Positions 1-64,000 of a stretch of DNA of 64,000 bases are shown here, piece after piece (the stretch's first letter is position 1; every line of letters begins with the position of its first letter). Under the pieces are notes generated by a model that had not been told where the DNA came from, ran no database searches, and saw only the letters and a program-made list of their open reading frames with translations. This DNA comes from Stappia sediminis. GTDB lineage: Bacteria; Pseudomonadota; Alphaproteobacteria; Rhizobiales; Stappiaceae. The position numbers were made by a program, and so were the translations under genes. The stretch spans positions 310,001 through 374,000 of the forward strand of contig NZ_WUMV01000001.1 in assembly GCF_009826895.1 (NCBI RefSeq), given 5' to 3'.

Positions 1-432
1 GAGGCGATCTTCCGCCGCATGCAGACCGAACGCCAGCGCGAGGCGACGGAAATCCGCGCGCAGGGCGAGGAGCAGGCGAGAAGGACGCGCGCGCGCGCCG
101 ACCGGACGGCAACCGTCATCCGCGCCGATGCGCAGCGTGACGGCGAAGTCATCCGCGGCGACGGCGACGCGGAGCGAAACCGCATCTTCGCCGAGGCCTA
201 CAACAAGGACCCGGAGTTCTTCGCCTTCTACCGTTCCATGCGCGCCTACGAGGACGGGCTCGGCAACGGCAGCGACACCTCGCTGGTGCTTTCGCCGAAC
301 TCCAAGTTCTTCCGCTTCTTCAACAACCCGACGGGAAAGCCGGACGGACGGGCGACCCCTTCCGACAATGAGGGAGGCGGACCGCCAATCGCGGGCACGA
401 GGAGCGGACCGGCACTCGCCGAGGGACAATGA
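1..432 (+). CDS. hflC: HflC, SPFH/band 7 membrane protein (C-terminal part)
   Basis: The reading frame is open from the first base of the window, so the gene begins upstream. What is visible is the typical HflC tail: an Arg/Glu/Ala-rich helical segment (residues ERQREATEIRAQGEE and following), then GDGDAERNRIFAEAY, a DPEFFAFYRSMRAYE motif, and SPNSKFFRFF near the end. HflC with HflK forms a periplasm-facing ring around FtsH and modulates its proteolysis. The stop overlaps the start of the next gene in an ATGA, so the two are translationally coupled. A degP-type protease follows, as is usual in Alphaproteobacteria. The family call is firm; only the N-terminus is missing. Confidence 0.93.
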   Translation, partial: EAIFRRMQTERQREATEIRAQGEEQARRTRARADRTATVIRADAQRDGEVIRGDGDAERNRIFAEAYNKDPEFFAFYRSMRAYEDGLGNGSDTSLVLSPNSKFFRFFNNPTGKPDGRATPSDNEGGGPPIAGTRSGPALAEGQ

Positions 433-614
433 GCGACCTCCTTTCGGCCGTCGGCCTGGTGCTTGCGCTGGAAGGAGCGCTTTACGCCGCAGCGCCCGGC
501 GCAATGAAGAACTTCATGCGCCAGGCGCTCGAGATGCCCGATCAGCTCCTTCGGACAGCCGGTGTCGCCGCGCTTGCCGCCGGCGTGTTCGTCGTGTGGC
601 TGGTGCGCGGGTAA
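429..614 (+). CDS. DUF2065 family small membrane protein
   Basis: A 61-residue protein with two hydrophobic segments, about residues 4-22 and 42-59, separated by a short amphipathic stretch containing MKNFMRQALEMPD. Proteins of this size and pattern (DUF2065, YjeT-like) are regularly encoded directly after hflC. The start codon overlaps the hflC stop (ATGA), which supports both the start and an accessory role beside HflKC/FtsH. The exact function is not known for the family. Confidence 0.85.
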   Translation: MSDLLSAVGLVLALEGALYAAAPGAMKNFMRQALEMPDQLLRTAGVAALAAGVFVVWLVRG

Positions 615-813
615 CGCGGCGGCGCCGGCCGGAACATGGTGATCGTTCAGAAAATGGTGATAAGGACGGATTTGCCGCTAAGTTCCGTTTCGGCCACGTC
701 CGAATTGGGCGATCATGATGAAAATATCCGCCGGGCGTCGCCGGCGTGGTAAAAAACAATCAAGCGGGCGCGGCGCGAGGCTGCGCCCCGCGGTTTTCGA
801 AGGAGAACGGCCC

Positions 814-2298
814 ATGGCCAACTCGTTTCCGGCGGCATCCTTCCTGCAGCGGTTCACAGCGGCTGTGGCCGCGTGCGTGATCGCCGCGGGCCTTGCCGTC
901 GTGCCGCCGGCACCAGCGCTTGCGCACGGGCCCGACAGCGTGCCGGACCTCGCCGAACGGCTTCTCGACGCGGTGGTGAACATTTCCACGGCTCAGACGG
1001 TGACCGCGCGCCGCTCGGTGCCCCTGCCGCAGGTGCCGGAAGGCTCCCCCTTCCAGGAATTCTTCGACGAATTCTTCAACCGCGAAAACCAGAACGGAGA
1101 CCAGCCGCGCCGCGTACAGTCGCTCGGTTCCGGCTTCGTCATCGACGGAACGAAGGGCATCATCGTCACGAACAACCACGTGATCGAGGGCGCCGACGAG
1201 GTTACCGTCAACTTCAACGACGGCTCGAAGCTGCCCGCCGAAGTGCTCGGTTCCGACTCCAAGACCGATCTCGCGGTGCTGAAGGTGGAGCCTGACACGC
1301 CGCTGCCGGACGTAAGCTTCGGCGATTCCGAAGTCCTGCGCGTCGGCGACTGGGTGATGGCGATCGGCAACCCCTTCGGCCTCGGCGGCACGGTGACGAC
1401 GGGCATCGTCTCGGCGCGTAACCGCGACATCAACTCCGGGCCCTACGACAACTACATCCAGACCGACGCCTCGATTAACCGGGGCAATTCCGGCGGGCCG
1501 CTGTTCAACCAGGACGGCGAGGTCATCGGCATCAACACCGCGATCATCTCGCCGTCTGGCGGATCGATCGGCATCGGCTTCGCCATCCCCTCGCAAACGG
1601 CGATGCGGGTCATCGACCAGCTTCGCCAATTCGGCGAAACGCGGCGCGGCTGGCTTGGCGTGCGCATCCAGGAGGTGACGGACGAGATCGCCGAAAGCCT
1701 CGGCATGAAATCCGCCGAGGGCGCGCTTGTCGCCGGCGTCACGGAAGGCGGGCCGGCTGCGGCCGCCGGGCTGGAGCCGGGCGACGTGATCCTGCGCTTC
1801 GACGGACGCAGCGTGCCCGAAATGCGCGACCTGCCGCGCATGGTCGCCGATACGACCATCGGCAAGCAGGTCGAGGTTATCGTCCTGCGCAAGGGCACGG
1901 AAGTGACCGTCATGGTGGAGCTTGGCCGCCTCGAGGAAGCCAACCTCGACGAGGCGGTGGGCACCGAAGGCGAGAAGAAGCAGGCCGAACCCGAAAGGGA
2001 CACCGTGCTTGGCATGGAACTTTCGGAACTGACCGACGAGCTTCGCAAGGAGCACAACATCAACGAGGACGTGAAGGGCGTGCTCGTGGCCAAGGTCGAG
2101 CCCGGCTCCTCGGCGGAGGAAAAGCGGGTGCAGGCCGGCGACGTGATCGTGGAAGTGGCGCAGGAGCCCGTCTCCTCTCCCGCCGACGTGGTCAAGCAGG
2201 TCGACCGGTTGAAGCAGTACGACCGCAAGTCGGCCCTGCTGCTCCTCGCCAACGGACGCGGCGAACTGCGCTTCGTACCGGTGCGGGTGGAAGAGTAA
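814..2298 (+). CDS. degP: Do/DegP-family periplasmic serine endoprotease
   Basis: A 494-residue trypsin-like periplasmic protease for misfolded envelope proteins. A signal peptide (hydrophobic core VAACVIAAGLAVV, cleavage near ALA-HG) is followed by the protease domain with all three catalytic residues: His in NNHVIEGADE, Asp in SKTDLAVLKV and Ser in GNSGGPL. Two PDZ domains follow, beginning near RGWLGVRIQEV and the segment before VKGVLVAKVEPGSSAEE. The ATG at 814 has an AGGAGAA ribosome site 7 bases upstream. An in-frame ATG at 715 would add 33 basic residues before the signal peptide and is unlikely. It follows hflC-DUF2065, the standard order in this order of bacteria. DegQ or MucD would be equally valid names. 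Confidence 0.93.
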   Translation: MANSFPAASFLQRFTAAVAACVIAAGLAVVPPAPALAHGPDSVPDLAERLLDAVVNISTAQTVTARRSVPLPQVPEGSPFQEFFDEFFNRENQNGDQPRRVQSLGSGFVIDGTKGIIVTNNHVIEGADEVTVNFNDGSKLPAEVLGSDSKTDLAVLKVEPDTPLPDVSFGDSEVLRVGDWVMAIGNPFGLGGTVTTGIVSARNRDINSGPYDNYIQTDASINRGNSGGPLFNQDGEVIGINTAIISPSGGSIGIGFAIPSQTAMRVIDQLRQFGETRRGWLGVRIQEVTDEIAESLGMKSAEGALVAGVTEGGPAAAAGLEPGDVILRFDGRSVPEMRDLPRMVADTTIGKQVEVIVLRKGTEVTVMVELGRLEEANLDEAVGTEGEKKQAEPERDTVLGMELSELTDELRKEHNINEDVKGVLVAKVEPGSSAEEKRVQAGDVIVEVAQEPVSSPADVVKQVDRLKQYDRKSALLLLANGRGELRFVPVRVEE

Positions 2299-2322
2299 AC
2301 GTCTGAAACTTTCGGGCTAACG

Positions 2323-2357
2323 AAAACGCCGCTTCCGGACCGGGAGCGGCGTTTTTT
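2323..2357 (+). terminator. Rho-independent terminator after degP
   Basis: An 11-bp inverted repeat (AAAACGCCGCT and AGCGGCGTTTT) with an 11-base loop runs into a T-rich tail. It lies 25 bases after the degP stop. The cyclase gene approaches from the other strand, so it may serve both directions. Confidence 0.85.
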
Positions 2358-2461
2358 GTTTGGGCTGATGGTTGTGCGGCAAGGATATTGCCGAGATATC
2401 GGTTCTGCGCCGATTTCTTGGCGATTGGAATATCCCTTCGGCGAAAAGTGGTTCAAGTCAG

Positions 2462-4555
2462 TCACTGATTGCGCTTTTTCCGCACCGCACGGACGGTTTC
2501 AGGTGCCTTCGAACTCAGCGTCCTTTTTTGTTTGGGCGAATTGTTATGAGACAGGAGGCTTTCCAATGCCCCCTTCAGACTTCTCTCCGCCCGGCGTCGA
2601 TCATCTGCATTCATGGCCTCGACATCCAGTTCAAGGCGAAGATGTGCATGATTTTCTTGAATACGCCGGCGTTCGCGGCCGAGATTCTCGTAGCTGTTGA
2701 CAACCCGGTAGGTCGCCACCGGATAAGCCACGCCTCTCACTTCCGCCATGCCTCGCTCCTCACAGAAGATCGCTTCGCTGACATGCGCGAAGGTTTCGAA
2801 AGAGATCAGGATTTCGCCCGGTTCCGCCATTTCTTCGAGCCGGGCGGCGATATTCACGGCACTGCCGACAATGGTGTAATCCATACGGTCTTCGCTGCCG
2901 AAATTGCCCACGGTGCAGTAGCCCGTGTGGATGCCCATTCGCACTTTCAGCGGCTTTTCAATGCCGGCTTCGCGCCATACGTCCTGAAGTTCCCGCATTC
3001 GGCGACGCATGGCGATCGCCATCATGGCGCAGGCTAGTGCATCGTTCTTTACGCCCGAAGTCTCGGGGTCGCCGAAAAAGATCAGGATCGCATCGCCCAC
3101 ATATTTGTCGATCGTGGCTCCGTGATCGAGAGCGATGCGGGACATCTCGGTCAGGTATTGGTTGAGCAGTTGTGTCAGTTCCTCCGACTCAAGTCGGTCG
3201 GCTGTTTCGGTGAAGCGGGCGATATCCGAGAAAAAGATCGTCAGTTTTTTGCGGCTGCTTGCAACCTTCACTTCCTGCTTGCCGGAAAAAATCGAATCAT
3301 AGACCTGAGGCGAAAGATATTTGGCGAGTTGCTTAGAGAGTTGTTCGAGTGCGCCTGATTTTTCGGCGAGCTTGGTCTCGCGATCGTCTATCACCGCCAT
3401 GTAATGCATCAGCGAGGTTGAGATTTCTCCGATTTCATCCGGGATCGAGTCTGCGAATGTCCGGTCTCGGGTTTCTGCGAATGTACGCAGGGCATCGCGA
3501 ATTCGGTCCAATCTGCCGAATACGCGGCGCTTCAGGACATACCAGATGAAAAAGTTTCCGATACCGAACGCAAGCGCCACAACAAAAATCGAGGCGAGGG
3601 TGAGCCGCGTGGTGTCGTTTACCCGCGCGACTTGCGCCTCAAGTTCATTACTTGCGCGCCAGAACGTATTGCTGGCGCTGCTGAGCAGCCGGTTGGCGAC
3701 AAGCGAATTCTCTTCAGCGAGAGCCTTGATCCTGAATTCGTTCGCCAGTGCCGATGCTTTATCGGAATAGACTTTGTCCTTCTGCCCGGACCAGAACTCG
3801 ACGAATCTCCGAGCGGTGACGACCCGCTCGTCGACATTTTTTGACAACGAGTTGTCGCCGGCCGCAAGTGTCTCGATCAGGACTTGAACATCCGAGTCGA
3901 TCTCGTCCTGGTTATGCGATAGACGGGCGCGGTTAGGATCGAGGAGCAAATTCAGGGTTTTAAGGATGGCCCTGCTCCCGACTTCCCCCACGCGCGCCAA
4001 AAAGATCGCATCACCATCGGGCGCTATCCCTTCCCGCTGCGCGCCCGTGCCTTTACCATCTGACAGGACCTCAAGCAGCCCGCGCAGGAAGATTTCGTGA
4101 TCCTCGAGCCGTTCGCTGATCGCGATCTGTTCACGCACAACATCAGTCAGGGCTGCCAGATTGGCAGTCAGGAGATTTCCATTTTTCCGAAGGGTGTTTG
4201 AGGGGCCCTCATCCCCATACAGTCCGTCGAGTTCCTCGATCAGTGTTCTCTGCGAGTTCTCCTTGTCATTGATGCGAGAAAGTAATGTGTCGAATTCACT
4301 TCGCGAGGGGTTGCTGCTAAGCGCCGGTGCGATTGAACTGGTCGCAGAGGCCTCCTGGGAAAGCTGGGCAAGTTTTACCAATCGAGGGAGAGCGTTATCG
4401 CGCAACTGCGAAAGTTCCGACCGTATTTCGAACAGGCGGACGGTCATCACGATCAGTCCCATCAACACGAGACCCGCGATGCAGGCAAAAATGGCGAATA
4501 ACAGGGTCGAGATGCGCCGTCGCACCCTTGTTTCCACGATGTCGGGGGGCGCCAC
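2462..4555 (-). CDS. Membrane-bound class III adenylate/guanylate cyclase with HAMP
   Basis: A 697-residue sensor cyclase. A short cytoplasmic N-terminus leads into a transmembrane helix (about residues 17-40), a periplasmic helical sensor region of roughly 270 residues, a second helix (about 315-338), a HAMP-like linker, and a C-terminal class III cyclase domain. The domain keeps both metal-binding aspartates, in TIFFSDIARFTE and in YVGDAILIFFGD, and the catalytic segment YTIVGSAVNIAARLEE, so it should be active. It starts at a GTG 12 bases after the stop of the periplasmic binding-protein gene, so the two form an operon. The start lacks a strong ribosome site, which fits translational coupling. 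ATP versus GTP specificity cannot be decided by eye. Confidence 0.88.
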   Translation of the reverse strand: MAPPDIVETRVRRRISTLLFAIFACIAGLVLMGLIVMTVRLFEIRSELSQLRDNALPRLVKLAQLSQEASATSSIAPALSSNPSRSEFDTLLSRINDKENSQRTLIEELDGLYGDEGPSNTLRKNGNLLTANLAALTDVVREQIAISERLEDHEIFLRGLLEVLSDGKGTGAQREGIAPDGDAIFLARVGEVGSRAILKTLNLLLDPNRARLSHNQDEIDSDVQVLIETLAAGDNSLSKNVDERVVTARRFVEFWSGQKDKVYSDKASALANEFRIKALAEENSLVANRLLSSASNTFWRASNELEAQVARVNDTTRLTLASIFVVALAFGIGNFFIWYVLKRRVFGRLDRIRDALRTFAETRDRTFADSIPDEIGEISTSLMHYMAVIDDRETKLAEKSGALEQLSKQLAKYLSPQVYDSIFSGKQEVKVASSRKKLTIFFSDIARFTETADRLESEELTQLLNQYLTEMSRIALDHGATIDKYVGDAILIFFGDPETSGVKNDALACAMMAIAMRRRMRELQDVWREAGIEKPLKVRMGIHTGYCTVGNFGSEDRMDYTIVGSAVNIAARLEEMAEPGEILISFETFAHVSEAIFCEERGMAEVRGVAYPVATYRVVNSYENLGRERRRIQENHAHLRLELDVEAMNADDRRRAERSLKGALESLLSHNNSPKQKRTLSSKAPETVRAVRKKRNQ

Positions 4556-4567
4556 AGCAGGGGCCCG

Positions 4568-5599
4568 CTAACGGAAGGGCGGGGTGTACAACAAGCCGCC
4601 ATCCTTCCAGAGCCGGTTGGCCCCGCGTTTCATCTTCATTTCGCTGCCTTCGCCGAGATAACGATCGAAAATCTCGCCGTAGTTCCCCGCACCCGAGATG
4701 ACATTGCGGGCCCAGTACGGCGACAGGCCTACGGCTTTGCTGCCGGGGCTCTCATCAACTCCGAGGAGCCGGCGTGCGACCGGGTCGCGACTTTCCAGGT
4801 GATCGCGATAGTTCTTGCTCGTGATGCCCTTTTCCTCGGCAAGGATGGTGGCGAAGATCGCCCAGCGAACGACATTCCCCCACATCATATCCATTGCGCT
4901 GACATAGGCGACGAGCGGCTCCTTCGAGATGATCTCGTCGTGCAAGACATAATTGTAGGGGTCGTCCATCGCTGCGGACCGCATAGTCGCCAGCGCAAAC
5001 CGATCCGTGGTGAGCAGGTCGCATCGCCGCGAGAAAAATGCGTCGTTACGGCCTTGCGAAGATTCGAATGCTTCAATGCGCCAGGAAAGGCCATGAAGTG
5101 CAATATAATCCTCAAGATTGCCTATCGTCGTGGTGGCTCGGGATACGCAAACGGTCGCGTCGGAAAGCTCCGTAAGAGCACCTTGAACCGTGCCCCGGTG
5201 CGACATGAAGCCTTGCCCGTCATAGTAAAGCACAGCGGCGGGCGTCAGCTTCAAGGACATGTCCCGGGAGAAGGTCCATGTGACATTCGACACGTAGATA
5301 TCGACTTCCCCTTCGGAGACGCTCTGCAATCCGTAACGGATCAGCGTCGGCGACATTTCAACCGCATTGCGGTCGCCAAAGAGCGCAAGTGCCACAACCC
5401 GGCAGAATTCGGGGAAAAATCCCTCATATCCGGTTTCGCCAATACGCGTATCGCCGACAAGACGGTTGCCGATCGCGCATTTTACGTAGCCACGCTCTCG
5501 CACGCGGTCGAGGATACTTTCAGACGCCGCCGTGGCTTCGCCAAATGCTAGCGAAAAAAGAAGTGCTGAGAATACAATAGTAGCCGTGAAAGGTTTCAT
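4568..5599 (-). CDS. Periplasmic amino-acid-type solute-binding protein (family 3)
   Basis: A 343-residue secreted protein. It has a signal peptide (MKPFTATIVFSALLFSLAFG, cleavage near ATA-AS) and then a family 3 binding-protein fold: RVRERGYVKCAIGN, GFFPEFCRVVALALFGD, YGLQSVSEGEVDIYVSN, and a C-terminal GLSPYWARNVISGAGNYGEIFDRYLG segment typical of general L-amino-acid-binding AapJ/BztA proteins. The ATG at 5599 follows a GGGAGGTCG ribosome site; upstream extensions lack a signal sequence. No permease or ATPase gene is nearby. The next gene on the strand is a sensor cyclase with a periplasmic domain, so this protein may be a ligand-presenting subunit for signalling rather than for uptake. 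That role is inference. Confidence 0.87.
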   Translation of the reverse strand: MKPFTATIVFSALLFSLAFGEATAASESILDRVRERGYVKCAIGNRLVGDTRIGETGYEGFFPEFCRVVALALFGDRNAVEMSPTLIRYGLQSVSEGEVDIYVSNVTWTFSRDMSLKLTPAAVLYYDGQGFMSHRGTVQGALTELSDATVCVSRATTTIGNLEDYIALHGLSWRIEAFESSQGRNDAFFSRRCDLLTTDRFALATMRSAAMDDPYNYVLHDEIISKEPLVAYVSAMDMMWGNVVRWAIFATILAEEKGITSKNYRDHLESRDPVARRLLGVDESPGSKAVGLSPYWARNVISGAGNYGEIFDRYLGEGSEMKMKRGANRLWKDGGLLYTPPFR

Positions 5600-6053
5600 G
5601 AACGACCTCCCCGGTTCATCATATTGTAGCACAGGTTATGCATACGAGCGATCCGAGCGCGTCTTGCCAAGAAAAGTGGTTGCTTTTCCTTTATGGGTCC
5701 AGACCCCAGGTCACGTGATCGTACGCGGCGCCGATCCTGAAGGTACAATCTGGCTCGGACGTTCCCGCGTTGATCCTGTTTATTCCGCTCAATTCCAGGA
5801 CCCAGTTGGCCCCCGATGCAGCCAAGCCGATCCGGATTCCGCATGCGCGGGCTACGTACGATTGAACCTTCGGCCCGGCAAGCGCGAGGCAATCGGGCGG
5901 CGAAATTCATCTGTGGCGGGCTCGGAGCTATCGTTCAAATCGTATTCCGCTAACGGCTACTCCGCCCCACTCCCGCCATCCCACCCAAGCCCTCACAGCT
6001 GTGCTACCCTCATTCCGTAACGGCAGATTTCGACTACGGCACGGGAGAAAATC
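5600..6053. other. Intergenic region, no gene seen
   Basis: No open frame here has a ribosome site or recognisable family content. It must hold the promoter of the leftward binding-protein/cyclase operon. The only distinct element is GGGTCCAGACCC at 5695-5706, whose reverse complement recurs at 9406-9417. Confidence 0.5.
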
Positions 6054-6356
6054 ATGACCGCGATGAACATCGTCCGCGCAGTGGTGAAGCCCGGGTGCGA
6101 GGAGGAGTTCCTCAAGATCCACCGGGAAAGGGAACTCGACGGTTTCGAGGGCTTGCGCTTCATGCGCCTGGTGAAGACGGGCGAGCGGGAGTTCATGTTC
6201 GTTGGCGAATGGGAAAGCATGGACGCCCTTGTTGCCGCGCGGCCGGCGATGGTTGAATCGCTCGACAGAGTGCGGCACATGCTGGATGACCTCGGCGGCG
6301 ACCTTGGCGTCACGGACCCGCGCTCCGGCGAGGTTGTCATCGAAAGGCGGCCATAG
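6054..6356 (+). CDS. ABM-type dimeric alpha-beta barrel protein
   Basis: A 100-residue protein with the pattern of the antibiotic biosynthesis monooxygenase (ABM) fold: strand MNIVRAVVKPGCEEEFLKIH, helix, strand GLRFMRLVKTGEREFMFVGEW, then helix ESMDALVAARPAMVESLDRVR. Such proteins are cofactor-free oxygenases, haem-degrading enzymes or proteins of unknown activity, usually dimers. The start at 6054 follows GGGAGAAAATC. It stands alone, 250 bases before the nucleotidyltransferase operon. The substrate is unknown. Confidence 0.7.
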   Translation: MTAMNIVRAVVKPGCEEEFLKIHRERELDGFEGLRFMRLVKTGEREFMFVGEWESMDALVAARPAMVESLDRVRHMLDDLGGDLGVTDPRSGEVVIERRP

Positions 6357-6609
6357 GCGATTTTACCGGGATCGCCGCCAGCGCAAATATCGGCGTGCCT
6401 TGCGGCACCCCGCAAGGCCGAAACCCGAACGGCCACAAGCGGAAACATTCATAATTTTCAGTAACGTTACGGCAATATTCTGCTTTGGCGGAAAGCGCCC
6501 TTGCGGCAAGATAGCGCCTTGGGGCTCGTGCCTGTGCCGCCGCCGATTGCCTGTCACCCGGCGCACGCTGGCGCGCCCTTTCATGCCGGAGTGGGAGGAG
6601 GGATGCGTA

Positions 6610-7584
6610 ATGCCGGCGAGCGCGGCCTGCGCATTTGAAACGCTGATCTCCGCCTTCAACGGCACCCTGCCGCCGGAAGATGCGTGGGACGATGTCATCA
6701 AGACGGCGAACCGCCACCTTGTCGCGCCCGCGCTTTTCGCTTCGCTGCGGGAGAGCGGGCTTCTCCAAGACGTTCCGCAGGAGGTGCGCGCTTATCTGGC
6801 ATTTCTCCACGAACGGAACGAGGAACGCAACCGCCGCCTGCGAGCGCAAGCCGCACAAAGCATCGAGGCGATGAACGCGGCCGGGATCGAGCCGCTTCTT
6901 ATCAAGGGAACGGCTCTCCTGATGCTGCTTGACGATGAGCGCCTGGGAAGCCGGATGATGAGCGACATCGATCTGGTGGTGCCGGAAGCGGACAGGGACG
7001 CGGCGCTGTCGCAAATCGGGCAGCTTGGCTATGCGGCGATTGAGGATTCTTCCGGTCCCCATGCGCTGGGAAAGTTCTCCCGCCCGCAAGACGCGGGCGC
7101 GCTCGACCTGCACAGCCGCCCTCCCGGGCCGCAGGCCCTGTTTGCGAAAGATGCGCCGGACGCGCGCCGCACGGTCGGGCAGGGGAAATTGCGGTTCGTC
7201 GTCCCCACTTCCGAGGAATGGATCGTGCAGCTTGTCGCCCACGACATGATCCGTGATCGCCGCCTGTTCACCGGGATTGTCGATCTTCGCAGGCTTCTTG
7301 ATTGCCGCGAGATCCTTTCCATGGGCAGGACGGTGGATTGGGAGAGGGTTCGCCACCGGCTTTCATCGCCGATGCTGGCGCTCGCCCGCGACGTGTTCTT
7401 CCTCAATCTGGAGCGCTTCGCGGGTGTGCCGGTCAGCGGGCGCAAGGCGGGCGCTCTCGCGCGCCTTTTCCATCGCCGTCAACTGGCGATCGAATGCAAT
7501 TCCTCGTTTCGCCGAATGGATGCCCGCGCGATTTCAACGCTGCTTGCGGTCTGGAGAGGAGCGCGCGGGATGAAACCGCAATGA
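6610..7584 (+). CDS. Nucleotidyltransferase family protein (NTP_transf_5-like)
   Basis: A 324-residue protein with the nucleotidyltransferase core motif GIEPLLIKGTALLMLL followed by RMMSDIDLVVPEADRDAA. The paired acidic residues of DIDLVV are the expected metal ligands. The rest is helical and resembles members found in RiPP-like and HprK/PqqD gene sets. The ATG at 6610 has an excellent GGAGGAGGG site; a longer frame reaches back to 6202 but lacks one. The stop overlaps the kinase start by ATGA, so the two are coupled. Products of this family probably transfer a nucleotide or phospho-group, but no substrate is established. Confidence 0.78.
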   Translation: MPASAACAFETLISAFNGTLPPEDAWDDVIKTANRHLVAPALFASLRESGLLQDVPQEVRAYLAFLHERNEERNRRLRAQAAQSIEAMNAAGIEPLLIKGTALLMLLDDERLGSRMMSDIDLVVPEADRDAALSQIGQLGYAAIEDSSGPHALGKFSRPQDAGALDLHSRPPGPQALFAKDAPDARRTVGQGKLRFVVPTSEEWIVQLVAHDMIRDRRLFTGIVDLRRLLDCREILSMGRTVDWERVRHRLSSPMLALARDVFFLNLERFAGVPVSGRKAGALARLFHRRQLAIECNSSFRRMDARAISTLLAVWRGARGMKPQ

Positions 7585-8780
7585 CGAACGACTCGCTCCG
7601 CAGGATGGCACCAGCCCCGGAAAACGGCTTCCTGCCTGCAAATGGCGTGCGGTACTGCAGGCTTGGCGAGGATTGCCTTGTCTTCGACGAGGCGGCTCAG
7701 GCGATTTCCCGTCTCGATCCGCTTTCCGGTGCGCTCTGGGAAGCGCTTGCTGCGGGCCGCGCACGAGAGGAAATCGCGCGGGACCTTGCCGATGCGCTCG
7801 GGCGCGGCATTGGCGAGGCGGAAGCCTTCATCGCCGCCTGTTTCGACGAGTGGAGGGCGCGGGGACTGCTGAATGGCGGGGAAGGCGAGCGGGCGGACGC
7901 GCCGGCGGGACCCGTCGGCCGCATGGCCCCAAGGCGGAAGGTTTCCGCCGGCAAGGCCTACCTGATTGGCGGGCTGACTTTTTCCGTGAGTTTTCCGGAT
8001 GCCGAGACTTTTTCCGCCTGGGAGGCGGTGGCCGGTCATATGCGAACCGGCGCGTCCGGCAGGGGTGCCATCGCGATCTCCGTGCTGAGGGATGGTGCCG
8101 GATACAGGATCGACCATCCGGGCAGAACGGAAAGGGGGCTTGAGGACGCGAGTGCGGTTGCCGTCCATCTGAAGGAACAGGTGCTGCGCATCATTCTGGC
8201 GGAGACGGTCGGCGGATTCGCGCTTCACGCCGCCGCGCTCGAACTTGATGGAGCGGCCATCCTGATTGCCGGAGGCTCGGGCCGGGGCAAGACGACGCTT
8301 GCCGCCGCCCTCCACGCCAAAGGGCTTCCTGTTATCTCCGACGACGTGGTGCTGATCGAACCCGCGCGGCTCGCCGTTGGCGGATTGGCCTTCGCCTTCG
8401 CGGTGAAAACGGGCGGTGCCGGCGTGCTGGATCCGCTGTCTGGGGGACTGTCCACCGAACGGGAATTTCTGCGCCCGGACGGCAAGATGGTGAAATACCT
8501 GCGTCCGCGCCGCTGGTCGGCGGGTGCGGCCAGGATTGGGGCGATCGTCTTCCCGCGCTTTACGCCCGGCCACCCTTGCACAATCGCACCCTGCACCAGG
8601 GCCGACGCGCTTACGACGCTGTTAAGCGAAGCGGTGAACACGGACCACCGGCTTTCGCGCGAAGGATTTGCAGCGTTATGCGCCTTGCTCAAGGATGCCG
8701 ATTGCCTCGTCGCCGATCATGGCGATGCCGCGGAGGCTTCGCGCCGGCTGCTGGTCCGGCTTGATGATGGACCGGCATGA
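7581..8780 (+). CDS. PqqD-HprK fusion: peptide-binding domain plus HPr-kinase-like P-loop kinase
   Basis: A 399-residue two-domain protein. Residues about 20-97 form a PqqD-like domain (LVFDEAAQAISRLDPLSGALWEAL, then a helical part), the fold that binds leader peptides in RiPP systems. Residues about 120-390 resemble HPr kinase/phosphorylase: FALHAAAL near 213-220, a P-loop GGSGRGKTTL at 231-240, and the acidic pair in VISDDVVLIE at 252-260. The PTS HPr motif context is absent. Usually these are two genes (PqqD-like and HprK-related) beside a nucleotidyltransferase, in the cassette sometimes labelled the HPr-rel-A system; here they are fused. Coupled by ATGA to the nucleotidyltransferase. The substrate is unknown. 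Confidence 0.82.
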   Translation: MTNDSLRRMAPAPENGFLPANGVRYCRLGEDCLVFDEAAQAISRLDPLSGALWEALAAGRAREEIARDLADALGRGIGEAEAFIAACFDEWRARGLLNGGEGERADAPAGPVGRMAPRRKVSAGKAYLIGGLTFSVSFPDAETFSAWEAVAGHMRTGASGRGAIAISVLRDGAGYRIDHPGRTERGLEDASAVAVHLKEQVLRIILAETVGGFALHAAALELDGAAILIAGGSGRGKTTLAAALHAKGLPVISDDVVLIEPARLAVGGLAFAFAVKTGGAGVLDPLSGGLSTEREFLRPDGKMVKYLRPRRWSAGAARIGAIVFPRFTPGHPCTIAPCTRADALTTLLSEAVNTDHRLSREGFAALCALLKDADCLVADHGDAAEASRRLLVRLDDGPA

Positions 8781-8821
8781 AACCTGCCTGTTCAGGATGG
8801 TTCCGCCAGAGCCGTTTATTC

Positions 8822-9061
8822 TCATTTGGACAGGCCAGGGGGGCCTGAATGCTCGTGGTTCTTGTCGCCATAGCCCCAACCCGGCTTGCCGCCGGACCCG
8901 GCGATGGCCGGAGAGTTCATGGTCGTATGAAGCAGGAGCGTTACCGCCGGAGGCGTGAAGGCCGCGAAACGGCCAGCGCGCGCGAGAAACTCCCGACGCC
9001 CCGGATCAGCTTGATCTGAAGAACCGGCTTTGTCGGTTGACTGGGCAGACTTGTTACACAC
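8822..9061 (-). CDS. Small protein with Tat-type signal and short Gly-rich mature peptide
   Basis: A 79-residue protein facing the PqqD-HprK gene tail to tail, 41 bases apart. Its N-terminal part is polar. A twin-arginine signal follows (GRREFLARAGRFAAF, hydrophobic stretch PPAVTLLLHTTMN) with a signal-peptidase site SPAIA-GS, leaving a mature peptide of about 25 residues rich in Gly, Pro, His and Lys (KPGWGYGDKNHEHSGPPG). The GTG at 9061 has GGAG nine bases upstream. An in-frame TTG at 9094 would lengthen it but is weaker. I infer it may be a substrate or partner of the neighbouring PqqD-HprK/nucleotidyltransferase pair; nothing in the sequence proves that. Confidence 0.65.
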   Translation of the reverse strand: MCNKSAQSTDKAGSSDQADPGRREFLARAGRFAAFTPPAVTLLLHTTMNSPAIAGSGGKPGWGYGDKNHEHSGPPGLSK

Positions 9062-9416
9062 CGCTGAATACTCCTGCAAACATAAGTGTTTCAATTTATA
9101 CTCGGGAAGGCTCGGTTGCGAGACAGGAAAAACTGAAGAGATATAGTTTGATGCGAAATAGAAAAACTATTCCCATCCAATCTCGTTGGCTGAGGTCTTT
9201 CGATTTGCCGTATTGATGGAAAAATTGAAATAATATAGAAGTAATTCCGATCGAACTCGAAGCGAATTAAATTCAGCACGTTAAATTAATAGATCCGGCT
9301 TGCCGCACGGTTCCGAAAGCCAGGCCAAGGGCAGCCGAAAGCGGACGTTCGGGGCGGATATTGCCAGTCGCAGCGCTTTCGAAAATGAAGCCTTCTCGAG
9401 CCTCAGGGTCTGGACC
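9062..9416. other. AT-rich intergenic region between the Tat peptide and serB
   Basis: About 9100-9290 is much more AT-rich than its surroundings and probably carries the promoter of the leftward Tat-peptide gene. No convincing gene is present. The 12-base motif GGGTCTGGACCC at 9406-9417 touches the serB stop codon. Confidence 0.45.
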
Positions 9417-10313
9417 CTAATCCCGCGCCGCAAATTCACCGACGGAATAGCCCTGAAGATAGAGCAGGGCCGTCAGGTCGCCAAAGTCGATGCGCGCATC
9501 CGCCTGTTCGGCGACCCTGGGCTTGGCGTGATAGGCAACGCCGAGGCCGGCAAGCTCGATCATGGCAAGATCGTTCGCCCCGTCGCCGACGGCAAGGGTC
9601 TCGTCCAGATCCAGGCCCTTTTCGCCTGCAAGCTCCTGCAGGCGTGCCCGCTTGGCATCACGCCCGAGGATCGGCTCGGCGACCTTGCCGGTCAGTCTGC
9701 CGTCGTCCGTCAGAAGCGTGTTGGCGCGGTTCTCGTCAAAGCCGATCTCAGCCGCGATATGTGTCGTGAAGGCGGTGAAGCCGCCGGAGACGAGTGCGCA
9801 ATAGGCTCCGTTCGCGCGCATGGTGGCAACGAGCGTGCGCGCGCCGGGCGTCAGCGTGATGCGGTTTTCGATGACGCTTGCGATCACCGAGGCTTCGAGC
9901 CCGGCGAGCAGGGCCACGCGCTCGCGAAGGGCGGGCTCGAATTCGATCTCGCCGCGCATGGCGCGTTCGGTGATGGCCGCGATGCGGTCCTTCAGGCCAA
10001 GCTCGGCGGCGAGTTCGTCGATGCATTCCTGGCCGATCATGGTGGAATCCATGTCGGCAATGAGAAGACGCTTGCGCCGTGCAGCACCCGTCTGCGCGAA
10101 AACGTCGATCGGGCGCTCCTTCACGGCCTCGCGCATGTTCGCCGTCGTCTCGTGGGGCGGCGTGCCGTCCACCAGCGCAAGATCGACGGCGATACGCTCA
10201 TTGAGCACACGCGCTTCACCGGCTATGGAGAAGTGTTTTCCGAGCCGCGCAATGAGCTGGTCGTCGATTGCCTTCGCGTTCGGTTCGGAAACGAGAGTGG
10301 CGATCAATGGCAT
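9417..10313 (-). CDS. serB: Phosphoserine phosphatase
   Basis: A 298-residue enzyme for the last step of serine synthesis (phosphoserine to serine). An N-terminal ACT-like region (MPLIATLVSEPNAKAIDDQL) is followed by a HAD phosphatase domain: the nucleophile motif LLIADMDSTMIGQECIDE, motif II in CALVSGGFTAFTTH, and motif III/IV in VGDGANDLAMIELAGLGVAYHAKP. The start at 10313 lies back to back with miaA, a divergent arrangement common in Hyphomicrobiales. A longer frame exists upstream but would run through the divergent promoter. Confidence 0.94.
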   Translation of the reverse strand: MPLIATLVSEPNAKAIDDQLIARLGKHFSIAGEARVLNERIAVDLALVDGTPPHETTANMREAVKERPIDVFAQTGAARRKRLLIADMDSTMIGQECIDELAAELGLKDRIAAITERAMRGEIEFEPALRERVALLAGLEASVIASVIENRITLTPGARTLVATMRANGAYCALVSGGFTAFTTHIAAEIGFDENRANTLLTDDGRLTGKVAEPILGRDAKRARLQELAGEKGLDLDETLAVGDGANDLAMIELAGLGVAYHAKPRVAEQADARIDFGDLTALLYLQGYSVGEFAARD

Positions 10314-10347
10314 GCTGGCGGGTACTCGCGATGGATTTCGGAAAGGC

Positions 10348-11274
10348 GTGAGGGTGAATTTTTCTTCGCTCCTGATAGCGGGGCCGACGGCAAGCGGCAA
10401 GTCCGGCCTGGCATTGAAACTTGCCGAAACGCTGAATGGCGCCATCGTCAACGCCGATTCAATGCAGGTCTACAAGGACCTGCGGGTGCTGACCGCACGG
10501 CCGACCGTGGACGAGGAAAAGCGCGCGCCGCACCTGCTCTACGGACATGTGGATGCCGGGCGCGCCTATTCGGTGGCGCAGTGGCTGGCCGATGCGCAAT
10601 CGGCAATCGCGGATGTCGCCGCCATGGGCAGGCTGCCGATCTTCGTCGGCGGTACGGGGCTTTATTTCAAGGCGCTCACCGAGGGCTTGTCGGAAATCCC
10701 TCCGATCGACGAGGCGATACGCGCGCACTGGCGCGGCGAGGCGCAAAATCTCGGCCGCGAGCAACTCCACCAGCTGCTGGCCGAGCGCGATCCGGAGATG
10801 GCCGAACGCCTGGAGCCCGCCGACACGCAGCGCATCGTACGCGCGCTTGAGGTGATCGATGCGACCGGCCGTTCTCTTGCCGAATGGCAAAAAGCCAGGA
10901 CGGCGCCGCTCGTTGCGCCGGAATCCGCCATTCGCATCGTGCTTGCGCCCGACCGCGCCTGGCTGCACGAGCGTATCAACCGGCGCTTTGCGGAAATGGT
11001 CCAGCAGGGCGCGGTGGAGGAGGCCGTGACGCTCACCGCGCGCGGCCTTGACGCTTCGCTGCCGGCGATGAAGGCAATCGGACTGCGCGAACTGGCAAGT
11101 GCCGATTCAGGCGAGATTTCCCTGGAGGAGGCGACAGAGCGTGCGAAAACCGAGACCAGACGCTACGCGAAACGGCAGGAAACGTTTCTGCGCGGCCAAT
11201 TGAAGGACTGGCGACGCGTGGACCCGCTGGATATTGATATTAAAGGACTATCACGCGAACTCACGAAGGCGTGA
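10348..11274 (+). CDS. miaA: tRNA dimethylallyltransferase
   Basis: A 308-residue enzyme that adds a dimethylallyl group to A37 of tRNAs reading UNN codons. The P-loop is near the start (LLIAGPTASGKSGLAL), followed by the family segment VNADSMQVYKDLRVLTARPT, then YGHVDAGRAYSVAQW and the tRNA-binding C-terminal part with LPAMKAIGLREL and AKRQETFLRGQ. I chose the GTG at 10348; a second GTG at 10354 and an ATG at 10312, which would overlap the serB start, are alternatives. It is divergent from serB. In relatives ilvI-ilvH often follows; here they lie 44 kb away on the other strand. Confidence 0.93.
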   Translation: MRVNFSSLLIAGPTASGKSGLALKLAETLNGAIVNADSMQVYKDLRVLTARPTVDEEKRAPHLLYGHVDAGRAYSVAQWLADAQSAIADVAAMGRLPIFVGGTGLYFKALTEGLSEIPPIDEAIRAHWRGEAQNLGREQLHQLLAERDPEMAERLEPADTQRIVRALEVIDATGRSLAEWQKARTAPLVAPESAIRIVLAPDRAWLHERINRRFAEMVQQGAVEEAVTLTARGLDASLPAMKAIGLRELASADSGEISLEEATERAKTETRRYAKRQETFLRGQLKDWRRVDPLDIDIKGLSRELTKA

Positions 11275-11375
11275 TAATTTGCCGTGCTCGCGTTCACAGA
11301 AATGCCGCAGCGTTGATATATGGATTGCGCGGAAAAAATTGGACGAAACGGAATTGCGTCACCATTTACTCACGA

Positions 11376-11391
11376 TTAGACTTTAGTCTAA
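11376..11391. promoter_or_regulatory. 16-base inverted repeat upstream of the GNAT gene
   Basis: TTAGACTTTAGTCTAA has two perfect 7-base arms around TT. It lies 158 bases before the acetyltransferase start in a 274-base gap with no gene. An operator is plausible, but no regulator is identified. Confidence 0.35.
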
Positions 11392-11548
11392 CTAACGATG
11401 CATCACGCGCCCGTGAGCGGTATAAGGCTGCGAATCGCGTGCCAAGCTGCGAAAATAGATAACCAGAACCCTAACAAGGCCGAATAACGGCCGTAGCCGA
11501 GCGGGACGATTTGGGGAAAGGCTCCACCGCGAGCCAAAGGAGGAATAA

Positions 11549-12091
11549 ATGGAAACTCCGACAATTTTCGAGACGGAAAGGTTGCGCGTTCTCGGTTTCT
11601 CGATGTCGGATCTCCCTCTGTTGAAAGCCCTTCACTCCGACCCGGAAGTAAACCGGCACCTGGTGCCGGGCGACGAGATACAGTCGGACGCGGAAGCGGC
11701 CGAACGGCTCGACAATTTCATTCATAAGCAGGAGCGCTTCGGCTTCGGCCAGTGGAAAGTGGAAACGCTCGACGGCGAATTCGTCGGCCGCGCCGGCTTC
11801 CTCGTATTCGAACAGACCTCCGAAATCGCCCTCTCGATCTGCCTCGGCACGAAGCACTGGGGACAGGGATACGCGTCCGAGCTCGCCCCGAAGTTGATCG
11901 ACTGGTTTTTCGAGAACACCTATTACACGCATCTCATCGCCTTCGTGCTCGCCGGAAACGAACCGTCACGCCATGTGATGGAAAAGGCCGGCTTCACCTG
12001 CACCAAGCGCGTGCTGATCGACGGAAGGCCCTACGACAGGCTGCAGGTGCTTGCGCCGGCTATCGCGCGCCGCTATCCCATGACGGCATGA
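11549..12091 (+). CDS. GNAT family N-acetyltransferase (RimJ/RimL-like)
   Basis: A 180-residue acetyltransferase of the RimJ/RimL subgroup: ETERLRVLGFSMSDLPLL at the N-terminus, the acetyl-CoA-binding region around LSICLGTKHWGQGYASELAPK, and NEPSRHVMEKAGFTCTKR near the C-terminus, a standard signature for enzymes acetylating N-terminal amines of proteins or small amines. The start has a textbook AAAGGAGGAATAA site. It stands alone, 36 bases before a NUDIX gene on the same strand. The substrate cannot be told. Confidence 0.85.
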   Translation: METPTIFETERLRVLGFSMSDLPLLKALHSDPEVNRHLVPGDEIQSDAEAAERLDNFIHKQERFGFGQWKVETLDGEFVGRAGFLVFEQTSEIALSICLGTKHWGQGYASELAPKLIDWFFENTYYTHLIAFVLAGNEPSRHVMEKAGFTCTKRVLIDGRPYDRLQVLAPAIARRYPMTA

Positions 12092-12126
12092 GCCTTGGGT
12101 AATCTCGACGCATCCCGAAAGCATCC

Positions 12127-12828
12127 TTGTTGATCGAGCTTGTGCCTGTCAGACAACTCGCGGTCCGCCTGACGGGCGCGGCATGGCGTTTCGAAGCCGA
12201 AAACGCGGAAAAGATCGATGCGCATTGGCAGAAGCTGACGGCTGGAAATCCGCATTTGTGGAACGGCCGCGTGATGAAGCTTGCAAGCTTCGAGATTGAC
12301 GGCGGCGTGTTTCGCGGCTCGATGGTGGAAGCCTCCTACGCGGCGTTCCTGGCCTGGCGCGACTGGAATTATCCCGACCCTCATATTCGAAACCTTTTCG
12401 GCTCCGCCGTCATCCGCGCGCGCGGCGGAGAGCTGGTGTTCGGCAAGATGGCCGGCCATACGTCCACGGCAGGCCAGGTCTATCCGCCCGGAGGCAACCT
12501 CGATCCGGACGACCTGCGCGAGGACGGCGAAGTGGACGTGGCCGGCTCAATCGTCAGGGAGCTTGGCGAAGAGACGGGGCTGGATGCGGGCGAAGCATTG
12601 ACGCACTCGACCTTCGCACTCTTCGACGGGCCCAGGATCTCGATCTCCCGCCTGTTCGAATTTCCCTATTCGGCAGCCGATATCGTGGCAAGGATCGACG
12701 AGCACAACGCCCGCGAGGAACGCCCGGAACTGGAAGAGGCAATCGTCCTTGCCAAACCTTCCGACGCCGACGGGCTGACCATGCCGCCATTCGCACGCGC
12801 TCTCGCGGACCGGCTGCTGGCAAAATGA
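12127..12828 (+). CDS. NUDIX hydrolase
   Basis: A 233-residue NUDIX protein. The box is present as GEVDVAGSIVRELGEETGLD, with the catalytic REXXEEXG core intact; the preceding glycine (PPGGNLDPDDLRED) sits further away than in the minimal box, a small insertion. An N-terminal part of about 90 residues precedes it, as in larger members that cleave nucleotide derivatives or CoA. The start is taken as TTG 12127; TTG 12130 and GTG 12142 are alternatives, so the N-terminus is uncertain. It follows the GNAT gene closely and may be co-transcribed. Confidence 0.8.
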   Translation: MLIELVPVRQLAVRLTGAAWRFEAENAEKIDAHWQKLTAGNPHLWNGRVMKLASFEIDGGVFRGSMVEASYAAFLAWRDWNYPDPHIRNLFGSAVIRARGGELVFGKMAGHTSTAGQVYPPGGNLDPDDLREDGEVDVAGSIVRELGEETGLDAGEALTHSTFALFDGPRISISRLFEFPYSAADIVARIDEHNAREERPELEEAIVLAKPSDADGLTMPPFARALADRLLAK

Positions 12829-12916
12829 TTTGCCCCTGTTCTTGACGCTGGAAACGCGGCGGCTGCCATGCAACAGTGCGGCCCGAATTTCAGGATCGAG
12901 AAAGAAGGTTTCGCCG

Positions 12917-13828
12917 ATGGCCCGCCGCTATGCCCTGCTCGACGTTTTCACCAATCGCGCGCTTGCCGGCAACCCGCTTGCCGTGGTGCTGGACGGTGAA
13001 GGCCTTTCTGACGAACGCATGCAGGCTATCGCCAAGGAATTCAACCTTTCGGAGACGGTCTTCGTGCTGCCCGCGGAAAACCCCGCCCATTCGGCGAAGG
13101 TGCGGATCTTCACGCCAGGGCGCGAGCTTCCCTTCGCCGGGCATCCGACCGTCGGGACCGCGATCCTGCTGGCGCACGAGCGCTTCGGCGACGTCGAGGG
13201 AGATGCCGATGCCGTCGTCGTGCTGGAGGAGAAAATCGGCAACGTACGCTGCGGCGTGGTGCTGAAGGGCGGAGCCGCCGGGTTCGCGGAATTCGACGTG
13301 CCGAAGCTTTCCAGCCCAAGCATGCCCGTCGGCGCGAAGGAGCCGATCGCGGCCGCCCTTGGCCTGTCCCCGCATGAAGTCGGGTTCGAAAACCACGTGC
13401 CTTCCTGCTTCGAGGCGGGCGTGCCCTTCGCGTTCATTCCCGTCGCGAACCTCGATGCCCTGTCTCGCGCCAAGCCGCAGATGCAGGACTGGGACGGCGC
13501 CTTCGCAGCCGAACCGCACCGCGACGTCTACGTCTATTGCCGGCAGACGACGGCGCATGATTCCGCCTTTTCCGCACGCATGTTCGCGCCCACGATGGGC
13601 ATTGTCGAAGACCCGGCGACGGGCGCGGCGGCAGCCGCTTTCGCCGGCGTCGTCCGCCATTTCGACGAGCTTCTGGACGGCACGCATTTCATCCGCATCG
13701 AGCAGGGCTACCACATGGGCCGCCCGTCGCTGATCGATCTCGAAATCGATCTCGACAACGGAAAGCTTCACGGTGTGCGCATCGGCGGGCAGGCGGTCGT
13801 CGTCGCGCGCGGCGAGCTTTATCTTTGA
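12917..13828 (+). CDS. PhzF family isomerase/epimerase-like protein
   Basis: A 303-residue protein with both halves of the PhzF/diaminopimelate-epimerase-like fold: LLDVFTNRALAGNPLAVVLDGE at the start, the catalytic Glu region FNLSETVFVLP, then LPFAGHPTVGTAILL, and in the second half EDPATGAAAAAFAG. Named members isomerise phenazine precursors, but most chromosomal copies have unknown substrates and no phenazine genes are here. The ATG at 12917 follows GAAAGAAGG. It lies 89 bases after the NUDIX gene on the same strand. Confidence 0.88.
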   Translation: MARRYALLDVFTNRALAGNPLAVVLDGEGLSDERMQAIAKEFNLSETVFVLPAENPAHSAKVRIFTPGRELPFAGHPTVGTAILLAHERFGDVEGDADAVVVLEEKIGNVRCGVVLKGGAAGFAEFDVPKLSSPSMPVGAKEPIAAALGLSPHEVGFENHVPSCFEAGVPFAFIPVANLDALSRAKPQMQDWDGAFAAEPHRDVYVYCRQTTAHDSAFSARMFAPTMGIVEDPATGAAAAAFAGVVRHFDELLDGTHFIRIEQGYHMGRPSLIDLEIDLDNGKLHGVRIGGQAVVVARGELYL

Positions 13829-13982
13829 GGCGGAGTATCTTGCTTTGCCGCAAGGGATGCGCTACCAGTCTTTGCGTTAACGCTTTTCTAGCGTTTGCGG
13901 CCGACCATCTTGCGGCCGATTTCGCTCACCGGGCGGAATTCGAAACAGGCAAGCGCCAGAGCCAAGGACTTGAGCACGAGCG

Positions 13983-14099
13983 ATGATCGCCAAAGGTCAC
14001 ATTGCAGGTTCCAAAACGAACGCAATTGACGCGATCCGTGCGCGCGCGCTTGGCCGCGACCTCCTCCTACTCGGCGACCTCCTCCTTAGATGCCCCTGA
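13983..14099 (+). CDS. Leucine-rich leader peptide upstream of leuA
   Basis: A 38-codon frame ends 142 bases before leuA. Near its end it reads Leu-Leu-Leu-Leu-Gly-Asp-Leu-Leu-Leu-Arg-Cys-Pro-stop (14061-14099), seven leucine codons in nine, mostly CTC, with one CTA and one CTT. This is the hallmark of a leader peptide on which ribosomes stall when charged Leu-tRNA is low, controlling the biosynthetic gene downstream. The first possible start is ATG 13983, because a stop precedes it in frame. A hairpin overlaps the stop codon. It is too short to have been kept by chance as a protein gene; the regulatory reading is inference. Confidence 0.72.
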   Translation: MIAKGHIAGSKTNAIDAIRARALGRDLLLLGDLLLRCP

Positions 14100-14139
14100 G
14101 CGTCGGCTGACCCAATAGTCGAGGACGGGCGCTTAGGGG
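14093..14139 (+). promoter_or_regulatory. Hairpin overlapping the leu leader stop codon
   Basis: CCCCTGAGCG (14093-14102) pairs with CGCTTAGGGG (14130-14139), ten pairs with one G-U. It covers the leader stop codon, so a stalled or terminating ribosome would change whether it forms. No clear T-run follows, so it may be an anti-structure or act by another mechanism rather than as a simple terminator. Confidence 0.5.
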
Positions 14140-14241
14140 ATGAATAACGTTTCACCCGACAGATTTTCGCGCCCCGCCCTGATTGCCCAGGGATGATCAA
14201 GGCTCCGGCGGCGGCGCAGGCAGCTTGAGGAAGTTCGATCC

Positions 14242-15816
<1,575 letters not shown>

Positions 15817-15846
15817 GGCAGTTCTACGTAGATAGCCAGCTATAAA

Positions 15847-15873
15847 AAAGGCCCCGGAAATTCCGGGGCCTTT
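15847..15873 (+). terminator. Terminator between leuA and the pirin gene
   Basis: AAAGGCCCCGGAA pairs with TTCCGGGGCCTTT around a single-base gap, flanked by A-rich and T-rich tracts on each side. It can serve leuA on the plus strand and the convergent pirin gene on the minus strand. Confidence 0.85.
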
Positions 15874-15894
15874 CGCTTTCGCTTCCGCCGGGCC

Positions 15895-16797
15895 TCACCG
15901 AATGAACGTGCCGGCCCTCAGTTCGTTGAAGGCCTGGGCGAGTTCCTCGCGCGTGTTCATGACGATGGGGCCGTGCCAGGCGACCGGCTCGCGGATCGGC
16001 GCGCCGGAAACGAGCAGGAAGCGGATGCCTTGCTCGCCCGCCTGAACGACGACTTCATCGCCAGTGTCGAAGACGACGAGCGTGCGGTTGCCGCTTTCAT
16101 CGCGGATGTTCAGCTCTTCGCCCTCGAATTCCTTTTCCGTCAGCACGCCGAAGGGCTTCGATGCATCGCGGAAGGTGCCGGACCCGTCGAAAATATAGGC
16201 GAAGGCCTTGCGGTAGGTGTCGACCGGAAAGGCCTTGCGCTTGCCGGCGGGCACGAAGATATCGAGATACTGCGGCTCGGCTGCAATGCCGTCGACCGGC
16301 CCGCGCTTTCCCCAGAACTCGCCGCAGACGACGCGCACTGAGGTGCCGTCATCATCGACGATGACGGGAATGTCGGCGCCCTTGACGTCCTGATAGCGCG
16401 GCTCGGTCATCTTCAGCGAGGAGGGCAGGTTCGCCCAGAGCTGGAAGCCGTGCATGCGGCCTTTCTCGTCTCCCTTCGGCATCTCCTGATGGAGAATGCC
16501 GCGACCGGCTGTCATCCACTGCACGTCGCCCGCGCCGAGCGAACCGGCGTTTCCAAGGCTGTCGCCATGGTCGACGGTGCCAGCAAGGACATATGTGATC
16601 GTCTCAATGCCGCGATGCGGATGCCAGGGGAAGCCGGCCTTGTAGTCCTGCGGGCGCTCGTTGCGAAAATCGTCGAACAGCAGGAACGGATCGGCAAGAT
16701 CGGGATCGCCGAAACCGAAGGCGCGGTGAAGATGTACGCCGGCACCTTCCAGCGTGGGCTGGGCGCTGCTCAACTGCTTGACGGGGCGGATGGACAT
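15895..16797 (-). CDS. Pirin family protein
   Basis: A 300-residue bicupin. The N-terminal cupin carries the pirin metal-binding pattern: DPFLLFDDFRNE, FPWHPHRGIETITYVLAGTVDHGDSLGNAG with the His ligands, and WMTAGRGILHQEMP. The C-terminal cupin ends with FLLVSGAPIREPVAWHGPIVMNT. Pirins act as iron-dependent regulators or as quercetin 2,3-dioxygenase-like enzymes; which applies here cannot be said. The ATG at 16797 follows AGGAGAC; the frame extends further upstream but without a ribosome site. It shares its strand with the M56-M23 gene 115 bases upstream. Confidence 0.92.
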   Translation of the reverse strand: MSIRPVKQLSSAQPTLEGAGVHLHRAFGFGDPDLADPFLLFDDFRNERPQDYKAGFPWHPHRGIETITYVLAGTVDHGDSLGNAGSLGAGDVQWMTAGRGILHQEMPKGDEKGRMHGFQLWANLPSSLKMTEPRYQDVKGADIPVIVDDDGTSVRVVCGEFWGKRGPVDGIAAEPQYLDIFVPAGKRKAFPVDTYRKAFAYIFDGSGTFRDASKPFGVLTEKEFEGEELNIRDESGNRTLVVFDTGDEVVVQAGEQGIRFLLVSGAPIREPVAWHGPIVMNTREELAQAFNELRAGTFIR

Positions 16798-16912
16798 GGG
16801 CTGTCTCCTGATTTCACTTGAAGCCAATGTAGGGCGGAAAGTGCCCGGCTTACAGGTGGGCAGGGGGAACGGTATGTTCACCAGCTGCGAACGATACCAT
16901 TCCCGGCCATAT

Positions 16913-18295
16913 TCAGTTGCGCAACTGCGGCCAGAGGCTGACGGGATCGACCCGCCTGCGGTTCTCGAACGCTTCAAGATGAAGATGGGCGTGCCTCTGG
17001 GTCGATCCGCTCTTGCCGACGGTGGCGAAGGCTTCGCCTTTTTTCAGCCGGTCTCCGGGGTTCACCGAATAGCTGTCGACATGGGTGAAGAGCGCCCGGC
17101 GCGTCCCGTCGACGGAGCGCAGTTCCACGCCCTTGCCGTAGCGCGGCTCGCCGCGAAAGAGATCGCTCGCCTCGACGACGATCATGTCTTCCGGCGTGAA
17201 GATCGGCGTGCCGATAGGTGCCGCGATATCGACGCCTTTGTGGAACGTCCCGTCCTTGCGAATGACGCCGAAGGACACCGCCAGACGGCCCTTCACGATA
17301 TCGACCGCGCCGGGCCCGGCAAGGGAAGAGGTGGCAAGCGAGGCTCCGACGCCTGTCAGCGCGAGCGAAAAAGCAGCGGCAAATGCAAAGGAAAAGCGGC
17401 TTTTGCGGGCGGGAAACCGGCCCTCCAGAATATTCGTCATTCTCATCTTTTCGGTCCTGAATTGGAGAGTTGAGAAAGTGGCAGGCGGGCACGGCATTAC
17501 CCGATCCGTTGGGATGCGCAGGGCCGACAGCAGGATTCTTGCATAGGCCCTGCGCATTTCTTTTGGCGCTTTATCGAGAGCGGCCGCATCGGCGCGGAGC
17601 TCCGCCGCCAGACGCCACCGCCCGGCCAGAGCGCGCGCGAAGGGGTTGAACCAGAAGATTGCCACGATCAGCGAAAGAGCAGCTGCGACTTCGGGATCGC
17701 GGGCCTTCAGATGCGCCTCCTCATGCGCGACGATCATTGCAAGCTGTTGGGGTGAAGAAGTGAGAACCAGCGCCTGCGGGAGGACGATGGACCGTCGCCA
17801 TCCCGCAATCACGAAAGCGGGAATGGGAGTGTGCGTGATACCAACCGGCCAGGCGCTTCGTGGCAGGGCGGGATCGGGCGTGGCGTTCGCGGCGATTGCC
17901 GAAAGCCGCTGCCATGTGCGCGACAACCGGAGCAAGTGAACCGCCGCGCCGAAGACATAGAGTGTGATGGCGATACCGGCGCAAAGGGTTTGCCATCGAA
18001 AGGATGGGCGCGGATGCGCCAGACCGGCCTGCATTTCGGCCGGGGCGTGAAGAGCGATGCCGCCCTGCAGCGCCGAAAGACCGGACAAAGGCTGAAGTGC
18101 CGGCAGGACCGGCAACCCCAGCCGGATGCCCGCAAGCATCAGGATGACGGGTACGACCAGGGAGACGATCAAGGCCAGATGGAAGGATGGACTCACGCGC
18201 AGGGAGGGAGCGGCTTTCGTCAATGCGACGGCGCCAACCCGGAGAACGCCGCCCCAGACAAGACTGAAGGCAAGCGCGGCGAGGAACATGGTCAT
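16913..18295 (-). CDS. BlaR1-like M56 membrane protease fused to an M23 (LytM) peptidase domain
   Basis: A 460-residue fusion. The N-terminal part has several membrane helices (about residues 3-25, 40-60, 104-122, 205-225) and a cytoplasmic gluzincin site HEEAH at 191-195 with the downstream ELRAD at 232-236, as in BlaR1/MecR1. After another hydrophobic segment (about 301-325) comes an M23 domain with its zinc ligands: FHKGVDIAAPIGTPIF (His 352, Asp 356) and HAHLHLEA (HxH at 437-439). Classical BlaR1 carries a penicillin-binding sensor at this place; here a murein-peptidase or murein-sensing domain replaces it. The start overlaps the blaI stop by ATGA. A response to cell-wall damage is the natural inference. 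Confidence 0.85.
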   Translation of the reverse strand: MTMFLAALAFSLVWGGVLRVGAVALTKAAPSLRVSPSFHLALIVSLVVPVILMLAGIRLGLPVLPALQPLSGLSALQGGIALHAPAEMQAGLAHPRPSFRWQTLCAGIAITLYVFGAAVHLLRLSRTWQRLSAIAANATPDPALPRSAWPVGITHTPIPAFVIAGWRRSIVLPQALVLTSSPQQLAMIVAHEEAHLKARDPEVAAALSLIVAIFWFNPFARALAGRWRLAAELRADAAALDKAPKEMRRAYARILLSALRIPTDRVMPCPPATFSTLQFRTEKMRMTNILEGRFPARKSRFSFAFAAAFSLALTGVGASLATSSLAGPGAVDIVKGRLAVSFGVIRKDGTFHKGVDIAAPIGTPIFTPEDMIVVEASDLFRGEPRYGKGVELRSVDGTRRALFTHVDSYSVNPGDRLKKGEAFATVGKSGSTQRHAHLHLEAFENRRRVDPVSLWPQLRN

Positions 18296-18657
18296 GCGTC
18301 GTCATCCTTCGCCAGAAGCGCTTCCAGTTCGCGAAGCTCGTCGTCGCTCAAAAGGTCGCTTCCCGAAAAGGTCGAGACGGGAAGGGGCGCCTTCAGCCCA
18401 AGGACATTCTCGACGAAATCGCGCGTCATCGCGGCGATGGTCGGCAGCTTTTCGGCGCTCGCCTGATAGACATTGATGCCGTGAAGATCCCGCCGGGAAA
18501 CGAGACCCTTGGCGACCATGCGATCGAGCGTTTTGCGCGTCGAGGAAGGCGACCAGCCGAGTTCACCGGCCACCATCTCATGCAGTTCGCGTGCGCTCAG
18601 TTCTTCCTTCTGCCACAAGGACCTGAGAAGAAGGAGCTCGCTCGCAGAAGGTTTCAT
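18292..18657 (-). CDS. blaI: BlaI/MecI/CopY family repressor
   Basis: A 121-residue winged-helix repressor: KPSASELLLLRSLWQKEELSARELHEMV, then GWSPSSTRKTLDRMVAKGLVSR, the usual recognition-helix region, then a dimerisation tail. BlaI proteins are cleaved when their M56 partner is activated. That partner is the next gene, overlapping by ATGA. I chose ATG 18657 because family members begin right at this motif and the length fits; ATG 18705 would add 16 residues. An inverted repeat at 18699-18712 lies just upstream and may be the autoregulatory operator. Confidence 0.86.
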   Translation of the reverse strand: MKPSASELLLLRSLWQKEELSARELHEMVAGELGWSPSSTRKTLDRMVAKGLVSRRDLHGINVYQASAEKLPTIAAMTRDFVENVLGLKAPLPVSTFSGSDLLSDDELRELEALLAKDDDA

Positions 18658-18698
18658 TCCGGATTCTGCCTTGATCGTGGAATCGATGTCGCGAAGAT

Positions 18699-18712
18699 GC
18701 GACATACGTCGC
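18699..18712. promoter_or_regulatory. Inverted repeat upstream of blaI
   Basis: GCGACATACGTCGC has 5-base arms around ATAC. A further half site GTCGC lies beside it at 18689-18693. It sits in the divergent region between blaI and the ABC transporter, 42 bases before the preferred blaI start. It is a candidate BlaI operator, unproven. Confidence 0.4.
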
Positions 18713-18881
18713 GCGCCGTCAATCCGAATCCGCTCTTTCCATCGCCGTCCGGTTCTGGCACTGTCCGCGAGCCTTTGTTCAGCCAAGGCACATCGGTACG
18801 GTATCCTGCGGCTTTCGGCCGCCGCGGGCCCGATTCCCTGTTCATGAAATTCCTGCCCACGCGAGTATCCAGTTGCGCCCC

Positions 18882-19808
18882 ATGCAGCCAATTTTGAATG
18901 TCAGTGGACTGTCCAAGACCTATGACAGCGGCTTCGAGGCGCTGAAAAAGGTCGATCTTGCGATCAACCGGGGCGAGGTCTTCGCGCTTTTGGGCCCGAA
19001 CGGCGCTGGCAAGACGACGCTGATCAGCATTATCTGCGGCCTCGTGAACCCGAGCGCCGGGAGCGTTACGGTGGACGGAAACGATATCCTTTCCGATTAC
19101 CGCGCGGCGCGCAGCCTGATAGGCCTTGTGCCGCAGGAACTGACGACGGATGCCTTCGTCACCGTCTGGCAGACGATCTCCTTCTCGCGCGGGCTGTTCG
19201 GCAAGCGCAAGAACCCGGACTACCTGGAGAAAGTGCTGAAGGACCTGAGCCTGTGGGACAAGAAGGACGCGCAGATCATGACGCTTTCGGGCGGCATGAA
19301 ACGACGTGTCCTGATCGCCAAGGCGCTTGCGCATGAGCCGCAGATCCTTTTCCTCGACGAGCCGACGGCCGGCGTCGATGTGGAACTGCGCCGCGACATG
19401 TGGGAGGTGGTGCGAAAGCTGCAGCAAACGGGCGTCACCATCATTCTCACCACGCATTACATCGAGGAAGCCGAGGAAATGGCCGACCGGGTGGGCGTCA
19501 TCTCAAGGGGTGAGATCATTCTGGTGGACGAAAAGGCGGAGTTGATGCGCAAGCTCGGACGCAAGGAGCTGACGCTGCATCTGCACGATCCGCTGGATAG
19601 CCTTCCCGCCTCGCTCAACGGCCACGACCTGGAGCTTGCCGGCGAGGGGTACGAGATCGTCTACCACTACGACACGCAAGGGGAGCGGACGGGCATCACC
19701 TCGCTCCTCAAGGACCTTGGCGATGCGGGCATTCGCTTCCGCGACCTGCAGACAAAGCAAAGCTCGCTTGAAGAAATTTTCGTAAGCCTTGTCAGGGGAC
19801 GCAAATGA
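18882..19808 (+). CDS. ABC transporter ATP-binding protein (ABC-2 exporter)
   Basis: A 308-residue ATPase of the drug/polysaccharide exporter type: [17 protein letters not shown], Walker [16 protein letters not shown], signature [19 protein letters not shown], Walker [13 protein letters not shown], and the switch His in [16 protein letters not shown]. The longer C-terminal part after residue 220 ([12 protein letters not shown] onward) is typical of NodI/CcmA-like exporters. ATG 18882 is preferred over an in-frame TTG at 18873. It overlaps the permease gene by ATGA, so the two form one exporter. The cargo is unknown. Confidence 0.92.
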
Positions 19809-20566
19809 ACCTGCGCGCGATTCAGACGATCTACCTGTTCGAAATGGACCGCATGCGGCGCACGGTCGCCCAAAGCGTGATTTCTCCGGTGATTTCCACC
19901 GCGCTCTATTTCATCGTCTTCGGTTCGGCGATCGGCTCGCGCATTCAGCAGATCGACGGCGTGGACTATGGCGCCTTCATCGTGCCGGGCCTGATGATGA
20001 TGACGCTTTTGATGCAAAGCATCTCCAACGCGGCCTTCGGCATCTATTTTCCACGCTTCGTCGGGACGGTCTACGAAATCCTGTCAGCGCCGATATCCGC
20101 CATGGAGATCGTGGTCGGCTATGTCGGCGCGGCGGCGACGAAGTCCCTGATCATCGGGCTGATCATCCTGGCGACCGCGCATTTCTTCGTGGCGATCGAA
20201 ATCCGCCATCCCGTCTGGATGCTGGCGTTCCTTGTGCTGACGTGCGTCACGTTTTCGCTGCTCGGTTTCATCATCGGCATCTGGGCCGACAATTTCGAGA
20301 AGCTGCAGCTTGTCCCGTTGCTGGTCGTGACCCCGCTCGCGTTTCTGGGCGGCAGCTTCTATTCCATCAAGATGCTGCCGGAGTTCTGGCAGACGGTCAC
20401 GCTGTTCAATCCGGTCGTGTACCTGATCTCCGGCTTCCGCTGGAGCTTCTACGGACAGGCGGATGTCGGCATCGCGGTCAGCCTGTCGATGACCTTCGCG
20501 TTTCTGGTCGTCTGCCTTGGCGTCGTCTGGTGGATCTTCAAGACCGGCTACAGGATGAAACCGTAA
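19805..20566 (+). CDS. ABC-2 type permease
   Basis: A 253-residue integral membrane protein with six predicted helices. It has a cytoplasmic amphipathic start ([15 protein letters not shown]), the conserved segment [31 protein letters not shown], and [43 protein letters not shown], which is the ABC-2 signature. It is coupled to the upstream ATPase gene by ATGA. Close relatives are often annotated as multidrug or NodJ-like exporters; specificity is open. Confidence 0.92.
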
Positions 20567-20632
20567 TTGCACAGGAAAGCGAATTCTGTAGGCTGCGGTG
20601 AACGGGTTTTCGGATTTTGTAAAGGTTTGCCG

Positions 20633-21538
20633 ATGGGCAGCGCGCGTATCCGCACACGTTTGAACGGCTTTGTCGCAGCTCTTGGCCTGCTTGCGCTTGC
20701 CGCCTGCCAGAGCGTGACGCCGCAAGGTGCCGCCAGCGTTCCGTCCTCCACGACGGCGGCTCCGGCGGTCGCAGCCGTCAATACCCTCTCGCTGGCCCCG
20801 GTTCCCGCAAAGGCGGAGGCGAGGGCGCGCGCGGAAATCGTCATCGACGCGCGTTCCGGCAAGGCACTCTACGAACTTGACGCCGATGCGCCGCGCTACC
20901 CGGCCTCGCTCACGAAGATGATGACGCTCTACCTCCTGTTCGAGGAGGTATCGGCGGGCAAGCTCAACCTCGACAGCCCGCTCAGGGTATCGGCCAATGC
21001 CGCCTCGCAGCCGCCGGCGAAGATTGGCGTGAAGGCGGGCTCGACAATCAGCGTGAAGGATGCCGCCCAGGCGATCGCCGTAAAATCCGGCAATGACGTT
21101 GCCGTGGTGATCGCGGAAAACATCTCCGGCTCGGAACGGGCGTTTGCCCGCAAGATGACGCAAAAGGCCCAGGCGCTGGGCATGCGCCGCACGCGCTTCG
21201 TCAATGCTTCCGGCCTGCCGGATACCGCACAGGTGACGACGGCCCGCGACATGGCGACACTTGCGCGCGCGCTCAAGACCCGCTTTCCGCAATACGCGAG
21301 CTACTTTCGTGCCCGCTCCTTCAGCTACGGCGGGCGAACCTTCAAGGCGACCAACAACCTGCTTGGCCGCGTGGCCGGCGTCGACGGCATGAAGACGGGC
21401 TATATCCGCCTGTCGGGCTTCAACCTCGCAGCTTCCGCCCGGCGCGGGGGAAAGAGCCTCATCGTCGTCGTCATGGGCGGGCCGAGCGAAGGCGCGCGCG
21501 ACCGGCGGGTCGCGGAGCTGATCGAGGAAAATTTCTGA
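20633..21538 (+). CDS. D-alanyl-D-alanine carboxypeptidase family lipoprotein (S11)
   Basis: A 301-residue penicillin-binding-type serine peptidase. The N-terminus has a lipobox (LGLLALAAC), so it is probably lipid-anchored. The active-site motifs are all present: SLTKM (nucleophile Ser and Lys), SGND and KTGYI. It trims the D-Ala from pentapeptide side chains of peptidoglycan. ATG 20633 has AAAGG seven bases upstream. It lacks most of the C-terminal PBP5-like domain, as shorter DacA/DacC-like proteins do. It ends four bases from the convergent diguanylate cyclase gene. Confidence 0.9.
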   Translation: MGSARIRTRLNGFVAALGLLALAACQSVTPQGAASVPSSTTAAPAVAAVNTLSLAPVPAKAEARARAEIVIDARSGKALYELDADAPRYPASLTKMMTLYLLFEEVSAGKLNLDSPLRVSANAASQPPAKIGVKAGSTISVKDAAQAIAVKSGNDVAVVIAENISGSERAFARKMTQKAQALGMRRTRFVNASGLPDTAQVTTARDMATLARALKTRFPQYASYFRARSFSYGGRTFKATNNLLGRVAGVDGMKTGYIRLSGFNLAASARRGGKSLIVVVMGGPSEGARDRRVAELIEENF

Positions 21539-21542
21539 TCTT

Positions 21543-22691
21543 TTACGCGGCCGCCGGCGATAGCTCGATCCGGTCGCGGCCCCGGTTCTTCGCCAGATAG
21601 AGGCAGTCGTCGGCGATCTTCATGACCGCGTCGAAATCGGGATGCGACGAGCCGGCGTGATAAATGCCGGCCGAGACCGTCAGCCGGTAGCCGTCTTCGG
21701 TGACGTCGAGCGCTATTGCGGAAACCGCTTCGCGGACCCTGTCGGCGATCCGGGCGGCTTCCTCGCGCTCGATATCGACGAGGAGGGCGGCGAACTCCTC
21801 GCCACCGAGGCGGGCGAGACAATCCTGCGGGCGAAGGGCGTCCCGGATCGCGCTGGCGCAGAGCCTCAGCGCCTTGTCCCCGGCGGCATGGCCGAAACGG
21901 TCGTTCACCTGTTTGAAGTGGTCGATGTCGAACTGGACGATCGCGAAACGCGGTGCCTTGTCGTCTTCAAGCAACGTGTGCAGCCGGTTTTCGAAGTCGC
22001 GCCTGTTGTAGACGCCGGTCAGCGGATCGCGAAGGGCCGCTTCGCGCTGTTCCGCCGCGTTTCGCTCGTAAGCGATGGTGAGCGAAAAGGCGCCGCTGGA
22101 ACTCGTATAGACCAGCGCGACGACAAGATGCAGGACGAGCATCATGTCGTCCGGAAGCTGATAGGCCATCTCGTTCCCTTCCAAAATCCCTTGCAGGACG
22201 CGAAGGGCAAACGAAAGGCCCATGAGGGAGTAGCTGAAAACGAGACCGTAGCGCGACAGGAGCCCGTCTCGCCTGTCGCGGAAGAATTCCGCCGCCGTGC
22301 CGAGGGCCAGGATCGCCAGGATCAGGTTCACCACCGTATAGACGGCCCCGTAGGAGGCGATGAACCAGGGGACGGCGCAAAGGGCGGCGAAACATGCGAA
22401 TGGCGCTACCGCATAACCAAGCGGCATTTCGCGGCCGGCGAATTCACGCGCGCCGCACCAGCGCAAGGTGAACCCAAGGATCAACAGCCCGTTCGGGGCC
22501 ACCACTATAACCGAGGCTGGCAGGTGCGGTTCTGCCATGAAGAAGATCAGCGATACGCCGAGCAGGAGGTTGGCGACCGCCCACGACTTCCAGTAACGCG
22601 CGTCGGGCTGCTCCAGCCAGGTTGCGTAAAACGCCGCCGCGAATACGAAGAGAATGATGGCATTCGCGGCAAACAGCGAAAAATTGTCCAT
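21543..22691 (-). CDS. Membrane GGDEF diguanylate cyclase
   Basis: A 382-residue protein with about six N-terminal membrane helices (from FSLFAANAIILFVFAAAFY to about residue 195), then a GGDEF domain: DPLTGVYNRRDFENRL, FDIDHFKQVNDRFGHAAGDKAL and RLGGEEFAALL. The active-site variant GGEEF is normally functional. An RPQD motif five residues before it matches the allosteric inhibitory I-site, so product feedback is likely. It makes cyclic di-GMP, generally promoting attachment and restraining motility. No receptor gene is adjacent. Confidence 0.92.
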   Translation of the reverse strand: MDNFSLFAANAIILFVFAAAFYATWLEQPDARYWKSWAVANLLLGVSLIFFMAEPHLPASVIVVAPNGLLILGFTLRWCGAREFAGREMPLGYAVAPFACFAALCAVPWFIASYGAVYTVVNLILAILALGTAAEFFRDRRDGLLSRYGLVFSYSLMGLSFALRVLQGILEGNEMAYQLPDDMMLVLHLVVALVYTSSSGAFSLTIAYERNAAEQREAALRDPLTGVYNRRDFENRLHTLLEDDKAPRFAIVQFDIDHFKQVNDRFGHAAGDKALRLCASAIRDALRPQDCLARLGGEEFAALLVDIEREEAARIADRVREAVSAIALDVTEDGYRLTVSAGIYHAGSSHPDFDAVMKIADDCLYLAKNRGRDRIELSPAAA

Positions 22692-22846
22692 CCGGTTCCG
22701 CCCCAGATACCCCCCTGAAAGGAAGCGGCCTGCTCTATCGACCGGGAATCGATACCGCCTTGAAAATTTACGTTAGGTACGAATTGGGTATTACGAAACC
22801 GCAGGACCGGTCCAGAGATTATGGAAACTAGCGTCTGGAATAGTTA

Positions 22847-22869
22847 ACGGCCCGCCAATGGCGGGCCGT
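22847..22869 (-). terminator. Hairpin downstream of ilvC
   Basis: ACGGCCCGCC and GGCGGGCCGT form a perfect 10-base stem around AAT. The T-tract is weak on either side. It lies 137 bases past the ilvC stop, beyond the duplicated ilvC tail, and is the first terminator-like structure the leftward transcript meets. Confidence 0.6.
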
Positions 22870-22900
22870 ATATTTCGGTGTAATTCTGGCTTTCAAAAGT

Positions 22901-22942
22901 CTCAGTTCCGGGACTTGTCGACCAGCGCGCCCTTCTTGATCC
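22901..22942. repeat. 42-bp duplicate of the ilvC 3' end
   Basis: This stretch is identical over 42 bases to 23006-23047, which holds the last codons and stop of ilvC. The copies are direct repeats 105 bases apart. The downstream copy therefore encodes a second, free-standing ilvC tail with its own stop codon. Identity without any mismatch suggests a recent duplication or gene conversion. Confidence 0.9.
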
Positions 22943-23006
22943 CCCGCGTCCTGCCGATAGGCAGGCGCAATGCGAGAATCCGTGATCGAGAAGGGCAGAG
23001 CCGACC

Positions 23007-24053
<1,047 letters not shown>

Positions 24054-24061
24054 TCACTCGT

Positions 24062-24679
24062 TCATGCGCCGGCCCCGAAGAGCCGGTAGAAATGGCCCAC
24101 CGCCTTTTTGGCGCGGGCGGAAAAATCAGCCTCCGCATCGCTCAAGCGATCGCCGAGCAGGAGGCGGCCATGAAGATCTCCGACGATGAGGCCGTAAAGC
24201 GCCTGATAGGCAGCCTCCACATCGTCGAATGCAAGATACCGGTGCCTGCGGCCGAATTCGAGAAGGGCGCGCGCGCGCTGGCCGATCGGCAGGCGCCCAC
24301 GCTCGAGAAGTAGCCGGCCGAGCGGCGCGCCGTCGCGGCTTGCGTGGGATATCGCCAGGCGGTTGAGCGCAAGCGAGGTGTCGCCGGCGAGAACCGTCAG
24401 CAGGTCTTGCGCGAACGTCTCGAGCTCTTCGCGAAAAGCATCGCGACCATGGGCGGCGAGGTCATCGGCGATGCGCACCTTGCTTGCCTGGTAGGCGACG
24501 ACGCCGGCAAGCAGGCCGTCCCGGTCGCCGAACCATTTGTAGAGACTTTCCTTGGAGCAATTCGCGGCCCGCGCGAGACCAGCCGTGGTCAGGGCCTTGT
24601 CGCCTCCTTCCACCAGCAGCTTGAGGGCGACCGCTAGAACCTCGCGCTGGCGCGGCGTGAAGGCACTATGCGTCTTCAT
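24062..24679 (-). CDS. TetR family transcriptional regulator
   Basis: A 205-residue regulator. The N-terminal helix-turn-helix is clear: TPRQREVLAVALKLLVEGGDKALTTAGLARAANCSKESLYKWFGDRDGLL. The C-terminal ligand domain resembles AefR-type members (GRLLLERGRLPIGQRARALLEFGRR). ATG 24679 is the first start that makes sense; the longer frame upstream runs through a perfect palindrome at 24760-24773, which is probably its own operator. It lies directly upstream of ilvC on the same strand, so read-through into ilvC is possible. Confidence 0.88.
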   Translation of the reverse strand: MKTHSAFTPRQREVLAVALKLLVEGGDKALTTAGLARAANCSKESLYKWFGDRDGLLAGVVAYQASKVRIADDLAAHGRDAFREELETFAQDLLTVLAGDTSLALNRLAISHASRDGAPLGRLLLERGRLPIGQRARALLEFGRRHRYLAFDDVEAAYQALYGLIVGDLHGRLLLGDRLSDAEADFSARAKKAVGHFYRLFGAGA

Positions 24680-24759
24680 GTCCTCAGCCTTGCGCGAATT
24701 CGTCGGTTGTTCCAGCACTGATGGCGCCCCGGCTTGCTGACCAGCTTGAGATGCGAACT

Positions 24760-24773
24760 GTACCGTACGGTAC
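24760..24773. promoter_or_regulatory. Perfect 14-base palindrome upstream of the TetR gene
   Basis: GTACCGTACGGTAC is an exact palindrome 80 bases before the TetR gene start. It lies in a 390-base divergent gap between that gene and the phosphoribosyltransferase gene. TetR proteins usually bind such palindromes and repress their own promoter, so this is the likely operator. The rest of the gap shows no gene. Confidence 0.65.
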
Positions 24774-25069
24774 GCATCCGAAGTGATAGCGGAACGCTTG
24801 CAGGGGAGCAAGCGGAAATTACGATATCTGTCGGGAAAAGATGCGCATGGACCGCGCCACCGCGCTTGTGCAGACCCCATGCCATGGCCGAAGGGTATTG
24901 GTTTTGGAAGTAAATATCGAGTTGCGCGTTATCGTAGCGTTAAAGCAGTGCGGGAAGACGAATCCGGTGTTGTTTTGGCATCACGCCGGCCTAACAGCTC
25001 AATTACGAAAAAATAACGGGCTTTAGAAGAATTTACTTCCACACCAATCCTTTAGGACAAGAAGAATTG

Positions 25070-25786
25070 ATGCCCACCGAGGCAAGCGGACGAGTGCCGG
25101 CCGACTTTCTGCGGCCCGCGCTCACGGTACACTATCTTTGCGCCTATTATTCACAGTTCGCGCATTTGAAAGTCGCCCCCAGAACGCCGGAGCTCTGGGC
25201 CGCGTTTCATTTTTGCCGCGCCGTTAAACATCGGAAAATAAACGGCTATTGCGAATTTCCGCTGAATTCGGGGACCGTGAGAATTGATGCATCGAACGTC
25301 GCGCTGGCGCGAAAGCTTTTCGGGGTAGCCATCCTCAAGGTCTATGAAAAACATCGGTGCGCCGAACCGCTGCTCGTTCCCGTGCCGTCGAGGGACTCGG
25401 TAAGAAAGGCAAATTTCCGCACACTGGATATGCTCAAAGGTTCCCTAACGTTAGAAATGCGTGATTTGATAGCCTCCGCCTTGCGCTTTCACAGTGACCT
25501 GCCGCCGGTTTCCGGAACCGGCGCGAGGGAAAGGAATGCGATTTTCGACGCACTGAAAATCGCGGCCGAGGTTGGGGGCCGCAATGTGATCCTCGTCGAC
25601 GACATCGTCACGAGCGGCAATACCTTGCTGGCGGCTTCAGATGCAATCGAGGCCGCGGGTGGCAAGGTCGTTTGCGCGGTCGCATGCGGGCGAACGGTCA
25701 AGAACCGGATCAGGGCGTTCAAGCTGCGTTCGTTCGAACTCGTGCGGAAAAGACAGCCGGAAGAGCCTAGCCCGGTTCAGGCATGA
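25070..25786 (+). CDS. Phosphoribosyltransferase-domain protein (ComF-like)
   Basis: A 238-residue protein. The C-terminal half has the PRPP-binding loop NVILVDDIVTSGNTLLAASDAIEAAGG, and LLVPVPSRDSVRK resembles the middle of ComF/type I phosphoribosyltransferases. The first 80 residues (VHYLCAYYSQFAHLKVAPRTPELWAAFHF) have no clear family and lack the zinc-ribbon cysteines of ComF. A TTG lies just before the ATG at 25070. It is a singleton transcribed away from the TetR gene. The substrate base, if any, is unknown. Confidence 0.75.
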   Translation: MPTEASGRVPADFLRPALTVHYLCAYYSQFAHLKVAPRTPELWAAFHFCRAVKHRKINGYCEFPLNSGTVRIDASNVALARKLFGVAILKVYEKHRCAEPLLVPVPSRDSVRKANFRTLDMLKGSLTLEMRDLIASALRFHSDLPPVSGTGARERNAIFDALKIAAEVGGRNVILVDDIVTSGNTLLAASDAIEAAGGKVVCAVACGRTVKNRIRAFKLRSFELVRKRQPEEPSPVQA

Positions 25787-25810
25787 AACCGGCTGAGAAT
25801 CCAGACGCGA

Positions 25811-26434
25811 TCAACGCGAGGAAAGCGCAAGCGAGCCACCGAACGCGATCATGATCGACCCGATGATGCGGCGCACCACCCTGATCACGCGTGGGTTGTG
25901 AAGGTAACGGCGCAGCCAGCCGCTGGCGAAAGAAATGAGAATGTGTTTGGCGAAGACGATGCCGCCGTAAGTGAGTGAAAGGATGATCACCTGCGGTAGA
26001 TACGCCGACTTCGAAGAGAGAAAGGGCGGAAAAAGTGCCGAGATGAGGAATAGGGCCTTCGGGTTTGTCACGGCGACAAGAAAGGCTTCCGATACGAGGC
26101 GCAGTCGCGATGGCGAGGCATCCAGGCTCGATACGCTGCCTGCAAGCGGTGACTTGCCGAGCCAAAGCCGCATTCCGAGGTAGCAAAGATAGGCTCCGCC
26201 CAGCAGCTTCAACAGGAGAAAAGCTGCGGCGGACGCGGCGATCACCGCTGCCAGGCCGAACGAGACGACCATGCCGACGACGATCATGCCGGCCGAATTG
26301 CCCAAGGCCGAAAAAAACGCCGCGCCATGACCGAAACGCAGGGTATTGCTGAGCGCCAGCATCGCCGAAGGACCGGGGCTCATCACCGGCACGATGGTGA
26401 CGACGATGAAGAGAAGCCAGGTTTCGATCGACAT
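25811..26434 (-). CDS. LysE/RhtB family exporter
   Basis: A 207-residue integral membrane protein with about six helices: ETWLLFIVVTIVPVMSPGPSAMLALSNTLRFG is the classical LysE N-terminal signature, followed by GGAYLCYLGMRLWLGKSPL and FLVAVTNPKALFLISALFPPFL. Members export amino acids or related metabolites. ATG 26434 fits the family start; the open frame further upstream contains no helix. It converges with the phosphoribosyltransferase gene, 24 bases apart. A second LysE-type gene lies at 27650. Confidence 0.9.
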   Translation of the reverse strand: MSIETWLLFIVVTIVPVMSPGPSAMLALSNTLRFGHGAAFFSALGNSAGMIVVGMVVSFGLAAVIAASAAAFLLLKLLGGAYLCYLGMRLWLGKSPLAGSVSSLDASPSRLRLVSEAFLVAVTNPKALFLISALFPPFLSSKSAYLPQVIILSLTYGGIVFAKHILISFASGWLRRYLHNPRVIRVVRRIIGSIMIAFGGSLALSSR

Positions 26435-26709
26435 GGCGGATCCGTTCGCTCCGTTTTCCGCTTGGACGTGGTAGGCGGTGCGGAAGGGAGCCCGCCCTGC
26501 CGGCGAAGTCAATATCCGCAGCGTAAGGTAGCTTGAAGGCAGATTTCGCCGCGCAGGTAGCGGCAAATGCCGGAAGGCTTTTGGACGTACTTCCCGGCGG
26601 CTCGCATTTTCTACTCGATCAATCCTCCGGTGATGGAACCGATGCGCTGGTCTGACCGTTAAACAGATGTGCGCGGCGGGACGACAGGCATAAATGGCGG
26701 TTTTGCCGC

Positions 26710-26828
26710 CTAGAGCATATCCCGCGAAATCCGGATCGGATTTCTCGACAAGGATATGCTCAACGCATTGATTCTGGAGCGATTTCTCATCACGAAAGCG
26801 ACCCTGCTTTCGTGGAAGGCGCTCTGGC
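26710..26828. repeat. Dispersed palindromic repeat, copy 1
   Basis: About 119 bases containing two imperfect inverted repeats: one around CGAAATCCGGATCGGATTTC, bounded by TAGAGCATATC and GGATATGCTCA, the other around CACGAAAGCGACCCTGCTTTCGTG. The reverse complement of this unit recurs at 50351-50468 with few mismatches. Short palindromic units with TAGAGCATATC ends are common in the intergenic DNA of this bacterial order. It fills most of the gap before the small-protein operon. Confidence 0.8.
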
Positions 26829-26904
26829 GCGGATGACGCCGATGATAATTCGGTGTCCGCCGAAGTCCCGTCGCATGAAAGTCAAACTGATATTGGAGGA
26901 TTTC

Positions 26905-27090
26905 ATGTCGGTCAGTTTTATCGGCGACATCAAGCTTTCCAGCTACGCCAAAAAGAAGATGGAGCAGGAAAAGGCTTCGATACTTGGACGCGTGGGCCAT
27001 TCAGGCGCGGGCGATCAGGCCGATCCGGAAAGCACGCTTGCACCCAACTACATCGGTGAAACCAGGGAAAGGGCGCGTGATGGGCATTGA
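26905..27090 (+). CDS. Small hypothetical protein
   Basis: A 61-residue hydrophilic protein (SVSFIGDIKLSSYAKKKMEQEK, then a Gly/Ala/Asp-rich part). I recognise no family. The start has a strong GGAGGA site. It overlaps the next gene by 11 bases, which indicates a coupled operon of three small genes. It begins 76 bases after the palindromic repeat. Confidence 0.6.
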   Translation: MSVSFIGDIKLSSYAKKKMEQEKASILGRVGHSGAGDQADPESTLAPNYIGETRERARDGH

Positions 27091-27274
27091 AGTTGGCGGG
27101 TTGCTCGGTCTGCTCGTGCTTGCAGCCGATATCTACGCTATAATCAAGACCATTGGTTCGGGCGCGAGCACGGGCGCAAAGGTGATCTGGACGCTGGTGA
27201 TCCTGATCCTGCCCGTACTGGGCGTCATCTTCTGGTTCCTGTTCGGCCCCTCCGAACGAGCCATCGCGGGCTGA
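27080..27274 (+). CDS. Small two-helix membrane protein, PLDc_N-like
   Basis: A 64-residue protein with two membrane helices (VGGLLGLLVLAADIYAIIKTI and KVIWTLVILILPVLGVIFWFLFG). The second helix with PVLGVIFWFLFGP is the hallmark of the phospholipase D nuclease N-terminal (PLDc_N) domain, here standing alone, as often seen. The start overlaps the preceding gene. The function of stand-alone copies is unknown. Confidence 0.75.
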   Translation: MGIEVGGLLGLLVLAADIYAIIKTIGSGASTGAKVIWTLVILILPVLGVIFWFLFGPSERAIAG

Positions 27275-27301
27275 GCCAACACAAAAAAGGAGGCTTCGAC
27301 G

Positions 27302-27559
27302 ATGATCGACAGGCTCCCCCAGGTTTCCGGCCAAACGCCGGTTCCTAACGAATACGCGATACCCTACGGCCACCCTGACGAAGTCTTGCGCGATCCGACG
27401 CTTTCGGAAGCGCAGAAGCGTGGTGTCCTTAACCGATGGGCCGATGACGTACGCATCGCGGCAAGGGGTGAGGAGCATACCGTCTCCTGGGATCCGAAAG
27501 CCCTGATGCGGGAGATCGACAGGGCGATTGCAAAACTTGCGCCACCGTCCGACGTGTGA
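27302..27559 (+). CDS. Small hypothetical protein
   Basis: An 85-residue soluble protein (PNEYAIPYGHPDEVLRDPTLSEAQKRGVLNR and following). The part DPTLSEAQKRGVLNRWADD resembles short alphaproteobacterial proteins of unknown role that contain this helix. A strong AAAAAAGGAGG site precedes the ATG. It is the third gene of the small-protein set, 27 bases after the PLDc_N-like gene. Confidence 0.7.
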   Translation: MIDRLPQVSGQTPVPNEYAIPYGHPDEVLRDPTLSEAQKRGVLNRWADDVRIAARGEEHTVSWDPKALMREIDRAIAKLAPPSDV

Positions 27560-27649
27560 CCGGCAGCTCGCGGTTGACCGTGCATCTGGTCTGCCGGATA
27601 GTTCTGCGCGCCGGACCATCCCGGCCGGCACCACTATCCGGACAGGTTT

Positions 27650-28261
27650 ATGGACATCGCCGCACTGCTGATTTTCGCCGGGGCCCTGATCGTGGCCGCG
27701 GGGTCGCCGGGGCCGAGCATCGCCGCGCTTGTCGCCCGCGTATTGGCGCGCGGCGCGCGTGACGTCCTGCCGTTTCTCGCCGCCATGTGGATCGGCGAGG
27801 CGATATGGCTGTCTCTTGCTGTCTGGGGGCTTTCGGCGCTTGCCCAGTCGTTCCAGCCGGTCTTTGCCGCGATCAAATGGTCCGGCGTTGCCTATCTGCT
27901 TTATCTCGCCTGGAAAATGTGGAGCGCGCCGGCCAATATCGAGGCGTCCGGCACACCGCCCAAGCGCGGCGGGCTGCGCATGTTCGCCGCCGGCCTTGCG
28001 GTCACGCTCGGCAACCCGAAGATCATGGTGTTCTACGTGGCGCTTCTGCCGACGATCATCGACGTCGCGTCGCTGACCATCGCCGGCTGGGTGGAACTGA
28101 CCGCGACGATGGTCGTGGTGCTGATCGCGATCGATCTTGCCTGGGTCTTTCTTGCCGCGCGCTTGCGCGTTCTCCTGAAAAGCCCGGCGGCGATGCGCAT
28201 CGCCAACCGCTGCAGCGCCGGAATGATGGCGGGCGCCGCCACCGCGATCGCCTCGCGGTAA
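27650..28261 (+). CDS. LysE family exporter (second copy)
   Basis: A 203-residue membrane protein of the LysE/RhtB family: AALLIFAGALIVAAGSPGPSIAALVARVLARG, then WSGVAYLLYLAWKMWSAP and AVTLGNPKIMVFYVALLPTIID. It is divergent enough from the 25.8-kb copy to suggest a different substrate. It may follow the three small genes on one transcript, 90 bases away. The next gene is convergent, 20 bases beyond its stop. Confidence 0.9.
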   Translation: MDIAALLIFAGALIVAAGSPGPSIAALVARVLARGARDVLPFLAAMWIGEAIWLSLAVWGLSALAQSFQPVFAAIKWSGVAYLLYLAWKMWSAPANIEASGTPPKRGGLRMFAAGLAVTLGNPKIMVFYVALLPTIIDVASLTIAGWVELTATMVVVLIAIDLAWVFLAARLRVLLKSPAAMRIANRCSAGMMAGAATAIASR

Positions 28262-28281
28262 GCGGTTAGAGCCGGAGCCGA

Positions 28282-28818
28282 TCAAAGGTGCTTGTACATG
28301 ACCGTCGTGGGATCGTAGCGATCCTCGACCGTATCCCGGCAGAAACCGGGAATGATGCCGGCGGTTTCATACCCAAGCGAAGCGTAAAGCGGCTCCGCCG
28401 CATCGCCCGTGCGCGTGTCGAGCGTAATGAGCGTGCGTCCAAGGCGGCGCGCATGAGCCTCCAATGCGCCCATCAGGCCGCGCGCAAGGCCATGCCCCCT
28501 GAAATCGGGATGCACCATCAGCTTTGCGACTTCGGCGCGATGGGGTTGATTGGGCGGCGTTCCATGGTCGAGCTGAACCGTACCCACGATGCGACCGTCC
28601 ACTTCGGCGATGAACAGGACGCGTGTGCCGGCGCGAACATCAGGCAGGATCCTTGTTCGCCAGAAACCCTCGCTGTCGGCCATTGAAAACGGCAGGACGA
28701 AATTGATGCTGGCACCGGCGTGAACGCAATCGCGCATGAGAGCGGCGAGTTCGCCCAAACGGGGCTCGACGCCTCCCGCCGGCAGGATGGAGATTTCGGC
28801 GGCTGATCTTTCCGGCAT
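28282..28818 (-). CDS. GNAT family N-acetyltransferase
   Basis: A 178-residue acetyltransferase. The acetyl-CoA-binding motif is VAKLMVHPDFRGHGLARGLMGALEAHARRLG, followed by LITLDTRTGDAAEPLYASLGYETAG, a typical C-terminal signature. It begins six bases after the stop of the XRE-cupin regulator gene, so the two are co-transcribed. Regulator and acetyltransferase pairs of this type often deal with amine or antibiotic modification; the substrate here is unknown. Confidence 0.88.
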   Translation of the reverse strand: MPERSAAEISILPAGGVEPRLGELAALMRDCVHAGASINFVLPFSMADSEGFWRTRILPDVRAGTRVLFIAEVDGRIVGTVQLDHGTPPNQPHRAEVAKLMVHPDFRGHGLARGLMGALEAHARRLGRTLITLDTRTGDAAEPLYASLGYETAGIIPGFCRDTVEDRYDPTTVMYKHL

Positions 28819-28824
28819 GGTGCC

Positions 28825-29397
28825 TCACACGATGAAGAGGTGATACTTCGCGCCCTGATCCTCGGGCGTTGAAAAGGTACTAGGCCCCGACAGGCAGTAG
28901 CGCAGACAGTCGCCCGGGGTCAGTTCGTGGCCGACACCCTCGACGGTGACGTCCAGCCGGCCCTCGATCAGCAGGAGATGATGCTCCAGGCCGGGACGCG
29001 GCGGCGCGTCATACTCGATCACCACGCCAGCAGGCAGCGTGCACGCCAGAAGTTCGCCGGCTAGCGAGGCGGCGGGCGGGGAAACGCTTAACCTCGCAAA
29101 ACCCGTTTCCGGGTCGGACCAGAAGGGCTGGGCATCGCGGCGCACCAGCGCTTCGAAGCCGTCTTCCACCATGCGGATCAGCCGGGACATCGGCAGCTGG
29201 TAGGCCGCGCAAAGCCTGCCCAGCACGTTGGCGGTCGCGCTGACTTCGGCGTTTTCAAGCCGCGAAAGAGTTGCGCGGCTGACCTTGGCGCGTTTTGCAA
29301 GCTCATCGAGAGACCAGCCCCGCTCGCCGCGCAGCACCTTGAGGCGTTCCGCTATACGCTGGTCGATCGTTGAATTTTCGTGTTGTTGTTGTCCCAT
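28825..29397 (-). CDS. XRE family regulator with C-terminal cupin domain
   Basis: A 190-residue regulator. Residues about 10-65 are a Cro/C1-type helix-turn-helix (RIAERLKVLRGERGWSLDELAKRAKVSRATLSRLENAEVS is its core, read in pieces). The C-terminal part is a cupin sensor (PRPGLEHHLLLIEGRLDVTVEG and LTPGDCLRYCLSGPSTF). Such proteins respond to small metabolites. ATG 29397 is preferred because a 15-base inverted repeat lies four bases upstream, at 29401-29415, as expected for autoregulation. It leads the operon with the GNAT gene. Confidence 0.88.
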   Translation of the reverse strand: MGQQQHENSTIDQRIAERLKVLRGERGWSLDELAKRAKVSRATLSRLENAEVSATANVLGRLCAAYQLPMSRLIRMVEDGFEALVRRDAQPFWSDPETGFARLSVSPPAASLAGELLACTLPAGVVIEYDAPPRPGLEHHLLLIEGRLDVTVEGVGHELTPGDCLRYCLSGPSTFSTPEDQGAKYHLFIV

Positions 29398-29400
29398 ATA

Positions 29401-29415
29401 CGGGAAAATATCCCG
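29401..29415. promoter_or_regulatory. Inverted repeat immediately upstream of the XRE-cupin gene
   Basis: CGGGAAAATATCCCG has perfect 5-base arms around five A/T bases. It lies between the start codon and the promoter region of the regulator gene and is a good candidate for its own operator. Confidence 0.55.
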
Positions 29416-29696
29416 AATATGAAATTGAATCAATCGAACTTGTCTAAAATGGGGCGCCGATCGCCCGATTGACTGATTATCGAGACGTTTCTGGCCAAAA
29501 ACAAAGGAAATTTCCCGCGTCCAGAAGTTGCATCAAAACAAAAGAAGTATGATATCGCGTAATTTTGTGGCTGATGCGCAACGCCCGAAAAGGAATTGTC
29601 CCCTCGAGGCCCCATAAACCTCGATTTTACTTTTGTGCCCGAATCTCGGCCTGAGGCGAGTCTACCTCGCTCCTGTCGAACTCGGGGAGAAAATCA

Positions 29697-30350
29697 ATGT
29701 ACTTTCCTGCAAGGTTCGGCCGCCTCGCAGCGGCTGCTGCGGCGTTTTATGTGTTTTGCGTTCTGACGCCCCAGGAAATCAACCCTTTCGTGTCGCCGGC
29801 ACAGGCAGTGCAGGCGCTCAAGATTCAGAAATCGGCCAAGGCGCCGAAAGGCTTCGCGGCAGTATGCGGACGCTACCGCTGGGCCTGCTCCAGCAGGGGC
29901 GGGAAGGTCAGCGATTCCAGAAAGCTTCAGCTTGCGCGCAAGATCAATTCGAGCGTCAATCGCAGCGTGCGCTCCGCGACGGATGCGGCACTCTACGGAC
30001 GCGAGGAATTCTGGACCTTGCCGCGCAAGGGCCGGGGCGATTGCGAGGATTACTCGCTTCTCAAGATGAAGCAGCTGATCGAAGCGGGTGTCCCGGCTCG
30101 TGACCTGATGCTCGCCACGGTCCTGACCGGCAGTGCGCAGCATCATGTCGTGCTGGTCCTGCGCACGGGTGAGGGCGACTATTTCCTCGATAATCTCAGG
30201 GGATCGCTCAGGACCTGGGAGCGCTCGGGCTATACCGTGGTGAAGATGCAGAACCCGCGGCGCAAATCGTCCTGGGGGCTGGTTCTCAAAGGGCCGCTGG
30301 CGGCGAGCGCCGACACGAAAACCGGCTCGAGCGTGGCTGCCTTGCGCTGA
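29697..30350 (+). CDS. BTLCP-type transglutaminase-like cysteine peptidase (LapG-like)
   Basis: A 217-residue secreted protein. A signal sequence (LAAAAAAFYVFCVLT) is followed by the cysteine-peptidase domain of the DUF920/BTLCP family: catalytic Cys in KGRGDCEDYSLLKMKQL, His in SAQHHVVLVLRTG and Asp in YFLDNLRG, then the tail ERSGYTVVKMQNPRRKSSW. LapG, the best-known relative, clips surface adhesins to release biofilms. Two secreted glycine-rich proteins lie just downstream on the other strand; a relation to them is only inference. A degenerate copy of this gene's 3' end lies at 31506-31623. Confidence 0.87.
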   Translation: MYFPARFGRLAAAAAAFYVFCVLTPQEINPFVSPAQAVQALKIQKSAKAPKGFAAVCGRYRWACSSRGGKVSDSRKLQLARKINSSVNRSVRSATDAALYGREEFWTLPRKGRGDCEDYSLLKMKQLIEAGVPARDLMLATVLTGSAQHHVVLVLRTGEGDYFLDNLRGSLRTWERSGYTVVKMQNPRRKSSWGLVLKGPLAASADTKTGSSVAALR

Positions 30351-30392
30351 TTGCGCATAAGCCGCAAGGCCGATTTTCCGGATAAAGCCAAA

Positions 30393-30421
30393 CGGGAGGC
30401 ATCCTGATCGGACGCCTCCCG
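30393..30421 (+). terminator. Terminator between the BTLCP and glycine-rich genes
   Basis: CGGGAGGC and GCCTCCCG form the stem, followed by AACGTTTT. The genes on either side converge, so it can act both ways. A related hairpin occurs at 31664-31692 in the duplicated unit. Confidence 0.75.
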
Positions 30422-30476
30422 AACGTTTTCCTAAATCCGGCCCCGGGCATATGTGCCCGAGGGCGCGAAAGGGATG

Positions 30477-31217
30477 CTATTTCTTGCCGGCCACACCGCC
30501 TCGACCATGGCCGCCGCCCTTTCCGGTGTTGCCGTCGTCGGCCGAGTGACCGCCCTTGCCGGGGTCCTCGCCAGCGTTGCCTACGGGCGAGTCGTTGCCG
30601 GGATTGCCAGCAGCGCCGGAACCACCGTTGCCGCCGCCGCCGGAGCCACCGTTGCCGCCGCCGCCGCCGGAACCACCGTTGCCGCCGCCGCCGCCGGAAC
30701 CACCGTTGCCGCCGCCGCCGGAACCACCGTTGCCGCCGCCGCCGGAACCACCGTTGCCGCTGCCGCCGGAACCACCGTTGCCGCCGCCGCCGGAGCCGCC
30801 ATTGCCGCCGCCGCCGGAGCCGCTGTCGCCAGAGCCTCCGCCAGTGTTGTTGGAGACAACGCGTCCGTTTATATTTCGCGATTCATTTTCGTCTGCCAAC
30901 GGCAGGTTACTGATCGCAGCGGTCGCGAAATCGGTGCAGATTTCTGCGTTTTCCGCAGTCAGCCGGAAGAAGCCGAAGTTATTGAAGCATTCCATCGGCA
31001 CGCCATAGCGATTGGCGCTCATCCGCTGAAAGATTGTCTGCGCATCGGCGCTTGGCAAACCTGCGAGCGAGGCCAATACGAAGGTCAGGCTGGCAGCCGA
31101 TGCCAGCAGCACTGTCTTGCGCACTGCTTTCCTGGCTGTAAACTTCCGACCGCCGGTTTCTTTAGTTCTCAGGGCTTTTCGTGAACCCTCGAGGGAATTC
31201 GAACCTACGCGATACAT
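30477..31217 (-). CDS. Secreted glycine-rich protein, copy A
   Basis: A 246-residue protein. A basic N-terminal region of about 33 residues precedes a signal peptide (TVLLASAASLTFVLASLAG, cleavage near ADA-QT). A conserved head follows (FQRMSANRYGVPMECFNNF, then FRLTAENAEICTDFATAA and NGRVVSNNTGG). About 90 residues of Gly/Asn/Ser repeats (GGGGNGGS units) come next, ending in a Gly-rich basic tail. Copy B at 31739-32566 shares signal, head and upstream region. I recognise no named family. It is probably a surface or envelope protein. The glycine tract comes from 24-base DNA repeats that can change length. Confidence 0.75.
   Translation of the reverse strand: MYRVGSNSLEGSRKALRTKETGGRKFTARKAVRKTVLLASAASLTFVLASLAGLPSADAQTIFQRMSANRYGVPMECFNNFGFFRLTAENAEICTDFATAAISNLPLADENESRNINGRVVSNNTGGGSGDSGSGGGGNGGSGGGGNGGSGGSGNGGSGGGGNGGSGGGGNGGSGGGGGNGGSGGGGGNGGSGGGGNGGSGAAGNPGNDSPVGNAGEDPGKGGHSADDGNTGKGGGHGRGGVAGKK
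30619..30836. repeat. 24-base tandem repeats inside glycine-rich copy A
   Basis: About eight near-identical units of 24 bases (two of 27), each reading on the plus strand ACCGTTGCCGCCGCCGCCGG and similar. Because units are multiples of three, gain or loss keeps the frame and would change protein length. The CG-rich repeats also create long false proline-rich frames on the plus strand. Confidence 0.85.
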
Positions 31218-31505
31218 TGAACTACGCCTTCCCAATTACTCGTTACCATCATGCCTCTTGGGAACGTTCCTGAGAGGTTATGGGTTATTTACAAATTATC
31301 AACCAATGTATTCGTTGTAAATTCTCATAAATATTTAAATATATTTAAGGTAAACTTCAAAGGCGGCGGTACTTTCGGCGGCGAAACTGAAGTCCGCTTG
31401 GTGATTGCGTCCTCTATGCCAAAAGGACGTGCCAAAGCGTGCGATTCAAAGATCTATTCGATTTCAGGTTTCATTAACCAAGAACTAAACTTTTGATCGC
31501 GCCGG

Positions 31506-31623
31506 GTGCGCTCGGGCTAACCCGTGGTGAAGATGCGGAATCCGCGGTGCAGATCGTCCTGGAGTGATTGTTGAGCGTGGCGCGATCAAATGGGACGCCT
31601 CAAGCGTGGCTGCCTTGGGCTGA
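31506..31623 (+). pseudogene. Degenerate remnant of the BTLCP gene 3' end
   Basis: This 118-base stretch aligns with 30229-30350, the last codons of the BTLCP gene, including matches such as GCGCTCGGGCT, CCGTGGTGAAGATGC, ATCGTCCTGG and AGCGTGGCTGCCTTG, and ends at the matching stop codon. It has small indels and in-frame stops, so it is not translated. It shows that the glycine-rich gene was duplicated together with the end of its neighbour. Confidence 0.85.
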
Positions 31624-31663
31624 TTGCACATATGCCAAATGGCCGATTTTCCGGGCAGACGAA

Positions 31664-31692
31664 CGGAAGGCGCCCGAACCGGACGCCTTCCG
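31664..31692. terminator. Terminator downstream of glycine-rich copy B
   Basis: CGGAAGGCG and CGCCTTCCG form the stem with a T-rich run following. It is the counterpart, in the duplicated unit, of the hairpin at 30393-30421. Confidence 0.7.
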
Positions 31693-31738
31693 CAAATTTT
31701 CAGCTGATATTTCGGCATCTGTTTGAGGGTAGGCGGCT

Positions 31739-32566
31739 CTAGTTTCCGCCAGTCCCGCCGGCGCCTCCGCCGGCACCGCCGCCCGCGCCTGAGCCCGTGC
31801 CGCCCGCTCCGCCGGAACTGCCGCCGCTGCCGCCGTTGCCGCCAGCGCCGCCGCCCGAAGTGCCGCCGCTGCCGGACCCGCCGGTGCTGCCGCCGCCCGA
31901 ACCGCCGGTCGATCCGCCACCCGAACCGGTGCCGGTTCCTCCGCCCGTCCCGGCACCGCCGCCGCCATCACCGCCGCCCGTGCCGCTGCCGCTGCCGCCG
32001 GAGCCGCTGCCCCCGGAGCCGCTTCCGCTGCCGCCGCCGGAGCCTGAGCCCGATCCGCCGCCGGAACCGGAGCCGGAACCACCGCCGCCGGTACCCCCGC
32101 CACCGCCGCCGGTGCTTCCGCCGCCGCCGCCGTTGTCGCCGCCCCCGGAGCCCCCGTTGTTGCCGCCTGAACCCCCGCTGGAGCCCCCGCCAGTGTTGTT
32201 GGAAACGACGCGTCCGTTTACATCCCGCGATTCATTTTCTTCCGCCAGCGGCAGGGGGGTGGTGGCCGCTGTTGCGAAATCGGTGCAGATTTCCGCGTTT
32301 TCCGCCGTAAGTTTGAAGAAGCCGAAGCTGTTGAAGCACTCAGCCGGCACACCATAACGCTTGGCACTCATGCGCTGGAACATGTTCTGAGCTTCCGCGC
32401 TCGGCAGGCCGGCAAAGGCCGTCAGCGCAAATGTGAAGCCGGCCGCAGTAGCAAGCAGTAGTGTTTTGCGCAAGGTTGTCTTGGCTGAGGGCTTCGGGCC
32501 GTCAACCTTTTGATTTTCCAGGATATTTCGAGGAGATTCAAGGGTATTCGATCTTACGCGATACAT
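31739..32566 (-). CDS. Secreted glycine-rich protein, copy B
   Basis: A 275-residue paralogue of copy A. It starts MYRVRSNTLE like copy A (MYRVGSNSLE), then has a signal peptide (LLLATAAGFTFALTAFAG, cleavage near AEA-QN) and the same head (FQRMSAKRYGVPAECFNSF, FKLTAENAEICTDFATAA, NGRVVSNNTGG). The tail is longer and richer in Thr and Ser (GSGSGGGSG-type units). Conservation of the basic pre-signal region in both copies supports this start. The frame continues upstream to 33118 but without family signal. The promoter regions of A and B are also related, for instance TTATCAACCAAT and TATTTAAGGT. Confidence 0.75.
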   Translation of the reverse strand: MYRVRSNTLESPRNILENQKVDGPKPSAKTTLRKTLLLATAAGFTFALTAFAGLPSAEAQNMFQRMSAKRYGVPAECFNSFGFFKLTAENAEICTDFATAATTPLPLAEENESRDVNGRVVSNNTGGGSSGGSGGNNGGSGGGDNGGGGGSTGGGGGGTGGGGSGSGSGGGSGSGSGGGSGSGSGGSGSGGSGSGTGGGDGGGGAGTGGGTGTGSGGGSTGGSGGGSTGGSGSGGTSGGGAGGNGGSGGSSGGAGGTGSGAGGGAGGGAGGTGGN

Positions 32567-33392
32567 TGGACGACCCCTTCCCACATACTCATTACTAACG
32601 CTCCCCTTGCGATATGTGACGAAGGGGTGGTGGTGAATTAATAATCTATCAACCAATCTATTCTCTGTAAATTCGTATAAAGCTTTAAATTTATTTAAGG
32701 TGAATGCGAATCTTCGTGCTGGCTGCAGTGTTGAAATATCGCGCCGGTCGGTTTGAGTTAAACCGCAGTGGCAACCGACCTGGCAAAGACGCCTGATGCA
32801 AAGGCATTTTCGTGTTCGCGGAGCCGGCCTTGATCGTCGCACATCGACATTCATGACGTGAGGGTCACCGCCGCCGAATTGAAGCGTATCGCCACCGTAC
32901 CGCCCGGGGCGGAAATTGAGGGCCTGTTCGTTCATGGCGGCGACCTGCTGAACGATTTCGCAAGGGCAAGCTTCGGCGTTATTTCCAGTGCCGATTTCAA
33001 TGCGGCGGAGATCGCGCCGCCGAAGAACGTTCATTCCGAAATCGACGAGACCGCGCGCCGATGCCGGTGCGTCAGTATCGACATTTGCACGACATTCGCC
33101 TTGACTGGTAAGCCGCAACTATCGCTCAGCCCCGGTCTTTAAACTTGTTGACGGAAGGCGCAGAAAATAAGAAAATAAAAAGTAGAGGCGAAGTAAACGC
33201 TTCTTACAATCTAGCATAGCACTGATCTGGTGACGAAAGTTGCCGGTGGAAATCAATCGGATATAGAGCGGGCAGACAAAATCCAAACGTCTTCGCCCAT
33301 CTGATTGAACGGGCGGCGGGCCGTTTCCCGGGACGGCACCGCCGCCTATTATTTTGGGCTTTGGTTTGGCGAAGGGGGCGGTCCGGCGGCCG
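32567..33392. other. Intergenic region, duplicated promoter then no gene seen
   Basis: The first 150 bases are the counterpart of the region upstream of copy A and hold its promoter. From about 32720 to 33392 frames exist on both strands, but none has a good ribosome site, signal sequence or family resemblance. I see no gene there. Confidence 0.45.
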
Positions 33393-35942
33393 CTACGCGA
33401 GTTTTCCGAACGCTCTGGCGTGGAATTCCTCTGAAACATGCATCTTCAATTGCTGAGCCGTGGGCAGGCATTCCGCCGAGAATCTCTGCGTGGCATCCAG
33501 CGTGCTCATTCGGATGACGGCCTCCATCGAGCGAACCCCGTGGACGTAGCCTTGCTCATGGATGAATGCGGATGCGACGTTGTGGTCGATCTTGGCTTCT
33601 CCGTCTGTTTTCTGGCCAGCGAAAATATGCTTCGCCCTGATGTAGAGAAGGTCGCGCAGTACAATAGCGCGCTTCATGGCAAACCTGCGTGCGGCGGAGT
33701 TGGAGAACATCTGCGAAGATTCATAGGGTTTCTTGGGTGTGATCCCCTGCACGTCGATATGCGCCTGCAGTCTGCTCAAAAAGTCCGTTCCCTTCGTCGC
33801 GGGATCCTGTTCTGCCAGTTTCTTGAATTCGTCGAAGGAGTGTGTCGTCCCGCCGGCAAATACGAATATGGATTTTCCGATTGGGTGCGTCGTGTGACCC
33901 GAGGTGAACACACCGTCCTGGAGTGGGGCGAGAAAGCGTTTGAGCCAGAAAAGCTTTTCATCTCCGACCGTGCAGTCAAACTCGTCAAAAAAAAGGACTG
34001 GCACTTTGCCTTTCAGTCTCAAATCCCGCGCTTTCTGGAAGAACGGCGCAATGTCGTCCGGATTGTTCAACCCAGCAAGATTGCAATCGATGAAGCTGTT
34101 GTCGGTAAGCTCTTTGGCCCGACTTTGGAACGTTTCGAAAACGCTTTTGACCGTGAATCCCTTTCCGGCGCCGGGGGGACCGAAAACTGCCAATCCTATC
34201 GGAGTTTTCCCGCGACGGTCATCGGCAATATAGGAATTCGTAAGCCGCCGAATTGTTCTCAGGCTTTCGATTTCTCGACGCGAGATTGTCTTGATCTTCC
34301 CAATGTTGCAGATGGGCAAATTTATTTGTGTTTCTCCCCCGATCGACTCTCCGGATTTCCGTATCGCGACGGTTTTACCGTTCTCAACATACTGAATGAA
34401 AGGTTTGGCGGTTTGCGGGAAATCGCGCTCCAGTATGTCGAACAGCTCTTTTTCCGGATTCTCAAGCCACTCCTGATCCAGTGACAGGCATGTTAGTTCG
34501 TAGTTTTTCTGGTCTTTATTTAATCGCGCCTTGTCTTTGTCATTCATGGCACGGAGGTAGGGATTGTCGAATATGTCGGGTCTATGAGAGTTGGGCATTG
34601 AAGCTTCGGGCTTCCTGTCGCTCTCTTTGGCCTTGGCATTCGAGTTATCCTTGGCGGGAAGCGCAAAAACAGACTCGTGAAATGTCAGGTTCGTAATCTG
34701 TTCCTTGATATCCTTTCGCGTACCTATCTTTTCAAACATGTTTTCTTCGTTTACCGGGCTAAATCCGCATTGAAGAACACGTTGCTTTGCTATCAGCGAA
34801 TATGTGAGCAATATTTCTATTTCGCCGTTCTCAAAGGATAGACGTCCCTTGTCTTGCAATATGTGATAAATGTTAGCCGCCAAAGCGCTGGTAAAAATCG
34901 ATTGCGCGCCAGGCATGAAACCATCAAATCGTGTGCGGAATTCTCCTTCGCTACGGTTGATCGAGAAAAGCAGGACGGAGCGCTCGACGACTATCTGATC
35001 ATTTTTCCTGTTTATCTCGAAATAGGCTGTGGCGTCATAGTCGAAAGTCACGATTAGATGCTTCGGAAGGTATCGGATACGATTGCTTTCAATATGTCTG
35101 ATAATGTCTTTTGCCGATTGGCCCCAGGAGAGAGAACGAGTGATTGCAAGGTCTCTCCTGCGTAAATCCTGAGCGTCCATGATGAGTATCGTACGGCTCG
35201 AACAACATTCTAGAAGGTCCTCATAAAATGGAAACTCGTCGGGAGAACTGTTATTGGTTTCAGGAAATATTGTTTCGGGTTCATGCGTCTTGACTATCAC
35301 CCATGGTGCGATTCTTTCCTCAGATGCGGCTAGCTCTTCCTTTAGAGGTTCAATTCCGTTCCGCCTCAATTCCGTTCCGCAATCATTGAAAATTAGAAGC
35401 TTAGGATCCTTGTCCTTTTCGAATACCACTCTCGGAGAGTTTGGATTGACCTCACCGTTGCCTTCCGCCGGTGGCTCAAAAAGATGGCGTAAGAGATTAT
35501 TTTTCTTATGCCGGCTATTCGGCAAGGTGAACCCGGAGTTTCCGCTTTCGGTAATCCGATAGGATCCGTCTTTTCCTTTGTTCAGGCGATAGTGGAGGTT
35601 CAGGAAATCACGAAAATCATTGGGATCAGCAGCCAGTTTTTCGCGCTCCGCCTTCAGTCCCTTGAAATTCGTTTTCCATGGTTCCTCGCTTGCGAGAACT
35701 TGGTCGGTTTTGAAGCCTGATTTCCAGACTGTTAGCGCCATCGATATTCCGCGCTCGAGCAGATAAGCTCCGCCGAAATGGCGCGCGACAAACCGATTTG
35801 GGAAGCGATTTTCGAGCGCCGGATAGGGAAACGCCTCCTCGTCCGAACTACGTAAATACTCCCAATATTTTCCGGAATATTTGTCCGTAAATTCATATTC
35901 GTAGTTGTCTATAGCGATGTCGCCGTAAATGCGAATGGTCAT
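33393..35942 (-). CDS. Ribokinase-like region fused to an AAA ATPase, orphan
   Basis: An 849-residue protein. Residues 1-360 resemble a PfkB/ribokinase fold: IRIYGDIAIDNYEYE, ARHFGGAYLLERGI, KLLIFNDCGTELRR, WVIVKTHEPETIF, and a GFMPGAQSIFTSALAANIY segment placed like the GAGD catalytic motif but altered. A charged linker is followed by an AAA domain with Walker A GPPGAGKG (588-595), Walker B VPVLFFDEFD (647-656), a sensor-1-like FVFAGGTT, a possible Arg finger in FLSRLQAHID and a C-terminal HGVRSMEAVIRMS. The gene is visibly AT-richer than its neighbours and stands alone, which suggests acquisition. Function is unknown; defence or stress roles are only speculation. Confidence 0.8.
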   Translation of the reverse strand: MTIRIYGDIAIDNYEYEFTDKYSGKYWEYLRSSDEEAFPYPALENRFPNRFVARHFGGAYLLERGISMALTVWKSGFKTDQVLASEEPWKTNFKGLKAEREKLAADPNDFRDFLNLHYRLNKGKDGSYRITESGNSGFTLPNSRHKKNNLLRHLFEPPAEGNGEVNPNSPRVVFEKDKDPKLLIFNDCGTELRRNGIEPLKEELAASEERIAPWVIVKTHEPETIFPETNNSSPDEFPFYEDLLECCSSRTILIMDAQDLRRRDLAITRSLSWGQSAKDIIRHIESNRIRYLPKHLIVTFDYDATAYFEINRKNDQIVVERSVLLFSINRSEGEFRTRFDGFMPGAQSIFTSALAANIYHILQDKGRLSFENGEIEILLTYSLIAKQRVLQCGFSPVNEENMFEKIGTRKDIKEQITNLTFHESVFALPAKDNSNAKAKESDRKPEASMPNSHRPDIFDNPYLRAMNDKDKARLNKDQKNYELTCLSLDQEWLENPEKELFDILERDFPQTAKPFIQYVENGKTVAIRKSGESIGGETQINLPICNIGKIKTISRREIESLRTIRRLTNSYIADDRRGKTPIGLAVFGPPGAGKGFTVKSVFETFQSRAKELTDNSFIDCNLAGLNNPDDIAPFFQKARDLRLKGKVPVLFFDEFDCTVGDEKLFWLKRFLAPLQDGVFTSGHTTHPIGKSIFVFAGGTTHSFDEFKKLAEQDPATKGTDFLSRLQAHIDVQGITPKKPYESSQMFSNSAARRFAMKRAIVLRDLLYIRAKHIFAGQKTDGEAKIDHNVASAFIHEQGYVHGVRSMEAVIRMSTLDATQRFSAECLPTAQQLKMHVSEEFHARAFGKLA

Positions 35943-36104
35943 GACAATAGGCCTTTCTAATATCAATAAAAAATATGTTATTAGAGGCATATAATATCAT
36001 CAAGAAATATTTGAATCAGTTTGATTGTGTGGGGCTTTTGCTTGCTTTGATGTTCGCTACGGCTGCGGCGCATTTGGCCTGGCAAGGCCGTTCCAAACGA
36101 AGGT

Positions 36105-36443
36105 TCATTTCTGCCCGATAACTTCCGCCCATTTCTGCGACCAGGCGCCGAGGGGAACAAGCATCGAGTAAAGCTCCTCTCCCATCGCGGTTGCCCGGTA
36201 TCCATTTTCCGAGCGTTCCACGAGGCCCGCCTCGCGGAGTTCCTTCAGCCGCTTGTTGAGAACGGTGGGCGATACCGAACCGCAGAGTTCCTGCAGGCCC
36301 CTGAAGGTGCTGGGCCCGTGTTTGTTGAGGGTCCAGAGAATGCCCATCGCCCACGTGCGCCCCAGAAGGTCGAAGACGGCCATGATCGGCTCGCCGGATT
36401 TCGAGCCGCGCACCGGTTGGCCGGGAAGGGGGATCGCGATCAT
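36105..36443 (-). CDS. HxlR family transcriptional regulator
   Basis: A 112-residue winged-helix regulator: MAVFDLLGRTWAMGILWTL, then FRGLQELCGSVSPTVLNKRLKELREAGLVER is the family core, and YSMLVPLGAWSQKWAEVI closes it. HxlR proteins are often triggered by thiols or aldehydes, but this one has only a single cysteine (ELCGS). GAGGAG precedes the ATG. It is divergent from a DMT exporter gene, and an inverted repeat lies between them. Confidence 0.88.
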   Translation of the reverse strand: MIAIPLPGQPVRGSKSGEPIMAVFDLLGRTWAMGILWTLNKHGPSTFRGLQELCGSVSPTVLNKRLKELREAGLVERSENGYRATAMGEELYSMLVPLGAWSQKWAEVIGQK

Positions 36444-36453
36444 GTTACTCCTC

Positions 36454-36474
36454 TTGCTACATTATACGTAGCAA
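36454..36474. promoter_or_regulatory. Operator candidate between HxlR and DMT exporter genes
   Basis: TTGCTACATTATACGTAGCAA has perfect 7-base arms around seven bases. A related half-length palindrome TTGCTACGCAA follows 26 bases on. This spacing in a divergent regulator-exporter gap is what one expects for HxlR binding sites. Confidence 0.65.
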
Positions 36475-36537
36475 TGCCTGGTTCATTCGTGTATCCGTTT
36501 GCTACGCAATTGATAGCATCGACGGGACGATCCGCAA

Positions 36538-37428
36538 ATGGCGATCCTCGCACTTTCCGCAGCACTTGGCGCTTCCTTCACGTGGGCGGCGGCGGGCCTC
36601 ATTTCTCATGTGCCGGCCATGCGGCTTGGCTCGTTCGAGTTCACGCGGGTTCAGCTCATCAGCTCCTCGGCGATCCTCGCCGCGCTCGTCACCGCGGCGG
36701 GAGGCTGGGTGACGGTCGATTGGGGACACTGGTCGGGTTTTGCCGGAAGCATCCTGTTTGGCGTGCTCATCAGCAATCTGGCAATGGCGGCTTGCCTGCG
36801 GCGTGGCGGACCGAGGCGCACCCAGCTTCTGATGTCGATGAACGCACCGATTTCAGCAATCTTCGGCTATTGGCTGCTTGGAGAAACACTGACTCCCTCC
36901 GCCTTGCTTGGAGCCGGGTTCGCGCTTGCCGGACTTTGCCTGGCGATCCTTTTCGGGCGGTCGGACTCAAAGGAACTGGAGCCAGTGGAGGGTACGCTTG
37001 CCGGCGTGGTCATTTTCGGGCTCGTCGCGGCGGCATCCCATGCGGCGGGCCTGATTGCGCTCAAGCCCGTTCTGCTATCGGGAACCGATCCGCTTGCCGT
37101 CTCGGCCCTTCGCACCGGCGGGGGAGCCTTCGCGATTTCGCTGGTCGCGCTCTGGCCGGCAAAATCGTTCGAGCCCCTTATGAAGCCCGATGCAAGGCTT
37201 GTCGCCTGGACCATCCTGCCCGGCGTCATGGGCTATGTGGTCGCCGTCAGCCTGCTTCTCTATGCGCTGGCGAACTTCAATACCGGGATCGCGGCTGTGC
37301 TTGGTTCTCTTTCGCCCGTGCTGATCCTGCCGATGATCTGGCTGACCAAAGGTGCGATGCCACGTCCGCAGGCCTGGGCGGGCGCTTTGCTCGTGGTTTG
37401 CGGGATCGCGCTGATCATTTTCGGATAA
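36538..37428 (+). CDS. DMT/EamA family transporter
   Basis: A 296-residue membrane protein with ten predicted helices in two EamA repeats, the first from ILALSAALGASFTWAAAGLISH, the second from LAGVVIFGLVAAASHAAGLIALKPVLL. LLMSMNAPISAIFGYWLLGETLTP and VLGSLSPVLILPMIWLTKG are typical repeat ends. Such proteins export metabolites or drugs. The divergent HxlR gene probably controls it. The start lies 95 bases from the HxlR start. Confidence 0.9.
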   Translation: MAILALSAALGASFTWAAAGLISHVPAMRLGSFEFTRVQLISSSAILAALVTAAGGWVTVDWGHWSGFAGSILFGVLISNLAMAACLRRGGPRRTQLLMSMNAPISAIFGYWLLGETLTPSALLGAGFALAGLCLAILFGRSDSKELEPVEGTLAGVVIFGLVAAASHAAGLIALKPVLLSGTDPLAVSALRTGGGAFAISLVALWPAKSFEPLMKPDARLVAWTILPGVMGYVVAVSLLLYALANFNTGIAAVLGSLSPVLILPMIWLTKGAMPRPQAWAGALLVVCGIALIIFG

Positions 37429-37530
37429 CGGCAAGAAACCTTCCGCACCGCAGTAGAACTACGAGGTGCTGAAATGCTGCTGTGCGCGGTAGTCTTTTGC
37501 CATGTTCATGGAAGAGCGGAACGCGGGCAG

Positions 37531-38367
37531 ATGACAAAACATGTTTCCGAGAGGGTGCCAAAGCTGAAAAACGCGGATATGAACCTGCGTCTCGACAAGG
37601 AAACTTACGAGAAAAAGCTCGCGGAGCTTCAACGCAAGCTTGCGCAAATCCAGCAGGCCTATCTTTTTTCCGGCCAGTCGGGCGTGATTGTGCTGGAAGG
37701 GTGGGACGCTGCCGGAAAGGGCGGCACGATACGCCGGATTTCGGCGGCGCTGGACCCGCGCAGCTTCAAGGTCTGGCCGATCGGCGCGCCGCGCCGCTAT
37801 TATCTTGCCCGCCACCATCTGCTGCGTTTCATGGAACGCCTTCCGCCATCCGGCGCGATTACCGCCTTCGACCGGTCATGGTACGGGCGCGTACTTGTGG
37901 AACGCGTCGAGGAACTGACGCCCAGGCAGCGCTGGCAGGCGGCCTATCGGGAAATCAACGATTTCGAGCGAATGCTCGTCGATGACGGAACGCGCGTGGT
38001 CAAGCTCTTCTTCCATATCACGCCGGAGGAGCAGCTTGCACGCCTGGAAGAGCGCGTGAAGAACCCGCTCAAGCGGTGGAAGCTTTCCTACGAGGACTTC
38101 AGGAACCGCAGCCACTGGGACGAATATTCCGAGGCGATAGACGAAATGTTCGACAAGACGTCGACGGCCGTTGCGCCGTGGCATCTCATCCCGGCGAACA
38201 ACAAGAAGTACGCCCGGATCGCGGCGATGAAGGAAATCGTCGGATGTTTCGGCAAAGGCGTCGACCTCGATCCGCCGACGCTCGACGAAAGCGTGCTGGC
38301 GGAAGCGCGAAAGCACTTCAATCTCAAGCCGGATCTTCTGGAGAGCCTCGCCGGCAGGACGGAGTAA
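37531..38367 (+). CDS. ppk2: Polyphosphate kinase 2 family protein
   Basis: A 278-residue single-domain PPK2. Walker A is in VIVLEGWDAAGKGGTIRRI, the conserved WPIGAPRRYYLARHHLLRF and the Walker B region TAFDRSWYGRVLVERVE follow, then WKLSYEDFRNRSHWDEY and WHLIPANNKKYARI. PPK2 enzymes use polyphosphate to make nucleoside di- or triphosphates. ATG 37531 is chosen; 37579 is an alternative and neither has a strong ribosome site. It is followed after 79 bases by an acyl-CoA synthetase gene on the same strand. Confidence 0.91.
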   Translation: MTKHVSERVPKLKNADMNLRLDKETYEKKLAELQRKLAQIQQAYLFSGQSGVIVLEGWDAAGKGGTIRRISAALDPRSFKVWPIGAPRRYYLARHHLLRFMERLPPSGAITAFDRSWYGRVLVERVEELTPRQRWQAAYREINDFERMLVDDGTRVVKLFFHITPEEQLARLEERVKNPLKRWKLSYEDFRNRSHWDEYSEAIDEMFDKTSTAVAPWHLIPANNKKYARIAAMKEIVGCFGKGVDLDPPTLDESVLAEARKHFNLKPDLLESLAGRTE

Positions 38368-38446
38368 ATCCCGCCCAAGGCCTGGCGAGCGGCCTGCGGT
38401 TGCGTTCGATCAAGGACGAACCTTTTCTGCCATACATACTTGGGAA

Positions 38447-40297
38447 ATGGTTGAGCAATCCGCGGGCAAGGTCGACATCATCGGATGCGAAGAGGCCGGC
38501 ACGCTTCCGGGCCTCTTTTATATGCGCGCCGGTCGATGCCCGCACGACTGCGCTTATCGCGAGTTTCGTGGCGGGCGATGGACGGATTTCGACTGGTCCG
38601 AAATGACGGATCGGGTCGGCCATTTCCGTTCATGCCTTGAAACTCTCGGGCTCAAGCGTGGAGACCGTGCCGCCGTCCTGCTGGCGAATGGTACCGACTG
38701 GGTGGTCTTCGACATCGCCGCCATGGCGAGCGCTCTGATAACGGTGCCGCTTTATGCCCACGACAGCCCGCAGTCGGTCGCTTTTATCCTGAAGGATTCC
38801 GGTGCGCGGCTTCTTTTCACGGACGACGAAGCGCGCTGGGCCGCCATCCGGCCATACCTTGAGGATTGCGGAACGCTTGAATATGTCTGGCTTCGCGACG
38901 GGTCGTCCGCGACGCAAGAAGAGATGCCTTCCAAACCGAAGGTCATCGCATTCGCCGAGTTGGGCGATGATGTCCCTGCGGGCGATGCCACGCCGCTTTG
39001 CGAAAGCGGCGATATCGCAACCCTTGTATATACCTCTGGCACAACAGGGCCTCCCAAGGGCGTGATGCTGACGCACGAGGCGCTTTTGTGGAACGCCGAG
39101 GCGGTCACGAAATTTATCCCGCCGCTCAGGAGCGACGTCTTTCTTTCGCTCCTGCCGCTCGCCCATACGTTCGAGCGGACGATGGGGTATTACCTGGCGA
39201 TGATGGGCGGAGCTTCGGTGACATATGCTCGGTCGATCGAAACGTTGCGGGAAGATCTGCGCCACATTCGCCCGACGATCCTGATCGCGGTGCCGAGGCT
39301 CTATGAGCGAATTCATGACGGGATCCTTAGCAAGGCGCCGGGCGGCCTGAAACGAGCGCTCATGGGTCGCGCGGCGGAACTCGGCTGGCGACTGTTCGAG
39401 GCGCGCCACGGAAGGGGCGCGCGTCCGGGCATGCTCGAAAGGCTCGTGTTGTGGCCCTTGCTGCGCCGTCTGGTGGCCGCGCCTGTGCTTGAAGCCTTCG
39501 GTGGGCGCTTGCGGGTCGCCGTCAGCGGCGGTGCGCCCTTGACCGTCGACGTCAGTCATTTCCTCATCGGGTTGGGGTTGCCTCTCGTGGAAGGGTACGG
39601 CCTCACGGAAGCCTCGCCCGTGGTAACCGCTACGACGCTTGAAGACAGCCTGCCCGGCTCGGTCGGCAGGCCGCTGACCGGCCTGGAGGTGAAGATAGGG
39701 AAGGGGGGCGAACTTCTCGTCCGCTCGCCTTCGCTCATGAAGGGGTACTGGAAGGCACCCGATGCGACGCGTGAGGCGATCACGGAGGATGGCTGGCTCA
39801 GAACAGGCGATATTGCCGAAATCCGCGACGGCCGCGTCTTCATCGTCGGGCGGCTGAAGGATCTCATCGTGCTTTCGACCGGAAAGAACGTGGCACCCGG
39901 GGAAATCGAAGCGGCGATCCGTGCAGACCGGCTGTTCGAGCAGGTCTGTGTCATCGGCGATAGCCGACCCTGCCTTGCCGCTGTCGTGACCTTGGATGCC
40001 GGCGAATGGGCGGCGTTTTGCGAAGCCAACGGGCTGAGCCCTAAAGATCCGCACAGCCTGGCGGCGCGATGTGCCGTTCTGAAAAGAATAGACGGCCTTA
40101 CCGCTCACCTGCCAGCCTACGCTAAAGTGCGGGCCATATACCTCTCGCTTTCTCCATGGACGATAGAGGATGGCATCCTGACGCCAACGCTGAAAGTCAA
40201 ACGGCACGCGATCGAAAAGCGCTATGAGCAAGAAATCCGGAGCCTTTATGAGGAACTCGAAACAGCCGGCAAAAGAACCGCCGCTGAAGGTCGTTGA
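38447..40297 (+). CDS. AMP-dependent long-chain acyl-CoA synthetase
   Basis: A 616-residue adenylate-forming enzyme: P-loop-like TLVYTSGTTGPPKGVMLTH, VEGYGLTEASPVVT, DGWLRTGDIAEI and GRLKDLIVLSTGKNVAPGEIE. The size and the motif SLLPLAHTFERTMGYYLAMMGG match FadD15/ACSL-type long-chain synthetases. It activates fatty acids as CoA thioesters. The 3' end overlaps the next gene, so the two are translated together and should act in one lipid pathway. Confidence 0.9.
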   Translation: MVEQSAGKVDIIGCEEAGTLPGLFYMRAGRCPHDCAYREFRGGRWTDFDWSEMTDRVGHFRSCLETLGLKRGDRAAVLLANGTDWVVFDIAAMASALITVPLYAHDSPQSVAFILKDSGARLLFTDDEARWAAIRPYLEDCGTLEYVWLRDGSSATQEEMPSKPKVIAFAELGDDVPAGDATPLCESGDIATLVYTSGTTGPPKGVMLTHEALLWNAEAVTKFIPPLRSDVFLSLLPLAHTFERTMGYYLAMMGGASVTYARSIETLREDLRHIRPTILIAVPRLYERIHDGILSKAPGGLKRALMGRAAELGWRLFEARHGRGARPGMLERLVLWPLLRRLVAAPVLEAFGGRLRVAVSGGAPLTVDVSHFLIGLGLPLVEGYGLTEASPVVTATTLEDSLPGSVGRPLTGLEVKIGKGGELLVRSPSLMKGYWKAPDATREAITEDGWLRTGDIAEIRDGRVFIVGRLKDLIVLSTGKNVAPGEIEAAIRADRLFEQVCVIGDSRPCLAAVVTLDAGEWAAFCEANGLSPKDPHSLAARCAVLKRIDGLTAHLPAYAKVRAIYLSLSPWTIEDGILTPTLKVKRHAIEKRYEQEIRSLYEELETAGKRTAAEGR

Positions 40298-41087
40298 GGC
40301 GGAAGCGGTCGATCCGCGTACGCTTTCGCCGCCCGAGCGGCGAGAGCTGTTCGACCGGTTGTTCACGGTGCACGAAGCGATATTTGCCGGTGTCGACCGG
40401 AAGGATTTCGCCAAGGCCCTGATGCGCGACGATGCCAGAAGAAGCCGTATCCAGCTTTATCGGGACGAGTTCGGGCATATTGTCGGCTATTGCGCCGTGC
40501 ATGTGCTTGAACGCCGCTACAACAGGCGGGTGATTGCGGTTTTGCGCGCCGAGGCGGGGCTCCTTCCTGCCTATCGCGGATCGGGAATGACGCTGTGGTT
40601 CGGTGCCAAGGAAGCCTTTCGCTACAAGGCGTGTCACCCCTTTCGAACGGTCGTTCTCTTCACAATCGCTGTTCATCCATCGAGCTTTCACATGATGAGC
40701 AAGTATTTCTGGCGCTGTTACCCCTATCCTGGACGAAAGATACCGTTGCGCTGGCGCAAGCTTCTCATCTTCCTGGCCCGCACCAGTGAAGACGAACCCG
40801 TCGATCCGAGCGAGCCGTTGATCCTCTACGACCGGTGGATCACCCGCGAGAGCGCTCAAGATGCAGTTGCCTGGCGCGAGAGCACGCATGAGGATGTGAG
40901 ATACTTTCTGGCGATCAACCCGCGTTACCACGAGGGGGAGGGCGTTGCTTTCATGGCACCGCTTTCCATTCCGAACCTCGCCGTCTCGCTTGTGCTCTAC
41001 CTCTGGCACTTCCTGCCGCTGGCGATCAGGCGCATGACCGGCCGCCACACCCGCGCAGGCCCTCCGAAGGGAGCTGCAAAAGCGTAA
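40248..41087 (+). CDS. GNAT-like acyltransferase-type protein
   Basis: A 279-residue protein (287 if ATG 40224 is used). The region DEFGHIVGYCAVHVLERRYNRRVIAVLRAEAGLLPAYRGSG is cut here to its recognisable parts: HIVGYCAVHV, then VLRAEAGLLPAYRGSGMTLWFG, which looks like a GNAT acyl-CoA-binding strand and loop. A C-terminal hydrophobic stretch (LAVSLVLYLWHFLPLAI) may associate with membranes. CGGAGCC precedes ATG 40248. It overlaps the acyl-CoA synthetase gene by 50 bases, so an acyl-CoA-using transferase is a reasonable inference. The family is not certain. Confidence 0.65.
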   Translation: MRNSKQPAKEPPLKVVEAEAVDPRTLSPPERRELFDRLFTVHEAIFAGVDRKDFAKALMRDDARRSRIQLYRDEFGHIVGYCAVHVLERRYNRRVIAVLRAEAGLLPAYRGSGMTLWFGAKEAFRYKACHPFRTVVLFTIAVHPSSFHMMSKYFWRCYPYPGRKIPLRWRKLLIFLARTSEDEPVDPSEPLILYDRWITRESAQDAVAWRESTHEDVRYFLAINPRYHEGEGVAFMAPLSIPNLAVSLVLYLWHFLPLAIRRMTGRHTRAGPPKGAAKA

Positions 41088-41257
41088 GCACGATCGCCGC
41101 GTCGAAAATCCGCAAAAGACCCTGCGAGCGGAACGGGCAAATCGATACAAAGGTCTTTGTTTATGTTAATTTTCCGCTGCGGAAGGAAAATACGCGAATA
41201 CGAACCATAACGCCTTCCGCAGATTTGGTCGCTCGAACGTCTCAAGGGAGGCAGACA

Positions 41258-42652
41258 ATGGCGACATGGACTCCTGACCCCAGTTTTTATCCATCCCCCC
41301 GCATGGCCATGAAGGCGCCGCAGGAAAAGCTTGCCTATGTGGCGGCTTTCGATCCGGACCGGAAGAAACCGGATGCGATCGCGGTCGTCGACGTCGACCC
41401 CGCTTCGGGCAGTTACGGCTCTATCGTCGGGCAGACGGATATGCCTGGCGCCGGCGACGAGTTGCATCACTTCGGCTGGAACGCCTGCAGCTCGTGCCTG
41501 TGCCCCAATGCGCCGCATCCGCATTCGGAACGGCGCTATCTCGTGGTGCCGGGTCTGCGCTCGTCCCGGCTGCATTTCCTCGATATCAAGCCCGATCCGA
41601 AGCATCCGAAGATCGTCAAGACGATCGAGGCAGAGGAGATTGCGGAAAAGACGGGCTACTCACGTCTGCATACGATCCATTGCGGCCCGGAAGGGATCTA
41701 CGTGAGCGCGCTCGGCAACCCGGAAGGGGACGGGCCGGGCGGAATTTTCCTTGTCGACCATGAAACCTTCGAGGTGCGCGGGCGCTGGGAAGTCGAACGC
41801 GGTCCCCAGGAACTGGCCTACGATTTCTGGTGGCACCTCGGTTTCGACACGATGGTCACCAGCGAATGGGGAACGCCCAAGACCTTCGAGGGGGGGCTGA
41901 TCCCGGAAGTGCTGCTCGGAGCGAAATACGGCCGCCGGATTCACTTCTGGGACCTGCACAAGCGCAAGCACCTGCAGGAAATCGACCTGGGCGACAAGTA
42001 CCAGCTCGTGTTCGAGCTTCGCCCCGCGCACGACCCGACGAAAGCCTACGGGTTCGTCGGCGTGGTCATCAGCCTTGAGGATCTCTCCTCGTCCATCTGG
42101 ACCTGGTACAGGGAGGGCAACAAATGGGCGATCAAGAAGGTGATCGATATTCCGGCCGAACCCGCCGATCCCGATCAGCTGCCCCCGCTCCTGAAAGGCT
42201 TCAAGGCGGTGCCGCCGCTTGTCACCGACATCGACCTTTCGATGGACGACCGCTTCCTCTATGTCTCGTGCTGGGGTACCGGCGACATGCACCAGTATGA
42301 CGTGAGCGACCCCTTCAACCCGAAGCTGACCGGCAAGGTGCGCATCGGCGGCATCGTCTCGAAGGCGACGCATCCGGGTGCGGCGAACGGGGCGCTGAAC
42401 GGCGGGCCGCAGATGGTGGAGATCAGCCGCGACGGGCGGCGGATCTATTTCACCAACTCGCTCTATGGCGCGGTTGACCCGCAGTTCTATCCCGAAGGCA
42501 TAGACGGCTGGATGGTGAAGCTTGACGCCGGCGAAAACGGCGGCATCGAATTCGATCCGAAGTTCTTCGTCGACTGGCCGAAGGGGCATCGTCCGCATCA
42601 GGTGCGCCTTGAAGGCGGGGACTGCTCGTCAGATTCCTACTGCTATCCGTAG
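41258..42652 (+). CDS. mtoX: Methanethiol oxidase / selenium-binding protein (SELENBP1 family)
   Basis: A 464-residue beta-propeller protein of the SBP56 family. The conserved CSSCLCPNAPHPHSERRYLVVPGLRSSRLHF is present in pieces: HHFGWNACSSCLC, then HSERRYLVVPGLRSS, and later VTDIDLSMDDRFLYVSCWGTGDMHQYDVSD and GPQMVEISRDGRRIYFTNSLY. Characterised members are copper enzymes that oxidise methanethiol to formaldehyde, sulfide and peroxide. A GGGAGGC site precedes the ATG. A polytopic membrane protein follows after 35 bases and is probably its operon partner. Confidence 0.88.
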   Translation: MATWTPDPSFYPSPRMAMKAPQEKLAYVAAFDPDRKKPDAIAVVDVDPASGSYGSIVGQTDMPGAGDELHHFGWNACSSCLCPNAPHPHSERRYLVVPGLRSSRLHFLDIKPDPKHPKIVKTIEAEEIAEKTGYSRLHTIHCGPEGIYVSALGNPEGDGPGGIFLVDHETFEVRGRWEVERGPQELAYDFWWHLGFDTMVTSEWGTPKTFEGGLIPEVLLGAKYGRRIHFWDLHKRKHLQEIDLGDKYQLVFELRPAHDPTKAYGFVGVVISLEDLSSSIWTWYREGNKWAIKKVIDIPAEPADPDQLPPLLKGFKAVPPLVTDIDLSMDDRFLYVSCWGTGDMHQYDVSDPFNPKLTGKVRIGGIVSKATHPGAANGALNGGPQMVEISRDGRRIYFTNSLYGAVDPQFYPEGIDGWMVKLDAGENGGIEFDPKFFVDWPKGHRPHQVRLEGGDCSSDSYCYP

Positions 42653-42687
42653 GGCGGCGCTTCGATGCGGTTTGAACACGGGCTGCG

Positions 42688-43314
42688 ATGACGATCTGGC
42701 CCTGGCTGACACTTGTGGGGTTGGGCGCCTATCACGGGCTCAACCCCGCCATGGGCTGGCTGTTCGCGGTCGCTCTCGGCCAGCACCGCAACAGCCGGCG
42801 CGTCGTGTTTTTGTCCCTGATCCCGATCGCGCTGGGCCATGCCGCGGCCATCGCCACGGCCGTCGCGCTCGTCGTCGGGCTCGGCGTCTTCCTCGATGCG
42901 GACCTGATCCGCATCGGCGGCGGCGTTTTGCTGATTTTCTGGGCGGTTTATCACCAGGTCTATGGCCATCGTCACAAGGTGCGCTTCGGCATGCAGACGG
43001 GGATGGTCGGGCTCGGCGTGTGGTCGTTTCTCATGGCGACCGCGCACGGCGCCGGGCTTATGCTGGTGCCGGTGCTGATCCCGCTTTGCCTTTCGGGAAC
43101 GCCGGCGCAGGAACTGACGGCGGCGGGTTCGCTGGTCATTTCGCTCGCCGCCGTAACCGTCCACACGCTTTCCATGCTCACGGTCACGGGCGTTATCGCG
43201 CTGAGCGTCTATCAGTGGCTCGGCCTTGCGTTTCTCCGCCGCGGCTGGATCAACCTCGATCTGCTTTGGACGGTCGCCCTGGCGGCGGCGGGTGTCATCC
43301 TCATTGTCTTTTGA
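42688..43314 (+). CDS. Polytopic membrane protein downstream of methanethiol oxidase
   Basis: A 208-residue protein with five or six helices. Two histidine-containing membrane motifs stand out, GAYHGLNPAMGWLFAVALGQ in the first helix and SFLMATAHGAGLMLVPVLIP in the middle, plus VYHQVYGHRHKVRFG in a loop. The arrangement recalls metal permeases of the NicO/UreH kind but lacks their exact signatures. Since the upstream enzyme family needs copper, a metal-handling role is a fair inference; a transporter for the sulfur substrate is the alternative. Confidence 0.72.
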   Translation: MTIWPWLTLVGLGAYHGLNPAMGWLFAVALGQHRNSRRVVFLSLIPIALGHAAAIATAVALVVGLGVFLDADLIRIGGGVLLIFWAVYHQVYGHRHKVRFGMQTGMVGLGVWSFLMATAHGAGLMLVPVLIPLCLSGTPAQELTAAGSLVISLAAVTVHTLSMLTVTGVIALSVYQWLGLAFLRRGWINLDLLWTVALAAAGVILIVF

Positions 43315-43452
43315 ACATTCGCGGCGGAAGGGCGGTGTTCGGCCACGTAATCGCCGCCGTAGCGTAATTTCCTGTATAATCGAGATGCGCGGGGAAACCG
43401 GGCAGCGATCAAGAACCTGCCGATGCCCGGCCCCGGATGAAGGAGGCGCGGC

Positions 43453-45687
43453 ATGGAACGTCGGCTCGCCGCGGTCCTGGCTATCGACATGGTCGGTTAT
43501 TCCCGTCTCGTCGGCGAGGACGAGCGCGGAACGCTTGCCGCCTTCCGCCGCCACCGGAAGATGATTTTCGCCCCGGCAATCGCCCGCCACCACGGGCGCA
43601 TCATCAAGCTGACCGGCGACGGCGCGCTGATGGAATTCGCAAGCGTGGTGGATTCCGTCGCCTTTGCCGTCGGAGTTCAGCTTGCGCTTCTCCAGGATAA
43701 CGAGGGGCAGCCGGAAGAGCGGCAATGCCGATATCGCATCGGCATCAATATCGGCGACATCATTCCCGACGAGGAGGACATCTACGGTGACGGCGTGAAC
43801 CTCGCCGCGAGGATGGAGGGTGTGGCGGAGCCGGGCGGGGTTTGCATGTCGGGGCCGGCCTATCAGCAGGTCAAGGGCAAGATCGACCTCAATTTCGAGT
43901 TCGTCGGCGAAAAAAATGTAAAGAACATCGCAGAGCCTGTCGCCTGTTATCACGTCGTCATGGACGACAAGGCCCGCGCACTTGCAAGCGCACCGTCGGA
44001 TGAAGAGCCTGCGGCGAGGGCGAAGTCGCGTCTGAAACTTGCGGCCACCGCCGTTGTGGCGCTTCTGGTTGCGGGCGGGGTCGCATTCTGGTGGCAGGAC
44101 CTCTTGCCCGTTGACGGGACGGCGGCAGTCGGTACCGAGAAACTTCCCTTGCCCGACAAGCCTTCGATCGTCGTCATGCCGTTCGCGAATGTCAGTGGCA
44201 GCGATGACAACGACCATCTCGCCAGAGGCCTTACCGACGATCTCACAACGGAGCTTTCCAAGGTTTCGGGCATGTTCGTGATCGCCCGCAATTCGGCCTT
44301 CAAGGTAGGCGAAGAGGAGGGCGATCTATCCAGGGTGGCCCAGAAGCTTGGTGTGCGCTACGTCCTTGAAGGCTCGCTGCGCCAGGCGAAATCCCGTTTG
44401 CGCGTCAACGTGAAGCTGATCGAAGGCGATACGGGGCGTTCGCTCTGGGCGGAACGTTACGACCGCGAATATGCGGATCTCTTCGAGGTTCAGGACGATG
44501 TCATCGGGCAGATCATTTCGTCACTTGCCGTGAAACTCACGCGTGGCGAGGAAAACAACCTGGCGCGCATACCGACGGGCAACCTGGAGGCCTATGACAA
44601 CTACCTCAGGGCCGAGCAGGAGGGCTTCTATTTCGTCGACGTCGACACCTATCGCCGCGCGCTTGACTACTACCAGCAGGCGATCCGGCTCGATCCCGAT
44701 TTCGCCGACGCCTATGCCGGTATCGCCCGGATCGCGGTCGATGTCTGGCGGTACGATTACAATTTCATCTGGACGACCGCCGTTGCCCGCAAGATCGCTT
44801 ATGACGCGGCCGGTTATGCACTGAACCTCGATCCCGACAATGCCCGCGCCCATTCCGTGCTGGCGCTCCTGCAACTTGTCGACAAGCGGCCGGTGGAGGC
44901 CACGCAGTCCGCGTTAAGGGCGGCGGAAATGCAGCCGAACGATCCTGAAGCGCTGGCCAATCTGGCGCTTGTGCTTGTCCATACCGGCAACCGCGCGCGG
45001 GCGGTGCGCGAGCTGGAGAAGGCGTTGAGGCTGGATCCCGAACCGCCGCCGCCGCTGCGCCTTCTGGCGGGGGTCGTCTACTACATTGCACGCGATCACG
45101 AGCGCGCCATTCCGTACCTAGAGGCCGCGCAGGATGCGCTGCCGAACGCCGAACCCGCACCCGAATATCTGGCGGCCGCCTATTCGCACACGGAAAACCT
45201 GCCAGGCGCTCAAAAGGCCGCGGAGCGTCTGCGCGAGCTGTTTCCGGTGACCAATCTCACCTACTACGGCTATTTCTACGATTACTGGAACGAGGTTGAC
45301 CGGTTGCACCATATCGACGGGCTGAGGGTGGCCGGCATCAGTGAATGGCCATTCGGTTTCGAGGGCAAGGAGGAAGACCGCGTTGCTGGCGACGAGCTGC
45401 GTGAGCTCGTGAAAGGCAAGACGTGGGCCGGAAATCACAAGAACGGCGCGGCCTTCATGCAGTATTTCGATGATTCTGGGAATACGGCCTACAGGAGCGT
45501 GAACGCAACCGTGACCGGTGAGGTGGAGGTGAACGGCTCCAAGCTTTGCCAGAAGTTCGAGGGGAATTTTCTCGATCGCAAAATCTGCGGCTATGTCTAC
45601 CGGAACCGGGAAGGCGCGGGAGGCGACTGGGACTATGTTCACGTCAGCCCGTTTGCGCTGAGATATTTTTCCGTTTCGGACCAATAA
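43453..45687 (+). CDS. Class III adenylate cyclase with TolB-like and TPR domains (CyaF-like)
   Basis: A 744-residue protein. Residues 1-170 are a class III cyclase (LAAVLAIDMVGYSRLV and IIKLTGDGALMEF hold the metal aspartates, then IYGDGVNLAARMEGVAEPGG). A single membrane helix lies near 197-215. The periplasmic part begins with a TolB/FlgO-like domain (PSIVVMPFANVSGSDDNDHLARGLTDDL in part, then GVRYVLEGSLRQ), continues with TPR repeats (about 370-610), and ends in about 110 residues I do not recognise (EWPFGFEGKEEDRVAG, NGSKLCQKFEGN). GAAGGAGGC precedes the ATG. It probably makes cAMP in response to an envelope signal. Confidence 0.88.
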   Translation: MERRLAAVLAIDMVGYSRLVGEDERGTLAAFRRHRKMIFAPAIARHHGRIIKLTGDGALMEFASVVDSVAFAVGVQLALLQDNEGQPEERQCRYRIGINIGDIIPDEEDIYGDGVNLAARMEGVAEPGGVCMSGPAYQQVKGKIDLNFEFVGEKNVKNIAEPVACYHVVMDDKARALASAPSDEEPAARAKSRLKLAATAVVALLVAGGVAFWWQDLLPVDGTAAVGTEKLPLPDKPSIVVMPFANVSGSDDNDHLARGLTDDLTTELSKVSGMFVIARNSAFKVGEEEGDLSRVAQKLGVRYVLEGSLRQAKSRLRVNVKLIEGDTGRSLWAERYDREYADLFEVQDDVIGQIISSLAVKLTRGEENNLARIPTGNLEAYDNYLRAEQEGFYFVDVDTYRRALDYYQQAIRLDPDFADAYAGIARIAVDVWRYDYNFIWTTAVARKIAYDAAGYALNLDPDNARAHSVLALLQLVDKRPVEATQSALRAAEMQPNDPEALANLALVLVHTGNRARAVRELEKALRLDPEPPPPLRLLAGVVYYIARDHERAIPYLEAAQDALPNAEPAPEYLAAAYSHTENLPGAQKAAERLRELFPVTNLTYYGYFYDYWNEVDRLHHIDGLRVAGISEWPFGFEGKEEDRVAGDELRELVKGKTWAGNHKNGAAFMQYFDDSGNTAYRSVNATVTGEVEVNGSKLCQKFEGNFLDRKICGYVYRNREGAGGDWDYVHVSPFALRYFSVSDQ

Positions 45688-45713
45688 AAAGCGGGCCGGA
45701 ATGAGCCCGCTTT
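45688..45713. terminator. Bidirectional terminator between cyclase and YHS genes
   Basis: AAAGCGGGC pairs with GCCCGCTTT around eight bases, with A-rich and T-rich flanks. The genes on both sides converge on it. Confidence 0.85.
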
Positions 45714-45737
45714 CTTCAATTCGAAGCTTGATGCGCT

Positions 45738-46241
45738 CTACTTCCAGACGCCGGCCTGTTTCTCCTTGGCCAGGACTTTCTGGACCATCGGCCAATGCTT
45801 CTGGGATTCGGTGACCTTTTCGGGATGTTCTTCAAGGCCCGCGGCCGCACCGGGATCATAGTTCAGGTAGAGCTTGCCCTCGATGATGCGCCAGGCCTGC
45901 GGGTCTATGTTCGTCGTGATCGTTCCGAAGGATACGCCGTCGGCGCAATGCCCGCCATATTGCGGAGCGTATTTTACCGGCGCGCTTTTGAAGAGATCGC
46001 GGTTTTCGGCACTTGAGAACTGCCAGGTCGCGCCAAGCCAGTCGTAGGAAAATTCCTTGCTGCCTTTGATGGCCTTGCTCTCGGTGAAATAGGCGACCGG
46101 ATCGTAGCCCTTGATCGCGACATTGCCGAAATAGCCTGTATTGACGAATTCGCTGGCCGCGGCCGGCAGGGCGACCACCGCCGCGAACGCCAGCGCGGTC
46201 GCCTTCATGCCAATCCGTCTCGTCGGACCGTACTTCAACAT
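45738..46241 (-). CDS. Secreted YHS-domain protein
   Basis: A 167-residue protein with a signal peptide (ALAFAAVVALPAAAS) and a YHS-type domain: VAIKGYDPVAYFTESKAIKGSKEFSYDWLGATWQF in pieces, then FKSAPVKYAPQYGGHCADGVSFG. YHS domains are suspected metal-binding modules with a conserved Cys; here it is in GGHCADG. GGAGGAG precedes ATG 46241. It follows the ankyrin gene by 43 bases on the same strand, so the two likely share a transcript. Confidence 0.85.
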   Translation of the reverse strand: MLKYGPTRRIGMKATALAFAAVVALPAAASEFVNTGYFGNVAIKGYDPVAYFTESKAIKGSKEFSYDWLGATWQFSSAENRDLFKSAPVKYAPQYGGHCADGVSFGTITTNIDPQAWRIIEGKLYLNYDPGAAAGLEEHPEKVTESQKHWPMVQKVLAKEKQAGVWK

Positions 46242-46284
46242 CGCTTCTCCTCCGTAACCTTTTCGAGCCGCGATTAAGCCGCGC

Positions 46285-46878
46285 TCATTGATGGCGTTTC
46301 GAACACTCGGTGAAGAGCCAATCGCCGACGACATCCGCCGGTTGGCATTGCGCGCCCGCATTCATCAGCAAGCCCGCCGCTTCCCAGTGCTCGCGCCAGC
46401 CGGCCTGGGTCAGCGGCGTATAGCCGTTGCGTTCGCCTGCCTCTATGTCCGCCTTCCTGTCGATCAGAAAGGCGACGATATCGGTGTGTCCCTCTTCGGC
46501 GGCCGCATGCAGCGGCGTCATCTTGTAGAAATTGTCCGCCTGATTGACATCGGCCCCGCTTTCCATCAGCCGCCGGACGATCGCAAGATGCCCGCCGTAG
46601 GCCGCCGCGTGCAGGGCGGTCAGGCCCCCCTTGTTTCGCACGTTCGTGTCCGCGCCCTGTTCGACCAGCAGGGCCACGATGTCTTCATGTCCGGCAAGTG
46701 CGGCTATCAGCAGGGGAGGTTCGCCAGCGTCATCGGGGGCTGAAAGTTCAGCGCCTTCGGCGATCAGTTGCCGGGCCTTTTCGACATCGCCCGCGCCGGC
46801 GGCATCGTGCAGGGGATCTGCAACGGCGAATGTCGCGCCGAGCAGAAGTGCCGTCAGCGATGCAAGCAACATCTTCAT
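46285..46878 (-). CDS. Secreted ankyrin-repeat protein
   Basis: A 197-residue protein with a signal peptide (MLLASLTALLLGATFAVA) and four or five ankyrin repeats, recognisable as GDVEKARQLIAEGAEL, GHEDIVALLVEQGADTN, LTALHAAAYGGHLAIVRRL and MTPLHAAAEEGHTDIVAFL. The C-terminus holds two Cys (CQPADVVGDWLFTEC). Periplasmic ankyrin proteins commonly protect or partner other envelope proteins. It is co-oriented with the YHS gene. GGAG lies eight bases before ATG 46878. Confidence 0.88.
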   Translation of the reverse strand: MKMLLASLTALLLGATFAVADPLHDAAGAGDVEKARQLIAEGAELSAPDDAGEPPLLIAALAGHEDIVALLVEQGADTNVRNKGGLTALHAAAYGGHLAIVRRLMESGADVNQADNFYKMTPLHAAAEEGHTDIVAFLIDRKADIEAGERNGYTPLTQAGWREHWEAAGLLMNAGAQCQPADVVGDWLFTECSKRHQ

Positions 46879-47364
46879 GGATATCACTCCGCCCCCCCAT
46901 CCACATGGGCGGAAAGTATTAAGTATTTACCACGATGTGTTTACGTCGGGCAAGATGCGGCGTGTCTGGGGTGGCGGGGCTTTTATATTTTCGGATGTAT
47001 GAAAATTAACTTTCTGGGCTGAATAACTTATCAATTTTCGCCTGTTGTATTATTTGTTTGTTCGATCGTCGTTGCTTTATGGTGCTTGATCTAAGCAAAA
47101 CGCCTTGCGCCCGGCAACGTGTGCAGCACCTCCCGGACATTGGCGAGTCTCATGCGTTTCAACGTCAGCCAGATGGATGCGCCTGCAATATTCGATGTGT
47201 TGGAGCGCGCGATGGACTGTTGTCATCGCACATGACCTAACGGCAGCATTAAAAAGAGGTGACAAATCGTTCTTGAGTCAAACTGAGATACGTCGTTCTT
47301 GAGAAGGGGAAGCTCATGAAAATACTTTTGGTTTTGTTTTTTTCATGATTTCCGACCCTACCGT
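46879..47364. other. Intergenic region, no clear gene
   Basis: The left part holds the promoter of the ankyrin gene. Around 47300-47343 an ATG with a good AAGGGGAAG site begins MKILLVLFFS and stops at once, next to a run of seven T. This may be the decayed start of the frame that continues at 47365. Confidence 0.4.
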
Positions 47365-47613
47365 GTGACGGGCCAGGTCGACACGTCCACATTCGCAAGC
47401 CTCTGGAAGGAGGGGGCGAGCTTCGCCTTATCCCCCTATCCGCCGTATCATCCATACTACCCGTATCCGTATACCTATCATCCGGGCGCAGCGGGCGCGG
47501 CAGCGGCGCAGCCGGTCTATGTCTACCCCATACCCTCGGGACCGATTCCGCCGTATTGTTACGTCAATAGTTCGCATACGCAGATGATCTGCTCGGTGCC
47601 GCTGCCACAGTAA
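47365..47613 (+). CDS. Pro/Tyr-rich small protein, possibly a broken gene
   Basis: An 82-residue frame from a GTG without a convincing ribosome site. It contains a striking Pro/Tyr/His stretch (SPYPPYHPYYPYPYTYHPG) and then AAAAQPVYVYPIPSGPIPPYCYVNSSHTQ. Upstream in another frame a start with a hydrophobic N-terminus (MKILLVLFF) ends at a T-run, so a one-base change there would join a signal sequence to this frame. It could therefore be a secreted protein with a frameshift. No family recognised. Confidence 0.4.
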   Translation: MTGQVDTSTFASLWKEGASFALSPYPPYHPYYPYPYTYHPGAAGAAAAQPVYVYPIPSGPIPPYCYVNSSHTQMICSVPLPQ

Positions 47614-47665
47614 TGACTGGCATATCGCCAAGCTACGTGCCTGGATCGCAGGGGAAAATATTAAA

Positions 47666-48292
47666 ATGGCGAACCGTAAATTTGTATTCGGTAAAACGTC
47701 GTTCGTATTGAGTTTGTTTGCGGTCAGCTATGTCGGCATAAATAACGTGGCCGCCCAGGATATATCCAGTGCCTATACAAAACTTGATTTCGAACATTCA
47801 TGCGGTTTCGTCAGGAAAACGGAAGAGGGAATGTCCGTTGCCAAGACGTGCCCGGGATACGGCACTTATGTCGTCCACTTCGCGGAAGGCGACTTGAGGC
47901 AATCCGCGACATTCAGCCACTCCGGCATCGGGCCGAGGCGCGATTACTGGCAGAGTTTTTCGGAATGGAACTCGGCCAGCGACACGATCGAATGGCGGCT
48001 CGCCGACGGCCGGCCCTACGCCACGATCCTGAGGTGGTTCATCGACAACGTCGATCCGAACACCGGTTCGGCGGATGAAAGCCATCGCGGCCAGGTTCTG
48101 GTGATTTCAACGGTCGCCGAAACGGAGCCAGAGCAAGGCTGCGTTGCGGGCTACGTGGATGCGCGGGCGAACCGGGCTGCCAATGAAATCGCCCGCCGGG
48201 TCGCCGATGAGATCGCGCGAACTTTCGACTGCGAGCGCGACGAACCGCGCTATCACGGCGAGCGCGGCCCCTTCTCGGGAACCCCGTCCTGA
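47666..48292 (+). CDS. Secreted hypothetical protein
   Basis: A 208-residue protein with a signal peptide (FVLSLFAVSYVGINNVAAQ, cleavage near AAQ-DI). The mature part shows two Cys pairs in prospect (HSCGFVRKTEEG, KTCPGYGTYVVHF, QGCVAGYVDARANRAANEIAR, FDCERDEP) and no recognised domain. Similar short secreted proteins are found in rhizobial genomes without assigned role. It stands alone between the Pro/Tyr frame and dimethylargininase. Confidence 0.7.
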   Translation: MANRKFVFGKTSFVLSLFAVSYVGINNVAAQDISSAYTKLDFEHSCGFVRKTEEGMSVAKTCPGYGTYVVHFAEGDLRQSATFSHSGIGPRRDYWQSFSEWNSASDTIEWRLADGRPYATILRWFIDNVDPNTGSADESHRGQVLVISTVAETEPEQGCVAGYVDARANRAANEIARRVADEIARTFDCERDEPRYHGERGPFSGTPS

Positions 48293-48394
48293 GCCATCGG
48301 CGAAAAAGTTCATTGAGAATTCCAGAATGTCCGGATAGGACGCCAAATCGTCCGAATTGAATTCCTTTCGTTGCCAGCTTTGATGGAGCGCGCC

Positions 48395-49189
48395 ATGGCC
48401 GCCATGTCCCACACTTTCACCCATGCGATCACGCGGGCACCGGGGATAAGTGTCACCAAAGGATTGAGGGCCGTCGATACCGGCGCACCCGACCTGGAAC
48501 GCTTTAGGGCGCATCATCAAGATTACGTTGAAGTACTTCGGTCGACCGGCGCGAAAGTGACGGTGCTGGAGCCCCTCGAAGACTATCCCGACGCCGTTTT
48601 CGTTGAGGATACCGCACTCTGCCTGCCGGAGGGCGCGATCGTCATGCGGCCCGGCGCACCGTCGCGTCTTGGCGAGGCGGCGGCGATGGCGCCGGTTTTG
48701 CGTAAATTCTACGGCGATGTGCTCGCCATCGAAGGGCCCGGCTTCATCGAGGGCGGCGATATTCTGACGACCGAACGCGAAATCCTCGTCGGGCGGTCGG
48801 CAAGAACGGATGGAGCCGGTATCGAGGAACTTCGCGGACTCGTTTCACGCTGGGGTTATGCGGTCCGCGAGGTCGAAACGCCGGAAGGCGTGCTGCATTT
48901 CAAGACGGACTGTTCGCTCGTCGATGAGGAGACGATCCTTGCGACCGAGCGGCTTGCGGCGAGCGGCTGCTTCGAAGGCTACCGCGTGATCTTGACGGGC
49001 GAGGGCGAGGAGGCGGCGGCCAATTCCATCCGCTTCAACGATCTCATGCTCGTTCCGGCGGGATTCCCGAAGACCGCGGAACGTCTCTCCAATGCGGGAT
49101 ATGAAATACGCGAGATCGGCAACTCGGAAGCGGCCAGGCTCGATGGTGGCATGTCGTGCCTGTCACTGAGATTTTCTCCGGCAAAATAA
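48395..49189 (+). CDS. Dimethylargininase / amidinotransferase family hydrolase
   Basis: A 264-residue enzyme of the DDAH type. The catalytic residues are in place: FVEDTALCLPEGA, the His in GVLHFKTDCSLV, and the nucleophile Cys in GGMSCLSLRF near the C-terminus; GFIEGGDIL and NSIRFNDLMLVP also match. It hydrolyses dimethylarginine to citrulline and dimethylamine, or a related guanidino substrate. ATG 48395 has GGAG six bases upstream; TTG 48371, ATG 48383 and ATG 48404 are alternatives. Confidence 0.88.
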   Translation: MAAMSHTFTHAITRAPGISVTKGLRAVDTGAPDLERFRAHHQDYVEVLRSTGAKVTVLEPLEDYPDAVFVEDTALCLPEGAIVMRPGAPSRLGEAAAMAPVLRKFYGDVLAIEGPGFIEGGDILTTEREILVGRSARTDGAGIEELRGLVSRWGYAVREVETPEGVLHFKTDCSLVDEETILATERLAASGCFEGYRVILTGEGEEAAANSIRFNDLMLVPAGFPKTAERLSNAGYEIREIGNSEAARLDGGMSCLSLRFSPAK

Positions 49190-49283
49190 TCCCCGCTCCC
49201 GCAACCTGCGATAGAGTTCATCCATGGCGCCGGGCGGACACGGTTCGTTTCCGGCAAGACTTCGCAGCGCGGGATGCACAGCT

Positions 49284-50330
49284 ATGGACTTCAATCGTAA
49301 GATATTTTTCGATTACATTCGCCCACCTATCTTCAACGGCAGTATCGGCGAAAGCGCGGTTGCCAATATCGGAAAGATCCTCGACCACTGGTTCGAAAAT
49401 CATGCCGAAAACCCGCCCGCTCAACTGGCTTATGTGCTGGCGACCGTCTTTGCCGAAGTCGGGCGCAACATGGCGCCGGTTCGGGAAAGTTTCGCCGACA
49501 GCGACGAAGAGGCGCGTCAGAAGCTGAGAAACCGCACCTATGCCGCGCCCGCCGGACCTCACGACCATTCGTACTACGGCCGGGGTTATGTGCAACTGAC
49601 CTGGCTCAAGAACTACCAAAGGCAAAGCGACAAGCTTGGAATCGACTTCGTGAAGGACCCGGACAAGGTCCTGGAGACGGAAAACGCGCTGAAAATCCTG
49701 GTCGAAGGCATGCTCGACGGCGACTTCAACGGCGAGGGCCATGGCCTTTCATATTACGTAAATGACAAGAAACAGGATTTCGTCGAAGCGCGAAGGACGG
49801 TGAACGTTCAGGATCGCGCGCATGAAATCGCAGGTTATGCGAGAGCCTTCCTAGCGGCGATCGAAGCGGCGGCAAACGGCATCGCCGTGTCCGAGCGCAA
49901 GGAGCCGAGCGTCAAGAAGGCCGAAAAGGACCGGGAGCGAGAATACTTCCTGAGTGCGAAGCAGCAGGAAAAACTTGCCGTCGTGATGGACGACAAGCTC
50001 GATATTCCTTTCGTATCCGATGGATCGGAGCGGCAGATTTTCCTGAAGATTGTCCAATCGATAGACCGGAACGTTTTCAGGGTCGTGCCGGAGGAAATCG
50101 TCAGCATCGTCAACAAGGGCGATTCCGTTATCAGCCCCGAGGTTTACCAGGGCATGAAGGAATATCTGGCGTCGTTTCTGGGCGATATTGTTCCGGTGCC
50201 CTTCCTTCCGGGCTTCATCAAGCGGGAAATTCTGGAATATGCCATCGACATCATCCTTCGAGCGCTCTCTGAGTTCACGACGATCGACGATCTGCTGGAG
50301 GATGTGCTGGGCGAAAAGCTGGCTGCTTGA
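49284..50330 (+). CDS. Lysozyme-like / GH19-type protein with C-terminal extension
   Basis: A 348-residue protein. The first 180 residues look like a glycoside hydrolase 19/lysozyme fold: PAQLAYVLATVFAEVGRNM with a probable catalytic Glu, RNRTYAAPAGPHDHSYYGRGYVQLTW in part, then NALKILVEGMLDGDF and FVEARRTVN. The remaining 165 residues (charged, helical, ending in EFTTIDDLLEDVLGE) match nothing I know. There is no signal peptide, so it may act as an endolysin or be exported by a dedicated route. The start has only a weak ribosome site; ATG 49224 is an alternative. Confidence 0.72.
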   Translation: MDFNRKIFFDYIRPPIFNGSIGESAVANIGKILDHWFENHAENPPAQLAYVLATVFAEVGRNMAPVRESFADSDEEARQKLRNRTYAAPAGPHDHSYYGRGYVQLTWLKNYQRQSDKLGIDFVKDPDKVLETENALKILVEGMLDGDFNGEGHGLSYYVNDKKQDFVEARRTVNVQDRAHEIAGYARAFLAAIEAAANGIAVSERKEPSVKKAEKDREREYFLSAKQQEKLAVVMDDKLDIPFVSDGSERQIFLKIVQSIDRNVFRVVPEEIVSIVNKGDSVISPEVYQGMKEYLASFLGDIVPVPFLPGFIKREILEYAIDIILRALSEFTTIDDLLEDVLGEKLAA

Positions 50331-50350
50331 AATGGGCGGGCGTGGAAACC

Positions 50351-50468
50351 AAAGCGCTTTCCAAGAAAGCGGGACCGCTTTCTTGGTTCAAGAAAACGCT
50401 TCAGAATCAATGTTTTGAGCATATCCTTGCCGCGAAATCCGATCCGGATTTCGCGGGATATGCTCTAG
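50351..50468. repeat. Dispersed palindromic repeat, copy 2
   Basis: This is the reverse complement of the unit at 26710-26828 with few mismatches. It contains the same two inverted repeats: one around CAAGAAAGCGGGACCGCTTTCTTG, the other around GCGAAATCCGATCCGGATTTCGC, and the terminal GGATATGCTCTAG. It lies just after the lysozyme-like gene. Confidence 0.8.
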
Positions 50469-50488
50469 GGAGCGTTGCCGTCCTGTTT

Positions 50489-50899
50489 TTACCCCGCGAA
50501 TAGCATTCTCAGGCCAGCGCCCGCGGTTATTCCGAACGATGCGACAAGCAAGGAAACGCCATCGATATACCAGCGCCATTCCGCCCGCAGCATATCCAGC
50601 ATCTCTGCGTTTTTCTGCCTGAAGAAATCCGCAGTTTGCGCCTGGATGAGTTCATCGTCACTCGCGATCAGCGACAGCCGGCATAACTCTTCGCGCACGC
50701 TGATGGATCGCCATGCCCCCATGAGCAGAAAGAAAGACCCCACGCCGCCGCAAAGATCGGAAACCAGTTTGCCGGGCGTGGTTACGCCCCAGTTTGTAGC
50801 GGTCATTACGGCGATCGCCGCAATCACGAGCACCAAACGGGTGAGCCACCAATTTCGCGGCGGCATGGTTATTTCGTCATTCTCGTGAGTATCGCACAT
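50489..50899 (-). CDS. Small membrane protein of unknown function
   Basis: A 136-residue protein with three hydrophobic segments (TRLVLVIAAIAVMTATNWGV, DLCGGVGSFFLLMGAW, and DGVSLLVASFGITAGAGLRML). Between the second and third is a soluble helical stretch (ELCRLSLIASDDELIQAQTADF). No family recognised. ATG 50899 is chosen; ATG 50866 would drop 11 residues. It lies downstream of the helix-turn-helix gene on the same strand, 67 bases away. Confidence 0.6.
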   Translation of the reverse strand: MCDTHENDEITMPPRNWWLTRLVLVIAAIAVMTATNWGVTTPGKLVSDLCGGVGSFFLLMGAWRSISVREELCRLSLIASDDELIQAQTADFFRQKNAEMLDMLRAEWRWYIDGVSLLVASFGITAGAGLRMLFAG

Positions 50900-50966
50900 G
50901 GGGCGCCATCCCCGATAATGAAATGGAAAAACCGGTCTTAAGTGAAAGGCGGGAAGCTTGGGATTC

Positions 50967-51389
50967 TCAGGAAGCTCGGTATGCAGCCTTCCGTTCTTTT
51001 CGAGGAAGCTCCGCGGACACAAGCTCATCCGGCGTCGAATAGGGTTCCGTCTCCGGAGGCTTCGAGTGAGCGCTAACGTCAATCTCGAAATCCAGTCGAT
51101 AGGCGATTTCCGCAAGGGTTTTCAGATTGGGGGCATGACGGATCTGACCGCTTTCAAGCTGAGAAACCCGCCCGGGCGTAAGCCCGAGGATTTCCGCAAG
51201 CTCGCTGCGGCTGAGCCCGCGTGCCTCGCGCATCGCCTTGATCAAGTCCGCATTGCGTTGAACGTAACGGATGGTGGCATCGGCCACCCGCACTTCATCC
51301 ACACTGGTGCCGACGATCTCGGCGACTTGATCGGCACTCAGGTCGAGGTTCGAGAGATCAACCTGAGTTTCCTGCTTCACGTTGCTCAT
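50967..51389 (-). CDS. Helix-turn-helix antitoxin-like protein
   Basis: A 140-residue protein with a central XRE domain (LIKAMREARGLSRSELAEILGLTPGRVSQLESGQI in part). A long N-terminal arm (VDLSNLDLSADQVAEIVG) could contact a partner, and a disordered tail follows. It overlaps the preceding gene by ATGA. The order toxin first, DNA-binding protein second is that of HigBA-type modules. Two 13-base direct repeats stand upstream of the pair. The toxin-antitoxin reading is likely but unproven. Confidence 0.68.
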   Translation of the reverse strand: MSNVKQETQVDLSNLDLSADQVAEIVGTSVDEVRVADATIRYVQRNADLIKAMREARGLSRSELAEILGLTPGRVSQLESGQIRHAPNLKTLAEIAYRLDFEIDVSAHSKPPETEPYSTPDELVSAELPRKERKAAYRAS

Positions 51390-51748
51390 ACTCTGCTTCC
51401 CAGTCTCTGCCGATCTACCGTAACGTCCAGTGCGTATTCAGATTGCCGCGCGCCGCCCGTGAAGGTCGCGAAGACGTGCAGAACGGTCGTTCCATTGCCG
51501 GCGTGTTCATAAGCCAGCCAGATCTGGCGCCGTCCCTGTTCCGTGTCGAACGGATCGCTTATCCAGACGTAGAACTCGGGATTGGAATCTTGCGCGGTGC
51601 CGAATGCGTCAGGCGCGCGCCGTCCGCCATCAATATCCGCCAACCGTCTCATGAGTTCGATACGGACCAAGGACGGAATTTGGGAATCCTCCAGCACCGC
51701 ACGGAATTCATCCCTGGAAGAGCTTCCACGATGATCAATATATCTCAC
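51386..51748 (-). CDS. Putative toxin of a HigBA-like pair
   Basis: A 120-residue protein starting at GTG 51748 with AGAGG upstream. The sequence (PEFYVWISDPFDTEQGRRQIWLAY, TTVLHVFATFTGGARQ) does not match RelE/HigB motifs clearly. Its position before a helix-turn-helix gene, the ATGA overlap and the repeated operator upstream suggest a toxin-antitoxin or similar two-gene regulatory unit. A different phage-type regulator remains possible. Confidence 0.5.
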   Translation of the reverse strand: MRYIDHRGSSSRDEFRAVLEDSQIPSLVRIELMRRLADIDGGRRAPDAFGTAQDSNPEFYVWISDPFDTEQGRRQIWLAYEHAGNGTTVLHVFATFTGGARQSEYALDVTVDRQRLGSRV

Positions 51749-51761
51749 CTGAACCTCTTTA

Positions 51762-51793
51762 TAGCAATAGCTAATTAAAATAGCAATAGCTAA
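51762..51793. promoter_or_regulatory. 13-base direct repeats upstream of the toxin-like gene
   Basis: TAGCAATAGCTAA occurs twice, at 51762-51774 and 51781-51793, separated by TTAAAA. It lies just upstream of the GTG of the toxin-like gene, in an AT-rich patch. Such repeats suit cooperative binding by the antitoxin protein. Confidence 0.6.
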
Positions 51794-51913
51794 AATCTAT
51801 TGCCCTAAGGTTATATTATAGCCCAACCCTGTGTTGCACGCGACCGGGTAATTGCACTCATGCGGTATTTGGGGAGGGGCCAATGAAAATCGGGCGTCCG
51901 ATGAAGCCGATTG

Positions 51914-52735
51914 TCATTGGCCATCACCCGCAAAGAACCCTTCCAGTTCGGCGAAGCCCATCGCCTGTTCGGAGAAGCGGAAGGTGCCGTCCTTGCGCAT
52001 CTCGCGCGCTGCCTGGACGAAGGCCCCGAAGGCAAGACGGGCGAGGGCCGAGCCGACGCTGATCCGCTTGACGCCGACTTCCGCGAGGTCCTGCATGCCG
52101 AAGGTCGCCCCCGGCATGCCCATCACCACGTTGACGGGTTTGGAAACCGCGTCGCAGACGGTTCTGATCGTATCGAGATCATGCAGGCCGGGCGCGTAAA
52201 GCACATCCGCGCCTGCCGCCTCGAACGCCTGAAGGCGTTTGATGGTGTCATCGAGGTCCGGACGGTCCCAGAGAAAATTCTCGCATCGCGCGGTGAGCAC
52301 GAAATCATGGGGCAGGGAGCGGGCGGCCTCGCAGGCGGCCTGAATTCGCTCGACCGCGAGGCCGAAATCGTAGATCGGGTCGCCCCGGTCGCCCGTGTGA
52401 TCCTCAAGCGAGCAACCGGCAAGCCCGATCTCGGCGGCAATGCGGATCGTCTCGGCCGCACTTTCCGGGCTGTCGCCGAAGCCTTTTTCAAGATCCGCCG
52501 AAACGGGAAGGGGCGTTGCCTTGACGATCTGCCGGCAGTGGCCAAGCGTCGCCTCCCGGCTCACCGCACCTTCCGCAAGCCCCAGTGAAAAGGCCATTCC
52601 GGCACTGGTCGTGGCAAGCGCCTCGAAGCCCATGGCCGCCAGAATCCGCGCGGTGCCGATGTCCCAGGGGTTCGGGATGATGAAGGCGCCCGGACCTTCG
52701 TGCAATTTCCGAAATGCGCGGGGCTGCTTGTCCAT
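51914..52735 (-). CDS. Isocitrate lyase/PEP mutase family enzyme
   Basis: A 273-residue TIM-barrel protein of the ICL/PEPM superfamily: FIIPNPWDIGTARILAAMGFEALATTSAGMA, PLPVSADLEKGFGDSPE, IGLAGCSLEDHTGD, and FVLTARCENFLW are the family landmarks. Subgroups cleave or rearrange C-C or C-P bonds, for example oxaloacetate or methylisocitrate-type substrates, but this short subgroup has no fixed activity. No phosphonate genes are near. The start is at 52735, with a suitable AAGGAACGG site upstream. Confidence 0.87.
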   Translation of the reverse strand: MDKQPRAFRKLHEGPGAFIIPNPWDIGTARILAAMGFEALATTSAGMAFSLGLAEGAVSREATLGHCRQIVKATPLPVSADLEKGFGDSPESAAETIRIAAEIGLAGCSLEDHTGDRGDPIYDFGLAVERIQAACEAARSLPHDFVLTARCENFLWDRPDLDDTIKRLQAFEAAGADVLYAPGLHDLDTIRTVCDAVSKPVNVVMGMPGATFGMQDLAEVGVKRISVGSALARLAFGAFVQAAREMRKDGTFRFSEQAMGFAELEGFFAGDGQ

Positions 52736-53012
52736 TGTCCGTTCCTTCGCCGCGATTGTCCGGCGGGAGCCTAGCGCGGGGAGGTTTGATCGTTCAAGAA
52801 CAAAAAGGGAACAATTTTAGGTGATCGGCGATGCGAGGCAGGTGCTTTTAGCGACGCATTTATATGAAGCCGGCGAACTGCTCCTGTCATGCCCGCGCAG
52901 GCGGATATTCAGTGATCATCGCCCAGTCTCTGGGGATTAAAAGTATATCGTATCGATAGCGTTAATCATTTGTTTCACCGAAGAAATCGGCGAAACATCT
53001 AGAAAAACTGAG

Positions 53013-53190
53013 ATGGTGTTTCTGCTTGTTGCGATAGGCCTGGCGATTCAAAGATAAGGAAAAGGGTGACGAGATTCTAAGGGAGATGCTCAACACTCAG
53101 CTAGATCTGTGGGATAAGCGGAAGGACGGCAACGAAGAAGGGAAAAAAGATTCGCTACACCCAAAAATTTGTAGTTCACTTCCCGAATGA
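53013..53190 (+). pseudogene. Small membrane protein frame with an apparent frameshift
   Basis: A frame from ATG 53013 gives a membrane-like start (MVFLLVAIGLA) and stops soon after. The neighbouring frame continues with FKDKEKGDEILREM and LDLWDKRKDGNEEGKKDS to a stop at 53188-53190, but has no start of its own upstream of ATG 53086. Together they read as one small protein, a membrane helix plus charged tail, broken by one base. The end overlaps the next start by ATGA. The remaining gap from 52736 to 53012 shows no gene. Confidence 0.4.
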
Positions 53191-53513
53191 CAGAAGAAAA
53201 TATCATTCCAGATACCATCAACATCCCTCAAGGCACGATCGAAGGGTGGTTATCCATACCTTCCAACGAGACAGTTGAGATTGCAGTTACGAGGCAGGAC
53301 TTGGACAATTTATTTTTCGCTATAAATCATATGGTTACTGCGAACGGCGCATTGCAGCAGTGTCTTATTAGCTATAGCAATGGAAATTTAGAAGCTGCCA
53401 ACCAACATATGGTTGAGTCGCAACGCGCTAACGCAAGTAGCTTAAATAGTCTGCGATTGCTTTTTAACGCGCTGATGTCGAATGCAGCTGCCGCAAGAAC
53501 GAGGGGTCAGTGA
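53187..53513 (+). CDS. Hypothetical protein in a low-GC mini-operon
   Basis: A 108-residue soluble, mostly helical protein (IPQGTIEGWLSIPSNETVEIAVTR, NHMVTANGALQQCLISYSNG, NLEAANQHMVESQRANASS). No family recognised. Both its ends overlap other frames (ATGA upstream, TGATG downstream), which is strong evidence for a real, coupled gene. Base composition is clearly lower in GC than the chromosome around it, pointing to acquired, probably phage or plasmid, DNA. Confidence 0.62.
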   Translation: MTEENIIPDTINIPQGTIEGWLSIPSNETVEIAVTRQDLDNLFFAINHMVTANGALQQCLISYSNGNLEAANQHMVESQRANASSLNSLRLLFNALMSNAAAARTRGQ

Positions 53514-53935
53514 TGTCTGACTCATCACCATCGGCAGAGGACTACACGAGGCCAAATGTTGTGAAATTTCCCCCGCATTTATTTCAGGAAGGATCGGAAG
53601 CCCACGGTCCGATAACTGGCGGAGGTGGAGGCACAGGAATGAGTGATGGTGAGAGAATATCACGCCTTGAAACGCACTTTGAGTATATCCGCAAAGATCT
53701 GGACGATATCAAATCGGATCAGAGGGAAGTGCTGCAAAGAGTACGTGACTTGCCCTCAAAGGGTGATTTGTGGGCATGGAAACTACAGTGGACAGCAATT
53801 GCTGTGGCCGCAATTGCAATTATTGTTGGCGGGATTATCGGCGGATTAAGCTGGATTAAATCCGATTCTGCGCCTGTTTACGTGCCTACGCAGGAGTTAC
53901 CTCATCAGTCACTAGACACAAATACTGGGAACTAA
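53513..53935 (+). CDS. Coiled-coil tail-anchored membrane protein (XhlA-like)
   Basis: A 140-residue protein. A disordered N-terminus is followed by a short coiled coil (SRLETHFEYIRKDLDDIKSDQREVLQRV), read in pieces, and a single membrane helix (TAIAVAAIAIIVGGIIGGLSWI) near the C-terminus. Coiled coil plus end helix is the layout of phage XhlA-type hemolysin/holin accessory proteins. It starts within the previous stop codon (TGATG). The lysozyme-like gene 3 kb upstream could be part of the same foreign tract, but this is inference. Confidence 0.62.
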   Translation: MSDSSPSAEDYTRPNVVKFPPHLFQEGSEAHGPITGGGGGTGMSDGERISRLETHFEYIRKDLDDIKSDQREVLQRVRDLPSKGDLWAWKLQWTAIAVAAIAIIVGGIIGGLSWIKSDSAPVYVPTQELPHQSLDTNTGN

Positions 53936-54060
53936 TTTTCTGCGCAGTTTTAGGAAGCTTTTCGCCTTCGCTTAAGCGCATGAGGTTTTGTGAAGCCGGC
54001 AATAGGTGAGGCGTTTTCCGCGAGCACTTGCTGCTAACCTGCCAGCGTACTCCTTGCCTC

Positions 54061-54828
54061 TCACGCAGGCAGTTCCCCCAGCGCCACTCGGTAAAGGCGC
54101 ACGGTTTCGGCGAAGCCGTAAATAAGGGCGTCCGCCGTGAAGCCGTGACCGATTGAAACCTCCCGCAGGAACGGCATTTCGGCAACGAGCGGCGGCAGGT
54201 TGAGAAGGGTCAGGTCATGCCCGGCGTTGACGCCGAGGCCTGCCTTATGCGCGGCCTTGCCCGTGGCGACGACCCTTGCGCGCTCGCGCTCCGCCGCTTT
54301 TTCATCGTCGTAACAGGCGCCATAAGGGCCGGTGTAGATCTCGATCCTCTCCGCTCCAAGCTGCGCGGCAAGCTCCGGCGCTTCCGGGTCCGCGTTGACG
54401 AAGAGCGAGACGCGCACGTTCCACTGTTTCGTCTGCCGGGTGACGGCGGAGACGATTTGGCTGTCGCGGGCAAGGTTCCAGCCATGATCCGAAGTGAGCT
54501 GGGTGGGATCGTCCGGGACATAGAGCACCTGGTGCGGGCGGTGCTTTTCCACCAGATCCAGGAAATCCGGGCTCGGATACCCTTCAAGGCACAGTTCCTT
54601 GTCGGGGAACTCGTCGTTGATGAGGGCGGTCAGGTCCGCGACGTCGCTCTTGCGGATATGCCGCTCGTCCGGACGCGGGTGGACGGTGATGCCCTTCGCG
54701 CCCGCCTGCATGGCGATGCGCGACATGTCCACCACGCTCGGCCACGGAAGGTCGCGCCGGTTGCGCAGCATGGCAACGGCATTGACGTTGACGGACAGGC
54801 GGCTCTGGTCGCTCATCTTTTGGCTCAT
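54061..54828 (-). CDS. pdxJ: Pyridoxine 5'-phosphate synthase
   Basis: A 255-residue TIM barrel that forms the vitamin B6 ring from 1-deoxyxylulose 5-phosphate and aminoacetone phosphate. Family landmarks are LSVNVNAVAMLRNRRDLPWPS, GAKGITVHPRPDERHIR, ELCLEGYPSPDFL, GAERIEIYTGPYG and GLGVNAGHDLTLLNLP, then EVSIGHGFTADALIYG. ATG 54828 is chosen, ATG 54816 is possible; neither has a strong ribosome site. A terminator separates it from ilvH. Confidence 0.95.
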   Translation of the reverse strand: MSQKMSDQSRLSVNVNAVAMLRNRRDLPWPSVVDMSRIAMQAGAKGITVHPRPDERHIRKSDVADLTALINDEFPDKELCLEGYPSPDFLDLVEKHRPHQVLYVPDDPTQLTSDHGWNLARDSQIVSAVTRQTKQWNVRVSLFVNADPEAPELAAQLGAERIEIYTGPYGACYDDEKAAERERARVVATGKAAHKAGLGVNAGHDLTLLNLPPLVAEMPFLREVSIGHGFTADALIYGFAETVRLYRVALGELPA

Positions 54829-54864
54829 TCGAAAGAGGGTAGTTTGAACAAAAGAGGGTAGTGC

Positions 54865-54903
54865 AAAAGAAAACGGGACGAACAGTGCCGCCCCGCTTTT
54901 TTT
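54865..54903 (-). terminator. Terminator downstream of ilvIH
   Basis: CGGGACG and CGCCCCG form a 7-base stem with one G-U pair, flanked by AAAAGAAAA on one side and a T-run on the other. It lies between ilvH and pdxJ on the minus strand. Confidence 0.65.
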
Positions 54904-55029
54904 AATGGTGCCAGACCATTAGCGCATGTCCCCCAAAAGTGGATGCCGGTATTGGGATAAGGACATGCGAAATATCAATAAGTTAGAGCCTGTCCACCCG
55001 CAATTGGCGGATGGCGGCCGTGCCCGGTT

Positions 55030-55602
55030 TCAAAGCGCCTGCGCACCGCGCTGGAGGGCGGCGACGCCCGTGCGCGACACCTCGATCAGCCCGAGCGGGC
55101 CCATGATGGAGATGAACTGCTCCACCTTGTTCGTGCGGCCCGTGATCTCGAAGACGAAATGCTCCGTCGTCGCGTCGATGACGGTGGCGCGGAAGGCATC
55201 GGCAAGCCTGAGCGCCTCAAGCCGCTTCTCGCCAAGGCCCGCGACCTTCACCAGCGCAAGCTCGCGCTCAAGCGGCTTGTCCTGGTTCTGGTTGTGCGCC
55301 TCCACCGTCAAATCGGTAACGCGGTGGACGGGCACCAGACGCTCAAGCTGATGGCGGATCTGCTCGATCACCTGCGGCGTGCCCGTGGTGACGATGGTGA
55401 TCCGCGACAGGTGCTTTTCATGCTCGGTTTCCGACACCGTCAGGCTGTCGATGTTATAGCCGCGGCCCGAGAACAGCCCGATGACGCGGGCAAGCACGCC
55501 CGGCTCGTTATCCACGAGAACGGATAGCGTGTGCGTTTCTTCCTTCTCGCTCACCTCTGCCATGAAGTAGGCGGAAGGCGCGTTGAGGTTTTGTGCGTTC
55601 AT
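55030..55602 (-). CDS. ilvH: Acetolactate synthase small subunit
   Basis: A 190-residue regulatory subunit. The N-terminal ACT domain is clear (HTLSVLVDNEPGVLARVIGLFSGRGYNIDSLTV in part), followed by HLSRITIVTTGTPQVIEQI, and a C-terminal ACT-like domain (LALVKVAGLGEKRLEALRLAD, VIDATTEHFVFEITGRTNKVEQFI in part). It stimulates the large subunit and confers valine feedback. It follows ilvI after 21 bases on the same strand. Confidence 0.96.
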   Translation of the reverse strand: MNAQNLNAPSAYFMAEVSEKEETHTLSVLVDNEPGVLARVIGLFSGRGYNIDSLTVSETEHEKHLSRITIVTTGTPQVIEQIRHQLERLVPVHRVTDLTVEAHNQNQDKPLERELALVKVAGLGEKRLEALRLADAFRATVIDATTEHFVFEITGRTNKVEQFISIMGPLGLIEVSRTGVAALQRGAQAL

Positions 55603-55623
55603 TTTCTTTTTCCCTTGCGCGGC

Positions 55624-57393
55624 TCAGACGAGCGCCTTGCCTTCCTTGCTGATGGCATTGGCCACCGCTTCGTCGTTCGCCTCGTCCGGCAGGAGCATTT
55701 CGTTATGCGCCTTGCCGGAAGGGATCATCGGGAAGCAGTTGGCTAGATTGGCGACGCGGCAGTCGAAGATGACGGGCTTCGGCGTTTCCAGCATCTCCGC
55801 GATCGCATCGTCGAGAGCGGCCGGCTTGTCGACGCAGATGCCGTGCCAGCCATAGGCATCGGCAAGTTTCACGAAGTCCGGCAGGCTGTCTGTATAGGAA
55901 TGCGACAGGCGATTGCCGTGCAGGAGCTGCTGCCACTGGCGAACCATGCCCATGTACTGGTTGTTGAGCACGAAGACCTTGACCGGCAGATTGTACTGGG
56001 TCGCCGTCGACATCTCCTGGATGTTCATCATGATCGACGCATCGCCCGCGATGTCGATGACCAGCGCATCGGGGTTCGCGACCTGCGCGCCGATCGCCGC
56101 CGGCATGCCGTAGCCCATGGTGCCGAGGCCGCCCGACGTCAGCCACCGGTTCGGCGCCTCGAAACCGTAGAACTGCGCGGCCCACATCTGGTGCTGGCCG
56201 ACTTCCGTCGAGACGAAGGTCTTGCGGTCCTTCGTATGCTCGTAAAGCCGCTGGATCGCGTATTGCGGCATGATGAAATCATCCGACGCACGGTAGGCGA
56301 GAGAATTGCGCGCCCGCCAGGTGTCGATCTTCCCGCCCCAGGCCTTCATCGCCGACTGGTCGAGTTTCTTTCCGCTAGCGCGGAAGATGCGGACCATATC
56401 CTCAAGCACGTGGCCGACATCGCCAATGATCGGCAGGTCGACGGAAACCGTCTTGTTGATCGAGGAGGGGTCGATGTCGATATGGATCTTGCGCGAGCCG
56501 GGCGAGAAGGCGTCGAGCCGGCCCGTGATCCGGTCGTCGAAGCGTGCGCCGACGTTGATCATCAGGTCGCATTCGTGCATGGCCATATTGGCTTCATAGG
56601 TGCCGTGCATGCCGAGCATGCCGAGCCACTGCTTGCCGGAGGCCGGATAGGCGCCAAGGCCCATCAAGGTGGAGGTGATCGGAATGCCGGTGATCTCCAC
56701 CAGCTCGCGCAGCAGCGCGCAGGCCTGCGGGCCGGAGTTGATGACGCCGCCGCCGGTGTAAAGCACCGGGCGCTTCGCGGAAGCGATCATCTCCACCGCG
56801 TGGCGGATCGCCTCGATATCGCCCTTGATTTGCGGGCGGTAGGACTTATGCGCGATGTTGTTGCTCGGGCCTTCGTAGTCGCCGGTCGCGAACTGGATGT
56901 CCTTCGGGATGTCGACGACGACCGGGCCGGGGCGCCCGCTCATCGCGACATAGAACGCCTCATGCATGATGCGCGGCAGATCCTCGATCCGCTTGACCAG
57001 CCAGTTGTGCTTGGTGCAGGGCCGGGTAATGCCGACCGTGTCGCACTCCTGGAAGGCGTCGTTGCCGATGAGATGGGTTGGAACCTGACCGGTGATGCAC
57101 ACAAGCGGGATGGAATCCAGCATCGCGTCGGTCAGCGCGGTGACCATGTTGGTGGCGCCCGGACCGGAGGTGACGAGAACGACGCCGGGCTTGCCTGTCG
57201 AGCGCGCGTAACCTTCCGCCGCATGGCCCGCGCCCTGTTCGTGGCGGACAAGGATATGCTCGATATCGTCCTGCTGTATGATCTCGTCGTAGATGGGAAG
57301 TACGGCGCCGCCGGGATATCCGAAAACGTGTTTGACCCCTTGGTCCCTCAAGGCTTGCAGCACCATTTCGGCGCCTGTCATTTCCCGTCTCAT
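55624..57393 (-). CDS. ilvI: Acetolactate synthase large subunit
   Basis: A 589-residue thiamine-diphosphate enzyme that makes acetolactate and acetohydroxybutyrate, the first shared step of valine, leucine and isoleucine synthesis. Landmarks are HVFGYPGGAVLPIYDEI, VRHEQGAGHAAEGYAR with the catalytic Glu, GPGATNMVT, and the cofactor motif in DIAGDASIMMNIQEMSTATQYNLPVKVFVLNNQYMGMVRQW, given here only in parts (GDASIMMN and LNNQYMGMVRQW). Upstream lie a promoter, a leader peptide rich in branched-chain residues and an attenuator. ilvB is an equally used name. Confidence 0.97.
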   Translation of the reverse strand: MRREMTGAEMVLQALRDQGVKHVFGYPGGAVLPIYDEIIQQDDIEHILVRHEQGAGHAAEGYARSTGKPGVVLVTSGPGATNMVTALTDAMLDSIPLVCITGQVPTHLIGNDAFQECDTVGITRPCTKHNWLVKRIEDLPRIMHEAFYVAMSGRPGPVVVDIPKDIQFATGDYEGPSNNIAHKSYRPQIKGDIEAIRHAVEMIASAKRPVLYTGGGVINSGPQACALLRELVEITGIPITSTLMGLGAYPASGKQWLGMLGMHGTYEANMAMHECDLMINVGARFDDRITGRLDAFSPGSRKIHIDIDPSSINKTVSVDLPIIGDVGHVLEDMVRIFRASGKKLDQSAMKAWGGKIDTWRARNSLAYRASDDFIMPQYAIQRLYEHTKDRKTFVSTEVGQHQMWAAQFYGFEAPNRWLTSGGLGTMGYGMPAAIGAQVANPDALVIDIAGDASIMMNIQEMSTATQYNLPVKVFVLNNQYMGMVRQWQQLLHGNRLSHSYTDSLPDFVKLADAYGWHGICVDKPAALDDAIAEMLETPKPVIFDCRVANLANCFPMIPSGKAHNEMLLPDEANDEAVANAISKEGKALV

Positions 57394-57476
57394 CTTTTCT
57401 TTCCCTGGCCTGTCCCGCCTGGCCTTTTCATGGTTGGCGGAACTAATCTGCGTTTGGTCGATCTGGTTCAGGCAAT

Positions 57477-57499
57477 AAAAAAGGCCCCCGAGGAGGCCT
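57477..57499 (-). terminator. Attenuator-type terminator before ilvI
   Basis: On the minus strand AGGCC(TCC) and (GG)GGCCT form a tight G+C hairpin directly followed by six T. It lies between the leader peptide stop and the ilvI start, 84 bases before that start. This is the expected position for an attenuator. Confidence 0.8.
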
Positions 57500-57528
57500 G
57501 ATCGCGCGCTAGCCCTTCCGGACGATGG

Positions 57529-57591
57529 TCACATCGCCCAGGCAGCGCGCCTTCCTACTACGAGAATAAGCTGGGCGGTCGTTTTCGCCAC
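57529..57591 (-). CDS. Branched-chain leader peptide upstream of ilvI
   Basis: A 20-residue frame with GTG start and an AAGGTG ribosome site. Residues 8-12 read Leu-Ile-Leu-Val-Val, all three end products of the pathway, and the remainder includes two Arg and a Trp. It is followed by a hairpin and T-run and preceded by a good promoter. Ribosome stalling at these codons would let the transcript escape the terminator. The call as leader peptide is strong; the exact pairing alternatives were not worked out. Confidence 0.8.
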   Translation of the reverse strand: MAKTTAQLILVVGRRAAWAM

Positions 57592-57660
57592 GGCTCACCT
57601 TGCTCCGGTTTGGCCGGGCGATTGAGATCGATTACCCGACTTCGGTTTCAGATGCGGCGC

Positions 57661-57689
57661 AAACTATCCCCGGCCCGATGGAGGGTCAA
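57661..57689 (-). promoter_or_regulatory. Promoter of the ilv leader
   Basis: On the minus strand TTGACC (57689-57684) and TAGTTT (57666-57661) are separated by 17 bases. The leader start lies about 70 bases downstream. The -35 element is near consensus. Confidence 0.6.
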
Positions 57690-57890
57690 GCGCTAATGTC
57701 ACGAAATTTCACGTAACCCCTTCATGGCTTGGCGAATGTTGCGCCAGGGCGCGAAGAGGAGGGGGCGGGGCGCGCGGATGCGCTGGCAAGAAGCGAGGTG
57801 GGCAAGGGGAAGGACCGGCAAAGGGCGCGCGCGGATTTCGCCTCGCTCGCACGGGCTTTATCCCCAGTTGAAAAAAGCGCTGCTTTGGCC

Positions 57891-57919
57891 TTGCAAGAGA
57901 AGAAAAGGCCCGATATATA
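57891..57919 (+). promoter_or_regulatory. Possible promoter of the tRNA-Lys gene
   Basis: TTGCAA (57891-57896) and TATATA (57914-57919) are spaced by 17 bases, about 90 bases before the mature tRNA. The intervening leader would be removed from the precursor. The remaining gap from 57592 holds no gene; frames there are G+C-driven shadows. Confidence 0.45.
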
Positions 57920-58010
57920 CGCCCCACATCGCGAGGCGCCGGGCGCAAGCCAAGGCGTTGCGGCCATGGCCAAAATGGCCGAAAATGCGATGCTAGCCGA
58001 TACGGCGAAC

Positions 58011-58086
<76 letters not shown>

Positions 58087-58517
58087 AAATTCCCGAAACC
58101 TGGCATCGGAACAGGATTGAGTGAATTTCACTTTTCCGCGTCCAGATCGAAAGCTATTGCTTCGAAGCGCCTTTCATAGGTGACTACAGTCATCCACCCA
58201 AGATTGAGAAAAGTCGAAATTTGCAGCGGATTCGCTGCGCCGTTTACCATCACGGCCGGAAGTTAATCAGGGTGCCTGCATGCCAGCTTGCAGGAGCCGA
58301 GAAGACGCCGCGCGCAGGCTGTTCAATTCGGCCTTGTACTAGGGTCAGGACCCTAAGAAACGCCTACTAATTAGTTCGGGCACTTTGTAAGCATACGGCC
58401 CGAAGCTGCCTGCGGTGCTCTGCGCGCCGCAGCCCTGGTTCAAGCCCGAAGCGGACGTTGAAGTGTCGTCCTTTTTGCGTTCGGAGACAGCTCTTTGCGT
58501 TCGGAGGCAGCTCTTTC
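58087..58517. other. Intergenic region downstream of tRNA-Lys
   Basis: No gene is supported. At 58341-58356 the sequence AGGGTCAGGACCCTAA matches 9405-9420 in 15 of 16 bases. At 58474-58513 a 20-base unit is repeated in tandem. The stretch from 58380 onward reads like degraded non-coding DNA of the kind seen at ends of inserted segments. Confidence 0.5.
58474..58513. repeat. Two tandem 20-base units
   Basis: TTTGCGTTCGGAGACAGCTC (58474-58493) is followed directly by the same unit with one change, A to G (58494-58513). It lies in the gap just downstream of the alcohol dehydrogenase stop. Confidence 0.85.
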
Positions 58518-59576
58518 TCACGGCAAAAGCACAAGTTTGCCCGCGTATTTCTTCGATTTGAAATCCGCCTGGGCCTCGGCAATGTCGCGTAGCGGGTAGG
58601 TCCGGGCGATGATCGGCTTGACCCGACCTGAAATCACCAGGTCGATCAAGCCCAAGAATACGGCTCGCGACATGAAGGAGCAGCCGTGAATGGTGATGTC
58701 CCTTAAGTAGATCTCACGCAAGTCCGCCTCGACAATCGGCCCCGCAATGGCGCCCGACACAGCGTAGCGCCCACCCGGCTTCAGAGATCGAATCAGGTCG
58801 GGCCAGATATCTCCGGCTACAACGTCGATGACGACGTCATACTCTTCTGTGGGGATTGCCGCCGAGCGCGGCAGGGTCTCGCTCGCACCCGACTGCTGCA
58901 CGATCCCAGACTTCTCCTCCGCAGCAATCCCGGTCACCCGGGCGCCGAGAAGCGTTGCCAGCTGCACCGCGGCCAGCCCGACCACGCCGGACGCTCCGGT
59001 CACCAGGATTTTCTGTCCCTCGCGCACTCCAGATCGAACGAGGAGATTATGGGCCGTGCCGAAACCGCATGGAATCGCCGCAATCTCCTCGTCGGAAAGC
59101 GATGACGCGCTGACGTCGAAAACCTCATCTTCCCGTAACAGGCAATATTCGGCGAAAGCGCCATCCAGTTCCGAGCCGAGCGCCACGAAGGCAAATGGGT
59201 TGTCCAGCGTCGGTCTTGGAATGTTGATCTGGCTGGTCACTCGCGCGCCGGTCTTGACGGTCGTGACACCGTCACCCAAGGCGACGACGCGGCCGCAAAT
59301 GTCACCTCCCTGGATGCGTGGGAAGTCGATCGTGCCACCCCAACCGCCGGCCTCGACATCAGAACCGCCGGTCATGTCCTCGGTCGCACCGGAGACTTCG
59401 GAAGAATACCAACCGATGCGAGTATTGATGTCGGTATTGTTCACGCCTGCCGCCAGAACTTTCACCAGCACCTCGCCCGCACCGGGAGAAGGCACGGGAA
59501 TATCGTCCCGCCATTCCAAGGCATCCGGACCACCGTGCCGGGTCAGATAGACGCCTGACATGAGTTTTGGGAACAT
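58518..59576 (-). CDS. Zinc-type/quinone-oxidoreductase-like alcohol dehydrogenase (MDR family)
   Basis: A 352-residue medium-chain dehydrogenase/reductase. The catalytic-domain N-terminus (GGPDALEWRDDIPVPSPGAGEVLVKVLAAGVNNTDINTR in part) and the Rossmann motif ILVTGASGVVGLAAVQLATLLGARVTG are clear, as are YDVVIDVVAGDIW and KPGGRYAVSGAI. The zinc-binding Cys set is incomplete, so it may be a zinc-free quinone reductase-type enzyme. The start is placed at 59576; 59561 is possible. Divergent from the AcoR-like regulator and probably in the same pathway as the monooxygenase. Confidence 0.83.
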   Translation of the reverse strand: MFPKLMSGVYLTRHGGPDALEWRDDIPVPSPGAGEVLVKVLAAGVNNTDINTRIGWYSSEVSGATEDMTGGSDVEAGGWGGTIDFPRIQGGDICGRVVALGDGVTTVKTGARVTSQINIPRPTLDNPFAFVALGSELDGAFAEYCLLREDEVFDVSASSLSDEEIAAIPCGFGTAHNLLVRSGVREGQKILVTGASGVVGLAAVQLATLLGARVTGIAAEEKSGIVQQSGASETLPRSAAIPTEEYDVVIDVVAGDIWPDLIRSLKPGGRYAVSGAIAGPIVEADLREIYLRDITIHGCSFMSRAVFLGLIDLVISGRVKPIIARTYPLRDIAEAQADFKSKKYAGKLVLLP

Positions 59577-59932
59577 GGGCCGCCCCGCAATATGTTCGGG
59601 CTTCCTGAAACCCGAAGCATTATTTTCAGGATAGGTTTGTTGGACTTTTCTGGCAACGATCGCCACCGGCCGGAGCATGCAGGGCCTTGCCCTTGAACAC
59701 CGCGCGGCTGATTTCCACTCCGTATGCTCAAAGGGGTTTCAGCTGTCACTGCCTGACCGCTTCGTTCAAATGATCATCTGCAGCCCGAAGTTGATGCGTG
59801 GAGCGGGGCGTCGAACAGGCGAAGGGCGTCGTCGGCGACGAGCTCGGCGTTTGTCAGTTTCAAATCATGGTCACATGGCACTGATCCGTTCGGCGCGCTA
59901 TCCTGATTTTGGGCAGCCGTTGGGAGGACGCG
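59577..59932. other. Divergent intergenic region between dehydrogenase and regulator
   Basis: A 356-base gap with promoters expected in both directions. I see no gene and no obvious operator; no -24/-12 sigma-54 promoter was recognised. Confidence 0.45.
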
Positions 59933-61678
59933 ATGCTTGAATTCGAACATGTCGATGAAATCGACCGGGTGCTGCGCGGCGTGGAAACCGGGCGCGACAG
60001 CCTGGTCACGGAGAGCTGGCGACGTTGCGTTCAGACATATGGCATGGATCCCTCGCGGCCGGACCCGGCCCATGTCGTTACGGAGACCGAGCTGCGCGAG
60101 CACCGCGAGCAGTCGGAACGGCTCATCGCCACGGCGCGCTCGGGCCTCCAGACGCTTTTCCAACAGGTCGCGGGACAGAACTATGTTCTGCTTCTTGCCG
60201 ATGCAAAGGGTGTTTGCGTCGATTTCTTCGGCGATCCGCGCTTCGAGGATCAATTGCGGCAGGCCGGACTCTATCTCGGCTCGAACTGGACCGAGGACCT
60301 GGCCGGAACCTGCGGTGTCGGGTCCTGTATCGTCACCGGGAAAGCTATCACCATCCATCAGAGCGACCACTTCGGGCTTGCGCATATGCCGCTGTCCTGC
60401 ACCGCTGCCCCGATCTTCGATACCAAGGGCGAGTTTTCTGCTGTGCTCGACATCTCGCTCTTGCGTTCACCTTCGCCGAAATCCTCGCAGAACCTGGCCA
60501 TGGGGTTGGTGACCGCCTCGGCGCGGCGGGTTGAGATGGCCAACTTGATGGCGATGACCCGGCGAGATTGGGTGCTGCGCTTCTCGACCAGCCCCGAGTT
60601 TCTGGAGGTCGATCCCGAAGCCGCCGTGGCGCTCGACGCAGCGGGCCGGATCGTCGGTATGACGTCGGGGGCACGGAGAGCGCTGGACCCCGAGGCGGGC
60701 GGCAGCCTGATCGGCTCACGGATCGACGATTGGCTGGAATTGTCGGTGGATGACCTGCCGGACCTCATGCGCGGACGGCCCACAGAGGAGCGGGTGTTGC
60801 GGCTGAAGGACGGGCGCCGCCTGTTCGGCCATGCCATCGCACCTCAGACCCCGCAGATGATCACTGCACTCAGGCAGCGCGAAACGACCCTGCCTGGAGC
60901 GCTGGGCAGCTTCGCCGGGGCCGATCCGGCACTGGGGCGCCTTCTGGAGCAGGCAGCGCGCCTGGCGCCAACGCAGGTGCCACTGCTGATCACGGGTGAG
61001 ACCGGTACCGGCAAGGAAAGACTGGCCCGTGCCATCCATGTAGCCGGACCCAAGAACCGCGGCTTTCACGCCATCCGCTGTACCGGACCGGGCGCTGTCG
61101 AGTCCCTTGCCGACGCGGCGCCTGGCACACTGTTCCTGCGCGGGATCGAGGACATGCCGCTGGACGGGCAAGCCGCCTTGCTGACGCTGCTCGACCGGCG
61201 GACCGATCTTCGCGTCGTGGCATCCTGCCGCTGTGCCGCCTCTGAGCTGTCGAGCGCTCTTCGCGACGACTTGTTCTATCGCGTTGCGGGTGCCACCCTG
61301 GCGTTGCCGCCGCTGCGTCACCGGTCCGATCTGGACTGGCTGATCGACCGTCTGCTGCGCTGGCGTTGCTCTGCCGATATGCGTCTTTCCCCCGCAGCTC
61401 GGGCCGAGCTGAAATCGCGCGTTTGGCCGGGAAACATACGGGAGCTGGAACAGCTTTTGGATGTCGCCATTGCCATGTCGGAAGGATCAGTCATCGACCT
61501 GCCGGACCTGCCAGCCGCGCCGAAGCGGGCCGGGCCGGAGCCTGACGACATCGACGATCTGGAAGCATTGATGGCGGCCTGCGGCTGGAACATGGCGCAG
61601 GCGGCAAGGCGATTGGGCGTGAACCGCTCGACCGTCCTGCGGCGCATCCGCAAGGCGGGCCTTACGCCACCAGCCTGA
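59933..61678 (+). CDS. AcoR-like activator with GAF and Fis domains, lacking GAFTGA
   Basis: A 581-residue regulator. Residues about 65-200 are a GAF-type sensor (TEDLAGTCGVGSCIV, MPLSCTAAPIFDTKGEFSAVLD in part). The AAA region has Walker A ITGETGTGKERLARAIH (353-369), but the part between it and GTLFLRGIEDMPLDGQAALL is some 25 residues shorter than normal: the ELFG segment and GAFTGA loop that contact sigma-54 are absent, and Walker B has lost its usual Asp-Glu pair. A Fis-type helix-turn-helix ends the protein (NMAQAARRLGVNRSTVLRRI). It probably acts without sigma-54. GGGAGGA precedes the ATG. It is adjacent to the monooxygenase it likely controls. Confidence 0.85.
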   Translation: MLEFEHVDEIDRVLRGVETGRDSLVTESWRRCVQTYGMDPSRPDPAHVVTETELREHREQSERLIATARSGLQTLFQQVAGQNYVLLLADAKGVCVDFFGDPRFEDQLRQAGLYLGSNWTEDLAGTCGVGSCIVTGKAITIHQSDHFGLAHMPLSCTAAPIFDTKGEFSAVLDISLLRSPSPKSSQNLAMGLVTASARRVEMANLMAMTRRDWVLRFSTSPEFLEVDPEAAVALDAAGRIVGMTSGARRALDPEAGGSLIGSRIDDWLELSVDDLPDLMRGRPTEERVLRLKDGRRLFGHAIAPQTPQMITALRQRETTLPGALGSFAGADPALGRLLEQAARLAPTQVPLLITGETGTGKERLARAIHVAGPKNRGFHAIRCTGPGAVESLADAAPGTLFLRGIEDMPLDGQAALLTLLDRRTDLRVVASCRCAASELSSALRDDLFYRVAGATLALPPLRHRSDLDWLIDRLLRWRCSADMRLSPAARAELKSRVWPGNIRELEQLLDVAIAMSEGSVIDLPDLPAAPKRAGPEPDDIDDLEALMAACGWNMAQAARRLGVNRSTVLRRIRKAGLTPPA

Positions 61679-61688
61679 CGCAACATGG

Positions 61689-61716
61689 CCGTTGCAAGCC
61701 GTTGCGCACGCAACGG
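61689..61716. promoter_or_regulatory. Palindrome and extra half site upstream of the monooxygenase
   Basis: CCGTTGCGCACGCAACGG (61699-61716) has perfect 8-base arms, preceded by another CCGTTGC half site at 61689. A further CCGTTGC lies near 61759. It sits just after the regulator stop and 120 bases before the monooxygenase start, where an activator site would be expected. Confidence 0.6.
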
Positions 61717-61835
61717 CGCACGGGGTTCAATCCCCATTTGCCCTGCGTCATGCCCGGATGCCGTTGCCTGCGGGCGCGTCCCCTTGATAATCGCGGTGCT
61801 GGAGGAACAGCTCAAGGTACGAAAGGGAGGAACAC

Positions 61836-63635
61836 ATGCTCGATAAGTCTGTTGCCGGCCGGACCCAGGCTTTTCTGGATGGATTCGGCGCCGCACTGGC
61901 TCAAAATGACATCGCCAAGGCGCGGGAGATGTTTCTGGACGACTGTTATTGGCGCGACCTTGTAACGTTCACCTGGAACGTCAAGACAGTCGAAGGCAAG
62001 GACCAGGTCGAGGACATGCTGAAACACCAACTGGCCGCGACCAAGCCCAGGAACTGGAAACTGGCCGAGGACGAGATCCCTACCGAGGACGATGGCGTCA
62101 CAACCGCCTGGATCCAGTTCGAGACCGAAACGGCGCGGGGCTATGGCCTCGTTCGCCTGAAGGACGGCAAGATCTGGACCCTGCTGACCACGATGGTCGA
62201 GCTGAAGGGGTACGAGGAGCCAGCAGGCTTCAAGCGCCCGCTCGGGGCCAAGCACGGGGCCGGGAAGAACCGCGAGACCTGGAAGGAAGAACGTGAACGC
62301 GAGGTTGCCGAGCTTGGCTACAGCACCCAGCCTTACTGTCTGATCATCGGCGGCGGTCAGGGAGGCATCGCTCTGGGTGCCCGCCTGCGCCAGCTCGGTG
62401 TGCCGACAATCATCGTCGAGCGCAACGACCGGCCCGGAGACAGCTGGCGCAAGCGCTACAAGTCGCTCTGCCTGCACGACCCGGTCTGGTACGATCATTT
62501 GCCTTACATCAAGTTCCCCGAGAACTGGCCGGTATTTGCGCCCAAGGACAAGATCGGTGACTGGCTCGAAATGTATACCAAGGTAATGGAGCTCAACTAC
62601 TGGACCCGCACCACTGCCAAATCCGCCAGTTTCGACGAGAAGACGGAGGAATGGACTGTCGTAGTGGATCGCGACGGTGAGGAAGTCGTGCTGCGTCCCA
62701 AGCAGCTTGTCATGGCGACCGGAATGTCCGGCAAGAAGCGGATGCCCGACTTTCCCGGCATGGGCAAGTTCAAGGGCGTGCAGCAGCATTCGTCGGAACA
62801 CGAAGGCCCGGACAAATGGAGCGGCAAGAAGGTGGTCGTCGTTGGCTCCAACAACTCGGCCCACGACATCTGCGCCGCGCTTTGGGAACACGACGCTGAC
62901 GTGACCATGGTACAGCGGTCGTCCACACACATCGTGCGGTCGGACACGCTCATGGAGATCGGTCTCGGTGCACTCTACTCCGAAGAAGCGGTCCGCAACG
63001 GTGTGACGACCGAAAAGGCCGATCTGATATTCGCCTCGCTGCCATATCGGATCCTGCACGAGTTTCAGATACCTGCCTATGCGCAAATGAAGGAACGCGA
63101 CGCCGCGTTCTACGAGGGTTTGGAAAAGGCTGGCTTCTGGCTCGACTGGGGGGACGACGAATCCGGCCTTTTCATGAAATACCTGCGCCGCGGCTCTGGC
63201 TATTACATCGACGTAGGCGCGAGCCAGCTCATTATCGACGGCGAGATCAAGCTCAAGCGCGGCCAGGTCGTCTCGCTCGACGAGACCGGGGTCAACCTTG
63301 ACGACGGCAGTCATCTCGACGCCGATCTCGTTGTCTACGCCACCGGCTATAACTCCATGAATGGCTGGGTGGCGGACCTGATGGGCCAGGAGATGGCGGA
63401 TACCCTCGGCAAATGCTGGGGCCTCGGCTCCGATACCACCAAGGATCCCGGACCCTGGGAGGGTGAACAGCGCAACATGTGGAAGCCGACACAGGTACCG
63501 AACCTGTGGATGCACGGCGGCAACCTGCACCAGTCGCGCCACTACTCGCAGTTCCTGTCGCTGCAGATCAAGGCGCGGATGGAGGGGATCCCGACACCAG
63601 TTTACGGGCTGCAGGAAGTCCACCACCTGGGCTGA
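61836..63635 (+). CDS. Flavin-dependent monooxygenase with N-terminal NTF2-like domain
   Basis: A 599-residue protein. Residues 1-120 form an NTF2/SnoaL-like domain (FLDGFGAALAQNDIAKAREMF). The remainder is a flavin monooxygenase: FAD motif LIIGGGQGGIALGARL (169-184), FKGVQQHSSEH (312-322), NADPH motif VVVVGSNNSAHDI (333-345) and LVVYATGYN. The FMO/Baeyer-Villiger fingerprint FxGxxxHxxxW has His at the last position, so it is neither a classical BVMO nor a standard FMO. GGGAGGA precedes the ATG. Neighbouring dehydrogenase and regulator suggest breakdown of a ketone, amine or similar compound. Confidence 0.87.
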   Translation: MLDKSVAGRTQAFLDGFGAALAQNDIAKAREMFLDDCYWRDLVTFTWNVKTVEGKDQVEDMLKHQLAATKPRNWKLAEDEIPTEDDGVTTAWIQFETETARGYGLVRLKDGKIWTLLTTMVELKGYEEPAGFKRPLGAKHGAGKNRETWKEEREREVAELGYSTQPYCLIIGGGQGGIALGARLRQLGVPTIIVERNDRPGDSWRKRYKSLCLHDPVWYDHLPYIKFPENWPVFAPKDKIGDWLEMYTKVMELNYWTRTTAKSASFDEKTEEWTVVVDRDGEEVVLRPKQLVMATGMSGKKRMPDFPGMGKFKGVQQHSSEHEGPDKWSGKKVVVVGSNNSAHDICAALWEHDADVTMVQRSSTHIVRSDTLMEIGLGALYSEEAVRNGVTTEKADLIFASLPYRILHEFQIPAYAQMKERDAAFYEGLEKAGFWLDWGDDESGLFMKYLRRGSGYYIDVGASQLIIDGEIKLKRGQVVSLDETGVNLDDGSHLDADLVVYATGYNSMNGWVADLMGQEMADTLGKCWGLGSDTTKDPGPWEGEQRNMWKPTQVPNLWMHGGNLHQSRHYSQFLSLQIKARMEGIPTPVYGLQEVHHLG

Positions 63636-63816
63636 TAAATTGGCTTTCGGCCAATCCTTGAGGTCGGGCACGGCGCTTCACTGCCTGCGGTGAGCCAGCG
63701 TGTCCGGCCCCTTGTTAGCGCAGGGCGAGAGTTGCCAGAGGTAGCCTTCGCAGGAAGTCGCGTTTGATCGCTTGAACAGGCCGGGGATGTTTGCGGCGCT
63801 TGGAAACGATATATGT

Positions 63817-64000
63817 TCAGCGTTGTTCAGGCACTGCGGCAAGCTGCACTCTTGTGCTTAGCAACGACGCGGCGGCTGAGCTCGGTCCGACCAAGATCTC
63901 GAACTCGCCCGGCTCTATGCAAGGAGAGAGATCGGTCCCGAGGAACGTGAAAGCATCCGCCGGGACGGCGAACCGAACAATTCCGCTCAAGCCGGGAGCG
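63817..64000 (-). CDS. GH3 beta-glucosidase, C-terminal end (partial)
   Basis: A frame open to the window edge encodes 60 residues and ends at a stop at 63817-63819. The sequence contains VRFAVPADAFTFLGTDL and EPGEFEILVGPSS, which match the fibronectin III-like domain that closes many glycoside hydrolase family 3 beta-glucosidases. The gene would run leftwards into this window from beyond its end. The short visible part limits certainty. The stretch 63636-63816 shows no gene. Confidence 0.65.
   Translation of the reverse strand, partial: APGLSGIVRFAVPADAFTFLGTDLSPCIEPGEFEILVGPSSAAASLLSTRVQLAAVPEQR

Follow-up and report, generated by a model that had tools for sequence, protein, structure and literature searches.

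A recurring gene set of an RRE-kinase fusion, a nucleotidyltransferase and a Tat-signal peptide suggests peptide phosphorylation before export in rhizobia and other proteobacteria

Results

The gene set in Stappia sediminis

Rhizobia and other proteobacteria repeatedly carry together an RRE (PqqD)-HprK fusion, a nucleotidyltransferase and a short peptide with a twin-arginine (Tat) signal. The set is probably a RiPP-like system in which the peptide is phosphorylated in the cell before Tat export. We analysed it from a 64,000-nucleotide stretch of Stappia sediminis DNA, referred to as the window. Here, the nucleotidyltransferase gene (324 aa, PF14907 NTP_transf_5; 6610..7584, + strand) is coupled to the fusion gene (399 aa; 7581..8780, + strand), whose start overlaps the nucleotidyltransferase stop, as the first-pass annotation had proposed.

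The facing gene of 79 residues is likewise confirmed. It runs convergently to the enzymes (8822..9061, − strand), begins at a GTG codon and encodes a precursor with the twin arginine of RREFL at residues 22-23 (8993..8998, − strand). The sequence F-T-P-P-A-V at residues 35-40 (8942..8959, − strand) lies in the Tat hydrophobic region and is a candidate RRE-binding motif. Cleavage is predicted at an AIA site, leaving a predicted core of 25 aa, GSGGKPGWGYGDKNHEHSGPPGLSK (8825..8899, − strand), the second residue of which, Ser56 (8894..8896, − strand), is the predicted phospho-acceptor. The dN/dS of the precursor gene is 0.02, which indicates purifying selection and rules out a spurious ORF.

Sequence reading and alignment identify the RRxFL motif, a hydrophobic stretch and an AxA site, AxA being the signal-peptidase cleavage rule. 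On these features, the window peptide is a predicted Tat (TatABC) substrate. A scan of the window neighbours between 715 and 16881 found neither a B2 protease nor an asparagine-synthetase-like cyclase, in agreement with the earlier remark that cyclase and lasso enzymes are absent, and a lasso peptide was rejected on this basis. The same neighbours include no SipW-like signal peptidase, no MsbA-like transporter and no polysaccharide gene.

The fusion protein and the nucleotidyltransferase

The N-terminal part of the fusion (residues 15-99; 7623..7877, + strand) contains three strands and three helices and superposes on lasso B1/PqqD proteins, its range being aligned to TfuB1 (6jx3) and TbiB1 (5v1u); the fold is thus the same as that of the lasso B1 RREs. 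The remainder (residues 115-399; 7923..8777, + strand) is a kinase part of the HprK/PEPCK fold, which HprK and PEPCK have in common. Both halves score under every curated cut-off: the RRE part reaches 19.7 of the 23.4 bits needed for PF05402 and 19.6 of 35 for TIGR04353, while the kinase part reaches 85.8 bits against TIGR04352 (curated cut-off 200), still its best family match. A housekeeping HPr kinase was rejected on the RRE half, the substrate and this score far under the cut-off.

Kinase residues H216, the P-loop G234-x-G236-K237, D254 and K276 are invariant in a 20-row alignment, as are nucleotidyltransferase residues K99-G100, R115 and D119-x-D121 in a 9-row alignment. Loss of the P-loop or of the nucleotidyltransferase acidic residues in relatives, named by the first-pass annotation as evidence against its reading, was therefore not seen in the rows aligned. 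In a kinase tree, 26 of the 27 unfused rows group together (95/97) with the fused rows outside, the dividing branch having a support of only 64/75.

A conserved leader and a variable core

Precursor leaders are conserved at 0.81, against 0.34 for the cores (columns without gapping); the cores are 14-128 residues long, and a genome encodes at most six precursors. A conserved leader followed by a varying core is, at the level of sequence, a RiPP-like anatomy. Core composition also differs, with His-rich, Gly-Asn-rich and amphipathic examples; a single enzyme pair may thus serve a variety of products.

Pro18 is present in 116 of 117 distinct peptides. In the PP-type peptides, RR and Ser36 occur in 107/107, as do F5, L6, G10, F12, A13, T16 and P18, a pattern that extends beyond RRxFL. 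This invariant Ser36, two residues past the predicted cleavage site, corresponds to window Ser56. A Ser next to the cleavage site is absent from the distant systems L136, L138, L139, L140, L169 and L170, and from one of the two peptides of L082.

The window motif F-T-P-P-A-V resembles [Y/W]xxPx[LVIAFY], the lasso/PQQ-like RRE-binding motif given in PMC13381572. Its first residue is Phe in the window and Val in 102 of 107 PP-type peptides, not Tyr/Trp, and Cys or Ala in L138, L139 and L104. YxxP itself appears in more distant families, for example as AAYVTPAM, AAYVAPAT, KYAAPVA and AAYVAPAM.

Co-occurrence of peptide and enzymes

The first-pass annotation had proposed searching other genomes for co-occurrence of the peptide with the fusion, and the two do travel together. 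In an order-level sample of 397 genomes, the leader profile matches 16 at E ≤ 1e-6, a threshold set post hoc, once it was seen that the weakest of the strong genomes, G095 (1.8e-10), is well separated from the next one, G375 (1.0e-5). All 16 are among the 19 genomes with a full-length fusion, against 0 of the 378 others (Fisher p 7e-26). By genus, the peptide is found in 11 of 13 with the fusion and 0 of 128 without it (p 1e-14). The 16/16 agreement is partly circular, because the leader profile (A4) was built from 24 rows, every one of them from a genome with the fused kinase.

Less circular figures point the same way. With the window peptide as sole query, nine genomes match at E ≤ 1e-5 and 9/9 have the fusion; G095 and G359, which match the profile and were not among its builders, both have it (2/2), their peptides lying elsewhere in the genome. 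A leader-only search of named genomes returned 78 loci (obtained by merging the top 80 of 190 confirmed relatives), 38 of which have the fusion and the nucleotidyltransferase nearby. The 78 loci come from Bradyrhizobium, Sinorhizobium, Mesorhizobium, Tardiphaga and other genera. All 38 leader-anchored fusion loci hold the nucleotidyltransferase, one copy being split over two frames, and the fusion was found elsewhere in 3/3 stray-peptide genomes tested.

The match is not complete. Among the 19 fusion genomes, three give no leader-profile match at E ≤ 1e-6. A peptide match is likewise absent from 8 of the 27 fused loci inspected, five of these eight being on short contigs; these 27 fused loci and a further 30 mostly unfused ones were picked from the best matches rather than at random. 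Conversely, 10 of 22 genomes matched by the single sequence at E ≤ 0.01 lack a full-length fusion (all at E ≥ 1e-4), as do 33 of 49 matched by the profile at a looser threshold. A fusion counted as full length if its match began at model position ≤35 and reached ≥375, which leaves out G162 (match starting at 134), whose gene is classed as fused in the kinase tree. Because the fusion survey scored just four first-look candidates in each genome, it may have overlooked some fusions. Neither peptide nor fusion was found in G002, which belongs to the same genus as the window.

When neighbours from 26 genome groups are clustered by BLAST, the kinase (20 groups) and the nucleotidyltransferase (19) come out far ahead of the rest. 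The next cluster, a mixed ABC-transporter group, reaches 9 of 26; one member, beside a stray peptide (L072), is MsbA-like by domains. Among the 40 peptide-only loci, the widest neighbour cluster besides the peptide itself covers seven. Gene order differs between groups, the window genes being convergent.

Relation to known systems

The widespread HPr-rel-A system consists of three genes, for a kinase, a PqqD partner and a nucleotidyltransferase, and the unfused loci show this arrangement too. The same protein kinds (TIGR04352 kinase and TIGR04353 PqqD chaperone in NCBIfam) occur at the window, where both partners of the kinase are present, PqqD as a fused domain. RRE and kinase are fused here and separate there, and the substrate here is shorter; the HPr-rel-A substrate is named nowhere in the family databases or open-access literature searched. 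At unfused loci, a gene for an RR-signal protein adjoins the kinase on the same strand in 18 of 27, and most of these leaders carry a Pro in the hydrophobic region. SynChlorMet (ScmC HprK-like, ScmD PqqD-like; NCBIfam) was compared by family names only, the fused proteins giving weak family matches.

A further parallel is provided by the linear polyphosphorylated peptides (LPPs) of Bacillota, published in 2026, in which an RRE, an HprK-like kinase and an NTP transferase act on a linear peptide with no cyclase, and LppK polyphosphorylates Ser3 (Popov 2026; PMC13381572). The two systems share these components, the lack of a macrolactam cyclase (in the window, among the scanned neighbours), a Ser right after the leader cleavage site, a conserved N-terminus with a variable C-terminus, and capsule genes around some loci. 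Pro-to-Ser spacing is 18 in the PP type and 15 in LPPs; unfused leaders show 15 in 11 of 15 parsed, the LPP consensus spacing with a mapped phospho-Ser. The LPP RRE is discrete, whereas the RRE here is fused to the kinase, and for the LPP peptidase LppS (SipW-like) and MsbA-like transporter no generally conserved counterpart was seen among the neighbours clustered here by BLAST. Our leader is a Tat signal, precursors are often scattered, and the hosts are Pseudomonadota, not Bacillota. The LPP leader YxxPxVLxHQxIxFETxxS is not matched by the window, which has FTPPAV and then the Tat h-region; only the [Y/W]xxPx part is common, more clearly in distant relatives.

Paeninodin and pseudomycoidin tailoring likewise employs an HprK-like kinase and a nucleotidyltransferase on a precursor Ser (PMC9266682), though at the core end rather than, as in the PP type, at the core start. 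The statement of the first-pass annotation that this is not a known RiPP class is thus too strong, since LPPs are published (PMC13381572) and NCBIfam already names HPr-rel-A. What is new here, relative to the open-access literature searched, is the leader doubling as a Tat signal, the fusion of RRE to kinase and the scattered precursors.

Discussion

Co-occurrence, invariant catalytic residues and an RRE-type motif in the leader support well the peptide-modification system suggested by the first-pass annotation. We propose that the RRE half would bind the precursor via F-T-P-P-A-V within the hydrophobic leader region, as motif and fold suggest, and that the tethered kinase would phosphorylate the invariant Ser just past the future cleavage site, as LppK does on Ser3. 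The nucleotidyltransferase may then decorate that phosphate, perhaps with a sugar or nucleotide; its precedent is PsmN of the PsmK/PsmN pair, the enzyme of this kind for which a phenotype is reported in a comparable cluster, and it adds hexoses to phospho-Ser (PMC9266682). Of the phosphate or nucleotide tag originally envisaged before export, phosphate is the leading hypothesis, and the nucleotide has no direct support. Once released by the RRE, the leader would engage the Tat machinery, which would export the modified peptide, and signal peptidase would cut at AxA. Tat-signal chaperones are a known concept; if the RRE retains the peptide pending its modification, it would double as one. No precedent for a hydrophobic Tat h-region in an RRE groove was found in the open-access literature searched. 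A role of the exported peptide at the cell surface or envelope is a guess.

The RRE-kinase could instead be a regulator whose reversible phosphorylation holds or releases a precursor that is exported unmodified, with the nucleotidyltransferase acting on another substrate. HprK proper is a kinase/phosphorylase of reversible activity, and a phosphate on the conserved Ser near the cleavage site could affect signal peptidase. In the LPP system, deletion of LppN has no visible effect, as this regulator would allow, yet the processed product retains its phosphate and unphosphorylated precursor is poorly processed (PMC13381572). Given also that the nucleotidyltransferase is kept as tightly as the kinase (38/38 loci, with DxD invariant in nine rows), we consider a regulator unlikely. 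It is somewhat less likely still that the modified peptide anchors or primes a surface polysaccharide, with phospho-Ser and nucleotidyltransferase attaching a sugar to yield an envelope component: the scanned window neighbours hold no polysaccharide gene, and the widest shared cluster covers only 7 of 40 peptide-only loci.

Tat signals are short and alike, and L142 has three precursor-like genes with a leader and almost no core, as would be expected if the leader served a small-protein family only as signal peptide or membrane anchor and the RRE were not its receptor. Leader conservation that goes far beyond RRxFL, and the confinement of strong leader matches to fusion genomes, make this improbable, and an equivalent Pro occurs in 0/7 other Tat-like signals at the fetched loci, a small control in which those of L085 and L136 are possibly precursors. 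Convergent window genes and varying gene order would accord with an unrelated small Tat protein that merely happens to lie next to a kinase operon; this reading is hardly credible, and we reject it, as it is already contradicted by co-occurrence over 11 genera, adjacency in 38/78 loci and the joint absence from G002.

Phosphorylation before Tat export thus remains our preferred reading. More tentatively, it is plausible that these peptides belong to a Pseudomonadota-wide class of Tat-exported RiPP-like peptides or small proteins, in which the signal is the RRE leader and the RRE-kinase, as a Tat-signal chaperone, holds back export until phosphorylation and decoration of a Ser at fixed distance, which would also supply the HPr-rel-A substrate. 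If true, this would connect the recognition of RiPP leaders with the proofreading of Tat signals, fields that do not meet in the open-access literature searched, and would give the HPr-rel-A family a substrate and a testable mechanism. It would further draw attention to many exported peptides with little annotation from rhizobia (Bradyrhizobium, Sinorhizobium, Mesorhizobium), the tractable model S. meliloti among them.

The window peptide and its relatives

The window peptide, a precursor of 79 residues (8822–9061, reverse strand), is a real gene on the basis of a dN/dS of 0.02 against G001, a sampled genome of the same genus, with 22 synonymous and 2 non-synonymous codon differences over the last 59 codons, stop included. 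It begins with a GTG start codon, and its sequence reads as a Tat-type signal, GRREFLARAGRFAAFTPPAVTLLLHTTMNSPAIA, followed by GSGGKPGWGYGDKNHEHSGPPGLSK. Elsewhere in the window, the Rhizobiales sRNA Atu_C8 (RF02502, 56.5 bits) lies at 57467–57583 (-), with a tRNA-Lys nearby at 58011–58086, and a guanylate/adenylate cyclase gene adjoins a solute-binding-protein-like gene (2462–5632 (-)), possibly as a sensor pair.

Of 117 distinct peptides, 116 have Pro18, which lies 15 residues past the second Arg. The 107 peptides of the PP type, that of the window, share RR, F5, L6, G10, F12, A13, T16, P18 and Ser36 without exception; position 35, which separates AxA from Ser36, varies. Conservation averages 0.81 over the leader versus 0.34 over the downstream columns, the latter taken without gapping. 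As read from the alignment, this conserved leader with a variable core is the leader/core pattern of RiPPs. Lasso, PQQ and LPP (linear polyphosphorylated peptide) leaders present the motif [Y/W]xxPx[L/V/I/A/F/Y] to RREs, according to PMC13381572. The window peptide carries F-T-P-P-A-V and most PP-type peptides V-T-P-P; fused systems farther off frequently have the Pro within a clear YxxP (AAYVTPAM, AAYMTPAM, AAYVAPAT, AAYAAPAT, KYAAPVA, AAYVAPAM).

Cores span 14 to 128 residues in the 117 peptides, with up to six precursors per genome. Among the kinds of core are GNNGxGNGGGDGSPNGK and PGNGWGDKNHIHxGPPG as well as His-rich, Gly-Lys-rich and amphipathic (LPNWLERFLDWLF) ones. Amphipathic-looking C-terminal stretches (LPNWLERFLDWLF or DLLEWLERFLSKFF) are seen in enzyme-adjacent precursors of Bradyrhizobium, Tardiphaga and Rhodopseudomonas (L071, L074, L210, L226, L237, L244, L248, L250, L258, L260, L262). 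His-rich cores such as HEHHEHHHHHHH occur in Bradyrhizobium at enzyme-free loci (L187, L188, L192, L193, L201, L203, L205), and metal binding is possible for them. Two conserved Cys and a common NGHSGC or AGHSGC C-terminus are found in cores at L104 11035–11331, L138 10054–10365 and L139 7902–8222 (-). No Ser closely follows the cleavage site in the two-Cys cores of L138 and L139 nor, among the other distant systems, in L136, L140, L169, L170 or one of the two L082 peptides. Beside a fusion in L142, three adjacent precursor-like genes (8185–8448, 8328–8621, 8700–8867 (+)) stop one or two residues from the AxA site and are thus leaders with nearly no core. In L146 (genome G292), a different Tat-like leader family (RRQVLK...PSKWVKPVVNAVIPPAHAAAS, with near variants) is present four times (9073–9546, 13330–13698, 14040–14396, 15023–15358 (-)) beside two HprK-like genes.

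Co-occurrence with the fused kinase

Among 397 sampled genomes of the order, a search with the window peptide alone picked up relatives in 9 at E<=1e-5 and in 22 at E<=0.01, the 13 additional ones being weak. A full-length fusion (profile start <=35, end >=375) was found in 19 of the same genomes, including 9 of the 9 with a strong peptide match and 12 of the 22 at the looser threshold. With a profile of 24 leaders, all 16 genomes matched at E<=1e-6 carry the fusion; weaker matches, up to 0.01, fall in 33 genomes, none of them among the 19. The association is significant by genome (Fisher p 7e-26) and by genus (11/13 genera vs 0/128, p 1e-14), with kinship beyond genus disregarded in both. Because every profile row was taken from a genome with a fused kinase, the stronger evidence in our view is the 9 of 9, the two matched genomes unused in profile building, G095 and G359 (where the peptide lies on a different contig or place from the fusion), and a scan in which the leader alignment was run against named genomes.

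In that scan, the best 80 of 190 relatives gave 78 loci, from Bradyrhizobium, Sinorhizobium/Ensifer, Mesorhizobium, Microvirga, Afipia, Tardiphaga, Rhodopseudomonas, Pararhizobium and some MAGs. Fusion and nucleotidyltransferase both lie within 10 kb flanks in 38 of the 78, 28 of which have them on the same strand as the peptide; a fusion was present elsewhere in all three tested genomes with peptide-only loci. The co-occurrence that the first-pass annotation had proposed checking is thus borne out. Neither peptide nor fusion was found in G002, of the window's genus; in genus g84, G213 has both and the other sampled genomes neither at these thresholds.

Locus by locus, 19 of 27 fused loci have a leader-profile match (E<=0.02) within ~1.6 kb. 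No such match was found in L083, L096, L101, L135, L136, L137, L141 and L143, of which L096, L101, L137, L141 and L143 come from short contigs; near the enzymes of L136 and L143 other RR-type proteins are encoded, and the genomes of L083 and L135 (G121, G347) encode peptides elsewhere. Of three fused loci outside the class, L287 gives a weak match (0.0018), L295 has an RR-leader with AYVAPTL, and L288 has an RR-protein on the opposite strand with the motif missing.

Of the 86 plasmid records with a peptide match, 67 are from Sinorhizobium, including pSymB of S. meliloti 1021 (L263), and the fusion operon of strain Ak57 is on L264. In Sinorhizobium terangae (L236, 7279–8362 (-)) the nucleotidyltransferase is broken into two frames, by decay or sequencing error. 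For the loci of S. meliloti, Ensifer and Parasedimentitalea, databases label the kinase 'serine kinase' or 'hypothetical protein' and the second gene 'nucleotidyltransferase family protein'; the peptide, where listed (S. meliloti, Ensifer), is a 'hypothetical protein'.

Unfused HPr-rel-A loci

Thirty mostly unfused loci were picked as negative controls, three of which turned out fused. In the remaining 27 the window-type leader profile matched once, weakly (L087, 0.0075). Their own RR-leader genes were split into separate halves: the 6-locus profile recovered 5/5 of the other half, the 5-locus profile 6/6, and one or both matched seven more loci, with no further match at E<0.05 among 57 loci searched. 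Altogether 18 of 27 have an RR-leader gene at E<0.05 (L278–L282, L289, L294, L085–L092, L094, L285, L292) and nine do not; all 18 are on the kinase strand, 17 within 400 bp upstream. A frequent leader pattern is RRRxLLKGxAxxxPVIMTLxSGxAxA. Of the 15 leaders that were parsed correctly, 11 have a Pro-to-Ser spacing of 15. Ten such proteins were compared with Pfam and NCBIfam, and all scored below the cut-offs. The RR-leader protein is likely the substrate of the HPr-rel-A system. On the kinase-domain tree, a supported group (95/97) takes in 26 of the 27 unfused rows; fused rows fall outside it, across a weak dividing branch (64/75).

Relation to known systems and proposed function

PMC13381572 gives the LPP consensus as YxxPxVLxHQxIxFETxxS and the phosphorylated residue as core S3, which we infer to be the last S. 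The Pro-to-Ser count is then 15 in LPPs, as in most parsed unfused leaders, whereas it is 18 in the PP type. The window system does not carry the full LPP leader motif and is not classed as an LPP. Neither a SipW-like signal peptidase nor an MsbA-like transporter was seen among the window neighbours scanned. Nor is the system classed as a lasso peptide, since the neighbours scanned (715–16881) include no B2 protease or cyclase, and the kinase falls outside TIGR04352 by that model's cut-off. In the open-access literature searched, no such system was described apart from the LPP paper (PMC13381572).

We propose that the RRE-guided kinase would phosphorylate the precursor in the cytoplasm near its future N-terminus, that the nucleotidyltransferase would then act on the phosphorylated peptide, and that Tat export and signal-peptidase cleavage would follow. 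The genomic and structural support is consistent with this route, whose binding, phosphorylation, tagging and export we infer. That a Tat signal would sit in an RRE groove, of which we know no earlier case, suggests that the RRE gates export. By analogy, the mode of working would resemble that of LPPs. Precedents exist for both enzymatic steps: the LPP kinase LppK puts phosphates on S3, which S3A abolishes (PMC13381572), and the pseudomycoidin enzymes PsmK/PsmN add phosphate first and hexoses next (PMC9266682). Sugar-activating and sugar-transferase genes lie near several loci and, together with the capsule setting in which LPPs occur (PMC13381572), may point to an envelope role for the exported peptide.
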